Below are positions 1-64,000 of a DNA stretch of 64,000 bases, in pieces. Within the stretch, counting starts at the first letter, position 1; each line of letters opens with the position of its first letter. Location: the NCBI GenBank assembly GCA_026075535.2, contig AP026538.1, positions 16,438,337 to 16,502,336 on the forward strand, written 5' to 3'. The notes below the pieces were generated by a model. The model ran no database searches. It had not been told where the DNA came from and saw only the letters and a list, made by a program, of their open reading frames with translations. Source of the stretch: Tricholoma matsutake (taxonomy: Eukaryota; Basidiomycota; Agaricomycetes; Agaricales; Tricholomataceae). The position numbers and the translations under genes were made by a program.

Positions 1-65
1 GACAGGCTTAGATCTACCCCTGCATATTTAGTCAAAATGTAAACAGAAACTGGGGTTACATGGAC
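1..65 (+). pseudogene. A1: 5' fragment of family A ORF2 (endonuclease start)
   Basis: This matches the first codons of ORF2, including the SQNVNRNWGYMD stretch at the start of the AP-endonuclease domain. A deletion of about 7 nt relative to the other copies shifts the frame. It is cut at 65/66 by the poly(T) start of minus-strand copy A2, so it is the flank of an older plus-strand element that extends left of the window. Confidence 0.75.
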
Positions 66-1868
66 TTTTTTTTTTTTTTTTTGGGTCAAAAATTTATAAC
101 GCGGCGCCCGATCGCAGTCCGCGGCAGAGATGTACAAACGAAGTACACTACGCCCAGCCCAAGTCCTCCTCCTGCTAATCTTTGCACCAACCACCTGGAT
201 ACCTGCGACGACTACTAAGGGGGCCCCCTTTATCGAGTAAACGGACTTGCCAGTGGTGGCGTACCGACAACCCGAGCTTGACGCTGCCATGTACCCCGAA
301 TCCCTATGGGTATGTGTGCAAGATTTAGGGGAAACTGCCGCCCCGACGTGAGCCTCTCAGCTCGGAAAGGAAGGCGTAGTCGGCGTCGAAGCCGTAACGC
401 ACGACCGACAGTGGATCTGGAAGCGCTCAGGCGCCTCCCCGAACCAGTACCTGGGTTTGTGTCCCCCCTCCCTGACAGTCGCTCCTGAACACGGGTGGGC
501 CCCCTTTATGAGGGTTAACGGACTCGTCTGGTGCCCAATGGCCACCCCGACATACCGATAACACTAGCCAAGACCAGACGGGGGTCATACGCCCTGCGCG
601 CACAACCTATCCTGGGTCCCACGCAAGTGAGTTGAACAATCCAAGTGCAGGATTATTGTCCATGAATTCGTTAAAGCCTTCGACCGAGTCTGGGCTTGTA
701 CGAGTCTCTTTGCGGTCTACTTGAGGGCAGACGCGTAATAAGTGGTCTCGAGTTTGTATCTCGGGGCCATGGCACCAACATTGGTATTCCCCGTCAAGGG
801 ATAGGCGTTGACGATACTCCCCTATAGGAGCATGGCCAGTCATCATGCGAGTTGAACGAGAGGTCAACGTAGTGTTGCCCCCCATTACTTTCAGCCAAGG
901 CCCACCCTTGTGAGTCGAGGGTAAAACTGGCTTCCCGCCCACTCCTTTGAGTTGGTAGAAGTGCCACCCACGGTACGCCGGATCTGAGAACCGGGTGTGC
1001 CAATCCTTGCAAACGGCCTTTTTGACCTGGTTTTTAAGGTAGTCTAAAGACATCCGTGGGTGTCTGCCCACTGAGATCTTGGTAGATGTAGCGACATCAT
1101 GAGCCATCTTGTGCGCATTCCACTCGAATTTTGAGGGGACGTGCCAGAATGTAACGGTTCTCTCCTCATCCCCAGCTAGCCAGGGGCGAAGGGAGCGACA
1201 AGCGTCCAGGGCGAAGATTTGCCCAGAACGTGGTTTTGGATCAATTAGGGACTCGATGCCCGTAGTAGAATCCGAGAAAATCACCAACTTTTTGCAGCCT
1301 CTGCTGCAGGCAGCTGAGACGCCTAGTTGGAGAGCGAAGAGTTCGACTTCTGGGGGGGTTCTCCTCCCAGAGGCTGAGACAACGCGATCCACCTGTTCTC
1401 CCTGTCCGAAGACAAGAGCGCAGGCGACAGCTTGAAACTTAGCATCAGTGGGCACCGAGGCGTCCACCGCAACGACGAGAGTGTCATCCTCTGCCTGGGC
1501 AGAGGCCCAGGCCTTGTCGAGGTCACTCCTGTAAGAATTCCTCGCTCCATCCTCCTTAGAGGTGAGGCGATGAGAGGAGAAATGAGTGGGGAATAGATCC
1601 CTCACTCTGTTTCCAGGTGTGTTTTCTTCCCCAAAGGGGTCGAACTCATCGCCTGGTACAAGGGCTAACGCAGCAGCTGAGGCGACGGATGGACCTTGCA
1701 GGTTGAGTGTGTCGAGCACGTTCCCTCCCCAGAGACCTAGCTCATGAGAATGGGTGGTGCCGACATGATTGGGCCCTAAGATCGCTCTTAGGGGGTGTGA
1801 TGGAGCCAATAGGGGGGTTCTGAATACCCCTCTGTCGACTAATCGACGCAGTAACAGCTGCATAGGCA
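66..1868 (-). mobile_element. A2: 3' part of a family A LINE
   Basis: The poly(T) run at 66-82 is the poly(A) tail read on the other strand. It is followed by the family A terminal block (TTATAAATTTTTGACCC in sense), a 3' UTR of about 525 bp and the end of ORF2. Homology to A stops at about 1868, where a family B 5' end in the opposite orientation begins. No TSD was found at the right side, so this is either a 5' truncation or a later rearrangement. Confidence 0.85.
607..1868 (-). pseudogene. A2 ORF2 C-terminal part (RNase H and CCHC)
   Basis: An open frame of about 420 codons corresponds to the last third of ORF2. It starts at the PMQLLLRRLVD segment after the RT thumb region. It carries the RNase H acidic residues (VDAS, EVELF, FSDS, AHDVA) and the terminal CWC...H....C knuckle. 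The stop is at 607-609. There is no endonuclease or RT, so it cannot support transposition alone. The few codons upstream of 1868 read into B leader sequence and are not part of the protein. Confidence 0.85.
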
Positions 1869-1869
1869 C

Positions 1870-2082
1870 GCTCCTTGACTTGTTACAACCACCATAAATA
1901 GTGGTAAACACCTCTGCTCAACGTTGCACGCGACGTCGACACTTCAATTTTCGTCCGATTTTCGCTCGGATTTCGTCATCACGAACGCTCTCGGCGTCTC
2001 CAGGCCTGCCCTGATTTGCTAAGAGATCCGTCCATCCGATCTCTGTGGATGCCCCGGTCACTGTTTTTGACAGTGTCTGCTA
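1870..2082 (+). mobile_element. B1: 5' end fragment of family B
   Basis: It starts with the family B 5' end (GCTCCTTGACTTGTTAC, then the ACCACC...GTGGT hairpin). It continues about 213 nt to the CACTGT/ACAGTG hairpin at 2059-2075 and stops at 2082, where the poly(T) of A3 begins. It contains no ORF. It stands head to head with A2, and the rest of this B copy is not found on the far side of A3, so a deletion or exchange has occurred. Confidence 0.8.
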
Positions 2083-2396
2083 TTTTTTTTTTTTTTTTTT
2101 TTTTTGGGTCAAAAGTTTATAACGCGGCGCCCGATCGCAGTCCGCGGTAGAGACATACAAACGAAGTACGCTACGCCCAGCCCAAGTCCTCCTCCTGCTG
2201 ATCTTCGCACCAACCACCTGGATAGCTGCAACGACCACTAAGGGGGCCCCCTTTATCGAGTAAACGGACTTCCCAGTGGTGGCGTACCGACAACCCGGGC
2301 TTGACGATATCGTGTCCCCAAATCCCTACGGCCACCCCGACATACCGATAACACTAGCTAGAACCAGACGAGGGTCATACGCCCTGCGCGCACAAC

Positions 2397-4219
2397 CTAT
2401 CCTGGATCCCACGCAAGTGAGTTGAACGACCCAAGGGCTGGGTTATTGTCCATGAATTTGTGAAAGCCCTCGACAGAGTCGGGGCTTGCGCGAGTTTCTT
2501 TGCGATCCACCTTGGGGCAGACACGTAGTAAGTGGTCTCGAGTTTGTATCTCAGGACCAAGGCACCAACACTGGTATTCCCCGTCAAGGGATAAACGTTG
2601 ACGATACTCCCCTATAGGAGCATGGCCAGTCATCATGCGAGTTGAATGAGAGGTCAACGTAGTGTTGTTTCCCATTACTTTCAGCCAAGGCCCACCTTTG
2701 TGAGTCGAGGGTAATACTGGTTTTCCACCCACTCCTTTGAGTTGGTAGAAGTGTCGTCCACGGTACGCAGGATCTGCGAATCGAGTGTGCCAGTCCTTAC
2801 ACACGGCCTTTTCGACCTGGTTTCTAAGGTAATCTAAAGACGTCCGCGGGTGTCTGCCCACGGAGATCTTGGTAGATGTAGCTACATCATGAGCCATCTT
2901 GTGTACGTTCCACTCGAACTTCGAGGGAACGTGCCAGAATGTAACATTTCTCTCCTCGTCCCCGGATAGCCAGGGACGAAGGGAGCGACAAGCGTCCAGA
3001 GCAAAGATTTGCTCAGAGCGTGGTTTAGGATCAGTTAGGGACTCAATGCCCGTAGTAGAATCCGAGAATATCACCAACTTTTTGCATCCTCTGCTGCACG
3101 CAGCCGAGACGCCCAGTTGGAGAGCAAAGAGTTCGACTTCTGGGGGGGTTCTCCTCCCAGAAGCAGAGACAACGCGATCCACCTGTTCTCCTTGTCCGAA
3201 GACCAGAGCACAGGCGACAGCCTGAAATTTAGCATCTGTGGGCACTGAGGCGTCCACTGCAACGACGAGAGTGTCGTCTTCGACCAGGGCAGAAGCCCAG
3301 GCTTTATCGAGGTCACTCCTATAAGAATTCCTCGCTTCATCCTCCTTAGAGGTGAGATGATGAGAGGAGAAACGAGTGGGGAATAAATCCTTCACTCTGT
3401 TTCCAGGTGTGTTTTCTTCCCCAAAGGGGTCGAATTCATCGCCTGGTACGAGGGCCAAGGCTGCAGCCGAAGCGACAGACGGCCCTTGCAAGGTGAGTGT
3501 GTCGAGCACGTTCCCTCCCCAGAGACCTAGCTCATGAGAATGGGTGGTGCCGATGTGATTGGGCCCTAAGATAGCTCTTAGGGGGTGTGAAGGAGCCAAT
3601 AGAGGCGTTCTGAATACCCCTCTGTCGACTAGACGACGCAGTAACAGCTGCATGGGCAGCAGTCCTGCGATGCTTTCCAGACCGCCGATTGGGGTGGTTC
3701 TGAAGGCACCGAGGATCCAGCGAGCAGCGATGGACTGCACCTGGGCCAGCGTTTTGATGACACCTTTGACGCGAGCGCCTTTGAAGTGCCATAATCTGAG
3801 ACCGTACGTCATAATGGGTACGACGCACGAACGGTAGAGTAGGCGTTTCTGCATAGGGGTTAGCCCTCTGACAGAATTGCCCAGCATTCCCATCGCCCTC
3901 GCAGTGGTGAGAGCTTTGGTGGAGTAGAATCGCATGTGCTCCTTGAAGGAGAGCTTACGGTCGAAGAAGAATCCGAGGTACCTCCAGGTGACCTTGGGTT
4001 TGAGAGGGGTATTGCCCGTATAGGGGGCAAATCCCAGATCGATGGGTAGGGGAGTGAACCTCCTCGCCCTTGAGAAATGAAATATTTCAGACTTGTCGTG
4101 TTCTAGGACAAGTCCGAGGGAGGTGAATGCCTGGAAGATCCAGCCATACGCTTTTTTGAGGAGGGGGAGATTATCCTCCAACTGTGGGGAGCGGGCGATG
4201 AGGGTACCATCGTCCACAT
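2397..4219 (-). pseudogene. A3 ORF2, 3' segment (late RT, RNase H, CCHC)
   Basis: The open frame from the B2 insertion to the stop at 2397-2399 covers the end of the RT catalytic motif (DDGTL), thumb, RNase H and C-terminal CCHC. All four RNase H acidic positions (VDAS, EVELF, FSDS, AHDVA) are present. The frame is continuous with the segment at 6475-8534 once the B2 insertion and one 13-bp duplication are removed. The only disabling lesion seen in ORF2 is the insertion itself. Confidence 0.9.
4207..4219. repeat. Target-site duplication of B2, left copy
   Basis: CCATCGTCCACAT at 4207-4219 is repeated at 6475-6487 on the other side of B2. Both copies lie in A3 ORF2 at the RT YVDD region, which proves a nested insertion. 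Confidence 0.95.
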
Positions 4220-4850
4220 TTTTTTTTTTTTTGGGTCAACAATTTATAACGCGGGGCTCGATCGCAGTCCGCGGAGCAGGATACAAACTTGGGTACTACT
4301 GTAACTACGCTTCCCCTCCCCCATCTCCTACCCAGGTCCTCGTTTTAGCCACTTTAGGCGGGCAGTGCCACAGACGTTGGCCTCTCAGCCAGGAAAGGCA
4401 ATAATCTGGAGGGGGAGCCCCCCCTCCCGAAGCTAGCCATTAACTCGTCCACCAGTGCAGAACGGTCCCCCAGCCACATATCCAACCGAAGTCAGATCAG
4501 GCGCGGCCGTGTTAATTCACTGTAAATCCCCCCTTGCGGGAGGAATAACCGTCTGCATGCTCCTGGCCAGCGAGGATTGACCACCCCAGACGAATGAGGT
4601 GGACCATCACCGCGCTCCCGCACGAGTGACAGAGATGTGGTAGCTGGTTGTTCACCTGGTTATTCACCGGAACTACCGTGGATAGGGGGCCAAGGCCCCC
4701 TTCGAGTAGATGCCGTCGAGGGCACACGCTCAGTAACAACGTCCCCCCCGCAGCGGGGAGAAGGTAGAGGGAAGCGACAAACTGTCACTATCCCGATATC
4801 GGCCACCAACTAATTGGTGGGAGTAGATGTGGGGGGGTGACACCCCCCTT

Positions 4851-5690
4851 TCAGTAGCGGCGCTGCTGTGCTCGAGGACCTCGAGGACGGCGGCGTCGTG
4901 ATGAGGACGAGGGTTCCCCATGATGGAGCTCTACATGAGCTGCCTGCCTAGCCGCGTAGGAAGCCCTGAAGGCTGCCGGTGATGTGAGGTCGAGAGGCAA
5001 TCCGGCAGCTGCTAGTTCTGCCGACATTGGCTCAGACAATCGCCAGGTGGTCGTGAATAGTTCCCAGGCCATCTGACGCCATGCGTTCCTCTCAATGAGC
5101 GGAACGGCGGATACTCGGACGGTACCGACGAAAATCGTCATAGCCTCCAGTAAATGTAGAAAGCCATGAGAGGTGGACGTTATGTCCACCCTCTCATCTC
5201 TCGACAACGGAGGCTCATCCTCCACCAACTCTGGGATGGCGGATGAACCCGGTGATGTGGGGAGGGGCGGCGCAGATTGCTCCTGCTGCCCCTCCGGATA
5301 GAGGAGCTCGGCGATGCCGAGCTCTTGATTGTTGTTGGCCTCGAGCCCAAGCTCGAGAGCCAGATCATGCACTTCATCGGCTATCACTTGTGATGCCAAG
5401 AAGCGGTTTATCGTCTCCTGCGAGGCTAGCTCGGTGAGACCCGGAATGAATTCGACGTCTCTGCCGGTGGCAGAGCCGTCGTCGTCGTCTGGCAGGTCGG
5501 AGGAGTCATCCTCCGCCCAAAGATTGTGGAACTGGTTAGCCACATCAGAGTCCCATCCGCTCAGGGAGACGTGTCCGAACTCTGGGAGGTAATTGTCGTC
5601 GAAGTCTGCGAAGTCGGCGTTTGTGTATAGGAGGGGGTCGCCATGAGCCGCCTGGTGTCGAGTTCGCGCTCTGCGGTTTGTAGAGGGCAT
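4851..5690 (-). CDS. Family B protein, type 1 (279 aa, unknown function)
   Basis: I do not recognise a known domain. Residues 1-13 are basic (RRARTRH). Residues 59-72 are strongly acidic (EDDSSDLPDDDDG). A conserved QELGIAELLYPE block lies at 122-133 and IPELVEDE at 152-159. A highly conserved, probably helical region spans about 173-247 (RNAWRQMAWELF, then TTWRLSE and PLDLTSPAAF). The tail is arginine-rich (265-278, RRRRPRGPRAQQRR), suggesting nucleic-acid binding or nuclear import. The C-terminal half is nearly identical to the ORFs at 35004-35840 and 62002-62811, although the N-terminus differs from the latter. The start is the first ATG after the leader. The protein is not part of A ORF1 or ORF2. 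A role as an RNA-binding or RT-recruiting factor is speculation. Confidence 0.8.
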   Translation of the reverse strand: MPSTNRRARTRHQAAHGDPLLYTNADFADFDDNYLPEFGHVSLSGWDSDVANQFHNLWAEDDSSDLPDDDDGSATGRDVEFIPGLTELASQETINRFLASQVIADEVHDLALELGLEANNNQELGIAELLYPEGQQEQSAPPLPTSPGSSAIPELVEDEPPLSRDERVDITSTSHGFLHLLEAMTIFVGTVRVSAVPLIERNAWRQMAWELFTTTWRLSEPMSAELAAAGLPLDLTSPAAFRASYAARQAAHVELHHGEPSSSSRRRRPRGPRAQQRRY

Positions 5691-6466
5691 TGAGGATGAT
5701 TTAGCAGAAGTAGATGACGGTAAAAGTCAAGGTACGTAGCGTGATAACGATAACAGACGGTCCCTTATCTCAATTCCGGGTCCACCCGACACAGCCTCCA
5801 GACGCTCCGAGGGGGCAGACAGGCCGCAAATCCTGCTGCAGATTGGGAGGGGCAATTGAACCCGGTTCCGAACACCTTGAGGGTGTGAGTGCCGGAGGTA
5901 AAGAGTCGGTGGTAAGTAGCGGCCACCAGAGCGTTGACCTAGCCACCAGGGGGCACCATCGCCCGGCCCCTTTTAATGATGGTGTATTCCAATGGGTAGT
6001 CAGTGTAGCAGGTCTCTAGATGTAGAAACTCACGCAACATGGAGGTAGGAAGCCTCCCAGACGACCCACAATCCAGTGAATATGTCCCTCCTCCTGAACC
6101 AGACCTCCCCCAGCTAAGCGAATGCGACGACTTGGGCGAGCGTTGAAGTAGGCATCCCACACCCACTCTAAGCCCCCATAGGGGCCCAGACTACTCTTTC
6201 ATTGCCAACACTCACCTAACCAGGATCCTCGAAGCCCAGGAGAACGAGACGAATAGCAGACACTGTCAAAAACAGTGACCGGGGCATCCACAGAGATCGG
6301 ATGGACGGATCTCTTAGCAAATCAGGGCAGGCCTGGAGACGCCGAGAGCGTTCGTGATGGCGAAATCCGATCGAAAATCGGACCAAAATTGAGGTGTCGA
6401 CGTCGCGTGCAACGTTGAGCAGAGGTGTTTACCACTATTTATGGTGGTTGTAACAAGTCAAGGAGC
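5691..6466 (-). promoter_or_regulatory. B2 5' leader with conserved hairpins
   Basis: The leader of about 775 nt has no long ORF. It contains a 5'-terminal hairpin (CCAC...GTGG close to the start), a TCCGAT...ATCGGA stem, and a stem CACTGT-TTTTG-ACAGTG at 6261-6277. The last is supported by paired base changes in other B copies. It may contain an internal promoter, which the sequence cannot show. Confidence 0.55.
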
Positions 6467-6474
6467 GTTTTTGG

Positions 6475-8534
6475 CCATCGTCCACATAGGACATGAGGTC
6501 GACATCTCTGCCGACTTCGCTTCTCCTGAAGAGCTTCATGATGGGCATCAAATATAACGCCGACAGGACAGGGGACAGAGCAGACCCCTGTCCCACCCCC
6601 ACATCTGCTGCAAAGGAGCCCGATGAGAAAGCGTTCCATTTGTAGGTCGTCTTGCGACCAACTAGGTAAGACCGGAAGAAGTTCACTACTTGCGCAGGGA
6701 ACCCCGACCGAGAGGTGATTTCCAACAGAACCTGGTGGTTCAAGGAGGGGAAGAATTGAGCGATGTCGAAAGCGACAACGCTCGTTTTAAGTCCCTTGGC
6801 CCAACCTGCCCTAACCAGGTGGGTAAGGTAGATACCCGCATCCTCAGTGGAACGCTGGGCGACGCCTCCAAATTGATTTTGTTCGAAAGCCTCGTGTGCG
6901 ACACCGTCGAACTGAAGTCGCCTCGACAACATCTTTTCGACTAATTTACCCAGAGTGTTCAGAAGCACGATGGGCCTGAACGACTTAGGGGTAGAGTAAT
7001 TAGGTTTCCCTGGTTTGGGGATAATAACCGACAGGGACTCCTTAAAATGATCTGGCCAGTGGCCAGCGGTGATGCACGCCTCAGCAATGCGGGTGATGAG
7101 CCCTGCCACTTCTGGGTTGCTACACCAGTGTTTTAGGTGCGACCACGTAACATGATCGGGACCTGGAGCGGAACGGGAAGAACACGCATTTAGCGCTTCT
7201 TTCATTTCCGTAACGGAGAACGGGATCCAGGCCCTTTCAGGCACCGGATCAAGTTCATCCAGGATGCTCAGATCGACTACTCGATCTGAGGCAGCGTTAT
7301 AGGACCCATCCAGGGCAGCCCAAAGGGAGTCCAGATCGTTGCAGGGTTCTCCCCGATAGGAGATAGCCTCGTACGACGGGAGGTTGCGTTGACGAGTCCA
7401 GGACATCAAATCCCAAGGTCGTCTGTTCATCGTAGCCACTTCCTGGATACGGTCGTCGAAAAAGTTGCGCTTCGCGTGTCGCATGACTTTCCTATAGAGC
7501 TTCCAGTCCTCTTTGTCACGAGAGGCTCTGTACGCGTCGAGGGCGCCACTGCATTCGTCTGTCCACCAGCCTTTGGACGACTTGCCGAGGCGAGATTCCT
7601 TGGCATGGTTTTCCCATGCCTTGTTTAAAATCGTTGATATCGCCGAAACGATCTCATCGATTTCTGCCGAAGTATCTCCGTGCCAGTTTAGCCACGGAGT
7701 TAAAGCGGAGGAGACAGCATCTCGATAAGATGCTTCCTCCTCGGATCCTTTTTTGATGGACCACTTGGTAACCGGAACCAAAGATCCCGGACCAGGCAGA
7801 ACTAACGTCAGGGGGGCGTGGTCAGACGTTCCCCTGGCTTCAGGTACAATCTCGCAGTACAGTACAAATCTAAGATCTGTAGGTACGAACATCAGGTCGA
7901 TCACCGTGGGGTGAAGGCCCTGTTGTGGGGGGAAGTGGGTAGGGCCCTCCACTACTGGTAGAGCTCTGGTCAGGCCTAGTGCCATAGCCGTTTCCACTAA
8001 GTGGTCAGCATGAATTGAGTGTGCAGGCCCCTGGGGGTCCCAGGATGCGTGTCTCACGTTGAAATCGCCGCACATGAAGTGTAGTTGGGGGATCAGCATG
8101 ACGCTCTCAAATAAGAGCGTGATGGCAGAGTGTTGGCTATCCGAGTAGACGTTAGCGAGTAGCATGACGTCTTCCCCTATTCCCAGGGAAAAGAGGAGGA
8201 TGTCACGATCGTCGATCAGATCTCGTCTGAGACCAGGTCTTAGATTAGCGATGCTGTTCGCAAAATAGACGGCAACGCGTGGAGGGGACTCGATTCCCGA
8301 CAGGCGCACCAAGGTACCCCAGTTAGGGCTCATTGGTGCGCCGATAACTTCCTCCCCTTCCCTGTTGTGGGCAGAAGGGGCGTGTCTTATTAAGCGCCAA
8401 GGCGGCTCTTGGATGAAAAGCAAATCATAGTCGTCTACGAAATCTGCCAGTAAAGAGTCCATGTAACCCCAGTTTCTGTTTACATTCTGACTAAATATGC
8501 GTAGCTGGGGGGTGGATCTGAGTCTATCCCTCAT
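6475..8534 (-). pseudogene. A3 ORF2, 5' segment (endonuclease and RT)
   Basis: ORF2 starts at 8534, immediately after the ORF1 stop. The AP endonuclease carries SQNVNRN, QEPPW, CGDFNVRH and TSDHA. The RT carries APGPDHVTW, IPKPGK, AFDIAQFFPS, GQGSALSP and the YVDD box. The frame is open to the B2 insertion at YVDD and resumes at 4219. The broken end near 6435-6474 reads through B2 leader sequence. Confidence 0.9.
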
Positions 8535-10457
8535 TTACGTTCGGCCACCGTGTCCTGCGGGATGGTAAGTAAGAGGAGAGCGAGAGTTGCGTCTCGTACT
8601 CACCTCGTCGTAGCGAGCTTTGATCCAATCGCGGTCAAAGCGATGTCGCCAGAAATTGCATTGACGATCGTCGGATGCGTGATTCTTCCGGCAGTTTATG
8701 CATCTGGCCAGGTGAGGACATGCTGCCCCCTCTGGGGTAGCTGGGATGGGAGGGGTCGCCTTGGCGTTCCCCTTACAGCACCCCGCTAGGGCACGATGGT
8801 GCTCCTTACGGTGTGGGCCTGCACAGATCGGGCATTTCGACTGTGGAGCTCTGCATGCTGGGGTGGGGTGACCCCACTTCCAGCATCGTTGGCATAGCGG
8901 GAGCCCAGGGTTTGCCCTGGCTGCCCTAACGTAGGCGACATAGCGTCCGAATTGGACGCCACGCCCGATGAGAGCTTTCGCTCGTGCGCCGCTGACCGAG
9001 TCAGCAATGTTGAGGTAAACGGTGCACGTATCCGACATTCTCGAATCACGTACGACCCTTGGGGGGACCTGCAGCACGGTGAGGTCAGAAATGCCTGACT
9101 TCCCCAGGTGAGCTATGACGACATCCGGCGTAATTGCCTTGTCGTTTGCAATGTAGGGCACGTCTACCAACTTGAGGTAGGACGTGGACGTTGGTAACGC
9201 TGCATCGATTTGGAGCGCGTAGGGGAAGGCTTTGTGGGCCGCCTCCTTGAAACATCGTAGGTCCTCGTCTGAGGCCACTACGTCGGTGGACACCGAGAGA
9301 TTCCCAGCATGCATGGTGGCAGACTGCGCCACTAACTTAGAGTGGTGCAGTCCTAAGGTCGTCCGGACATGGTCCAAAAAGTCAGCAGGGTTCGTACCCT
9401 CCTCGAGGGGGGGTCGAACGTGAACAAGAACCTGTCTGCACGACGGTCCATGGACGGTGGGCGAAGGCTTTGAAGCCTTGGGCCTGGATGGGCCGACGTG
9501 CTGCTGGATGTCAGCTAGCTTGTCGGTTGGAAGCTCAGGGAAGGCCTTGGCTAGTCGCACAAGGCCGTCCATGGATGTATTAGGTGCTCGCCCCCCAGGG
9601 AAGCGAGCGACCTGAGCAAATGTCCCCTTGCCCGAAGGCTTGGTCGACATGTTCACAGGGGGAGGCGGTCCTCTGCCCCATGACGAAGAAGTGCCCCCTG
9701 TTGGGGGTTTAGGAAGAGGTCGAGCCCCTCTCGGGCCTCGTGTCCTCGCAGATTTGTGAGGGGGGGGGCGTGGCCCATCCCATCCCTCTAGGTGCTCCGT
9801 CCTTGGGACGTCGTTGGGGTCAGTAGTCGCAGGGCGTTTGCCTGCCTTACTAGCCCGGTCAATGGCTCTTCGGAGGGTTGTGTTCCCCGAGTCGCGGTGA
9901 AATCCCACTGTGGTCGCTGCATACAGCACCGCCCCCAGTTGTTCTGCAATTTCCTGCCGTTGTTCAGCAGTAGGTTGTCGGGCTCCAGTCCTGTTTAGAA
10001 CAGTGATGAATCCCTGAGCATATTCCCCGAGGTCGTGGGCGAAGGTGACTGGACCAGACCAATCGTCGTCCGCATCGCTCGCCATCACCGTGTCTTGGAT
10101 CACGGGTTCGGGGTTGGGTGTCATGGCCTCGTCCCCCCACCTAGAGGCAGGGGTGGAAGGCGTGGTAGGAGGTGCAGGGGACGCTGTGGCCCTCCTGGGA
10201 GATAATGTCGGCATGCTGAATCGCTGTGCGCGAGGTGTGATCGTTCCGGCCCCATAGGGGGAGGGAGTTGGAGAACTTCTTTGGGACTGATGAGGGCCCA
10301 CGGAAGGTGCTATCTGTGAGGATCTGCGGCCCCCAGAGGGCCGCAGAGAGTCAATGGGATCGTCACCAGGAGTTCTGGGCGTACCGGCTCTGGAAGGGTT
10401 CCCCTCGTCCATCGCTTCGCCCGATCTCCCCCTTATTCTCGATAAAGAATCAGACAT
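8535..10457 (-). CDS. A3 ORF1: gag-like RNA-binding protein (640 aa, intact)
   Basis: This is an open frame of 641 codons including the stop. It starts at the ATG that follows the ~127-nt 5' UTR (MSDSLSRIRGRSGE). The first ~110 residues are Ser/Pro/Arg-rich and look disordered. A conserved central region (TFAQVARFPGGRAPN, then VLVHVRPP) precedes three CCHC knuckles near the C-terminus: CQRCWKWGHPTPAC, CPIC...H...C and CINCRKNHASDDRQC. The family role is to coat the element RNA and form the RNP. The TAA at 8535-8537 is followed directly, in frame, by the ORF2 ATG. This copy keeps the CGA codon that is TGA in A4, A7 and A9. It belongs to subtype A-1. Confidence 0.92.
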   Translation of the reverse strand: MSDSLSRIRGRSGEAMDEGNPSRAGTPRTPGDDPIDSLRPSGGRRSSQIAPSVGPHQSQRSSPTPSPYGAGTITPRAQRFSMPTLSPRRATASPAPPTTPSTPASRWGDEAMTPNPEPVIQDTVMASDADDDWSGPVTFAHDLGEYAQGFITVLNRTGARQPTAEQRQEIAEQLGAVLYAATTVGFHRDSGNTTLRRAIDRASKAGKRPATTDPNDVPRTEHLEGWDGPRPPPHKSARTRGPRGARPLPKPPTGGTSSSWGRGPPPPVNMSTKPSGKGTFAQVARFPGGRAPNTSMDGLVRLAKAFPELPTDKLADIQQHVGPSRPKASKPSPTVHGPSCRQVLVHVRPPLEEGTNPADFLDHVRTTLGLHHSKLVAQSATMHAGNLSVSTDVVASDEDLRCFKEAAHKAFPYALQIDAALPTSTSYLKLVDVPYIANDKAITPDVVIAHLGKSGISDLTVLQVPPRVVRDSRMSDTCTVYLNIADSVSGARAKALIGRGVQFGRYVAYVRAARANPGLPLCQRCWKWGHPTPACRAPQSKCPICAGPHRKEHHRALAGCCKGNAKATPPIPATPEGAACPHLARCINCRKNHASDDRQCNFWRHRFDRDWIKARYDEVSTRRNSRSPLTYHPAGHGGRT

Positions 10458-10586
10458 GCGCTGGTAAGACGCTATATAGACCGGATCGCTGGGATCGTAG
10501 ACGGATTGAGCTACAGAGAGTAAAAACAGTGTCGACAAAAATTTCGGTGGCTGTGCACGTCGCGGTAACAAGTCAAGAAGCGATGG

Positions 10587-12738
10587 TCTTCTGAAGAGCT
10601 TCATGATGGGCGTCAAGTATAACGCCGACAGGACAGGGGACAAAGCAGAGCCTTGACCCACTCCCACATCAGCTGCAAAGGAGCCAGATGAGAAAGCATT
10701 CCATTTGTAGGTTGTCTTGCGACCGACAAGATAAGAACGGAAGAAATTTACTACTTGCGCAGGAAACCCCGACCGAGAGATAATTTCCAACAGAACCTGG
10801 TGGTTCAAGGATGGGAAAAACTGAGCGATGTCGAAAGCGACAACACTCGTTTTGAGCCCTTTGGCCCACCCTGCCCTTACCAGGTGGGTAAGGTAGATAC
10901 CTGCGTCCTCAGTGGAACGTTGGGCGACGCCTCCGAACTGGTTTTGCTCGAAGGCCTCGTGTGCGACTCCGTCGAACTGAAGTCGCCTGGACAACATCTT
11001 TTCGACTAGTTTTCCCAAAGTATTCAGGAGCACGATGGGCCTGAACGACTTAGGGGTAGAGTAATTAGGTTTCCCTGGTTTCGGGATAATAACCGACAGG
11101 GACTCCTTAAAGTGATCTGGCCAGTGGCCAGCGGTGATGCACGCCTCAGCAATGCGGGTGATGAGCCCTGCTACTTCTGGGTTGCTACACCAGTGTTTTA
11201 GGTGTGACCACGTAACATGATCGGGACCTGGAGCGGAACGGGAAGAGCACGCGTTTAGCGCTTCTTTCATTTCCGTGACAGAGAACGGGATCCAGGCCCT
11301 TTCAGGCACCGGATCAAGTTCATCAAGAATGCTCAGATCGACTACTCGATCTGAGGCAGCATTATAGGACCCATCAAGGGCAGCCCAAAGGGAGTCCAGA
11401 TCGTTGCAGGGTTCTCCCCGATAGGAGATAGCCTCGTACGATGGGAGGTTGCGTTGACGAGTCCAGGACATCAAATCCCAGGGTCGTCTATTCATCGTAG
11501 CCACTTCCTGGATACGGTCATCGAAGAAGTCGCGCTTCGCGTGTCGCATGACTTTCCTATAGAGCTTCCAGTCCTCTTCGTCACGAGAGGCTCTGTACGC
11601 GTCGAGGGCACCACTGCATTCGTCTGTCCACCAGCCTTTGGACGACTTGCCAAGGCGAGATTCCTTGGCATGGTTTTCCCATGCCTTGTTTAAAATTGTT
11701 GATATCGCCGAAACGATCTCATCGATTTCTGCCGAAGTATTTCCGTGCCAATTTAGCCATGGAGTTAAAGCGGAGGAGACAGCATCTCGATAAGATGCTT
11801 CCTCCTCGGATCCTTTTTTGATGGACCACTTGGTAACCGGAACCAAAGATCCTGGGCCAGGTAGAACTAACGTCAGGGGGGCGTGGTCAGACGTTCCCCT
11901 GGCTTCAGGTACAATCTCGCAGTACAGTACAAATCTAAGATCTGTAGGTACGAACATCAGGTCGATCACCGTGGGGTGAAGGCCCTGTTGTGGGGGGAAG
12001 TGGGTAGGGCCCTCCACTACTGGTAGCGCTCTAGTCAGGCCCAATGCCATGGCCGTTTCCACTAAGTGGTCGGCATGGATAGAGTGTGCAGGCCCTTGGG
12101 GGTCCCAAGAGGCGTGTCTCACGTTAAAGTCGCCGCACATGAAGTGTAGGCGTGGGATCAGCAAGGGCTCTAGTCAGGCCTAATGCCGTGGCTGTTTCCA
12201 CTAAGTGGTCAGCGTGAATTGAGTGCTCAGGCCCCTGGGGATCCCAGGATACGTGCCTCACGTTAAAATCGCCACACATGAAGTGTAGGCGTGGGATCGT
12301 CATGACATTCTCAAAAAGGAGCGTAATGGCGGAGTGTTGGCTATCTGAATAGACGTTAGCGAGTAGCATGACGTCCTCCCCTATTCCCAGTGAGAAAAGG
12401 AGGATATCACGATTATCGATCAGATCTCGCCTGAGACCTGGTCTTAAATTAGCGATGCTGTTCGCGAAATAGACAGCAACGCGTGGAGGGGAATCAATAC
12501 CCGAGGGGCGCACTAACGTTCCCCAATTTGGGCTCATCGGTGCGCCTATAACTTCCTCCCCCTCCCTGTTGTGGGCAGACGGGGCGTATCTTATTAATCG
12601 CCAAGGAGGCTCTTGGATGAAGAGCAAATCATAATCATCTACGAGATCTGCCAGTAAAGAGTCCATGTAACCCCAATTTCGATTTACATTTTGACTAAAT
12701 ATGCGTAACTGTGGGGTAGATCTAAGTCTGTCCCTCAT
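10587..12738 (-). pseudogene. A4 ORF2 N-terminal part, broken by a 139-bp duplication
   Basis: The endonuclease and RT sequence runs from the ATG at 12738 to the RT region before YVDD. After the LGLTRAL residues the sequence jumps back about 139 bp (12163/12164) and repeats the MLIPRLHFMCGDFNVRH to LGLTRAL stretch. The unit is not a multiple of three, so the frame shifts. The rest (12163 down to 10587) is open and would otherwise encode EN C-terminal and RT motifs. The 3' half is absent. Confidence 0.88.
12028..12305 (-). repeat. ~139-bp tandem duplication within the A4 endonuclease region
   Basis: The two units, about 12028-12163 and 12164-12305, both encode the CGDFNVRH to LGLTRAL segment but are not identical. 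One has the MLIPR form (seen also in A11), the other MTIPR. They therefore derive from different subfamily variants, indicating a template switch or unequal exchange between copies rather than simple slippage. Confidence 0.75.
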
Positions 12739-14661
12739 TTACGTTCGGCCACCGCGTCCTGCGGGATGGTAAGCCAGAGGGGAGCGAGAATTGCATTTCG
12801 CACTCACCTCGTCATAGCGAGCTTTGATCCAGTCACGGTCAAAGCGATGTCGCCAGAAATTGCACCGACGATCGTCAGAAGCGTGGTTCTTCCGGCAGTT
12901 AATGCACCTAGCCGGGTGAGGACAGGCTGCCCCCTCTGGGGTAGCTGGAACGGGAGGGTTAGCCTTAGCGTTTCCCTTGCAACACCCCGCTAGGGCACGA
13001 TGGTGCTCCTTGCGGTGTGGGCCTGCACAGATCGGACACTTCGACTGTGGAGCTCTGCATGCTGGGGTGGGGTGGCCCCACTTCCAGCACCGTTGGCATA
13101 GTGGGAGACCGGGGTTCGCCCTGGCTGCCCTAACGTAGGCGACGTATCGTCCAAACTGGACGCCTCGTCCGATGAGAGCTTTCGCTCGTGCGCCACTGAC
13201 GGAATCAGCAACGTTGAGGTAAACGGTGCACATGTCCGACATTCTCGAATCACGGACGACCCGTGGGGGGACCTGCAGCACGGTGAGGTCAGATATGCCT
13301 GACTTCCCCAGGTGAGCTATGATGATATCAGGCGTAATGGCCTTGTCGTTTGCAATGTAGGGCACGTCTACCAACTTGAGGTAAGACGTGGACGTTGGTA
13401 GCGCTGCGTCGATTTGGAGCGCGTAGGGGAAGGCCTTGTGAGCCACCTCCTTGAAACATCGTAAGTCCTCGTCCGAGGCCACTACGTCAGTTGACACCGA
13501 GAGATTCCCAGCGTGCATGGTAACCGACTGTGCCACTAACTTGGAGTGGTGCAGCCCTAAGGTCGTCCGGACATGGTCCAGGAAATCAGCAGGGTTCGTT
13601 CCCTCCTCTAGGGGGGGTCGAACGTGAACGAGGACCTGTCTTCGTGACGGTCCGTGAACGGTGGGCGAAGGCTTTGCAGCCTTGGGCCTGGATGGACCGA
13701 CGTGCTGCTGGATGTCGGCTAGCTTGTCGGTAGGAAGCTCAGGGAAGGCCTTGGCTAGTCGCACAAGGCCATCCATGGATGTGTTAGGGGCTCGCCCCCC
13801 GGGGAAGCGAGCGACCTGAGCAAACGTCCCCCTGCCCGAAGGCTTGGTTGACATATTCACAGGGGGAGGAGGTCCTCTGCCCCATGAAGAAGAGGTGCCC
13901 CCTATCGGGGGTTTAGGAAGAGGTCGAGCCCCTCTTGGGCCTCATGTCCTCGCAGATTTGTGAGGGGGGGGGCGTGGCCCATCCCATCCCTCCAAGTGTT
14001 CCGTCCTTGGGACGTCATTGGGGTCAGTAGTCGCAGGTCGTTTGCCTGTCCCACCAGCCCTGTCGATGGCTCTTCGGAGGGTCATGTTCCCCGAGTCGCG
14101 ATGGAATCCAACTGTGGTCGCTGCATACAGCACCGCCCCCAGTTGTTCTGCAATTTCCTGCCGTTGTTCAGCAGTAGGTTGTCGGGCTCCAGTCCTGTTC
14201 AGAACAGTAATGAATCCCTGGGCGTATTCCCCGAGGTCGTGGGCGAAGGTGACTGGACCGGCCCAATTGTCGTCCGCATCGCTCGCCATCACCGTGTCTT
14301 GGATCACGGGCTCGGGGTTGGGTGTCAAAGCTTCGTCCCCCCACCTAGAGGCAGGAGTAGAAGGAGTGGTAGGTGGTGCAGGGGATGCTGTGGCCCTCCT
14401 GGGAGATAGTGTCGGCACGCTGAATCGCTGTGCGCGAGGTGTGATCGTTCCGGCCCCATACGGGGAGGGAGTTGGAGAACTTCTTTGGGACCGATGAGGG
14501 CCCACCGAAGGTGCTATCTGTGAGGATCTACGGCTCCCAGAGGGCCGTAGAGAGTCAATGGGATCGTCGCCAGGAGTTCTGGGCGTACCGGCTCTGGAAG
14601 GGTTCCCCTCGTCCATCACTTCGCCCGATCTCCCCCTTATTCTCGATAAAGAATCAGACAT
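12739..14661 (-). pseudogene. A4 ORF1 (gag-like) with one in-frame TGA
   Basis: The frame has the full 641-codon length, ATG at 14661 to TAA at 12739. A single in-frame stop lies at 13942-13944, where A3 has CGA (ART-stop-GP). It splits the protein into a 239-aa N-terminal piece and a C-terminal piece with an internal ATG (MNMSTKPSG) and all three CCHC knuckles. The same stop occurs in A7 (19688) and A9 (37163), so it was inherited. The TAA is again followed directly by the ORF2 ATG. Confidence 0.9.
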
Positions 14662-14680
14662 GCGCTGGTAAGACGCTATA

Positions 14681-17600
14681 TTTTTTTTTTTTTTTTTTTT
14701 GGGTCAAAAGTTTATAACGCGGCGCCCGATCGCAGTCCGCGGTAGAGACATACAAACGAAGTACGCTACGCCCAGCCCAAGTCCTCCCCCTGCTAATCTT
14801 CGCACCAACCACCTGGATAACTGCGCTGACTACTAAGGAGGCCCCCTTTATCGAGTAAATGGACTTGCCAGTGGTGGCGTACCGACAACCCGAGCTTGAC
14901 GATGTCGTGTCCCCCGAATCCCTACGGGTATGAGTGCAAGATTTAGGGGAGACTGCCGCCCCGACGTGAGCCTCTCAGCTCGGAAAGGAAAGTGTATTCG
15001 ACCAAAGTCGCTGTAACGCATAACCGACAGAGGATCTGGAAGCGCTCAGGCGCCTCCCCGAACCAGTACCTAGTTTTGTGTCCCCCCTCCCTGACAGTCG
15101 CTCCTGAACACGGGTGGGCCCCCTTTATGAGGGTTAACGGACTCGCCTGGTGCCCAACGGCCACCCCGACATACCGATAACACTAGCCAGAACCAGACGG
15201 GGGTCATACGCCCTGCGCGCACAACCTATCCTGGGTCCCACGCAAGTGAGTTGAACGATCCTAAAGCAGGATTATTGTCCATAAATTCGTGGAAGCCTTC
15301 GACAGAGTCTGGGCTTGCACGAGTTTCTTTGCGATCCACCTTGGGGCAGACGCGTAGCAGGTGGTCCCGAGTTTGTATGTCAGGACCAAGGCACCAGCAC
15401 TGGTACTCCCCGTCAAGGGATAGACGTTGACGATACTCCCCTATAGGAGCATGGCCAGTAATCATACGAGTCGAACGGGAAGTCAACGTAGTGTTGTTCC
15501 CTATAACTTTCAGCCAGGGCCCACCTTTGTGAGTCGAGGGTAAAACCGGTTTTCCACCGACTCCTTTGAGTTGGTAGAAGTGTCGTCCACGGTACGCAGG
15601 ATCTGCGAACCGGGTGTGCCAATCCTTACAAACGGCCTTTTCGACCTGATTTTTAAGGTAATCTAGAGACGTCCGCGGGTGTCTGCCCACGGAGACCTTG
15701 GTAGATGTAGCTACATCGTGAGCCATCTTGTGAACGTTCCACTCGAACTTCGATGGGACGTGCCAAAATGTTACATTTCTCTCCTCATCTCCGGCTAGCC
15801 AGGGACGAAGTGAGCGGCAGGCGTCCAGAGCGAAAACTTGCTCAGAACGTGGTTTGGGATCAATTAGGGACTCAATGCCCGTAGTAGAATCCGAGAATAT
15901 CACCAACTTTTTGCATCCCCTGCTGCACGCAGCCGAGACGCCCAGTTGGAGAGCGAAGAGTTCGACTTCTGGAGGGGTTCTCCTCCCAGAAGCAGAGACA
16001 ACGCGATCGACCTGTTCTCCCTGTCCGAAGACAAGAGCACAGGCGACGGCCTGACATTTAGCATCTGTGGGCACTGAGGCGTCCACTGCAACGATGAGAG
16101 TGTCGTCCTCGACCAGGGCAGTAGCCCAGGCCTTGTCGAGGTCACTCCTGTAAGAATTCCTCGCTCCATCCTCCTTAGAGGTGAGGCGATGAGAGGAAAA
16201 GCGAGTGGGGAATAGATCCTTCACTCTGTTTCCAGGTGTGTTTTCTTCCCCAAAGGGGTCGAACTCATCGCCTGGTACAAGGGCCAGAGCTGCAGCCGAA
16301 GCGACAGATGGGCCTTGCAGGTTGAGTGTGTCGAGTACGTTCCCTCCCCAGAGTCCTAGCTCGTGAGAGTGGGTAGTACCGACATGATTGGGCCCTAAGA
16401 TCGCTCTTAGGGGGTGTGAAGGAGCCAGCAGGGGGGTTCTAAACACCCCTCTGTCGACTAGGCGGCGCAGTAACAGCTGCATGGGCAGCAGTCCCGCTAT
16501 GCTTTCCAGACCGCCGATAGGGGTGGTTCTGAAGGCACCGAGGATCCAGCGAGCAGCGATGGACTGCACCTGGGCCAGCATTTTGACGACACCTTTGACG
16601 CGAGCGCCTTTAAAATGCCAGAGTCTCAGTCCATACGTCATAATAGGCACAACGCATGAACGGTAAAGAAGGCGCTTCTGCATGGGAGTTAACCCTCTTA
16701 CAGAGTTGCCAAGCATGCCCATCGCCCTTGCAGTGGTAAGGGCTTTGGTGGAGTAGAACCGCGTGTGCTCCTTGAAGGAGAGCTTGCGGTCGAAGAAAAA
16801 GCCAAGGTACCTCCAGGTAACCTTGGGTTTGAGGGGGGTGTTGCCCGTATAAGGGGCGAAACCGAGGTCAATGGGTAGGGGAGTGAATCTCCTCGCCCTT
16901 GAGAAGTGAAATATTTCAGACTTGTCGTGTTCAAGGACAAGCCCGAGGGAGGTGAACGCCTGGAATATCCAGCCATACGCTTTTTTGAGCAGGGGGAGGT
17001 TGTCCTCCAGCTGTGGAGAGCGGGCGATGAGAGTGCCATCGTCCACATACGACATGAGATCGACATATCTGCCAATTTCGCTCCTTCTGAAGAGCTTCAT
17101 GATGGGCGTTAGATATAACGCCGATAAAACAGGGGACAAAGCAGAACCTTGACCCACTCCCACATCGGCTGCAAAGGAGCCAGACAAGAAAGCGTTCCAT
17201 TTGTAAGTCGTTTTGCGACCGACAAGATATGAACGGAAGAAGTTCACTACTTGTGCAGGGAACCCCGACCGAGAGATGATCTCCAATAGAACTTGGTGCT
17301 TCAAGGAGGGGAAGAATTGAGCGATGTCGAAAGCGACAACACTTGTTTTGAGTCCCTTGGCCCATCCTGCTCTGACTAGGTGGGTAAGGTAGATACCTGC
17401 ATCCTCAGTGGAACGCTGGGCGACTCCTCCGAACTGGTTTTATTCGAAAGCCTCGTGTGCGACACCGTCGAACTGAAGTCGCCTCGACAACATCTTTTCG
17501 ACTAATTTGCCCAAAGTGTTCAGAAGCACGATGGGCCTGAACGACTTAGGGGTAGAATAGTTAGGCTTCCCTGGCTTCGGGATGATAACCGATAGGGATT

Positions 17601-17878
17601 CCTTAAAGTAATCTGGCCAGTGGCCAGCAGTGATGCACGCCTCAGCAATGCAGGTGATGAGCCCTGCCACTTCTGGGTTGCTACACCAGTGTTTTAGGTG
17701 TGACCACGTAACATGATCGGGACCTGGAGCGGAACGGGAAGAACATGCATTTAGCGCTTCTTTCATTTCCGTGACGGAGAACGGGATCCAGGCCCTTTCA
17801 GGCACAGGATCAAGTTCATCGAGAATGCTCAGATCGACTACTCGATCTGATGCAGCGTTATAGGACCCATCAAGGGCA
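14681..17878 (-). mobile_element. A5: 5'-truncated family A element fused to B leader
   Basis: The poly(T) run at 14681-14700 sits in the 5' UTR of A4. The 3' UTR and the last two thirds of ORF2 follow. Homology to A ends at about 17878 (within LWAALDGSYNAA coding sequence) and continues without a gap into B leader sequence in the same orientation (B3). The junction shares an AAG-like overlap. The A/B pair could be a chimeric reverse-transcription product. Confidence 0.85.
15226..17878 (-). pseudogene. A5 ORF2 fragment (RT, RNase H, CCHC) with one stop
   Basis: The frame is continuous from 17878 to the stop at 15226, apart from one TAA at 17440-17442, where other copies read CAA (FEQNQFGG). 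It contains RT motifs from APGPDH through YVDD, the thumb, RNase H (VDAS, EVELF, FSDS, AHDVA) and the terminal CCHC. There is no endonuclease because the copy is 5'-truncated. A downstream internal ATG (MKHQVLLEI, 17304) is a chance start. Confidence 0.88.
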
Positions 17879-18643
17879 AGTTAATGCTAGTAGGTGATAG
17901 TAGAAATCAAGATACGTAGTGTGCCATCGATAACAGTTGGTCCCTTATCTCTATTCCGGGTCCACCCGATACTGCCTCCGAATGCTCCGAGGGGGGGACA
18001 GGCCGCACATCCTGTAACCCAGTGGGAGAAGATTGAACCCAGGTCATAACACCCTAGAAGAGTGAACACCGGAGGTAGAGAGTTGGTGGTGAGTAGCGGC
18101 CACCAGAGTGTCGACCTAGCCGCCAGGGGGCACCATCGCCCGGCCTCTTTTAACGATGGTGTATTCCAATGGGTAGTCAGTGTAGCATGTCTCTAATAAT
18201 AGAAACTCACAGAGCATGGAGGCTGGGAGCCTCCCAGACGGCCAGCAGTCCAGTAAGAACGTCCTTCCCCCTAAGCCAGACCTCCCCCAGCTAAACGAGC
18301 GCTTCTACTTGGGCGAGCGTTGAAGCAGGCATCCCACACCCACTCTAAGCCCCCATAGGGACCCAGACTACTCTTTCATAGACATCACTCACCTAGCCAG
18401 GATCCTCGAAGCCAAGGGGAACAAGACAGATAGCAGTCACTGTTGGAAACAATGACCGAGACATCCCCGGAGATCGGATGGACGGATCTCTTAGCAAATC
18501 AGGCCAGGCCTGGAGACGCCGAGAGCGTTCGTGATGGCAAAATCCGATCGAAAATCGGACAAAAATTGGAGTCTCAACGTTGCTACCAACATCGAGCAGG
18601 AGTGTTTACCACTGTTTATGGTGGTTGTGACAAGTCAAGGAGC
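17879..18643 (-). mobile_element. B3: family B 5' leader (no ORF)
   Basis: The complete B leader runs from just upstream of the ORF start codon to the 5' end (GCTCCTTGACTTG in sense at 18643). It contains the CATTGT/ACAGTG hairpin (sense) with a G-U pair. The ORF and 3' UTR are missing. Their place is taken by A5 in the same orientation. Confidence 0.85.
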
Positions 18644-18658
18644 GCTTTTTGACCCCGA

Positions 18659-18785
18659 GTTGAGGGCCTCTTGCATAGCAAGAGAGTCCTCGTCATTCTC
18701 AGGGTCAGAGAGGTCTTCTCCGGCCCATCGATCTCTAACTGCCTGTAGGGGGTGTCGTAGTCTTGGACGTCATCTTCATAGATGT
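18659..18785 (-). mobile_element. B4: small internal fragment of a family B ORF
   Basis: It matches the N-terminal third of the type 2 B ORF (the QDYDT to EDDEDSLAMQEAL region at about 62580-62740), with a deletion of about 36 nt. It lies between the B3 5' end and the truncated start of A6. The 15 bases at 18644-18658 are unassigned. Confidence 0.7.
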
Positions 18786-18830
18786 AGGAGAGGACGTCAT
18801 GTTACTAGCCAATGTCTACTCGGATAGCCA

Positions 18831-18842
18831 ACATTCTGCCAT
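18831..18842. repeat. Target-site duplication of A7, left copy
   Basis: ACATTCTGCCAT at 18831-18842 is repeated at 33645-33656 just after the A7 poly(A). Both lie in the A6 endonuclease sequence (HSAI). Confidence 0.93.
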
Positions 18843-18970
18843 CGTCGCTTCTTGTCTTGTTACCGCGACGTGCACAGCCACCAAAAACTTCGTCGACACC
18901 GTTTTCATCTTTTGTGGCTCCATCCATCCACGATCCCAGCGATCCGGTTTAAATAGCGTCTTACCAACGC

Positions 18971-20897
18971 ATGTCAGATTCTGTTAGTAGAATAAGGGGG
19001 AGATCGGGCGAAGCGATGGACGTGGGGAACCCTTCCAGAGCCGGTACGCCCAGAACTCCTGGCGACGACCCCATTGACTCTCTACGGCCCTCTGGGGGCT
19101 GTAGATCCTCACAGATAGCACCTTCGGTGGGCCCTCATTGGTCCCAAAGAAGTTCTCCAACTCCCTCCCCGTACGGGGCCGGAACGATCACACCTCGCGC
19201 ACAGCGATTCAGCGTGCCGACACTATCTCCCAGGAGGGCCACAGCGTCCCCTGCACCACCTACCACTCCTTCTACTCCTGCCTCTAGGTGGGGGGACGAA
19301 GCTTTGACACCCAGCCCCGAGCCCGTGATCCAAGACACGGTGATGGCGAGCGATGCGGACGACGATTGGGCCGGTCCAGTCACCTTCGCCCACGACCTCG
19401 GGGAATACGCCCAGGGATTCATTACTGTTCTGAACAGGACTGGAGCCCGACAACCTACTGCTGAACAACGGCAGGAAATTGCAGAACAACTGGGGGCGGT
19501 GCTGTATGCAGCGACCACAGTTGGATTCCATTGCGACTCGGGGAACACGACCCTCCGAAGAGCCATCGACAGGGCTGGTGGGACAGGCAAACGACCTGCG
19601 ACTACCGACCCCAATGACGTCCCAAGGACGGAACACTTGGAGGGATGGGATGGGCCACGCCCCCCCCCTCACAAATCTGCGAGGACATGAGGCCCAAGAG
19701 GGGCTCGACCTCTTCCTAAACCCCCGATAGGGGGCACCTCTTCTTCATGGGGCAGAGGACCTCCTCCCCCTGTGAATATGTCAACCAAGCCTTCGGGCAG
19801 GGGGACGTTTGCTCAGGTCGCTCGCTTCCCCGGGGGGCGAGCCCCTAACACATCCATGGATGGCCTTGTGCGACTAGCCAAGGCCTTCCCTGAGCTTCCT
19901 ACCGACAAGCTAGCCGACATCCAGCAGCACGTCGGTCCATCCAGGCCCAAGGCTGCAAAGCCTTCGCCCACCGTTCACGGACCGTCACGAAGACAGGTCC
20001 TCGTTCACGTTCGACCCCCCCTAGAGGAGGGAACGAACCCTGCTGATTTCCTGGACCATGTCCGGACGACCTTAGGGCTGCACCACTCCAAGTTAGTGGC
20101 ACAGTCGGTTACCATGCACGCTGGGAATCTCTCGGTGTCAACTGACGTAGTGGCCTCGGACGAGGACTTACGATGTTTCAAGGAGGTGGCTCACAAGGCC
20201 TTCCCCTACGCGCTCCAAATCGACGCAGCGCTACCAACGTCCACGTCTTACCTCAAGTTGGTAGACGTGCCCTACATTGCAAACGACAAGGCCATTCATT
20301 ACGCCTGATATCATCATAGCTCACCTGGGGAAGTCAGGCATATCTGACCTCACCGTGCTGCAGGTCCCCCCACGGGTCGTCCGTGATTCGAGAATGTCGG
20401 ACACGTGCACCGTTTACCTCAACGTTGCTGATTCCGTCAGTGGCGCACGAGCGAAAGCTCTCATCGGACGAGGCGTCCAGTTTGGACGATACGTCGCCTA
20501 CGTTAGGGCAGCCAGGGCGAACCCCGGTCTCCCACTATGCCAACGGTGCTGGAAGTGGGGCCACCCCACCCCAGCATGCAGAGCTCCACAGTCGAAGTGT
20601 CCGATCTGTGCAGGCCCACACCGCAAGGAGCACCATCGTGCCCTAGCGGGGTGTTGCAAGGGAAACGCTAAGGCTAACCCTCCCGTTCCAGCTACCCCAG
20701 AGGGGGCAGCCTGTCCTCACCCGGCTAGGTGCATTAACTGCCGGAAGAACCACGCTTCTGACGATCGTCGGTGCAATTTCTGGCGACATCGCTTTGACCG
20801 TGACTGGATCAAAGCTCGCTATGACGAGGTGAGTGCGAAATGCAATTCTCGCTCCCCTCTGGCTTACCATCCCGCAGGACGCGGTGGCCGAACGTAA
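18971..20897 (+). pseudogene. A7 ORF1 (gag-like), stop and frameshift
   Basis: The region from ATG to TAA is 1927 nt, four more than the intact 1923. There are two lesions. One is TGA at 19688-19690, at the same codon as in A4 and A9. The other is a 4-bp tandem duplication (CATTCATT) near 20292 that shifts the frame before the CCHC region. The three CCHC knuckles are encoded in the last open part (20277-20897). It is closely similar to A4 ORF1, including most silent positions I compared by eye. The TAA is followed directly by the ORF2 ATG. Confidence 0.9.
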
Positions 20898-21954
20898 ATG
20901 AGGGACAGACTTAGATCTACCCCACAGTTACGCATATTTAGTCAAAATGTAAATCGAAATTGGGGTTACATGGACTCTTTACTGGCAGATCTCGTAGATG
21001 ATTATGATTTGCTCTTCATCCAAGAGCCTCCTTGGCGATTAATAAGATACGCCCCGTCTGCCCACAACAGGGAGGGGGAGGAAGTTATAGGCGCACCGAT
21101 GAGCCCAAATTGGGGAACGTTAGTGCGCCCCTCGGGTATTGATTCCCCTCCACGCGTTGCTGTCTATTTCGCGAACAGCATCGCTAATTTAAGACCAGGT
21201 CTCAGGCGAGATCTGATCGATAATCGTGATATCCTCCTTTTCTCACTGGGAATAGGGGAGGACATCATGCTACTCGCTAACGTCTATTCAGATAGCCAAC
21301 ACTCCGCCATTACGCTCCTTTTTGAGAATGTCATGACGATCCCACGCCTACACTTCATGTGTGGCGATTTTAACGTGAGGCACATATCCTGGGATCCCCA
21401 GGGGCCTGAGCACTCAATTCATGCTGACCACTTAGTGGAAACAGCCACGGCATTAGGCCTGACTAGAGCCCTACCAGTAGTGGAGGGCCCTACCCATTTC
21501 CCCCCTCAACAGGGCCTTCACCCCACGGTGATCGACCTGATGTTCGTACCTACAGATCTTAGATTTGTATTGTATTGCGAGATCGTACCTGGAGCCAGGG
21601 GAACGTCTGACCACGCTCCCCTGACGTTAGTGCTGCCTGGCCCGGGATCTCTGGTTCCGGTCACCAAGTGGTCCATCAAAAAAGGATCCGAGGAGGAAGC
21701 ATCTTATCGGGATGCTGTCTCCTCCGCTTTAACTCCGTGGCTGAACTGGCACGGAAATACTTCGGCAGAGATCGATGAGGTCGCTTCGGCGATATCAACG
21801 ATCTTAAACAAGGCATGGGAAAACCATGCCAAGGAATCCCACCTCGGCAAGTCGTCCAAGGGCTGGTGGACAGACGAATGCAGTGGTGCCCTAGACACTT
21901 ACAGAGCCTCCCGAGACGAGGGAGACTGGAAGCTCTATAGGAAAGTCATGCGAC
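20898..21954 (+). pseudogene. A7 ORF2 segment 1 (endonuclease)
   Basis: The open frame runs from the ORF2 ATG through the AP endonuclease (SQNVNRN, QEPPW, CGDFNVRH, TSDHA) to KLYRKVMR, where B5 is inserted. The next segment begins at 23828. Confidence 0.92.
21938..21954. repeat. Target-site duplication of short B5, left copy
   Basis: TAGGAAAGTCATGCGAC at 21938-21954 is repeated exactly at 23811-23827 after the B5 poly(A). The perfect 17-bp repeat indicates a recent insertion. Confidence 0.96.
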
Positions 21955-22728
21955 GCTCCTTGACTTGTTACAACCACCATAAATAGTGGTAAACACCTCT
22001 GCTCAACGTTGCACGCGACGTCGACACCTCAATCTTTGTCCGATTTTCGATCGGATTTCACCATCACGAACGCTCTCGGCGTCTCCAGGCTTGCCCTGAT
22101 TTGCTAAGAGATCCGTCCATCCAATCTCCGGGGATGTCTCGGTCATTGTTTCCAACAGTGACTGCTATCTGTCTTGTTCCCCTTGGCTTCGAGGATCCTG
22201 GCTAGGTGAGTGATGTCTATGAAAGAGTAGTCTGGGTCCCTATGGGGGCTTAGAGCGGGTGTGGGATGCCTGCTTCAATGCTCGCCCAAGTAGAAGCGCT
22301 CGTTTAGCTGGGGGAGGTCTGGCTTAGGGGGAAGGACGTTCTTACTGGACTGCTGGCCGTCTGGGAGGCTCCCAGCCTCCATGCTCTGTGAGTTTCTATT
22401 ACTAGAGACATGCTACACTGACTACCCGTTGGAATACACCATCGTTAAAAGGGGCCGGGCGATGGTGCCCCCTGACAGCTAGGTCGATGCTCTGGTGGCC
22501 GCTACTCACCACCAACTCTCTACCTCTGGTGCTCACTCTTTTAGGGTGTTATGACCCGGGTTCAATCTTCTCCCACCAGGCAACAGGATGCGCGGCCTGT
22601 TCGCCCCCTCGGAGCGTTTGGAGGCTGTATCGGGTGGACCTGGAACTGAGATAAGGGGCCATCTGTTATCGACCTTACGCTACATATTTTGACTGTTATC
22701 GTCATTTACCTGTGCTAACTCACTCTCA

Positions 22729-23371
22729 ATGCCCAAACGGCTGAACAGAGACCAAACCACACACTGGGGCCTTCACGACCCCACCTTGATTATGGGTGAC
22801 ATCGTTGGTGATGATGCCCAAGACTACGACACCCAGTTCTCACAGAACGAACTGGAGGTAGCAGCTGCCCTAGGCAGTTTGAGATCTGTGGGCTGGGGAG
22901 GACCTCCCCGACCCTGACAACTATGTGGACTCTCTTGCTAGGCAGGAGGCCCTCGCTTACACTGCACGCTGCGTATTTCGATCACTAGCATCATATACCA
23001 GTACTAACTTGCTCCTGATGCCCAAGCGGACAACCAGAGATGATCGTTCCAATGATCCTACGCCTCCGGCAGCTGTTCCAGCTTCCTGTGTGGCGATGCC
23101 AACAGCTCTAGCAGAGCTCCAATCTGGGGAACCCTCGTTCCCAGTACAGTGCCGTCATCATCACAGATGGCCGTGCTGCTACTTGTGTGGGGCATTCTGC
23201 TCCACACCCATCACCGCCAGTCCGCTGGCTGCTGTCGGGTTGGTGACAAATGTCGCTACCCTTTACGTTCTCCCCGCTGCGGGGGGGAAATTGCTATCGA
23301 GTGCATGTGCTGGCAGTGCATTTGCTCGAGGGGGGCTTTGGCCCCCTGCTTACGGCGGTTCCGGTGAATAA
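22729..23371 (+). pseudogene. Short-B scrambled ORF (B5)
   Basis: The frame starts like the type 2 B protein (MPKRLNRDQT...GDI) and keeps about 50 matching codons. It then shifts frame near LRSVGW and stops at 22917. The next open stretch (from 22925) has the DSLA-QEAL block. It then runs into a second copy of the leader/ORF junction (about 22970-23020, with another MPKR start) and joins directly to the SGEPS region near the C-terminus, out of frame with the arginine tail. The whole conserved helical core is missing, so a functional B protein is not expected. Confidence 0.75.
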
Positions 23372-23486
23372 CCAGGTGAACAACCAGCTGCCACATTACT
23401 GTTACTCGTGCATGACACGGTGATGGTCCACCTCGTTCGTCCGGGGTGGTCAATCCTCGTGGGCTGGGAGTATGCGGACGGTTATT

Positions 23487-23502
23487 CCTCCCGCAAGGGG
23501 GG
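23487..23502 (+). other. GNRA-capped hairpin in B 3' UTR
   Basis: CCTCCC-GCAA-GGGGGG folds into a 6-bp stem (one G-U pair) with a GCAA tetraloop. The same bases occur in B2 (near 4529), B6 (34682), B7 (39510), B8 (47419) and B10 (61680). A second stem, GGGGGC-TTT-GGCCCCC, lies near 23331-23346. Confidence 0.55.
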
Positions 23503-23827
23503 ATTTACGGTGAATTGACACCACTGCGCCTGATCTGACTTCGGTTGGATATGTGGCCGGGGGACCGCTTCGCACCAGCTGACGATCTAATGGCTAGCTT
23601 CGGGGGAGGGGGTCCCCCCCTCCAGATTATTGCCTTTCCTGGCTGAGAGGCCAACGTCTGTGGCACTGCCCGCCTAAAGTGGCTAAAACAAGGACCTGGG
23701 TAGGATATGGGTGAGGGGAAGCATAGTTATAGTAGTACCCAAGTTTGTATCCTGCTCCGTGGACTGCGATCGAGCCCCGCGTTATAAATTGTTGACCCAA
23801 AAAAAAAAAATAGGAAAGTCATGCGAC

Positions 23828-24825
23828 ACGCAAAGCGTGACTTTTTCAACAACCGTATCCAGGAAGTGGCTACGATGAATAGACGACCCTGGGATTTGAT
23901 GTCCTGGACTCGTCAACGCAACCTCCCATCGTACGAGGCTATCTCCTATCAGGGAGAACCCTGCAACGATCTGGACTCCCTTTGGGCTGCCCTTGCTGGG
24001 TCCTATAACGCTGCCTCAGATCGAGTAGTCGATCTGAGCATTCTTGATGAACTTGATCCGGTGCCTGAAAGGGCCTGGATCCCGTTCTCTGTCACGGAAA
24101 TGAAAGAAGCGCTAAATGCGTGCTCTTCCCGTTCCGCTCCAGGTCCCGATCATGTTACGTGGTCACACCTAAAACACTGGTGTAGCAACCCAGAAGTAGC
24201 AGGGCTCATCACCCGCATTGCTGAGGCGTGCATCACCGCTGGCCACTGGCCAGATCACTTTAAGGAGTCCCTGTCGGTTATTATCCCGAAACCAGGGAAA
24301 CCTAATTACTCTACCCCTAAGTCGTTCAGGCCCATCGTGCTCCTGAATACTTTGGGAAAACTAGTCGAAAAGATGTTGTCCAGGCGACTTCAGTTCGACG
24401 GAGTCGCACACGAGGCCTTCGAGCAAAACCAGTTCGGAGGCGTCGCCCAACGTTCCACTGAGGACGCAGGTATCTACCTTACCCACCTGGTTAGAGCAGG
24501 GTGGGCCAAAGGGCTCAAAACGAGTGTTGTCGCTTTTGACATCGCTCAGTTTTTCCCATCCTTGAACCACCAGGTTCTGTTGGAAATTATCTCTCGGTCG
24601 GGGTTTCCTGCGCAAGTAGTAAATTTCTTCCGTTCTTATCTTGTCGGTCGCAAGACGACCTACAAATGGAATGCTTTCTCATCTGGCTCCTTTGCAGCCG
24701 ATGTGGGAGTGGGTCAAGGCTCTGCTTTGTCCCCTGTCCTGTCGGCGTTATACTTGACGCCCATCATGAAGCTCTTCAGAAGAAGCGAAGTCGGCAGAGA
24801 TGTCGACCTCATGTCCTATGTGGAC
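23828..24825 (+). pseudogene. A7 ORF2 segment 2 (RT)
   Basis: The open frame continues after B5 through RT motifs APGPDHVTW, IPKPGK, AFDIAQFFPS and GQGSALSP to MSYVD, where A8 is inserted within the catalytic YVDD box. The frame resumes at 31289. Confidence 0.92.
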
Positions 24826-24826
24826 G
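24811..24826. repeat. Target-site duplication of A8, left copy
   Basis: ATGTCCTATGTGGACG at 24811-24826 is repeated at 31274-31289. The final G may belong to the element, giving 15-16 bp. Confidence 0.95.
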
Positions 24827-24952
24827 TCGCTTCTTGTCTTCTTACCGTGACGTGCACAGCCACAAAAAACCTCGTCGACACCGTTTTTTACTTTTGTAGC
24901 TCAATCCGTCCTCGATCTTAGCGATCCGGTATAACCAGCGTCTTACCAGCGC

Positions 24953-26863
24953 ATGTCAGAATCATACTTGAGAAAAGGGGGGAGATCGGGCGAAGCGATG
25001 GACGAGGGGAGACCTTCTAGATCCGGTACGCCCAGAACTCCTGGCGATGATCCAATTGACTCCCTGCGGCTCTCTTCGAGCCGCAGATCCACACAGAACG
25101 CACCCTCAGTGGGCCCTCACAGGACCCAAAGAGGTTCTCCTACCCCCTCCCCCTATGGGGCGGGCACCGTCACTCCGCGAGCACAGCGTTTCAGCGTGCC
25201 AGCGCTATCTTCCAGGGATGCGACTGCGTCTCCTGCACCCCCGGCTACCCCTTCTACACCTGCTTCGTGGGCGGATGAAGTGGCCGATAACCTCTCTACC
25301 CACGTCATCCAAGACACGGAGATGGCTAGCGACGACTGGAGTGGACCCCAGACCTTCGCCAAAGACTTGGGAGAGTACGCTGAAGGATTCCGTGTTGTCC
25401 TCAACAGGACGGGATCTCGTCGACCTACTGCTGAAGACCGGCAGCTTATAGCGGAACGCCTGGGCTCGGTGCTGGTAGCAGCTGCCGAGGCTGGCATAGA
25501 TCGCGACTCGGGGAGTTCTGTGCTCCGGGGAGCAATAGATAGAATCGCAGGAGGCAGTAAACGACCTAGGTCGGGTACGGTCACCGACAATCCCAATGTG
25601 GATTACCTGGAGGGATGGGATGGGCAACGCCCCCCCCCTCACAAATCTTCGAGAACTCGAGGCCCGAAAGGGGCTCGACCTCTTCCAAAACCCCCAACAG
25701 GGGGCGTCTCTACGTCATGGGGTCGAGGACCACCTCCCCCCGTGAACTGGTCCACCAGGCCTTCGGGCAGGGGGACCTTCGCTCAGGTTGCTCGCTTCCC
25801 TGGGGGGCGAACACCTAACACATCCATGGATGGTCTTGTGCGTCTAGCCAAGGCCTTCCCTGAACTTCCAACCGACAAGCTGGCTGACATACAGCAGCAT
25901 GTAGGCCCATCTAAACCGAAGGCGTCCAAGCCTTCACCTACTGTACATGGACCGTCGAGACGACAGGTCCTTGTCCACGTTCGTCCCCCCCTCGGTGCAG
26001 AGACGAACCCAGCTGACTTCCTGGACCATGTCCGGATCACTCTCGGACTGCACCACTCCAAATTGGTGGCCCAGTCCGCATCAATGCACGCTGGTAACAT
26101 ATCAGTAGCTACAGACGTCGTCGCCTCGGAAGAGGACCTTCGTTGTTTCAAGGAGGCCGCCCATAAGGCGTTCCCGTTCGCTCTGCAAGTAGACGCAGCG
26201 TTACCCACCTCCACATCGTACCTCAAGTTGGTAGATGTGCCGTTTATCGCTAACGACAAGGCTTTAACGCCTGACGTTGTTATTGCACACTTGGGCAAGT
26301 CCGGAATATCGGACCTCACAGTGCTTCAGGTCCCTCCCCGTGTTGTACGTGATTCGAAGATGTCGGATACGTGCACCGTCTACCTTAACATCGCTGACTC
26401 GGTCAGCGGTGCACGAGCTAAGGCTCTTATCGGTCGGGGCGTCCAATTTGGACGCTACGTCGCCTATGTTAGGGCTGCCAGGGCGAACCCCGGACTGCCC
26501 CTGTGCCAACGATGCTGGAAGTGGGGTCACCCCACCCAGGCATGCAGAGCTCCACAGACCAAGTGTCCGATCTGTGCAGGCCCACACCGTAAGGAGCACC
26601 ATCGTGCCCTTGCGGGGTGTTGTAAGGGTAATGCCAAGGCAAACCCTCCCGTTCCAGCTACCCCAGAGGGGGCAGCCTGTCCTCACCCGGCTAGGTGTAT
26701 AAACTGCCGGAAAAATCACGCATCCGACGATTGTCGATGCAACTTTTGGCGACATCGCTTTGACCGTGACTGGATCAAAGCTCGCTATGACGAGGTGAGT
26801 GCAAGACGCAACTCTCGCTCCTCTCCTGCTTACCATCCCGCAGGACGCGGTGGCCGAACGTAA
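24953..26863 (+). CDS. A8 ORF1: gag-like RNA-binding protein (636 aa)
   Basis: It starts at the first in-frame ATG after the 5' UTR. Residues 1 to about 110 are Ser/Pro-rich and likely disordered. A charged central part follows, with the conserved TFAQVARFPGGRTPN and VLVHVRPP blocks. Three CCHC knuckles lie at about C518-C521-H526-C531, C538-C541-H545-C556 and C582-C585-H589-C594. The ARANPGLPLCQRCWKWGH segment is typical of fungal LINE gag proteins. Compared with A3 it differs clearly in the N-terminal 230 residues (for example SYLRKGGRSGE at the start) and is nearly identical near the knuckles. Subtype A-2 is shared with A12. The role is RNA binding and RNP assembly. It ends in TAA directly before the ORF2 ATG, in the same frame. 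Confidence 0.93.
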   Translation: MSESYLRKGGRSGEAMDEGRPSRSGTPRTPGDDPIDSLRLSSSRRSTQNAPSVGPHRTQRGSPTPSPYGAGTVTPRAQRFSVPALSSRDATASPAPPATPSTPASWADEVADNLSTHVIQDTEMASDDWSGPQTFAKDLGEYAEGFRVVLNRTGSRRPTAEDRQLIAERLGSVLVAAAEAGIDRDSGSSVLRGAIDRIAGGSKRPRSGTVTDNPNVDYLEGWDGQRPPPHKSSRTRGPKGARPLPKPPTGGVSTSWGRGPPPPVNWSTRPSGRGTFAQVARFPGGRTPNTSMDGLVRLAKAFPELPTDKLADIQQHVGPSKPKASKPSPTVHGPSRRQVLVHVRPPLGAETNPADFLDHVRITLGLHHSKLVAQSASMHAGNISVATDVVASEEDLRCFKEAAHKAFPFALQVDAALPTSTSYLKLVDVPFIANDKALTPDVVIAHLGKSGISDLTVLQVPPRVVRDSKMSDTCTVYLNIADSVSGARAKALIGRGVQFGRYVAYVRAARANPGLPLCQRCWKWGHPTQACRAPQTKCPICAGPHRKEHHRALAGCCKGNAKANPPVPATPEGAACPHPARCINCRKNHASDDCRCNFWRHRFDRDWIKARYDEVSARRNSRSSPAYHPAGRGGRT

Positions 26864-26866
26864 ATG
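26861..26866 (+). promoter_or_regulatory. In-frame TAA-ATG stop-start between ORF1 and ORF2
   Basis: The ORF1 stop and the ORF2 start are adjacent codons in one frame (ACG TAA ATG AGG). The same arrangement is kept in A3 (8537/8534), A4 (12741/12738), A7 (20895/20898), A9 (38366/38369), A10 (43665/43668) and A12 (58321/58318). ORF2 could be made by termination-reinitiation, as known for the UAAUG overlap of the silkworm LINE SART1, or by stop readthrough. Confidence 0.8.
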
Positions 26867-29800
26867 AGGGATAGACTTAGATCTACACCGCAGTTGCGTA
26901 TATTTAGTCAGAATGTTAACCGTAATTGGGGATACATGGACTCGTTACTGGCAGACCTTATAGACGACTATGATTTGCTTTTCATACAAGAGCCTCCATG
27001 GCGATTAATAAGATACGCCCCCTCTGCCCATAACAGGGAGGGGGAAGAAGTCATAGGCGCACCGATGAGCCCAAACTGGGGAACATTAGTGCGCCCCTCG
27101 GGTATTGATTCCCCTCCACGCGTTGCTGTCTACTTCGCGAATAGCATCGCTAATTTAAGACCAGGTCTCAGACGAGATCTGATCGATGATCGTGATATCC
27201 TCCTTTTCTCACTGGGAATAGGTGAGGACGTCATGCTACTCGCCAACGTCTACTCAGACAGCCAACATTCTGCCATCACACTCCTGTTTGAGAACGTCAT
27301 GACGATCCCACGCTTACACTTCATGTGTGGCGATTTCAACGTGAGACACGCTTCCTGGGATCCCCAGGGACCTGAGCACTCGATTCACGCTGACCACTTA
27401 GTGGAAACGGCTACGGCACTAGGCCTGACTAGAGCCCTACCAGTAATGGAGGGCCCCACTCATTTCCCCCCACAACAGGGCCTTCACCCCACAGTGATCG
27501 ACCTGATGTTCGTGCCTACAGATCTTAGATTTGTATTGTACTGTGAGATCGTACCTGAAGCCAGGGGGACGTCTGACCACGCCCCTTTGACATTAGTGCT
27601 GCCTGGCCCGGGATCGTTGGTTCCGGTCACCAAGTGGTCCATCAAAAAAGGATCCGAGGAGGAGGCATCCTATCGGGATGCTGTCTCCTCTGCTTTAACT
27701 CCGTGGCTAAATTGGCATGGGGATACCTCGGCAGAGATCGATGAAGTCGTTTCGGCGATATCAACGATCTTAAACAAGGCGTGGGAAAACCACGCCAAGG
27801 AATCTCGCCTAGGCAAGTCATCCAAAGGTTGGTGGACGGACGAATGCAGCGGTGCTCTTGACGCTTACAGAGCCTCTCGCGACGAGGGGGACTGGAAGCT
27901 CTATAGGAAAGTCATGCGACACGCAAAACGTGACTTTTTTGATGACCGTATCCAGGAAGTGGCTACGATGAATAGACGACCCTGGGACCTTATGTCTTGG
28001 ACTCGTCAACGCAACCTCCCGTCGTACGAGGCAATCTCCTATTGGGGAGAACCTTGTAACGATCTGGACTCTCTTTGGGCTGCCCTTGATGGGTCCTATA
28101 ACGCCGCCTCAGATCGAGTTGTCGATCTGAACTTCCTTGATGACCTTGATCCGGTGCCTGAAAGGGCCTGGATCCCGTTCTCTGTTACGGAAATGAAAGA
28201 AGCGCTAAATGCGTGTTCTTCCCGCTCCGCTCCAGGTCCCGATCATGTTACATGGTCGCACCTTAAACACTGGTGCACTAACCCAGAAATGGCAGGGCTC
28301 ATTACCCGCATTGCTGAGGCGTGCATCACTGCTGGCCACTGGCCGGCCCACTTCAAGGAATCCCTGTCGGTTATTATCCCGAAACCAGGGAAACCTAACT
28401 ACTCTACCCCTAAGTCGTTCAGGCCTATTGTGCTACTGAACACTCTGGGCAAGTTAGTCGAGAAAATGCTGTCTAGGCGACTGCAGTTCGACGGTGTTGC
28501 ACACGAGGCCTTCGAACAAAACCAGTTCGGAGGCGTCGCCCAGCGTTCCACTGAGGACGCAGGAATCTACCTTACCCACCTGGTCAGGGCAGGATGGGCC
28601 AAGGGGCTCAAAACGAGCGTTGTCGCTTTCGACATCGCCCAATTCTTTCCCTCCTTGAACCATCAAGTTCTGTTGGAGATCATCTCTCGGTCGGGGTTCC
28701 CTGCGCAAGTAGTGAACTTCTTCCGTTCATACCTTGTCGGTCGCAGAACGACCTACAAATGGAACGCTTTCTCGTCTGGCTCCTTTGCAGCAGATGTGGG
28801 AGTGGGTCAAGGCTCTGCTCTGTCCCCTGTCTTATCGGCGTTATACCTAACGCCCGTTATGAAACTCTTCAGAAGAAGCGAAATCGGCAGGGATGTCGAT
28901 CTCATGTCCTATGTGGACGATGGCACTCTCATCGCCCGCTCTCCACAGCTGGAGGATAACCTCCCCCTTCTCAAAGAAGCGTATGGCTGGATCTTCCAGG
29001 CATTCACCTCCCTCGGACTTGTCCTGGAACATGACAAGTCTGAAATATTTCATTTCTCGAGGGCGAGGAGTTTTACTCCCCTACCCATCGATCTTGGATT
29101 TGCTCCCTACACGGGCAACACCCCTCTCAAACCCAAGGTCACCTGGAGGTACCTCGGATTCTTCTTCGATCGCAAACTCTCCTTCAAGGAGCACACGCGA
29201 TTCTATTCCACCAAAGCCCTTACCACGGCAAGGGCAATGGGAATGCTTGGCAATTCTGTCAGAGGGTTAACCCCTATGCAGAAACACCTTCTGTACCATT
29301 CGTGTGTCGTACCTATTATGACATACGGGCTCAGACTGTGGCACTTCAAGGGCGCTCGCGTCAAAGGTGTCATCAAAACGTTGGCCCAAGTGCAGGCCAT
29401 TGCTGCACGTTGGATCCTCGGTGCATTCAGAACCACCCCAATCGGTGGCCTGGAAAGCATCGCGGGACTGCTGCCTATGCAGCTGTTACTGCGTCGTCTA
29501 GTCGACAGAGGGGTGTTCAGAACCCCCCTATTGGCTCCATCACACCCCCTAAGAGCGATCTTAGGGCCCAATCATGTCGGCACCACCCACTCTCATGAGC
29601 TAGGTCTCTGGGGAGGGAACGTGCTCGACACGCTTAACCTGCAAGGCCCATCTGTAGCCTCGGCTGCAGCTCTGGCCCTCGTACCAGGCGATGAATTCGA
29701 CCCCTTTGGGGAAGAAAACACACCTGGAAACAGAGTGAAGGACTTATTCCCCACTCGCTTCTCCTCTCATCGCCTCACCTCTAAGGAGGATGGAGCGAGG

Positions 29801-30733
29801 AATTCTTACAGGAGTGACCTCGATAAGGCCTGGGCCTCTGCCCAGGCCGAGGAAGACACTCTCGTCGTTGCAGTGGACGCTTCGGTGCCCACGGATGCCA
29901 AGTTTCAGGCGGTTGCCTGCGCTCTTGTCTTCGGACAGGGAGAGCAGGTGGATCGCGTTGTCTCAGCCTCTGGGAGGAGAACCCCCCCAGAGGTCGAACT
30001 CTTTGCTCTCCAACTGGGCGTCTCAGCTGCGTGCAGCAGAGGATGCAAAAAGTTGGTGATATTCTTGGATTCTACTACGGGCATTGAGTCCCTAATTGAT
30101 CCTAAGCCACGCTCTGAGCAAATCTTTGCTCTGGACGCCTGTCGCTCCCTTCGTCCCTGGCTATCCGGGAACGAGGAGAGGAACGTCACATTCTGGCATG
30201 TGCCCTCGAAGTTCGAGTGGAACGTACACAAGATGGCTCACGATGTAGCTACGTCTACCAAGATCTCCGTGGGCAGACACCCGCGGACGTCTTTAGATTA
30301 CCTTAGAAACCAGGTCGAAAAGGCCGTTTGTAAGGATTGGCACACTCGGTTCGCAGATCCTGCGTACCGTGGACGACACTTCTACCAACTCAAAGGGGTC
30401 GGTGGAAAACCAGTTCTACCCTCGACTCACAAAGGTGGGCCTTGGCTGAAAGTAATGGGAAGCAACACCACGTTGACTTCTCGTTCAACTCGCATGATCA
30501 CTGGCCATGCTCCCATAGGGGAGTATCGCCAACGTTTATCCCTCGACGGGGAATACCAATGTTGGTGCCTTGGTCCCGAAATACAAACTCGAGACCACTT
30601 ACTACGCGTTTGCCACAAGGTGGATCGCAAAGAGACTCGTGCAAGCCCAGACTCTGTCGAAGGCTTCACTGAATTTATGGACAATAACCCAGCACTAGGG
30701 TCGTTCAACTCACTTGCGTGGGATCCAGGATAG
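26864..30733 (+). CDS. A8 ORF2: endonuclease, reverse transcriptase, RNase H (1289 aa)
   Basis: The domains in order are as follows. AP-type endonuclease, residues 10-250: N17/N20, QEP 42-44, GDFN 156-159, SDH 237-239. Reverse transcriptase, about 440-760: APGPDH 456-461, IPKPGK 505-510, catalytic D590 in AFDIAQFFPS, GQGSALSP 648-655, YVDD 683-686. RNase H, about 1000-1130: D1005, E1045, D1069, D1127. C-terminal knuckle: C1233-C1235-H1245-C1250. It nicks the target and copies the element RNA from its poly(A) end (target-primed reverse transcription). All key residues are present. The box is YVDD, not the FADD of many animal LINEs. Oddities are FLDS in place of FSDS and CHK in place of CPK after the last knuckle. 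The start is the ATG abutting the ORF1 stop. It is probably a competent enzyme and a donor for family B. Confidence 0.95.
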   Translation: MRDRLRSTPQLRIFSQNVNRNWGYMDSLLADLIDDYDLLFIQEPPWRLIRYAPSAHNREGEEVIGAPMSPNWGTLVRPSGIDSPPRVAVYFANSIANLRPGLRRDLIDDRDILLFSLGIGEDVMLLANVYSDSQHSAITLLFENVMTIPRLHFMCGDFNVRHASWDPQGPEHSIHADHLVETATALGLTRALPVMEGPTHFPPQQGLHPTVIDLMFVPTDLRFVLYCEIVPEARGTSDHAPLTLVLPGPGSLVPVTKWSIKKGSEEEASYRDAVSSALTPWLNWHGDTSAEIDEVVSAISTILNKAWENHAKESRLGKSSKGWWTDECSGALDAYRASRDEGDWKLYRKVMRHAKRDFFDDRIQEVATMNRRPWDLMSWTRQRNLPSYEAISYWGEPCNDLDSLWAALDGSYNAASDRVVDLNFLDDLDPVPERAWIPFSVTEMKEALNACSSRSAPGPDHVTWSHLKHWCTNPEMAGLITRIAEACITAGHWPAHFKESLSVIIPKPGKPNYSTPKSFRPIVLLNTLGKLVEKMLSRRLQFDGVAHEAFEQNQFGGVAQRSTEDAGIYLTHLVRAGWAKGLKTSVVAFDIAQFFPSLNHQVLLEIISRSGFPAQVVNFFRSYLVGRRTTYKWNAFSSGSFAADVGVGQGSALSPVLSALYLTPVMKLFRRSEIGRDVDLMSYVDDGTLIARSPQLEDNLPLLKEAYGWIFQAFTSLGLVLEHDKSEIFHFSRARSFTPLPIDLGFAPYTGNTPLKPKVTWRYLGFFFDRKLSFKEHTRFYSTKALTTARAMGMLGNSVRGLTPMQKHLLYHSCVVPIMTYGLRLWHFKGARVKGVIKTLAQVQAIAARWILGAFRTTPIGGLESIAGLLPMQLLLRRLVDRGVFRTPLLAPSHPLRAILGPNHVGTTHSHELGLWGGNVLDTLNLQGPSVASAAALALVPGDEFDPFGEENTPGNRVKDLFPTRFSSHRLTSKEDGARNSYRSDLDKAWASAQAEEDTLVVAVDASVPTDAKFQAVACALVFGQGEQVDRVVSASGRRTPPEVELFALQLGVSAACSRGCKKLVIFLDSTTGIESLIDPKPRSEQIFALDACRSLRPWLSGNEERNVTFWHVPSKFEWNVHKMAHDVATSTKISVGRHPRTSLDYLRNQVEKAVCKDWHTRFADPAYRGRHFYQLKGVGGKPVLPSTHKGGPWLKVMGSNTTLTSRSTRMITGHAPIGEYRQRLSLDGEYQCWCLGPEIQTRDHLLRVCHKVDRKETRASPDSVEGFTEFMDNNPALGSFNSLAWDPG

Positions 30734-31257
30734 GTTGTGCGCGCAGGGCGTATGACCCCCGTCTGGTTCTAGCTAGTGTTATCGGTATGTCGGGGTGGCC
30801 GTAGGGCACCAGACGAGTCCGTTAACCCTCATTAAGGGGGCCCACCCGTGTTCAGGAGCGACTGTCAGGGAGGGGGGACACGAACCTAGGTACCGGTTCG
30901 GGGAGGCGTCTGAGCGCTTCCAGATCCGCTGTCGGTTGCGCGTTACGGCTTCGACGCCGACTACGCCTTCCTTTCCGAGCTGAGAGGCTCACGTCAGGGC
31001 GGCAGTCTCCCCTAAATCTTGCACACATACCCGTAGGGATTCGGGGCACACGACATCGTCAAGCTCGAGTTGTCGGTACGCCACCACTGGCAAGTCCGTT
31101 TACTCGATAAAGGGAGCCCCCTCAGTGGCCTTTGCAGTTATCCAGGTGGTTGGTGCGAAGATCAGCAGGAGGAGGACTTGGGCTGGGCATAGTGTACTCT
31201 GTTTGTATGTCTCTACCGCGGACTGCGATCGGGCGCCGCGTTATAAACTTTTGACCC
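30734..31257 (+). other. Family A 3' UTR with diverged internal repeat and G/C palindrome
   Basis: Two related units lie in every 3' UTR: AGTCCGTTAACCCTCAT...GGGGGCCCA, and downstream AGTCCGTTTACTCGATAAAG followed by GGGGCCCC. In most copies the second contains the palindrome AAGGGGGCCCCCTT (mutated in A8). The UTR ends with GCGGACTGCGATC...CGCGTTATAAACTTTTGACCC. The last ~55 nt are shared with family B, and weaker similarity (GCTGAGAGGC--ACGTC) extends further upstream. Confidence 0.7.
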
Positions 31258-31288
31258 AAAAAAAAAAAAAAAAATGTCCTATGTGGAC

Positions 31289-33103
31289 GATGGTACCCTC
31301 ATCACCTGCTCCCCACAGTTGGAGGATAATCTCCCCCTTCTTAAAAAAGCGTATGGCTGGATCTTCCAGGCATTCACCTCCCTCGGACTTGTCCTAGAAC
31401 ACGACAAGTCTGAAATATTTCATTTCTCAAGGGCGAGGAGGTTCACTCCCTTACCCATCGATCTTGGATTTGCCCCCTATACGGGCAATACCCCTCTCAA
31501 GCCCAAGGCTACCTGGAGGTACCTCGGCTTTTTCTTCGACTGCAAACTCTCCTTCAAGGAGCACACGCGGTTCTACTCCACCAAAGCCCTTACTACGGCG
31601 AGGGCGATGGGAATGCTCGGCAATTCTGTCAGAGGGCTAACCCCTATGCAGAAACGCCTTCTCTACCGTTCGTGCGTCGTACCCATTATGACATACGGAC
31701 TCAGATTATGGCACTTCAAAGGTGCTCGCGTCAAAGGTGTCATCAAGACGTTGGCCCAAGTGCAGTCCATCGCTGCACGTTGGATCCTCGGTGCATTCAG
31801 AACCACCCCAATCGGTGGCCTAGAAAGTATCGCTGGACTGCTGCCTATGCAGCTGTTACTGCGTCGCTTAGTCGACAGAGGGGTATTCAGGACCCCTCTA
31901 TTGGCCCCATCTCACCCCCTAAGAGCGATCTTAGGGCCTAATCACGTCGGTACTACCCACTCTCATGAGCTAGGACTCTGGGGAGGGGATGTATTAGACA
32001 CTCTCAACCTGCAAGGCCCATCTGTCGCTTCGGCTGCAGCGCTGGCCCTTGTACCAGGCGATGAATTCGACCCCTTTGGGGAAGAAAACACGCCTGGAAA
32101 TAGAGTGAAGGATCTGTTCCCCACTCGCTTTTCCTCTCATCGCCTCACCTCTAAGGAGGATGGAGCGAGGAACTCTTACAGGAGTGACCTCGATGAGGCC
32201 TGGGCTTCTGCCCTGGTCGAGGGCGACACTCTCGTCGTTGCAGTGGACGCCTCACTGCCCACAGATGCTAAATTTCAGGCTGTCGCTTGTGCTCTGGTCT
32301 TCGGACAGGGGGAACAGGTCGATCGCGTTGTCTCTGCTTCTGGGAGGAGAACCCCCCCAGAAGTCAAACTCTTTGCTCTCCAACTGGGCGTCTCGGCTGC
32401 GTGCAGCAGAGGATGCAAAAAGTTGGTGATATTCTCGGATTCTACTACGGGCATTGAGTCCCTAACTGATCCTAAACCACGCTCTGAGCAAATCTTTGCT
32501 CTGGACGCTTGTCGCTCCCTTCGTCCCTGGCTATCCGGGGACGAGGAGAGGAACGTTACATTCTGGCACGTTCCCTCGAAGTTCGAGTGGAACGTACACA
32601 AGATGGCTCATGATGTAGCTACATCTACCAAGATCTCCGTGGGCAGACACCCGCGGACGTCTTTAGATTACCTTAAAAACCAGGTCGAAAAGGCCGTTTG
32701 TAAGGATTGGCACACTCGGTTTGCAGATCCTGCATACCGCGGACGACACTTCTACCAACTCAAAGGAGTTGGCGGAAAACCAGTATTACCCTCGACTCAC
32801 AAAGGTGGGCCTTGGCTGAAAGTAATGGGAAACAACACTACGTTGACTTCCCGTTCGACTCGTATGATCACTGGCCATGCTCCTATAGGGGAGTATCGTC
32901 AACGTTTATCCCTTGACGGGGAATACCAGTGTTGGTGCTTTGGTCCTGAGATACAAACTCGAGACCACTTACTACGCGTGTGCCCCAAGGTGGATCGCAA
33001 AGAAACTCGCGCAAGCCCCGACTCTGTCGAGGGCTTTCACGAATTCATGGACAATAACCCAGCCCTTGGGTCGTTCAACTCACTTGCGTGGGATCCAGGA
33101 TAG
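31289..33103 (+). pseudogene. A7 ORF2 segment 3 (late RT, RNase H, CCHC)
   Basis: The open frame runs from just after the YVDD aspartates to the stop at 33101-33103, with RNase H residues VDAS, EVKLF, FSDS and AHDVA and the CWC...H....C knuckle. The glutamate motif is intact (PPEVKLF keeps the first E; the second is K), so the usual E of ELFAL is changed here. Segments 1-3 total exactly 3870 nt without stops. Confidence 0.9.
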
Positions 33104-33656
33104 GTTGTGCGCGCAGGGCGTATGACCCCCGTCTGGTTCTAGCTAGTGTTATCGGTATGTCGGGGTGGCCGTAGGGCACCAGACGAGTCCGTTAACCCTC
33201 ATAAAGGGGGCCCACCCGTGTTCAGGAGCGACTGTCAGGGAGGGGGGACACAAAACTAGGTACCGGTTCGGGGAGGCGCCTGAGCGCTTTCAGATCCGCT
33301 GTCGGTTACGCGTTGCGACGACTCCAGTCGACTACGCTTTCCTTTCCGAGCTGAGAGGCTCACGTCGGGGCGGCAGTCTCCCCTAAATCTTGCACTCATA
33401 CCCGTAGGGATTCGGGGACACGATATCGTCAAGCTCGGGTTGTCGGTACGCCACCACTGGCAAGTCCGTTTACTCGATAAAGGGGGCCCCCTTAGTGGTC
33501 GTTGCAGCTATCCAGGTGGTTGGTGCGAAGATCAGCAGGAGGAGGACTTGGGCTGGGCGTAGCGTACTTCGTTTGTATGTCTCTACCGCGGACTGCGATC
33601 GGGCGCCGCGTTATAAACTTTTGACCCAAAAAAAAAAAAAAAAAACATTCTGCCAT

Positions 33657-34065
33657 TATGCTCTTATTCGAGAACGTCATGACGATCCCACACTTACACT
33701 TCATGTGTGGCGATTTCAACGTGAGGCACGCTTCCTGGGATCCCCAGGGGCCTGAACACTTGATCCATGCTGACCACTTGGTGGAAATGGCGATGGCACT
33801 AGGCCTGACTAGGGCCCTACCAGTAGTGGAGGGCCCCACTCACTTCCCCCCTCAACAGGGCTTTCACCCCACGGTGATAGACCTGATGTTCGTACCTATG
33901 GATCTCAGATTCGTATTGTACTGTGAAATTGTACCTGAAGCCAGGGGAACGTCTGACCACGCCCCTCTGACATTAGTGCTACCTGGCCCGGGATCTTTGG
34001 TTCCGGTTACCAAGTGGTCCATCAAAAAAGGATCCGAGGAGGAAGCATCATACCTAGATGCAGTC
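33657..34065 (+). pseudogene. A6 ORF2 piece (endonuclease C-terminus)
   Basis: It encodes LLFENVM, CGDFNVRH, TSDHAPLTL and KGSEEEASY, continuing the A6 fragment at 18786-18842 and interrupted at YLDAV by A9. The 3' UTR of A7 (33104-33627) lies just upstream. Confidence 0.85.
34051..34065. repeat. TSD bracketing the A9-A10-A11 composite
   Basis: TACCTAGATGCAGTC at 34051-34065 (before the A9 5' end) is repeated at 53351-53365 (after the A11 poly(A)). The ends of one original insertion are therefore both preserved although the interior is rearranged. Confidence 0.93.
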
Positions 34066-34345
34066 ATCGCTTCTTGACTTGTTACCACGACGTGCACAGC
34101 CACAGAAACTTTCGTCAACACCGTTTTCACTTTCTACAGCTCAATCCGTCTACGATCCCAGCGATCCGGTCTATATAGCGTCTTACCAGCGCATGTCTGA
34201 TTCAATATCCAGAATAAGGGGGAGATCGGGCAAAGCGATGGACGAGGGGAACCCTTCCAGAGCTGGTACGCCCAGAACTCCTGGCGACGATCCCATTGAC
34301 TCGCTGCGGCCCTCTGGGGGCCGCAGATCCTCACAGATAGCACCT

Positions 34346-34360
34346 TCGGTGGGCCCTCAT
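34346..34360. repeat. Target-site duplication of B6, left copy
   Basis: TCGGTGGGCCCTCAT at 34346-34360 is repeated at 36618-36632 in A9 ORF1. Four extra bases (36614-36617, TATG) lie between the B6 5' end and the right copy. Confidence 0.93.
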
Positions 34361-36613
34361 TTTTTTTTTTTTTTTTTTTTTTTTGGGTCAAAAATTTATA
34401 ACGCGGGGCTCGAACGCAGTCCGCGGAGCGGGGTACAAACTTGGGTACTACTCTATCTACGCATTCCCCTCGCCCATCTCCCACCCAGGTCCCCGTTTTA
34501 GCCACTTTAGGCGGGCAGTGCCACAGACGTTGGCCTCTCAGCCAGGAAAGGCAATAATCCGGAGGGGGAGCCCCCCCTCCCGAAGCTAGCCATTAGGTCG
34601 TCAGCTAGTGCAGAACGGTCCCCCAGCCACATATCCAACCAAGGTCAGATCAGGCACGGCCGTGTTAATTCACTGTAAATCCCCCCTTGCGGGAGGAATA
34701 ACCGTCCGCATGTTCCCAGCCAACGAGGGTTGACCACCCCAGGCGAATGAGGTGGACCATCACTGTGCCTGCGCACAAGTGATGAAAATGAGGTAGCTGG
34801 TTATTCACCTGGTTACTCACCAGAACTACCGTAGGCAGGGGGCCAAGGCCCCCCTCGAGCAAGTGCCAACACATGCACGCGCTCGATGACAACGTCCCCC
34901 CCGCAGCGGGGAGAAGGTGTAGGGTAACGGCTAAGCGTCATTGTCCTGATAATGGCCACCACTCCTGTGGTGGGCGTATATGTGGAGGGGTGGTTCCCCT
35001 TTTTTAATAGCGACGCTGCTGTGCTCGAGGACCTCGAGGACGACGGCGACGTGCTGGGGACGAGGGTTCCCCAGATTGAGGCTCTGATTGAGCTGCTAGC
35101 ATCGCCGCATAGGAAGCTCGAAAGGCTGCCAGTGACGTGAGATCAAGAGGTGACGCGGCAGCTGCTAGTTCTGCCGACATCGTCTCAGACAATCGCCATG
35201 TGGCTGTGAATAGGTCCCAAGCCATCTGACGCCATACGTTCCTCTCCGTAAGAGGGACGGCAGACACTCGGATGGTACCGACGAAAATCGTCATTGCCTC
35301 CAGTAGATGTAGAAAGCCATGAGAGGTGGCTGTTAATTCCGCCCTCTCATCTCTCGACAACGGAGGCTCATCCTCCACCAACTCTGGGATGGCGGATGAA
35401 CCCGGTGAAGTGGGGAGGGGCGGCACAGATTGCTCCTGCTGCCCCTCTGGATAAAGGAGCTCGGCGATGCCGAGCTCCCGATTGTTGTTGGCCTCGAGCC
35501 CAAGCTCGAGAGCCAGATTACTCGTATCGTTGGCCACCTGCTGTGACCACAAGACGCGGTTTATAGTCTCCTGCAAGGCTAGCTCGGTGAGACCTGGGAT
35601 GAATTCGACGTCTCCGCCAATGGCAGAGTCATCAACTTCTGATAGGTCGGAGGAGTCGTCCTCCGACCATAGATTGTGGAGCTGGTTGTCCACATCGGAG
35701 TCCCATCCACCCAAAGAGATGTGACCAAACTCCGGGAGATAGTCGTCGTCGAAGTCTGCAACGTTGAAATTGGAGTGTAAGAGGGGGTCGCTGTGCGCCA
35801 CCCGGTGTCAAATTCGCGCTCTACGGTTTGCAGAGGGCATTGAGGATGATTTAGCAAAGTAGATGACGGTAGAAGTCAAGATACGTAGCGTGATAACGAT
35901 AACAGACGGTCCCTTATCTCAATTCCAGATCCACCCGATATAGCCTCCAATCGCTCCGAGGGGACAGACAAGCCACACATCCTGCTGTCGAGTGGGAGAA
36001 GATCGAACCCGGGTCATACCACCCCAAAGGAGTGAGCACCGGAGGTGAGAAGTTGGTGGTGAATAGCGGCCACCAGAGCATCGACCTAGCCATCAGGGGG
36101 CACCATCACCCGGCCCCTTTTAACGATGGTGTATTCCAATGGGTAGTCAGTGTAGCATGTCTCTAGTAGTAGAAACTCACAAAGCATGGAGGCTGGAAGC
36201 CCACCAGGCGACCAGCAGTCCAGTGAGAGTGTCCCTCCTCCTAAGCCAGACCTCCCCCAACTAAGCGAATGCGACGACATGGGCGAGCGTTGAAGTAGGC
36301 ATCCCACACCCACTCTAAGACCCCCAAGGGACCCAGACTACTCTTTCATTGACAGCACTCACCTAGCCAGGATCCTCGAAGCCCAGGAGACCGAGACAGA
36401 TAGCAGACACTGTCAGAAACAGTGCCCGAGGCATCCACAGAGATCGGATGGACGGATCCCTTAGCAAATCAGGCTACGCCTGGAGACGCTGAGAGCGTTC
36501 GTGATGGTGAAATCCGATCGAAAGTTGGACGAGAATTGCAGTGTCGACGTCGCGTGCAACGTTGAGCAGAGGTGTTTACCACTATTTATGGTGGTTGTAA
36601 CAAGTCAAGGAGC
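34361..36613 (-). mobile_element. B6: complete long family B element
   Basis: It runs from poly(T) 34361-34384 to the 5' end at 36613, about 2.25 kb, with a 15-bp TSD. It has the same layout as B2: 3' UTR with the GNRA-type hairpin, an ORF (now with an early stop) and a leader with CACTGT/ACAGTG. It is inserted in A9 ORF1. Confidence 0.93.
35004..35840 (-). pseudogene. Family B protein type 1 (B6 copy) with early stop
   Basis: The frame starts at the ATG at 35838-35840 and meets TGA at 35808-35810 (codon 11, where B2 has CGA). The rest is open, and a later ATG gives 265 aa (MAHSDPLLHSN). It retains the acidic patch (EDDSSDLSEVDD), ELGIAELLYPE, IPELVEDE, RNVWRQMAWDLF, PLDLTS and the RRRRPRGPRAQQRR tail. 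It could still make an N-terminally shortened protein. Confidence 0.8.
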
Positions 36614-38368
36614 TATGTCGGTGGGCCCTCATCGGTCCCAAAGAAGCTCTCCAACTCCCTCCCCGTACGGGGCTGGAATGATCACACCTCGCGCACAGCG
36701 ATTCAGCGTGCCGACACTATCCCCCAGGAGGGCCACAGCGTCCCCTGCACCTCCTACCACTCCGTCCACTCCTGCCTCTAGGTGGGGGGACGAAGCTACG
36801 ACATCCAAGACACGGTGATGGCAAGCGATGCGGACGACGATTGGGCCGGTCCGACCACCTTTGCCCACGACCTCGGGGAATACGCTCAGGGATTCATAAC
36901 TGTCCTCAACAGGACTGGAGCCCTACGACCCACTGCTGAACAGCGGCAGGAAATTGCAGAACAACTGGGGGCGGTGCTGCACGCAGCGACCATGGTTGGA
37001 TTTCATCGCGACTCGGGGAACATGACCCTACGAAGAGCTATCGACAGGGCTAGCAGTGCAGGCAAATGACCTGCGACTACTGACCCCAACGACGTCCCAA
37101 GGACGGAACACCTGGAGGGATGGGATGGGCCACGCCCCCCCCCTCACAAATCTGCGAGGATATGAGGCCCAAGAGGGGCTCGACCTCTTCCTAAACCCCC
37201 AACAGGGGGCACTTCTTCGTCATGGGGCAGAGGACCTCCTCCCCCCGTGAATATGTCGACCAAGCCTTCGGGCAAGGGGACATTTGCTCAGGTCGCTCGC
37301 TTCCCTGGGGGGCGAGCACCTAACACATCCATGGACGGCCTTGTGCGACTAGCCAAGGCCTTCCCTGAGCTCCCAACCGATAAGCTAGCTGACATCCAGC
37401 AGCACATCGGCCCCTCCAGGCCCAAGGCTGCAAAGCCTTCGCCCACCGTCCATGGACCGTCGCGCAGACAGGTTCTTGTTCACGTTCGACCCCCCCTCGA
37501 GGAGGGGACGAACCCTGCTGACTTTCTGGACCATGTCCGGACGACTTTAGGACTACACCACTCTAAGTTAGTGGCGCAGTCTGCTACCATGCATGCCGGG
37601 AATCTCTCGGTGTCAACTGACGTAGTGGCCTCAGAGGAGGACCTACGATGTTTCAAGGAGGCGGCCCACAAGGCCTTCCCCTTTGCGCTTCAAATTGATG
37701 CAGCGCTACCGACGTCCACGTCCTATCTCAAGCTGGTAGACGTGCCTTACATTGCAAACGACAAGGCGATCACGCCTGACGTCGTCATAGCCCACCTGGG
37801 GAAGTCAGGCATCGCTGACCTCACCGTTTTGCAAGTCCCCCCACGGGTTGTCCGTGATTCGAGAATGTCGGACACGTGCACCGTCTATCTTAACGTCGCT
37901 GACTCAGTCAGTGGCGCTAGAGCGAAAGCTCTCATCGGACGTGGCGTCCAATTTGGACGCTACGTCGCCTACGTTAGGGCAGCTAGGGCGAACCCTGGAC
38001 TCCCGTTATGTCAACGGTGCTGGAAGTGGGGTCACCCCACCCCAGCATGCAGAGCTCCACAGTCGAAATGTCCGATATGTGCAGGCCCACACTGCAAAGA
38101 GCACCATCGTGCCCTAGCGGGGTGCTGTAAGGGAAACGCCAAGGCGAACCCTCCCATCCCAGCTACCCCAGAGGGGGCAGCATGCCCTCACCCGGCCAGA
38201 TGCATAAACTGCCGGAAGAACCACGCATCCGACGATCGTCGATGCAATTTCTGGCGACACCGCTTTGACAGGGACTGGATCAAAGCTCGCTACGACGAGG
38301 TGAGTGCGAGACGTAACTCCCGCTCCCCTCCTACTTACCATCCCGCAGGACGCGGTGGCCGAGCGTAA

Positions 38369-39192
38369 ATGAGGGACAGACTTAGATCTACCCCACAGCT
38401 ACGTATATTTAGTCAAAATGTAAATCGAAATTGGGGTTACATGGACTCGATACTGGCAGATTTCGTAGACGACTATGATTTGCTTTTCATCCAAGAGCCG
38501 CCATGGCGACTGATAAGACACGCCCCGTCTGCCCACAACAGGGAAGGGGAGAAAGTAATAGGCGCACCGATGAGCCCAAACTGGGGAACGTTAGTGCGCC
38601 CCTCGGGCATTGATTCCCCCCCACGCGTTGCTGTTTACTTTGCGAACAGCATCGCTAACTTAAGACCAGGTCTCAGGCGAGATCTAATCGATAATCGTGA
38701 CATTCTCCTCTTTTCACTGGGTATAGGGGAGGACGTCATGCTACTTGCTAATGTGTACTCAGATAGCCACCACTCAGCCATCACGCTCCTATTTGAGAAC
38801 GTTATGACGATTCCCCGCCTACACTTCATGTGTGGCGACTTCAACGTGAGACATGCCTCTTGGGACCCCCAAGGGCCTGCACACTCCATCCACGCCGACC
38901 ACTTAGTGGAAACGGCCATGGCACTAGGCCTGACTAGGGCCCTACCAGTAATGGAGGGCCCTACCCACTTCCCCCCACAACAGGGCCTTCACCCCACAGT
39001 GATCGACCTGATGTTCGTACCTACAGATCTTAGATTTGTATTGTACTGTGAGATCGTACCTGAAGCCAGGGGGACGTCTGACCACGCCCCTCTGACATTA
39101 GTGCTGCCTGGCCCGGGATCTTTGGTCCCGGTCACCAAGTGGTCTATCAAAAAAGGATCCGAGGAGGAGGCATCGTACCGAGATGCCGTCTC
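38369..39192 (+). pseudogene. A9 ORF2 segment 1 (endonuclease)
   Basis: The frame is open from the ATG abutting the ORF1 stop to YRDAVS, with SQNVNRN, QEPPW, CGDFNVRH and TSDHA. It is interrupted by B7 and continues in frame at 41074. Confidence 0.9.
39179..39192. repeat. Target-site duplication of short B7, left copy
   Basis: CGAGATGCCGTCTC at 39179-39192 is repeated at 41060-41073. Five extra bases (41055-41059, GCCCT) separate the B7 5' end from the right copy. Confidence 0.92.
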
Positions 39193-41054
39193 TTTTTTTT
39201 TTTTTTTTTTTTGGGTCAACAATTTATAACGCGGGGCTCGATCGCAGTCCGCGGAGCAGGATACAAACTTGGGTACTACTATAACTATGCTTCCCCTCAC
39301 CCATATCCTACCCAGGTCCTTGTTTTAGCCACTTTAGGCGGGCAGTGCCACAGACGTTGGCCTCTCAGCCAGGAAAGGCAATAATCTGGAGGGGGGGACC
39401 CCCTCCCGAAACTAGCCATTAGATTGTCAGCTGGTGCGAAGCGGTCCCCCGGCCACATATCCAACCGAAGTCAGATCAGGCGCAGTGGTGTCAATTCACC
39501 GTAAATCCCCCCTTGCGGGAGGAATAACCGTCCGCATACTCCCAGCCAACGAGGATTGACCACCCCGGACGAACGAGGTGGACCATCACCGTGTCATGCA
39601 CGAGTAACAGTAATGTGGCAGCTGGTTGTTCACCTGGTTATTCACCGGAACCGCCGTAAGCAGGGGGCCAAAGCCCCCCTCAAGCAAATGCACTGCCAGC
39701 ACATGCACTCGATAGCAATTTCCCCCCCGCAGCAGGGAGAACGTAAAGGGTAGCGACATTTGTCACCAACCCGACAGCAGCCAGCAGACTGGCGGTGATG
39801 GGTGTGGAGCGGAATGCCCCACACAAGTAGCAGCACGGCCATCTGTGATGATGACGGCACTGTACTGGGAATGAGGGTTCCCCAGATTGGAGCTCTGCTA
39901 GAGCTGTTGGCATCGCCACACAGGAAGCTGGAACAGCTGCCAGAGGCGTAGGATCATTGGAACGATCGTCTCTGGTTGTCCGCTTGGGCATCAGGAGCAA
40001 GTTAGTACTGGTATATGATGCAAGTGATCGAAATACGCAGCGTGCAGTGTAAGCGAGGGCCTCCTGCCTAGCAAGAGAGTCCACATAGTCATCAGGGTCG
40101 GGGAGGTCCTCCCCAGCCCACAGATCTCAAACTGCCTAGGGCAGCTGCTACCTCCAGTTCGTTCTGTGAGAACTGGGTGTCGTAGTCTTGGGCATCATCA
40201 CCAACGATGTCACCCGTAATCAAGGTGGGGTCATGAAGGCCCCAGCGTGTGGTTTGGTCTCTGTTCAGCTGTTTGGGCATTGAGAGTGAGTTAGCACAGG
40301 TAAATGACGATAACAGTCAAAATATGTAGCGTAAGGTCGATAACAGATGGCCCCTTATCTCAGTTCCAGGTCCACCCGATACAGCCTCCAAACGCTCCGA
40401 GGGGGCGAACAGGCCGCGCATCCTGTTGCCTGGTGGGAGAAGATTGAACCCGGGTCATAACACCCTAAAAGAGTGAGCACCAGAGGTAGAGAGTTGGTGG
40501 TGAGTAGCGGCCACCAGAGCGTCGACCTAGCTGTCAGGGGGCACCATCACCCGGCCCCTTTTAACGATGGTGTATTCCAACGGGTAGTCAGTGTAGCATG
40601 TCTCTAGTAATAGAAACTCACAGAGCATGGAGGCTGGGAGCCTCCCAGACAGCCAGCAGTCCAGTAAGAACGTCCTTCCCCCTAAGCCAGACCTCCCCCA
40701 GCTAAACGAGCGCTTCTACTTGGGCGAGCATTGAAGCAGGCATCCCACACCCACTCTAAGCCCCCATAGGGACCCAGACTACTCTTTCATAGACATCACT
40801 CACCTAGCCAGGATCCTCGAAGCCAAGGGGAACAAGACAGATAGCAGTCACTGTTGGAAACAATGACCGAGACATCCCTGGAGATCGGATGGACGGATCT
40901 CTTAGCAAATCAGGGCAAGCCTGGAGACGCCGAGAGCGTTCGTGATGGTGAAATCCGATCGAAAATCGGACAAAAATTGAAGTGTCGACGTCGCGTGCAA
41001 CGTTGAGCAGAGGTGTTTACCACTATTTATGGTGGTTGTAACAAGTCAAGGAGC
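39193..41054 (-). mobile_element. B7: short family B element
   Basis: It is about 1.86 kb from poly(T) 39193-39212 to the 5' end at 41054, with the same scrambled ORF as B5 and B8 and a 14-bp TSD in A9 ORF2. It is almost identical to B8. Confidence 0.93.
39642..40280 (-). pseudogene. Short-B scrambled ORF (B7)
   Basis: It starts MPKQLNRDQT at 40280, shifts frame and stops near 40092. A second open stretch from 40084 (DSLARQEAL) includes the duplicated leader/start segment and lacks the conserved core. The architecture is the same as in B5. Confidence 0.75.
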
Positions 41055-41073
41055 GCCCTCGAGATGCCGTCTC

Positions 41074-42319
41074 TTCCGCTTTAACTCCGTGGCTAGATTG
41101 GCACGGAGATACTTCGGCAGAAATCGATGATGTTGTCTCGGCAGTATCAACGATTTTAAACAAGGCGTGGGAAGACCATGCCAAGGAATCTCGCCTCAGC
41201 AAGTCGTCCAAAGGTTGGTGGACAGATGAATGCAGCGGCGCCCTAGACGCATACAGGGCCTCTCGAGATGGGGAGGACTGGAAGCATTATAGGAAGGTCA
41301 TGCGACAAGCAAAGCGTGTCTTTTTCGATGACCGTATCCAAGAAGTGGCTACGATGAATAGACGACCCTGGGATCTGATGTCCTGGACGCGTCAACACAA
41401 CCTTCCATCGTATGAGGCTATCTCCTATCGGGGTGAACCCTGCAACGATCTGGACTCCCTTTGGGCTGCCCTTGATGGGTCCTATAACGCTGCCTCAGAT
41501 CGAGTAGTCGATCTGAGTATTCTTGACGAACTCGACCCTGTGCCTGAAAGGGCCTGGATCCCGTTCTCCGTCACGGAAATAAAAGAAGCGCTAAATGCGT
41601 GTTCTTCCCGTTCCGCGCCAGGTCCCGATCATGTTACGTGGTCGCACCTAAAACACTGGTGTAGCAACCCAGAAGTGGCAGGGCTCATCACCCGCATTGC
41701 TGAGGCGTGCATCACCGCTGGCCACTGGCCAGATCACTTCAAGGAATCCCTGTCGGTTATTATCCCGAAACCAGGGAAACCTAACTACTCTACACCAAAG
41801 TCGTTTAGGCCTATCGTGCTCCTAAACACTCTGGGCAAATTAGTCGAAAAGATGTTGTCGAGGCGACTTCAATTCGACGGTGTCGCACACGAGGCCTTCG
41901 AGCAAAACCAGTTCGGAGGCGTCACCCAGCGGTCCACTGAGGATGCGGGAATCTACCTCACCCACCTGGTCAGAGCAGGATGGGCCAAAGGACTCAAAAC
42001 GAGCGTTGTCGCCTTTGACATAGCTCAATTCTTCCCCTCCCTGAACCACCAGGTTCTGTTGGAGATTATCTCTCGGTCGGGGTTCCCTGCGCAAGTAGTG
42101 AACTTCTTCCGTTCATACCTGGTCGGTCACAAGACGACCTATAAATGGAACGCTTTCTCGTCTGGCTCCTTTGCAGCAGACGTGGGAGTAGGACAGGGCT
42201 CTGCCCTGTCCCCAGTCTTATCGGCGCTATATTTGACGCCCATCATGAAACTCTTCAGAAGAAGCGAAATCGGCAGAGATGTCGATCTCATGTCCTATGT
42301 GGACGATGGTACCCTCACC
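41074..42319 (+). pseudogene. A9 ORF2 segment 2 (RT)
   Basis: The frame continues from 39192 once B7 and one TSD are set aside. It is open through APGPDH, IPKPGK, AFDIAQFFPS, GQGSALSP and YVDD to DDGTL, where A10 begins. The thumb and RNase H of this copy are missing. Confidence 0.9.
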
Positions 42320-42446
42320 ATCGCTTCTTGTCTTGTTACCGCGACGTGCACAGCCACCAAAAACTTCGTCGACACCGTTTTCATCTTTTGTGGCTCCATC
42401 CGTCAACGATCCCAGCGATCCGGTTTAAATAGCGTCTTACCAATGC

Positions 42447-43667
42447 ATGTCAGATTCTCTTAGTAGATTAAGGGGGAGATCGGGTGAAGCGATGGACGTG
42501 GGGGACCCTTCCAGAGCCGGTACGCCCAGAACTCCTGGCGACAATCCCATTGATTCTCTACGGCCCCCAGAGGGCCGTAGATCCTCACAGATAGCACCTT
42601 CGGTGGGCCCTCATCGGTCCCAAAGAAGCTCTCCAACTCCCTCCCCATATGGGGCCGGAATGATCACACCTCGCGCACAGCGATTCAGCGTGCCGACTCT
42701 ATCTCCCAGGAGGGCCACAGCGTCCCCTGCACCACCTACCACTCCTTCCACTCCTGCCTCTCGGTGGGGAGACGAAGCCTTGACACCCAACCCCGAGCCC
42801 GTGATCCAAGACACGGTGATGGCGAGCGATGTGGACGACGACACCCTCGGATTGCACCACTCTAAACTAGTGGCCCAATCCGCATCAATGCACACTGGTA
42901 ACCTATCAGTAGCTACTGACGTCGTGGCCTCCGAGGAGGACCTTCGGTGCTTTAAGGAGGCGGCCCACAAGGCGTTTCCCTTCGCACTGCAAGTAGATGC
43001 AGCGCTACCCACTTCCACGTCGTACCTTAAGCTGGTCGATGTGCCATTCGTCGCTAATGACAAGGCTCTTATGCCTGACGTCGTCGTTGCACACCTGGGG
43101 AAGTCCGGAATATCGGACCTCGCAGTGCTACAAGTCCCCCCCCGTGTTGTATGTGATTCGAAGATGTCGGATACGTGCACCGTCTACCTTACCATCGCTG
43201 ACTCAGTTAGTGGTGCATGAGCCAAGGCTCTTATCGGTCGGGGCGTTCAATTTGGACGCTACGTCGCTTATATTAGGGCTGCTAGGGCGAACCCTGGATT
43301 GCCCATGTGCCAACGGTGCTGGAAGTGGGGTCATCCCACCCAGGCATGCAGAGCTCCGCAGACCAAGTGTCCGATCTGCGCAGGTCCACACCGCAAGGAG
43401 CACCATCGTGCCCTTGCAGGGTGTTGCAAGGGAAACGCCAAGGCGAACCCTCCCGTCCCAGCTACCCCAGAGGGGGCAGCCTGTCCTCACCCGGCTAGGT
43501 GTATAAACTGCCGGAAAAACCACGCATCAGATGACCGCCGATGCAACTTCTGGCGACATCGCTTTGACCGTGATTGGATCAAAGCTCGCTATGACGAGGT
43601 GAGTGCGAGACGCAACTCTTGCTCCCCTCTTGCTTACCATCCCGCAGGATGCGGTGGCCGAACGTAA
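42447..43667 (+). pseudogene. A10 ORF1: internally deleted A-1/A-2 mosaic
   Basis: It is 1221 nt, about 234 codons shorter than intact, and in frame across the deletion at about 42841. The N-terminal part is of the A-1 type (MSDSLSRLRGRSGE...ASDVDDD). The part after the junction (TLGLHHSKLVAQSASMH) follows the A-2 type of A8 and A12. A TGA at 43218-43220 replaces a CGA codon. The CCHC knuckles are encoded downstream (CQRCWKWGHPTQAC). The stop is again followed directly by the ORF2 ATG. Confidence 0.87.
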
Positions 43668-46600
43668 ATGAGGGATAGACTTGGATCTATACCGCAGTTG
43701 CGTATATTTAGTCAGAATGTTAACCGTAACTGGGGATACATGGACTCGTTACTGGCTGATTTCGTAGATGATTACGATTTGCTTTTCATCCAAGAGCCGC
43801 CCTGGCGATTGATAAGACACACCCCTTCTGCCCACAACAGGGAAGGGGAGGAAGTTATAGGCACACCGATGAGCCCAAATTGGGGAACGTTAGTGCGCCC
43901 CTTGGGTATTGATTCCCCTCCACGCGTTGCTGTCTACTTCACGAACAGCATCGCTAATCTAAGACCAGGTCTCAGACGAGACCTGATTGATAATCGTGAT
44001 ATCCTCCTTTTCTCACTGGGAATAGGGGAGGACGCCATGCTACTCGCTAACGTCTACTCAGATAGCCAACACTCCGCCATTACGCTCCTCTTTGAGAACG
44101 TCATGACGATCCCATGCCTACACTTCATGTGTGGCGACTTCAACGTGAGACATGCATCCTGGGATCCCCAGGGGCCTGAGCACTCAATTCACGCTGACCA
44201 CTTAGTGGAAACAGCCACGGCATTAGGCCTGACTAGAGCCCTACCAGTAGTGGAGGGCCCTACCCATTTTCCCCCTCAACAGGGCCTTCACCCCACGGTG
44301 ATCGACCTGATGTTCGTACCTACAGATCTCAGATTTGTATTGTACTGCGAGATCGTACCTGAAGCCAGGGGAACGTCTGACCATGCTCCCCTGACGTTAG
44401 TGCTGCCTGGCCCGGGATCTTTGATTCCGGCTACCAAGTGGTCCATCAAAAAAGGATCCAAGGAGGAAGCATCTTATCGGGATGCTGTCTCCTCCGCTTT
44501 AACTCCGTGGCTAAACTGGCACGGAGAAACGTCGGCAGAAATCGATGACGTCGTCTCGGCGATATCAACGATTTTAAACAAGGCATGGGAAAACCATGCC
44601 AAGGAATCTCGCCTCGGCAAGTCGTCCAAAGGTTGGTGGACAGACGAATGCAGCGGCGCCCTAGACGCATACAGGGCTTCCCGGGACGGGGAAGACTGGA
44701 AGCTTTACAGGAAAGTCATGCGACAAGCAAAGCGCGCTTTCTTTGATGACCGTATCCAAGAAGTGGCTACGATGAATAGGCGACCCTGGGACTTAATGTC
44801 CTGGACTCGTCAATGCAACCTCCCATCGTATGAGGCTATCTCCTATCGGGGAGAACCCTGCAACAATCTGGACTCGCTGTGGACTGCCCTTGATGGGTCT
44901 TATAATGCTGCCTCAGATCGAGTAGTCGATCTGAGCATTCTTGATGAACTCGACCCTGTGCCTGAAAGGGTCTGGATCCCGTTCTCTGTCACGGAAATGA
45001 AAGAAGCGCTAAACGCGTGTTCTTCCCGTTCCGCTCCAGGTCCCGATCATGTTACATGGTCGCACCTTAAACACTGGTGTAGCAACCCAGAGGTGGCAGG
45101 GCTTATCACCCGCATCGCTGAGGCATGCATCACTGCAGGCCATTGGCCAGCGCACTTCAAGGAATCCCTGTCGGTTATCATCCCGAAACCAGGGAAACCT
45201 AATTATTCTACCCCTAAGTCGTTCAGACCTATAGTTCTTCTGAACACCTTGGGCAAGTTAGTCGAAAAGATGCTGTCCAGGCGGCTTCAGTTCGACGGTG
45301 TAGCACACGATGCCTTTGAACAAAACCAGTTTGGAGGCGTCGCCCAGCGTTCCACTGAGGATGCAGGAATCTACCTTACCCACCTGGTTAGAGCAGGATG
45401 GGCCAAGGGTCTTAAAACAAGTGTTGTCGCTTTCGACATCGCCCAGTTCTTCCCCTCCTTGAACCACCAGGTTCTATTGGAGATCATCTCTCGGTCGGGG
45501 TTCCCTGCGCAAGTAGTGAACTTCTTCCGTTCATACCTAGTCGGTCGCAAAACGACCTACAAATGGAACGCTTTCTCATCTGGCTCCTTTGCAGCCGATG
45601 TGGGAGTGGGTCAAGGCTCTGCCCTGTCCCCTGTTCTATCGGCGCTATACTTGACGCCCATTATGAAACTCTTCAGAAGGAGCGAAGTCGGCAGAGATGT
45701 CGATCTCATGTCTTATGTGGACGATGGCACCCTCATCGCCCGCTCCCCACAGCTAGAGGATAATCTCCCCTTGCTCAAAAAAGCGTATGGCTGGATATTC
45801 CAGGCGTTCACCTCCCTGGGACTAGTCCTCGAACATGACAAGTCCGAGATATTCCACTTTTCAAGGGCGAGGAGATTCACTCCCTTGCCCATCGATCTTG
45901 GTTTCGCCCCCTACACGGGTAATACCCCTCTCAAACCCAAGGTTACCTGGAGGTACCTCGGATTCTTTGACCGTAAGCTCTCCTTCAAGGAGCATACGCG
46001 ATTCTACTCCACCAAAGCTCTCACCACTGCGAGGGCGATGGGAATGCTCGGCAATTCTGTCAGAGGGCTAACCCCTATGCAGAAACGCTTACTCTACCGT
46101 TCATGCGTCGTACCTATTATGACATACGGACTCAGATTATGGCACTTCAAAGGCGCTCACGTCAAGGGTGTCATCAAAACGTTGGCCCAAGTGCAGTCCA
46201 TCGCTGCACGTTGGATCCTCGGTGCATTCAGAACCACCCCAATTGGTGGCCTGGAAAGTATCGCGGGACTGCTGCCTATGCAGCTGTTACTGCGTCGATT
46301 GGTCGACAGAGGAGTGTTCAGAACCCCTCTACTGGCTCCATCACACCCCCTAAGAGCGATCTTAGGGCCTAATCACGTAGGCACCACCCACTCTCATGAG
46401 CTTGGACTCTGGGGAGGGAACGTGCTCGACACACTCACCTTGCAAGGGCCGTCTGTCGCTTCGGCTGCAGCCTTGGCCCTCGTACCAGGCGATGAATTCG
46501 ACCCCTTTGGGGAAGAAAACACACCTGGAAACAGAGTGAAGGATCTATTCCCCACTCGCTTCTCCTCTCATCGCCTCACCTCTAAGGAGGATGGAGCGAA

Positions 46601-47103
46601 GAATTCTTATAAGGGTGACCTCAACAAGGCCTGGGCTACTGCCCTGGTCGAGGACGACACTCTCGTCGTTGCAGTGGACGCCTCGGTGCCCACGGATTCT
46701 AAATTTCAGGTGGTCGCATGTGCTCTTGTCTTCGGACAGGGAGAACAGATCGATCGCGTTGTCTCTGCTTCTGGGAGGAGAACACCCCCAGAAGTCGAAC
46801 TCTTTGCTCTCCAACTGGGCGTCTCGGCTGCGTGCAGCAGAGGATGCAAAAAGTTGGTGATATTCTCGGATTCTACTATGGGCATTGAGTCCCTAATCGA
46901 TCCTAAACCACGCTCTGAGCAAATCTTTGCTCTGGACGCTTGTCGCTCCCTTCGTCCCTGGCTAGCCGGGGACGAGGAGAGGAACGTTACATTCTGGCAT
47001 GTTCCCTCGAAATTCAAGTGGAACGTTCACAAGATGGCTCACGATGTATCTACATCTACCAAGATCTCCGTGGGCAGACACTCGCGGACGTCTTTAGATT
47101 ACC
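43668..47103 (+). pseudogene. A10 ORF2, open but cut near the end
   Basis: It is open from the ATG for 1145 codons: full endonuclease (one change, GEDAMLL), RT with AFDIAQFFPS and YVDD, and RNase H residues VDAS, EVELF, FSDS and AHDVS. One codon is missing in LGFF(F)DRKLSF. It ends at SLDYL where B8 abuts, so the C-terminal CCHC is lost. Confidence 0.9.
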
Positions 47104-48965
47104 TTTTTTTTTTTTTTTTTTGGGTCAACAATTTATAACGCGGGGCTCAATCGCAGTCCACGGAGCAGGATACAAACTTGGGTACTACTATAACTACGCT
47201 TCCCCTCACCCATATCCTACCCAGGTCCTTGTTTTAGCCACTTTAGGCGGGCAGTGCCACAGACGTTGGCCTCTCAGCCAGGAAAGGCAATAATCTGGAG
47301 GGGGGGACCCCCTCCCCCGAAGCTAGCCATTAGATCGTCAGCTGGTGCGAAGCGGTCCCCCGGCCACATATCCAACCGAAGTCAGATCAGGCGCAGTGGT
47401 GTCAATTCACCGTAAATCCCCCCTTGCGGGAGGAATAACTGTCCGCATACTCCCAGCCAACGAGGATTGACCACCCCGGACGAACGAGGTGGACCATCAC
47501 CGTGTCATGCACGAGTAACAGTAATGTGGCAGCTGGTTGTTCACCTGGTTATTCACCGGAACCGCCGTAAGCAGGGGGCCAAAGCCCCCCTCGAGCAAAT
47601 GCACTGCCAGCACATGCACTCGATAGCAATTTCCCCCCCGCAGCGGGGAGAACGTAAAGGGTAGCGACATTTGTCACCAACCCAACAGCAGCCAGCGGAC
47701 TGGCGGTGATGGGTCTGGAGCGGAATGCCCCACACAAGTAGCAGCACGGCCATCTGTGATGATGACGGCACTGTACTGGGAACGAGGGTTCCCCAGATTG
47801 GAGCTCTGCTAGAGCTGTTGGCATCGCCACACAGGAAGCTGGAACAGCTGCCGGAGGCGTAGGATCATTGGAACGATCGTCTCTGGTTGTCCGCTTGGGC
47901 ATCAGGAGCAAGTTAGTACTGGTATATGATGCAAGTGATCGAAATACGCAGCGTGCAGTGTAAGCGAGGGCCTCCTGCCTAGCAAGAGAGTCCACATAGT
48001 CATCAGGGTCGGGGAGGTCCTCCCCAGCCCACAGATCTCAAACTGCCTAGGGCAGCTGCTACCTCCAGTTCGTTCTGTGAGAACTGGGTGTCGTAGTCTT
48101 GGGCATCATCACCAACGATGTCACCCGTAATCAAGGTGGGGTCGTGAAGGCCCCAGCGTGTGGTTTGGTCTCTGTTCAGCTGTTTGGGCATTGAGAGTGA
48201 GTTAGCACAGGTAAATGACGATAACAGTCAAAATACGTAGCGTAAGGTCGATAACAGATGGCCCCTTATCTCAGTTCCAGGTCCACCCGATACAGCCTCC
48301 AAACGCTCCGAGGGGGCGAACAGGCCACGCATCCTGTTGCCTGGTGGGAGAAGATTGAACCCGGGTCATAACACCCTAAAAGAGTGAGCACCGGAGGTAG
48401 AGAGTTGGTGGTGAGTAGCGGCCACCAGAGCGTCGACCTAGCTGTCAGGGGGCACCATCGCCCGGCCCCTTTTAACGATGGTGTATTCCAACAGGTAGTC
48501 AGTGTAGCATGTCTCTAGTAATAGAAACTCACAGAGCATGGAGGCTGGGAGCCTCCCAGACGGCCAGCAGTCCAGTAAGAACGTCCTTCCCCCTAAGCCA
48601 GACCTCCCCCAGCTAAACAAGCGCTTCTACTTGGGCGAGCATTGAAGCAGGCATCCCACACCCACTCTAAGCCCCCATAGGGACCCAGACTACTCTTTCA
48701 TAGACATCACTCACCTAGCCAGGATCCTCGAAGCCAAGGGGAACAAGACAGATAGCAGTCACTGTTGGAAACAATGACCGAGACATCCCCGGAGATCGGA
48801 TGGACGGATCTCTTAGCAAATCAGGGCAAGCCTGGAGACGCCGAGAGCGTTCGTGATGGTGAAATCCGATCGAAAATCGGACAAAAATTGAAGTGTCGAC
48901 GTCGTGTGCAACGTTGAGCAGAGGTGTTTACCACTATTTATGGTGGTTGTAACAAGTCAAGGAGC
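47104..48965 (-). mobile_element. B8: short family B element at a recombined junction
   Basis: It is about 1.86 kb and nearly identical to B7. The left flank is A10 ORF2 (SLDYL). The right flank is the start of ORF2 in A11. The two flanks do not match, so there is no TSD. This is what an exchange between two B copies sitting in different A elements would leave. Confidence 0.9.
47549..48191 (-). pseudogene. Short-B scrambled ORF (B8)
   Basis: The layout is as in B5 and B7: MPKQLNRDQT start at 48191, frameshift, DSLARQEAL stretch from 47995 with the embedded second leader/start, and no conserved core. Confidence 0.75.
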
Positions 48966-48969
48966 TGTG

Positions 48970-51900
48970 ACAGTTATGCATATTTAGTCAGAATGTAAAT
49001 CGAAATTGGGGTTACATGGACTCGATACTGGCAGATTTCGTAGATGATTATGATTTGCTTTTTATCCAAGAGCCGCCTTGGCGACTGATAAGACACGCCC
49101 CGTCTGCCCACAACAGGGAAGGGGAGGAGGTTATAGGCGCACCGATGAGCCCAAACTGGGGAACGTTAGTGCGCCCCTCGGGTATTGACTCCCCTCCACG
49201 CGTTGCTGTATACTTTGCAAACAGCATTGCTAATCTAAGACCAGGCCTCAGACGAGACCTGATCGACGATCGTGACATCCTCCTGTTCTCACTGGGAATA
49301 GGGGAGGATGTCATGCTACTCGCTAACGTGTACTCGGATAGCCAACACTCGGCCATCACGCTCTTGTTCGAGAGCGTCATGCTGATCCCTCGCCTACATT
49401 TCATGTGTGGCGACTTTAACGTGAGGCATGCCTCCTGGGACCCCCAGGGGCCTGAACACTCTATTCACGCTGACCACTTAGTGGAAACGGCTACGGCATT
49501 AGGCCTAACTAGAGCCCTACCAGTAGTGGAGGGCCCCACCCATTTCCCCCCTCAACAGGGCTTTCACCCCACAGTGATCGACCTGATGTTCGTACCTACA
49601 GATCTTAGATTTGTACTGTACTGTGAGATCGTACCTGAAGCCAGGGGGACGTCTGACCACGCTCCTCTGACATTAGTGCTGCCTGGCCCGGGATCTCTGG
49701 TCCCGGTTACCAAGTGGTCCATCAAAAAAGGATCCGAGGAGGAAGCAGCCTATCGGGATGCTGTCTCCTCCGCTTTAACTCCGTGGCTAGATTGGCACAG
49801 AGATACCTCGGCAGAAATCGATGATGTCGTCTCGGCGATATCAACGATTTTAAACAAGGCATGGGAAAACCACACCAAGGAATCTCGCCTCGGCAAGTCG
49901 TCCAAGGGCTGGTGGACAGATGAATGCAGTGGTGCCTTAGACGCTTACAGAGCCTCTCGTGATGAGGGAGACTGGAAGCTCTATAGGAAAGTCATGCGAC
50001 ATGCAAAGCGCGACTTTTTCGACGACCGTATCCAAGAGGTGGCTACGATGAATAGGCGACCCTGGGACCTGATGGCCTGGACTCGTCAGCGCAACCTCCC
50101 ATCGTATGAGGCTATCTCCTATCGGGGTGAACCTTGTAACGATTTGGATTCTCTGTGGGCTGCCCTGGATGGGTCCTACAACGCGGCCTCAGATCGAGTT
50201 GTCGATCTGAGCATCCTTGATGAACTTGATCCGGTGCCTGAAAGGGCCTGGATCCCGTTTTCCGTTACGGAGATGAAAGAAGCGCTAAACGCGTGTTCTT
50301 CCCGTTCCGCTCCAGGTCCCGATCATGTTACATGGTCGCACCTAAAACACTGGTGTAGCAACCCAGAAGTGGCAGGGCTTATCACCCGCATTGCTGAGGC
50401 GTGCATCACTGCGGGCCATTGGCCAGCCCACTTTAAGGAATCCCTGTCGGTCATTATCCCGAAGCCAGGGAAACCTAACTATTCTACCCCTAAGTCGTTC
50501 AGGCCCATCGTGCTCCTGAACACTCTGGGCAAATTAGTTGAAAAGATGTTGTCGAGGCGACTTCAATTCGACAGCATCGCACACAAGGCCTTCGAGCAAA
50601 ACCAGTTCGGGGGCGTCACCTAGCGTTCCACTGAGGATGCAGGAATCTACCTCACCCATCTTGTCAGAGCAGGATGGGCTAAAGGACTTAAAACGAGTGT
50701 TGTCGCTTTCGACATTGCTCAATTCTTCCCCTCCTTGAACCACCAGGTTCTACTGGAGATCATTTCTCGGTCGGGGTTCCCTGCGCAAGTTGTGAACTTC
50801 TTCCGTTCATATCTAGTCAGTCGCAAAACGACCTACAAATGGAACGCTTTCTCATCGGGCTCCTTTGCAGCCGATGTGGGAGTGGGTCAAGGCTCTGCTT
50901 TATCCCCTGTCTTATCGGCGTTATATTTGACGCCCGTCATGAAGCTCTTCAGAAGAAGCGAAATCGGCAGAGATGTCGATCTCATGTCGTATGTAGACGA
51001 TGGCACTCTCATCGCCCGCTCTCCACAGTTGGAGGATAACCTTCCCCTGCTCAAAAAAGTGTATGGCTGGATATTCCAGGCGTTCACTTCACTCGGACTT
51101 GTCCTTGAACATGACAAGTCTGAAATATTCCACTTTTCCAGGGCAAGGCGCTTCACTCCCCTACCCATCGATCTCAGCTTTGCCCCATACACGGGCAACA
51201 CCCCCCTCAAACCCAAGGCTACCTGGAGGTACCTTGGTTTCTTCTTCGACCGCAAACTCTCTTTCAAAGAGCATACGCGGTTCTACTCCACCAAAGCCCT
51301 CACCACTGCTAGGGCGATGGGAATGCTCGGCAATTCTGTCAGAGGGTTAACCCCTATGCAGAAACGCCTCCTGTACCGTGTGTCGTACCCATCATGACAT
51401 ACGGACTCAGACTATGGCACTTCAAAGGTGCTTGCGTCAAGGGGGTCATCAAAACGCTGGCCCAAGTGCAGTCCATTGCTGCACGTTGGATCCTCAGTGC
51501 ATTCAGAACCACCCCAATCGGCGGTCTGGAGAGTATTGCGGGACTGCTGCCTATGCAGCTGTTACTGCGTCGATTAGTCGACAGAGGGGTATTCAGAACC
51601 CCCCTATTGGCTCCATCACACCCCCTAAGAGCGATCTTAGGGCCCAATCACGTCGGCACCACCCACTCTCATGAGCTGGGACTCTGGGGAGGGAACGTGC
51701 TCGACACACTCAACCTGCAAGGTCCATCCGTCGCCTCAGCTGCTGCATTAGCCCTTGTACCAGGCGATGAGTTCGACCCCTTTGGGGAAGAAAACACACC
51801 TGGAAACAGAGTGAGGGATCTATTCCCCACTCGTTTCTCCTCTCATCGCCTCACCTCTAAGGAGGATGGAGTGAGGAATTCTTACAGGAGTGACCTCGAC

Positions 51901-53350
51901 AAGGCCTGGGCCTCTGCCCAGGCAGAGGATGACACTCTCGTCGTTGCGGTGGATGCCTCGGTGCCCACTGATGCTAAGTTTCAAGCTGTCGCCTGCGCTC
52001 TTGTCTTCGGACAGGGAGAACAGGTGGATCGCGTTGTCTCAGCCTCTGGGAGGAGAACCCCCCCAGAAGTCGAACTCTTTGCTCTCCAACTAGGCGTCTC
52101 AGCTGCCTGCAGCAGAGGCTGCAAAAAGTTGGTGATTTTCTCAGATTCTACTACGGGCATCGAGTCCCTAATTGATCCAAAACCACGTTCTGGGCAAATC
52201 TTCACCCTGGACGCTTGTCGCTCCCTTCGCCTCTGGCTAGCTGGGGATGAGGAGAGAACCGTTACATTCTGGCACGTCCCCTCGAAATTCGAGTGGAACG
52301 CGCACAAGATGGCTCATGATGTCACTACATCTACCAAGATCTCAGTGGGCAGACACCCGCGGACGTCTTTAGACTACCTTAAAAACCAGGTCGAAAAGGC
52401 CGTTTGCAAGGATTGGCACACCCGGTTCTCAGATCCAGCGTACCGTGGGCGGCACTTCTACCAACTCAAAGGAGTGGGCGGGAAGCCAGTTTTACCCTCG
52501 ACTCACAAGGGTGGGCCTTGGCTGAAAGTAATGGGGGGCAACACTACGTTGACCTCTCGTTCAACTCGCATGATCACTGGCCATGCTCCTATAGGGGAGT
52601 ATCGTCAACGCCTATCCCTTGACGGGGAATACCAATGTTGGTGCCATGGCCCCGAGATACAAACTCGAGACCACTTATTACGCGTCTGCCCTCAAGTAGA
52701 CCGCAAAGAGACTCGTACAAGCCCAGACTCGGTTGAAGGCTTTAACGAATTCATGGACAATAATCCTGCACTTGGATTGTTCAACTCACTTGCATGGGAC
52801 CCAGGATAGGTTGTGCGCGCAGGGCGTATGACCCCCGTCTGGTCTTGGCTAGTGTTATCGGTATGTCGGGGTGGCCGTTGGGCACCAGACGAGTCCGTTA
52901 ACCCTCATAAAGGGGGCCCACCCGTGTTCAGGAGCGACTGTCAGGGAGGGGGGACACAAACCCAGGTACTGGTTCGGGGAGGCACCTGAGCGCTTCCAGA
53001 TCCACTGTCAGTTGTGCGTTACGGCTTCGACGCCGACTACGCCTTCCTTTCCGAGCTGAGAGGCTCACGTCGGGGCGGCAGTTTCCCCTAAATCTTGCAC
53101 ACATACCCGTAGGGATTCGGGGTACATGGCAGCGTCAAGCTCGGGTTGTCGGTACACCACCACTGGCAAGTCCGTTTACTCGATAAAGGGGGCCCCCTTA
53201 GTAGTCGTCGCAGGTATCCAGGTGGTTGGTGCAAAGATTAGCAGGAGGAGGACTTGGGCTGGGCGTAGTGTACTTCGTTTGTATATCTCTGCCGCGGACT
53301 GCGATCGGGCGCCGCGTTATAAATTTTTGACGCAAAAAAAAAAAAAAAAA
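48970..53350 (+). mobile_element. A11: family A ORF2 and 3' end, 5' edge at B8
   Basis: It begins within the first codons of ORF2 (next to B8) and runs to a 3' UTR and poly(A) at 53334-53350. The end reads TTTTTGACGC in place of TTTTGACCC. Its right TSD pairs with the left flank of A9, which makes it the right end of the composite block. ORF1 is absent. Confidence 0.87.
48971..52809 (+). pseudogene. A11 ORF2 with one stop and one frameshift
   Basis: It lacks the first ~10 codons. The endonuclease (MLIPR form) and RT are present. TAG at 50621-50623 replaces CAG (GGVT-stop-RSTED). A 4-nt deletion near 51379 (LLYRVSYPS) shifts the frame before the thumb. The last part (51394-52809) is open with RNase H residues VDAS, EVELF, FSDS and AHDVT and the terminal CWC...H....C. 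The stop is at 52807-52809. Confidence 0.9.
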
Positions 53351-53365
53351 TACCTAGATGCAGTC

Positions 53366-53930
53366 TCCTCTGCTTTAACTCCGTGGCTAGACAGGCACAG
53401 AGATACTTCGGCAGAAATCGATGATGTCGTTTTGGCGATATCAATGATTTTAAACAAGGCATGGGAAAACCATGCCAAGGAATCTTGCCTCGGCAAGTCG
53501 TCCAAAGGCTGGTGGACAGACGAATGCAGTGGTGCCCTAGACGCTTACAGAGCCTCCCATGACGAAGAGGGCTGGAAGTACTACAGGAAAGTCATGCAAC
53601 ATGCAAAGCGTGACTTCTTTGATGACCGTATCCAAGAAGTGGCTACGATGAATAGACGACCCTGGGACCTGATGTCCTGGACTCATCAATGCAACCTCCC
53701 ATCATACAAGGCAATCTCCTATCGGGGAGAACCCTGCAACGATCTGGACTCCCTCTGGGCTGCCCTTGATGGGTCCTATAACGCTGCTTCAGATCGAGTA
53801 GTCAATCTGAGTATTCTTGATGAACTTGATCCGGTGCCTGAAAGGGCCTGGATCCCATTCTCTGTTATGGAAATGAAAGAAGCACTAAATGTGTGTTCTT
53901 CCCATTCCGCTCCAGGCCCCAATCATGTTA
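53366..53930 (+). pseudogene. A6 ORF2 piece (linker and RT start)
   Basis: It continues A6 after the composite block: SSALTPWLD through KGWWTDECSG and RRPWDLM to the APGPNHV motif, where A12 is inserted. Several amino-acid changes (SYKAISY, NVCSSHSAPGPN) suggest older decay than in nested copies. Confidence 0.85.
53917..53930. repeat. Target-site duplication of A12, left copy
   Basis: CCCCAATCATGTTA at 53917-53930 matches CCCCGATCATGTTA at 60370-60383 with one mismatch. Four extra bases (60366-60369) precede the right copy. Confidence 0.88.
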
Positions 53931-54467
53931 TTTTATTTTTTTTGGATCAAAAATTTATAACGTGGCGCCCGGTCGCAGTCCGCGGTAGAGACGTACAAGC
54001 AGAGTACACTACGCCCAGCCCAAGTCCTCCTCCTGCTAATCTTCGCACCAACCACCTGGATAGCTGCGATGACCACTAAGGGGGCCCCCTTTATCGAGTA
54101 AACGGACTTGCCAGTGGTGGCGTACCGACAACCCGGACTTGATGATGTCGTGTTCCCCGATCCCTATGGGTATGAGTGCAAGATTTAGGGGAGACTGCCG
54201 CCCCGATGTGAGCCTCTCAGCTTGGAAAGGAGAGCGTAGTCGACTAAAATCATCGCCACGCATAGCCGACAGTGGATCTGAAAGCGCTCAGGCGCCTCCC
54301 CGAACCAGTACCTGGTTTTGTGTCCCCCCTCCCTGACAGTCGCTCCTGAACACGGGTGGGCCCCCTTTATGAGGGTTAACGGACTCGTCTGGCGCCCTAC
54401 GGCCACCCCGACATACCGATAACACTAGCCAGAACCAGACGGGGGTCATACGCCCTGCGCGCACAAC

Positions 54468-57400
54468 CTATCCTGGGTCCCATGCAAGTGAGTTGAACAA
54501 TCCTAGTGCAGGATTATTGTCCATGAATTCGTGGAAACCTTCAACAGAGTCGGGGCTTGCACGAGTTTCTTTGCGATCCACCTTGGGGCAGACGCGTAGC
54601 AGATGATCCCGAGTTTGTATGTCAGGACCAAGGCACCAGCATTGGTATTCCCCGTCAAGGGATAAGCGTTGACGATACTCCCCTATAGGAGCATGGCCAG
54701 TGATCATACGAGTCGAACGGGAGGTCAACGTAGTGTTGTTTCCCATTACTTTCAGCCAAGGCCCACCTTTGTGAGTCGAGGGTAATACTGGTTTTCCACC
54801 AACTCCTTTGAGTTGGTAGAAGTGTCGTCCACGGTACGCAGGATCTGCGAACCGAGTGTGCCAATCCTTACAAACGGCCTTTTCGACCTGATTTTTAAGG
54901 TAATCCAAAGACGTCCGTGGGCGTCTGCCCATGGAGATCTTGGTAGACGTAGCTACATCATGAGCCATCTTGTGTACGTTCCATTCGAACTTCGAGGGAA
55001 CGTGCCAGAATGTAACGTTCCTCTCCTCGTCTCCGGACAGCCAGGGACGAAGGGAGCGACAAGCGTCCAGAGCGAAGATCTGCTCAGAGCGTGGCCTAGG
55101 ATCAATTAGGGACTCAATGCCCGTAGTAGAATCCGAGAATATCACCAACTTTTTGCATCCCCTGCTGCATGCAGCCGAGACGCCCAGTTGGAGCGCGAAG
55201 AGTTCGACTTCTGGAGGGGTTCTCCTTCCAGAAGCAGAGACAATGCGATCGACCTGTTCTCCCTGTCCGAAGACAAGAGCACAGGCAACAGCCTGAAATT
55301 TAGAATCTGTGGGCACCGAGGCGTCCACTGCAACGACGAGAGTGTCGTCCTCGGCCAGGGCAGTAGCCCAGGCCTTGTCGAGGTCACTCCTATAAGAACT
55401 CTTCGCTTCATCCTCCTTAGAGGTGAGACGATGAGAGGAGAAGCGAGTGGGGAATAGATCCTTCACTCTGTTTCCAGGTGTGTTTTCTTCCCCAAAGGGG
55501 TCGAATTCATCGCCTGGTGCGAGGGCCAAGGCTGCAGCCGAAGCGACAGACGGCTCTTGCAAGGTGAGTGTGTCGAGCACGTTCCCTCCCCAGAGTCCAA
55601 GCTCATGAGAGTGGGTGGTGCCGACGTGATTAGGCCCTAGGATGGCTCTTAGGGGGTGTGATGGAGCCAATAGAGGGGTTCTGAATACCCCTCTGTCGAC
55701 TAAGCGACGCAGTAACAGCTGCATAGGCAGCAGTCCAGCGATACTTTCCAGGCCACCGATTGGGGTGGTTCTGAATGCACCGAGGATCCAACATGCAGCG
55801 ATGGACTGCACTTGGGCCAACGTCTTGATGACACCTTTGACGCGAGCGCCTTTGAAGTGCCATAATCTGAGTCCATATGTCATAATAGGTACGACGCACG
55901 AACGGTAGAGTAGGCGTTTCTGCATAGGGGTTAGCCCTCTGACAGAATTGCCCAGCATTCCCATCGCCCTCGCAGTGGTGAGGGCTTTGGTGGAGTAGAA
56001 TCGCGTATGCTCCTTGAAGGAGAGCTTACGGTCAAAGAAGAATCCGAGGTACCTCCAGGTGACCTTGGGTTTGAGAGGGGTATTACCCGTGTAAGGGGCG
56101 AAACCAAGATCGATGGGTAAGGGAGTGAATCTCCTCGCCCTTGAAAAGTGAAATATCTCGGACTTGTCATGTTCGAGGACTAGTCCGAGGGAGGTGAATG
56201 CCTGGAAGATCCAGCCATACACTTTTTTAAGAAGGGGGAGATTATCCTCCAGCTGTGGAGAGCGAGCGATGAGAGTGCCATCGTCCACATAAGACATGAG
56301 ATCGACATCTCTGCCGACTTCGCTTCTTCTGAAGAGCTTCATGATGGGCGTCAGATATAGCGCCGATAAGACCGGGGACAGGGCAGAACCTTGTCCCACT
56401 CCCACATCTGCTGCAAAGGAGCCCGATGAGAAAGCGTTCCATTTGTAGGTCATCTTGCGACCGACTAGGTAAGACTGGAAGAAGTTCACTACTTGCGCAG
56501 GGAACCCCGACCGAGCGATGATTTCCAACAGGACCTGGTGGTTCAAGGAAGGGAAGAACTGAGCGATGTCGAAGGTGACAACGCTTGTCTTGAGCCCTTT
56601 GGCCCATCCTGCTCTAACCAGGTGGGTAAGGTAGATTCCTGCGTCCTCAGTGGAACGCTGGGCGACGCCCCCGAACTGGTTTTGTTCGAAGGCTTCGTGT
56701 GCGACACCGTCGAATTGAAGTCGCCTTGACAGCATCTTTTCGACTAATTTGCCCAGAGTGTTCAGGAGCACAATAGGCCTGAACGACTTTGGCGTGGAGT
56801 AGTTAGGTTTCCCTGGCTTCGGGATGATAACCGACAGGGATTCCTTAAAATGAGCTGGCCAATGGCCCGCAGTGATGCACGCCTCAGCAATGCGGGTGAT
56901 AAGCCCTGCCACTTCTGGGTTGCTACACCAGTGTTTTAGGTGCGACCATGTAACATGATCGGGACCTGGAGCAGAACGGGAAGAACACGCGTTTAACACT
57001 TCTTTCATTTCCATAACGGAGAACGGGATCCAGGCCCTTTCAGGCACCGGATCAAGTTCATCAAGGATGCCCAGATCGACTACTCGATCTGAGGCGGCAT
57101 TGTAGGACCCATCAAGGGCAGCCCACAGAGAATCCAGATCGTTACAAGGTTCACCCCGATAGGAGATAGCCTCATACGATGGGAGGTTACGTTGACGAGT
57201 CCAGGCCATCAGGTCCCAGGGTCGTCTGTTCGTCGTAGCCACTTCCTGGATATGGTCATCGAAAAAGTCTCGCTTTGCATGTCGCATGACTTTTCTATAA
57301 AGCTTCCAGTCCCCCTCATCGTGAGAGGCTCTGTAAGCGTCCAGCGCGCCGCTGCATTCGTCTGTCCACCAGCCTTTGGACGACTTGCCGAGGTGGGATT

Positions 57401-58318
57401 CCTTGGCATGGTCTTCCCATGCCTTGTTTAAAATCGTTGATAACGCCGAGACGACATCATCGATTTCTGCTGAAGTATCTCCGTGCCAATCTAGCCACGG
57501 AGTTAGAGCGGAGGAGACGGCATCTCGATACGATGCCTCCTCCTCGGATCCTTTTTTGATGGACCACTTGGTGACCAGGACCAAAGAGCCCGGGCCAGGT
57601 AGCACTAATGTCAGGGGAGCATGGTCGGACGTCCCCCTGGCTTCAGGTACGATCTCACAGTACAATACAAATCTAAGATCTGTAGGTACGAACATCAGGT
57701 CGATCACTGTGGGGTGAAGGCCCTGTTGCGGGGGGAAGTGGGTAGGGCCCTGGTCAGGCCTAGTGCCATAGCCGTTTCCACTAAGTGGTCAGCGTGGATG
57801 GAGTGTGCAGGCCCCTGGGGGTCCCAGGAGGCGTGTCTCACATTGAAGTCGCCACACATGAAGTGTAAGCGGGGGATTGTCATAACGTTCTCAAATAAGA
57901 GCGTGATGGCCGAATGTTGGCTATCTGAGTACACGTTAGCAAGTAGCATGACGTCCTCCCCTATTCCCAGTGAGAATAAGAGGATGTCACGGTCATCGAT
58001 CAGATCTCGTCTGAGACCCGGTCTTAGATTAGCGATGCTGTTTGCAAAGTATACAGCGACGCGTGGTGGGGAGTCAATTCCCGATGGGCGCACCAGAGTT
58101 CCCCAATTTGGGCTCATTGGTGCACCTATAACTTCGTCCCCTTCCCTGTTGTGGGCAGAAGGGGCGTGCCTTACTAATCGCCAAGGAGGCTCTTGGATAA
58201 AAAGCAAATCGTAGTCGTCCACGAAGTCTGCCAGTAACAAGTCCATGTAACCCCAGTTTCTGTTTACATTCTGACTAAATACTCGTAGCTGAGGGGTAGA
58301 TCTAAGTCTGTCTCTCAT
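54468..58318 (-). pseudogene. A12 ORF2 with a 19-nt deletion
   Basis: It is 3851 nt, 19 less than intact. The deletion at about 57750 lies between two AGGGCCCTA repeats of the coding sequence and shifts the frame after LGLTRAL. Both sides are open: the EN N-terminus to 57704, then 1079 codons from 57707 with TSDHA, APGPDH, AFDIAQFFPS (preceded by T for A), YVDD, all RNase H acidic residues and the CCHC. Confidence 0.92.
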
Positions 58319-60238
58319 TTATGTTCGGCCACCGCGTCCTGTGGGATGGTAATTAGGAGGAGAGCGAGAATTGCGTTTTGCACTCACCTCGTTGTAGCGA
58401 GCCTTGATCCAATCACGGTCAAAGCGATGTCGCCAAAAATTGCATCGACGATCGTCAGATGCGTGGTTTTTCCGGCAGTTTAGACACCTAGCCGGGTGAG
58501 GACAGGCTGCCCCCTCTGGGGTAGCAGGAACGGGGGGGTTCACCTTGGCGTTTCCCTTACAACACCCTGCAAGGGCACGATGGTGCTCCTTGCGGTGTGG
58601 GCCTGCACAGATCGGACACTTGGTCTGTGGAGCTCTGCATGCTGGGGTGGGGTGGCCCCACTTCCAGCAGCGTTGGCACAGGGGCAAGCCTGGGTTGGCC
58701 CTGGCAGCCCTGACATAAGCGACGTAGCGTCCAAACTGGACGCCCCGACCGATAAGAGCCTTAGCTCGAGCACCGCTGACAGAGTCAGCAATGTTAAGGT
58801 ATACGGTGCACGTATCCGACATCTTCAAATCACGTACAACATGGGGGGGAACCTGCAGCACAGCGAGGTCCGATATTCTGGACTTCCCTAGGTGTGCAAC
58901 GACAATGTCAGGCGTAAGCGCCTTGTCATTGGCAATAAACGGCACATCGACCAGTTTTAGGTACGATGTGGATGTGGGTAACGCAGCGTCTACTTGCAAC
59001 GCAGAGGGGAACGCCTTGTGGGCAGCCTCCTTGAAACAATGAAGGTCCTCCTCAGAGGCCACAACGTCTGTAGCTACTGACAGATTGCCAGCGTGCATAG
59101 ATGCGGACTGGGCCACTAGTTTGGAGTGGTGCAGTCCGAGAGTGACTCGGACGTGGTCCAAGAAGTCAGCAGGGTTCGTCTCCACCCCAAGGGGGGGACG
59201 GACGTGGACCAGGACCTGTCGTCTCGACGGTCCATGGACAGTGGGCGAGGGCTTTGCAGCCTTCGGTCTAGAAGGGCCAATGTGCTGCTGAATATCAGCC
59301 AGCTTGTCGGTTGGAAGTTCAGGGAAGGCCTTGGCTAGTCGCACAAGGCCGTCCATGGAGGTGTTAGGAGCTCGCCCCCCAGGGAAGCGAGCGACCTGAG
59401 CAAAGGTCCCCCTGCCCGAAGGCCTGGTGGACCAGTTCACGGGGGGAGGTGGTCCTCTGCCCCATGACGACGAAACTCCCCCTGTTGGGGGCTTTGGAAG
59501 AGGTCGAGCCCCCTTTGGGCCTCGGGTCCTCGCTGATTTGTGAGGGGGGGGGCGTTGCCCATCCCATCCCTCCAGGTACTCCGTCCTTGGGACGTCGTTA
59601 GGATCGTTAGTGACAGTGCCCGACCGAGGTCATTTACTGCCCCTTGCCATTCTGTCTATAGCTTCCCAGAGCATAGCGCTCCCCGAGTCGCGATCGATAC
59701 CAGCCTCGGCAGCTGCTGCCAGCACCGAGCCCAGTCATTCAGCAATGAGCTGCCGTTCTTCAGCAGTCGGTCAACTGGATCCCGTCCTGTTAAGAACAAT
59801 TCGGAATCCTTCAGCGTACTCTCCCAGGTCTTTGGCGAAGGTCTGGGGGCCACTCCAGTCATCGCTAGCCATCTCCGTGTCCTGAATGACGTGGGAGGAG
59901 AGATTGTCGGCCACTTCATCAGCCCACGAAGCAGGTGTAGAAGGGGTCGGAGGTGCAGGAGACGCAGTTGCGTCTCTAGAAGATAGCGCTGGCACGCTGA
60001 ATCGCTGTGCTCGCGGGGTGACGATGCCCGCCCCATAGGGGGAGGGGGTTGGAGAGCCTCTTTGGGTCCTATGAGGGCCCACTGAGGGTGTGTTCTGTGT
60101 GGATCTGCGGCTCAAAGAGAGCCGCAGGGAATCAATTGGGTCGTCGCCAGGAGTTCTGGGCGTACCGGATCTAGAAGGTCTCCCCTCATCCATCGCCTCG
60201 CCCGATCTCCCCCCTCTTCTGGAAAACGAATCTGACAT
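58319..60238 (-). pseudogene. A12 ORF1 (gag-like) with several stops
   Basis: It is 1920 nt and in frame throughout, from ATG 60238 to TAA 58319. TGA codons lie at 59771-59773, 59735-59737 and 59630-59632. The first and third replace CGA. The C-terminal part from 59440 (MNWSTRPSGRG) is open and contains the three CCHC knuckles. The N-terminus (SFSRRGGRSGE) is of subtype A-2. The TAA is followed directly by the ORF2 ATG. Confidence 0.9.
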
Positions 60239-60383
60239 GCGTTGGTAAGATGCTGGTGATACCGGATCGCTGGGATCGAGAACAGATTGAGCTACAAAAG
60301 TTGAAAACGGTGTCGACGAAAGTTTTTGTGGCTGTGCACGTCGCGGTAGGAAGACAAGAAGCGATGTCTCCCCGATCATGTTA

Positions 60384-60661
60384 TGTGGTCGCACCTAAAA
60401 CACTGGTGTAGCAACCCAGAAGTGGCAGGGCTCATCACCCGCATTGCTGAGGTGTGCATCACTGCTGGTCATTGGCCGGCTCACTTCAAGGAATCCCTGT
60501 CGGTTATCATCCCGAAACCAGGGAAACCTAATTACTCCACTCCAAAGTCGTTCAGGCCCATCGTGCTACTGAACACTCTGGGCAAGTTAGTTGAAAAGAT
60601 GTTGTCTAGGCGACTTCAGTTCGACGGTGTCGCACACGAGGCCTTCGAGCAAAACCAGTTC
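60384..60661 (+). pseudogene. A6 ORF2 piece (RT)
   Basis: It continues A6 after A12: WSHLKHWCSN, IPKPGK, NTLGKLVEKML to EQNQF, where B9 is inserted. No stop is seen. About seven bases (60662-60668) separate it from the B9 5' end. Confidence 0.85.
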
Positions 60662-61348
60662 AGGCGCGGCTCCTTGACTTGTTACAACCACCATAAACAG
60701 TGGTAAACACTCCTGCTTGATGTTGGTCGCAACGTCGAGACTCCAATTTTGGTCCGATTTTCGATCGGATTTCGCCATCATGAACGCTCTCGGCATCTCC
60801 AGGCCTGCCCTGATTTGCTAAGAGATCCATCCATCCAATCTCCAGGGATGCCCCGGGCACTGTTTCTGACAGTGTCTGCTTTTCGTCTCGTTCTCCTGGG
60901 CTTCGAGGATCCTGGTTAGGTGAGTGTTGGCAATGAAAGAGTAGTCTGGGCCCCTATGGGGGCTTAGAGTGGGTGTGGGATGCCTACTTCAACGCTCACC
61001 CAAGTCATCGCATTCGTTTAGCTGGGGGAGGTCTGGTTCAGGAGGAGGGACATATTCACTGGATTGTGGGTCGTCTGGGAGGCTTCCTACCTCCATGCTG
61101 CATGAGTTTCTACATCTAGAGACCTGCTACACTGACTACCCATTGGAATACACCATCGTTAAAAGGGGCCGGGTGATGGTGCCCCCTGGTGGCTAAGTCA
61201 ACGCTCTGGTGGCCGCTACTTACCACCGACTCTTTACCTCCGGCACTCACACCCTCGAGGTGTTCGGAACTGGGTTCAATTGGCCCTCCCAATCTGCAGC
61301 AGGATTTGCAGCCTGTCTGCCCCCTCGGAGCGTCTGGAGGCTGTGTCG

Positions 61349-61361
61349 GGTGGACCCAGAA
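61349..61361. repeat. Target-site duplication of B10, left copy
   Basis: GGTGGACCCAGAA at 61349-61361 is repeated at 63589-63601 in the B9 leader (up to two further T's are ambiguous with the tail). Confidence 0.93.
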
Positions 61362-62001
61362 TTTTTTTTTTTTTTTTTTTTTGGATCAGAATTTATAACG
61401 CGGGGCTCGAACGCAGTCCGCGGAGCAAGGTACAAACTTGGGTACTACTTTATCTACGCGTTCCCCTCGCCCATCCCCCACTCAGGTCCCCGTTTTAGCC
61501 ACCTTTAGGCGGGCAGTTCCACAGACGTTGGCCTCTCAGCCAGGAAAGGCAATAATCTGGAGGGGGCACCCCCCCCTCCCGAAGTTAGCCATTAGATCGC
61601 CCTCTGGAGCAAACGGTCCCCCAGCCACATGTCCGACCAAGGCCAGACCAGGCGCAGCAGTGTTAATTCACCGTAAATCCCCCCTTGCGGGAGGAATAAC
61701 CGTTTGCATTTTTCCAGCCAACGAGGATTGACCACCCCAGACGAATGAGGTGGACCATCACCATGTTGTGCACGAGTGACAGTAACGAGGCGGGTGGTTG
61801 TTCACCTGGTTATTCACCGTGACCACCGTAAGTAGGGGGCCGAGACCCCCCTTGAGCAAATGCACCCATGTGCACGCACTCGATGACATCGTCCCCCCCG
61901 CAGTGGGGGGAAGGTATAGGGAAGCGACACCATGTCACCATCCCGATAGTGGCCACCAGTTACTTGGTGGCCGTGGACGTAGAGGGGGATAGACCCCTGT
62001 A

Positions 62002-62811
62002 CTAGTTGCGGCGCTGCTGTCCACGAGGACCTCGAGGACGACGGCGCCGTGCTGGGGACGAGGGTTCCCCAGATTGAGGCTCTGATTGAGCGGTGTGCAC
62101 CGCCGCATAGGAAGCCCGGAAGGCTGCCGGAGACGTGAGATCGAGAGGTGTCGGAACGGCTGCTAGTTCCGCCGACATCATCTCAGACAGTCGCCAGGTG
62201 GTCATGAATAACTCCCAGGCCATTTGGCGCCAAGCGTTCCTCTCTGCAGGGGGAACGGCGGACGTACGGACGGTACCAACGAACATGGTCATCGCGTCGA
62301 GTTGGTGTAGCATGGCATGAGAGGTGGCTTCGATTTCCAGCCTCTCATTCACAGATAACGGCACTTCGTCCTCCACCAGCTCAGGGATGGGGGGCAAAGG
62401 CGGTAACGGGGCAAGGGATGCCTCCGGATAGAAGAGCTCAGCAATGCCGAGCTCCTGAGTGTACATGTCCTCACGTTCGAGACTGCGAGTCCATCGTTTA
62501 TGTGCGACATGGACGTCCTGCGCCCACAGCACACGGTCGATCGTTTGCCTCGAGGCTAGCTTGGGGCTGCTCTCAGCATAATTGAGGGCCTCCTGCATAG
62601 CAAGAGAATCCTCGTCATCCTCAGGGTCGGAGAGGTCTTCTCCAGCCCATAGATCTCTAACTGCCCGTAGGGCAGTAGCTACATCCGGATCGTCATGATC
62701 GTACCGGGTGTCGTAGTCTTGGACGCCATCGTCGTAGATGTCGCCCATAATCAGGGAGGGGTCGTCTAGACCCCAGCGTGGTGTTTGGGCTCTAGTTCGC
62801 CGTTTAGGCAT
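62002..62811 (-). CDS. Family B protein, type 2 (269 aa, unknown function)
   Basis: The frame is intact. The N-terminus (residues 1-12, MPKRRTRAQTPR) is basic and, up to about residue 115, differs from type 1. It shares only a short acidic stretch (LWAGEDLSDPEDDEDS, 54-69) and LAS-QTI-R. From QELGIAELFYPE (119-130) to the end it closely follows type 1: IPELVEDE 142-149, the core with RNAWRQMAWELF 191-202, TTWRLSE 204-210 and PLDLTSPAAF 222-231, and the tail RRRRPRGPRGQQRR 255-268. No catalytic motif, zinc knuckle, membrane segment or signal peptide is visible. The N-terminal half of the short-B ORF remnants is of this type. The function is unknown. Confidence 0.8.
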   Translation of the reverse strand: MPKRRTRAQTPRWGLDDPSLIMGDIYDDGVQDYDTRYDHDDPDVATALRAVRDLWAGEDLSDPEDDEDSLAMQEALNYAESSPKLASRQTIDRVLWAQDVHVAHKRWTRSLEREDMYTQELGIAELFYPEASLAPLPPLPPIPELVEDEVPLSVNERLEIEATSHAMLHQLDAMTMFVGTVRTSAVPPAERNAWRQMAWELFMTTWRLSEMMSAELAAVPTPLDLTSPAAFRASYAAVHTAQSEPQSGEPSSPARRRRPRGPRGQQRRN

Positions 62812-63381
62812 TGAGAGGGGAAGTTAGTGCTAGTAGGTGATAGTAGAAATCAAGATACGTAGCGTGCCATCGATAACAGCTGGTCCCTTATCTCTATTCC
62901 GGGTCCACCCGATACTGCCTCCGAACGCTCCGAGGGGGGGACAGGCCGCACATCCTGTAACCTAGTGGGAGAAGATTGAACCCGGGTCATACCACCCTAG
63001 AAGAGTGAGCACCGGAGGTAGAGAGTTGGTGGAGAGTGGCGGCCACCAAGGTGTCGACCTAGCCGCCAGGGGGCACCATCGCCCGGCCCCTTTTAACGAT
63101 GGTGTATTCCAACGGGTAGTCAGTGTAGCTTGTCCCTAGTAGTAGTGACTCACATAGCATGGAGGCTAGAAGCCTCCCAGACAACTAGCAATCCAGTGAT
63201 AACGTCCCTTCTCCCTAAGCCAGACCTCCCCCAACTAAACGAGTGTGTCGACTTGGGCGAGCGTTGAAGCAGGCATCCCACACCCACTCTAAGCCCCCAG
63301 AGGGACCCAGACTACTCTTTCATAAACGACACTCACCTAGTCAGGATCCTCGAAGCCCAGGAGAGCGAGACAGATAGCAGC

Positions 63382-63398
63382 CATTGTCAAAAACAATG
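63382..63398 (-). promoter_or_regulatory. Covarying hairpin in the B10 leader
   Basis: In sense it is CATTGT-TTTTG-ACAATG, a 6-bp stem. B1, B2, B6 and B9 have CACTGT/ACAGTG. B3, B5, B7 and B8 have CATTGT/ACAGTG with a G-U pair. The third pair thus exists as C-G, U-A and U-G. Confidence 0.65.
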
Positions 63399-63684
63399 AC
63401 CGGGGCATCCACGGAGATCGGATGGACGGATCTCTTAGCAAATCAGGGTAGGCCTGGAGACGCCGAGAGCGTTCGTGATGGTGAAATCCGATCGAAAATC
63501 GGACGAAAATTGAAGTGTCGACGTCGCATGCAACGTTGAGCAGAGGTGTTTACCACTATTTATGGTGGTTGTAACAAGTCAAGGAGCCGGTGGACCCAGA
63601 ATTGAGATAAGGGACCGTCTGTTATCGTTATCACGCTACGTATCTTGACTTCTACCGTCATCTACTTGTGCTAAATCATCCTCA

Positions 63685-64000
63685 ATGCCCTCTACAAACC
63701 GTGGAGCACGAACTCGACACCAGGCGGCGCATGGCGACCCCCTCTTATACACAAACACCAACTTTGCAGACTTCGACGACAACTACCTCCCAGAGTTCAG
63801 ACACGTCTCCTTGAGCGGATGGGACTCTGATGTGGCTAACCAGTTCCACAATCTTTGGGCGGAGGATGACTCCTCCGACCTGCCAGACGACGATGATGGC
63901 CCTGCCACCGGTGGAGACGTCGAATTCATTCCGGGTCTCACCAAGCTAGCCTCGCAGGAGACGATAAACCGCTTCTTGGCATCACAAGTGATAGCCGATG
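63685..64000 (+). CDS. Family B protein type 1, N-terminal part (B9, incomplete)
   Basis: The open frame starts at the ATG after the leader (MPSTNRGARTRHQAAHGD) and continues past the window end. About 105 codons are visible, including the acidic patch (EDDSSDLPDDDDG) and ASQETINRFLASQ. It is almost identical to B2 over this stretch. Confidence 0.85.
   Translation, partial: MPSTNRGARTRHQAAHGDPLLYTNTNFADFDDNYLPEFRHVSLSGWDSDVANQFHNLWAEDDSSDLPDDDDGPATGGDVEFIPGLTKLASQETINRFLASQVIAD

Follow-up and report, generated by a model that had tools for sequence, protein, structure and literature searches.

We analysed a stretch of 64,000 nucleotides of the Tricholoma matsutake genome (the window; C1:16,438,337-16,502,336), and searched the whole 161,040,721-bp assembly, which consists of 13 contigs, for copies of the elements found in it. 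The window contains copies of a poly(A)-tailed retroelement, named B, and a full copy of a LINE, named A, which is the putative enzyme donor of B. The features are as follows (position, strand, description):

4207-4219, unstranded: target site duplication (TSD) on the 3' side of the B2-type element, 13 bp
4220-6466, minus: complete B2-type element, 2247 nt, with its 5' end at 6466 and its poly(A) at 4220-4232
4220-4288, minus: 3' end of the B2-type element, about 70 nt long and 87% identical to that of LINE A
4851-5690, minus: 279-aa ORF of the B2-type element, with an acidic N-terminal half, a helical core and an RRRRPRGPR tail; used in the selection tests
5691-6466, minus: leader of the B2-type element, 776 nt, within 4220-6466
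6475-6487, unstranded: TSD on the 5' side of the B2-type element, 13 bp, with 8 extra nt (6467-6474) before the element
17889-18643, minus: B 5' fragment, leader only
21955-23810, plus: short B, tailed, TSD of 18 bp, ORF middle missing and frame broken
24826-31274, plus: LINE A, full copy, putative enzyme donor (ORF1 24953-26863, ORF2 26864-30733)
34372-36613, minus: complete B element of the third subfamily, poly(A) extending to 34360, TSD of 15 bp
35004-35801, minus: remaining 265-aa frame of the third-subfamily element
39200-41054, minus: short B, ORF middle missing, TSD of 16 bp
47109-48965, minus: short B, ORF middle missing, no TSD found
60669-61364, plus: first part of a B2-type copy split by the B10-type element
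61365-63587, minus: complete B10-type element, TSD of 15 bp, nested in the B2-type copy
62002-62811, minus: 269-aa ORF of the B10-type element
63589-64000, plus: second part of the split B2-type copy, which exits the window inside the ORF

B2-type copies are about 2.25 kb long and consist of a 776-nt leader, a 279-codon ORF, a 3' UTR and a poly(A); coding B elements in general carry a single ORF of about 270-280 codons. Three coding subfamilies are present within the window, represented by the copies at 4220-6466, 34372-36613 and 61365-63587. The B2 and B10 types have barely similar N-terminal halves and a common C-terminal core and PRGPR tail, and the acidic N-terminal part is the most divergent region between subfamilies. 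One database protein, P0006, combines a B2-like N-terminus with a B10-like core, so that B mosaics exist. The original prediction, made from the sequence of the window, described these three copies as complete, and we confirmed this, with TSDs of 13, 15 and 15 bp. It further assigned poly(A) tails to four long copies and one ORF of 269-279 aa to each copy. Tails are found in the three complete copies, but the split B2-type copy (60669-61364 and 63589-64000) shows no poly(A) within its window portion; likewise, the 279-aa and 269-aa ORFs are present, but the copy at 34372-36613 is broken: codon 11 of its ATG frame is a stop, and the 265-aa ORF on the list begins at a GTG further downstream.

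The three short B copies of the window, which the original prediction did not mention, are 98.5-98.7% identical to each other. They retain the leader and the 3' UTR and match the first ~76 and the last ~46 codons of the B10-type ORF, not its middle, and their longest ATG frames encode 103-117 aa. A mosaic origin with a B2-like 3' UTR was considered and dropped, as like-for-like identity to the three types is 88.8, 88.6 and 87.0%. Short B resembles a non-coding rider of the SINE type, and because it spread recently without an intact ORF, the B protein is not strictly required in cis.

The LINE A of the window encodes a gag in ORF1 (24953-26863), and its ORF2 product passes the Pfam cut-offs for RVT_1 and for both endonuclease models, with an RNase H-like match below cut-off. 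In the three B proteins, no Pfam family was found at cut-off; no reverse transcriptase (RT) or endonuclease (EN) was recognised, in agreement with the original prediction, so B is not classified as a LINE itself. Between the A and B copies of the window, similarity is confined to the last ~70 nt, which are 87% identical. A 25-nt pattern from this common 3' end has 513 matches in the genome, and the reversed pattern has none. It includes a CGCGG/CCGCG stem that is identical in A and B; variation in the stem resembles CpG decay, with no compensatory support beyond that. Neither the folding energy of the stem nor the fold of the B2-type leader (z -0.92) is out of the ordinary. No Rfam family matched the window at the gathering threshold, and the region 4200-6480 gave only three sub-threshold matches, to other kinds of RNA, in a search that a degenerate Pol III/tRNA head could escape.

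Across the genome, 78 flanked B loci were fetched, of which 68 have a uniform 5' start and 68 have the tail and poly(A). TSDs of at least 8 bp were detected in 48 of 61 two-ended loci, and 46 of these are 13-17 bp long, with an uncertainty of 1-3 nt because a TSD may start with A adjoining the poly(A). The 5' end of B is separated from the TSD by 0-10 extra nucleotides, mostly 3-5. The same script returned one 14-bp TSD and no TSD, respectively, for two A copies. Such ends and TSDs are the hallmark of target-primed reverse transcription. B therefore has the features of a LINE-dependent element moved by this process, namely a poly(A), TSDs of variable sequence and a 3' end in common with a co-resident LINE. 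Coding B is not a SINE, which would be short and lack a protein gene, because it contains a selected ORF of about 270-280 codons. The common 3' end, the TSDs and the co-location of the two elements suggest that B depends on A, and to this extent the predicted non-autonomous, LINE-dependent nature of B is supported.

Genome-wide counts with 26-nt tags (up to 3 mismatches; a single tag misses copies without that stretch) gave 183 matches for the B2 type, 424 for the B10 type and 331 for short B, 938 for B combined, versus 426 for A. None of the four reversed tag patterns matched. The 140 matches listed for the B2 query (best 139 of 1297 candidates) all lie in one interval per chromosome, with two on C1, and the window is part of the second block of chromosome 1. 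Matches listed for the A RT (149; best 149 of 1278 candidates) fall into the same or adjoining blocks, except for one location at C10:5.45 Mb, and the outliers among the tag and tail matches listed are at C1:15.55 and 15.97 Mb, C3:0.48 and 4.49 Mb, and C6:6.84 Mb. B copies are mostly surrounded by A and B: the upstream flanks of 68 copies consist of A (41), B (20) or neither (7), and the downstream flanks of A (38), B (22) or neither (8). The concentration of B in blocks fits insertion preference and selective retention alike, and because A occupies the same blocks, the B protein is not needed to explain the location of A. According to the accessible text of a genome study, each T. matsutake chromosome has one GC-rich, LINE-rich and LTR-poor region, with two on chromosome 1, and these regions were suggested as centromeres (PMC10211490). 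Centromere status in the genus Tricholoma is presumed, without experimental proof, in the accessible part of a related study (PMC10627285).

The three window B proteins have a pI of 4.4-4.8 and no cysteine, with a charge of -15 to -25 in the N-terminal half and +8 in the last 20 residues; a tail cysteine is present in some database copies. AlphaFold modelled the whole protein with a pLDDT of 37, which is too poor for a fold search, and the core (154-161 aa) with a pLDDT of 62. Both models are weak; that of the core places helices at residues 39-65, 73-103 and 113-128 of the core. Charge figures and models thus agree with the acidic N-terminal half, helical core and Arg-rich tail that had been predicted. 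Foldseek comparison of the core with the PDB gave nothing better than E 3.2, searches of Pfam, PHROGs, NCBIfam and PDB sequences gave nothing at usable scores, and no RNA-binding domain was recognised. In a protein database of 5.8 billion entries, we found ten matches, all of them B-like: nine come from T. matsutake, and the tenth is an unnamed fragment. A profile search recovered the same ten. The search scored ~8,000 candidates sharing most words, and distant relatives could be missed.

The original prediction had called the B protein unrecognised. This holds in that BLASTP, profile, Pfam, PDB and Foldseek comparisons found no match to gag, pol or any other family, but the sequence itself is already in databases as a T. 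matsutake “CzcA-like protein” (UniProt Q9C4A5), which is 99% identical to the 279-aa B2-type ORF. CzcA is an RND metal pump with an ACR_tran-type domain, a membrane protein of about 1000 aa. We found no support for this identity: B proteins have 265-279 aa and none of the 25 members examined has an ACR_tran-type Pfam match at E 1; PDB sequence searches at E 10 likewise returned no CzcA-type chain. Kinship to the A gag, which had been suspected from the helical stretch and the PRG tail, was rejected by BLASTP and by profile comparisons, the latter run against the A gag by itself as well as against a set of 16 gags. Kinship to the A ORF2 was rejected as well, the one alignment found covering 19 columns (P 0.42).

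To determine whether the B ORF is under selection, nonsynonymous and synonymous changes (N:S) were compared with a neutral expectation from the UTR changes of B2-type and third-type copies, with unalignable inserts masked. CpG transitions were left out, as decay at CpG sites is heavy (among shared changes, C to T occurs at 0.81 per CpG site versus 0.13 elsewhere), and changes present in at least two copies were counted as shared. Shared non-CpG changes gave an N:S of 32:49 in the B2 type (48 copies; 0.24 of neutral, p 2e-10), 17:22 in the third type (30 copies; 0.29, p 2e-4) and 8:19 in the B10 type (21 copies; 0.16, p 5e-6). The shared N/S is thus 3-6 times under neutral, and this applies to the ORF frame only: within the ORF stretch, the registers at +1, at +2 and in antisense are at 1.35 to 2.55 of neutral, with two of nine at p 0.046, and the frames of the UTRs (six per type, two types) are at 0.52 to 1.92, none with p <0.05. 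With CpG transitions retained, the ratios to neutral are 0.52 (B2), 0.57 (third) and 0.30 (B10). Taken by itself, the third-type N-terminal half, with an N:S of 3:2, is uninformative. Non-CpG singletons are at 0.99 of neutral in the third type, 0.51 in the B10 type (p 0.07) and 0.43 in the B2 type (p 2e-5).

The B2 and B10 sets were picked by protein score, which biases them towards few amino-acid changes. Two sets served as controls for this bias: the third subfamily (30 of 34 listed copies, at least 84% identity) and 40 loci chosen only by similarity to the leader (DNA query 5900-6460). At 34 of these 40 loci, an ORF is listed directly downstream, and in 28 of the 40 the ORF is stop-free, two of these with shortened matches. 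ORF stretches were obtained for 32, of which 3 were unalignable and removed. The remaining 29 have a shared N:S of 5:21 (ratio 0.09, p 1e-8) and a singleton N:S of 16:17 (ratio 0.31, p 0.001), and the other two frames are at 1.1 to 2.2 of neutral. Singleton ratios below neutral fit young copies, but they also make singletons an unclean neutral yardstick in this set. Between subfamilies, dN/dS (NG86; 8 intact copies per type, from 25, 8 and 20) amounts to 0.29, 0.37 and 0.38 across 252 codons; for the 150-codon core, in which dS reaches about 0.7, the values are 0.23, 0.27 and 0.23. The shared-change ratios and dN/dS between subfamilies, which are far below 1, show that purifying selection has acted on the B protein in those lineages that have spread. 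The original prediction would have been refuted by a dN/dS near 1 across many copies, and it withstands this test: the values found are 0.23-0.38 between subfamilies, with a shared N/S of 0.16-0.29 of neutral within the three types. Selection on the coding lineages nevertheless implies that a lineage gains from the protein it encodes, by cis-preference or lineage-specific help.

We propose that B is a HeT-A-like, RT-less non-LTR retrotransposon that encodes its own ORF1/Gag-like RNP protein and relies on A for EN and RT, an account that we consider, on balance, probable. B RNA would be made and translated into B protein, which may coat or tether mainly B RNA through its Arg-rich tail, the feature that points to RNA binding. 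The helical core could mediate self-assembly, and the acidic N-terminal half might contact A proteins or centromeric chromatin. The ORF2 protein of A would then recognise the common 3' end, nick the target, prime there and copy the B RNA from that end; the common tail, the TSDs and the absence of other enzymes suggest that the enzymes of A perform this step. A bolder version, which we put forward tentatively and hold to be rather unlikely, is that the B protein is a centromere-targeting and packaging factor that evolved in a LINE parasite and that also serves short B, and perhaps A, in trans. The presumed centromeres would then be built by a community of three tiers, with enzymes from A, a protein from B and short B as rider. 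Such a community would correspond, at centromeres, to HeT-A/TART, with a “Gag” that arose independently. The original prediction had suggested, as possible roles of the protein, that it links the RNA to the RT of A or interferes with A.

The HeT-A-like account has to be weighed against other explanations of the same protein. B might derive, in the manner of HAL1 or HeT-A, from an A-like LINE by loss of ORF2, so that its protein would be an ORF1/gag which has diverged strongly and only looks unrelated. LINE ORF1s evolve fast, and the B ORF is the sole ORF after the leader and encodes a basic tail, all of which would suit such a remnant. We nevertheless think it rather unlikely: neither the A gag, in BLASTP and in profiles including 16 gags, nor the A ORF2 shows similarity to the B protein, A and B of the window have no common sequence outside the last ~70 nt, and the A gag has a pI of 9.95 and three CCHC/CCHH-like motifs, in contrast to the acidic, Cys-free proteins of the three B copies. 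The spread of short B without an intact ORF, as expected if the protein is diffusible, the excess of B tags over A tags (938 versus 426) and the strong divergence of the acidic N-terminal part between subfamilies would instead agree with a protein that protects B against the host or A, or acts on them, and does not serve the RNP of B, for example by inhibiting the packaging of A RNA or by countering silencing, so that B lineages carrying it win. This is improbable in our view, as selection is purifying, not positive, no target is in evidence, and a freely shared protein should experience weak selection per lineage.

Two further possibilities are less compatible with the selection data. An orphan protein known from one species and one unnamed fragment could be a captured host gene, either a passenger or a recent acquisition that has not yet decayed. 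Selection within and between three subfamilies, with a core dS of up to about 0.7, makes this very improbable; moreover, all ten database matches are B-like, and no host paralogue was found among the best-scored genome candidates, where a distant one could be hidden. Finally, the coding region could be kept for reasons of the RNA, such as packaging, structure or protection from decay, with the protein as a by-product. Short B, in which the leader, the 3' UTR, the ~76 first and the ~46 last codons persist in a broken frame, is in line with such a role, but constraint is seen only in the reading frame, while other frames, antisense and the tested UTRs are near or above neutral, and we give this explanation hardly any credence.

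Parts of this element may have been recorded before. The T. matsutake element marY2N is reportedly the sequence AB047280 of Murata et al. from 2001. The accessible text of the Tricholoma study describes marY2N as a LINE-like poly(A) element of T. matsutake that is enriched at the presumed centromeres of T. bakamatsutake (PMC10627285). marY2N could correspond to B (or to A), so that a publication of the B sequence may exist already, and our guess is that the “CzcA-like” entry stems from the marY2N record. Among the matches listed in our literature search, marY2N was named only in PMC10627285, and “Tricholoma matsutake” and “CzcA-like” were not found together. The titles and abstract beginnings of the papers listed on non-autonomous LINE-type elements with their own protein, which concern, among other subjects, Drosophila telomeres and HAL1, include none describing B, and in the literature searched we found no description of B as an element that parasitises A, lacks an RT and is under selection.

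To our knowledge, the majority of LINE-dependent elements either lack genes or contain part of the donor gag. A selected and apparently unrelated protein in B implies that factors for replication or targeting can arise within a retroparasite itself. Since A, coding B and non-coding B occur in the same blocks, the system permits a direct test of cis-preference, help in trans and cheating. As the presumed centromeres of this fungus consist of LINE arrays, it also allows a test of whether a retroelement protein helps to direct insertion into centromeres.

B combines features of several known types of non-autonomous elements. HAL1 (half-L1) elements contain one ORF, which is the ORF1 of L1, lack ORF2 and are moved by a LINE. 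B resembles these and other gag-only LINE derivatives in having one ORF and no ORF2, but its ORF has no detected relation to the ORF1 of A, the LINE with which it was compared. SINEs are short and do not encode proteins, whereas coding B has 2.25 kb and a selected protein. LINE/SINE partnerships with a common 3' tail are described for LINEs of the stringent type in the accessible text of PMC4176376, and, as far as that text goes, B is similar to such SINEs in that only its 3' end is common with the partner. The noaCRM elements of hop are non-autonomous centromeric LTR elements that have no RT, RH or INT and otherwise keep the domains of an autonomous partner, with which they share centromeres and on which they presumably depend, according to the accessible part of PMC12371157. 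Judged by that description, B is likewise non-autonomous and shares presumed centromeres with an autonomous partner on which it probably depends, but it is a non-LTR element and its protein is unrelated.

The closest parallel in our proposal is HeT-A. HeT-A Gag carries zinc knuckles, whereas the three window B proteins contain no Cys and have no similarity to the A gag, so that the B protein is not a Gag of the HeT-A kind. In the accessible text of PMC5537684, HeT-A is described as encoding a Gag but no RT, its own protein being apparently selected, and as an element thought to use the RT of another; its Gag, without which partner elements do not reach telomeres, resembles the Gag of TAHRE. 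B differs from the HeT-A of that text in that its protein resembles neither the A gag nor anything else found, and it differs further in sitting at presumed centromeres with TSDs of 13-17 bp. Within the same limits of the source, B is like HeT-A in being an RT-less non-LTR element with its own selected protein that occupies one chromosomal domain together with its partner, with few outliers among the matches listed.

The YVDD codons of the reverse transcriptase gene of A, the LINE that is the putative enzyme donor of B, were hit by both the B2-type copy and the full A copy of the window. The two insertions lie a few bases apart in this target, each in a different A copy, and are delimited by the following target site duplications:

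4207-4219 and 6475-6487, flanking the B2-type copy (minus strand): ATGTGGACGATGG
junctions near 24825 and 31274, flanking the full A copy (plus strand): ATGTCCTATGTGGA

Elsewhere in the window, interrupted A ORFs at 38369-39229 and 43668-47138 run on through poly(T) in antisense orientation and through the tail of B, so that their C-terminal end is ...FFFFFFWVNNL.

P0006, a database protein that matches the B protein, is a mosaic with a B2-like N-terminus and a B10-like core, which could have originated by template switching or by recombination among subfamilies. Partial, inverted copies of the leader, the part of B that precedes the ORF, immediately adjoin plus-strand B copies at C2:8074549-8074760 and C7:5875691-5875881, the latter probably reflecting nesting inside a minus-strand B10-type copy.

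In B2-type and third-type copies, CpG sites are worn down to TG/CA far more than other sites, with 0.81 shared C-to-T changes per site at CpG versus 0.13 elsewhere. This erosion suggests methylation-driven or RIP-like decay within arrays.

Chromosome 12 has, at its right-hand end, a B2-type element that is truncated within its 3' UTR and immediately followed by (TTAGGG)n (positions 2470-2603 of locus L061, C12:9,910,315-9,912,917), and the LINE block at C12 9.28-9.91 Mb therefore reaches the telomere. This chromosome end was apparently healed within a presumed centromere. Chromosome 1 carries two A/B blocks, at 7.2-7.5 Mb and 16.0-16.9 Mb, both of which contain B2-type leaders that are 98-99% identical. 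The presence of two such blocks is consistent with the published suggestion that chromosome 1 is a dicentric fusion chromosome.
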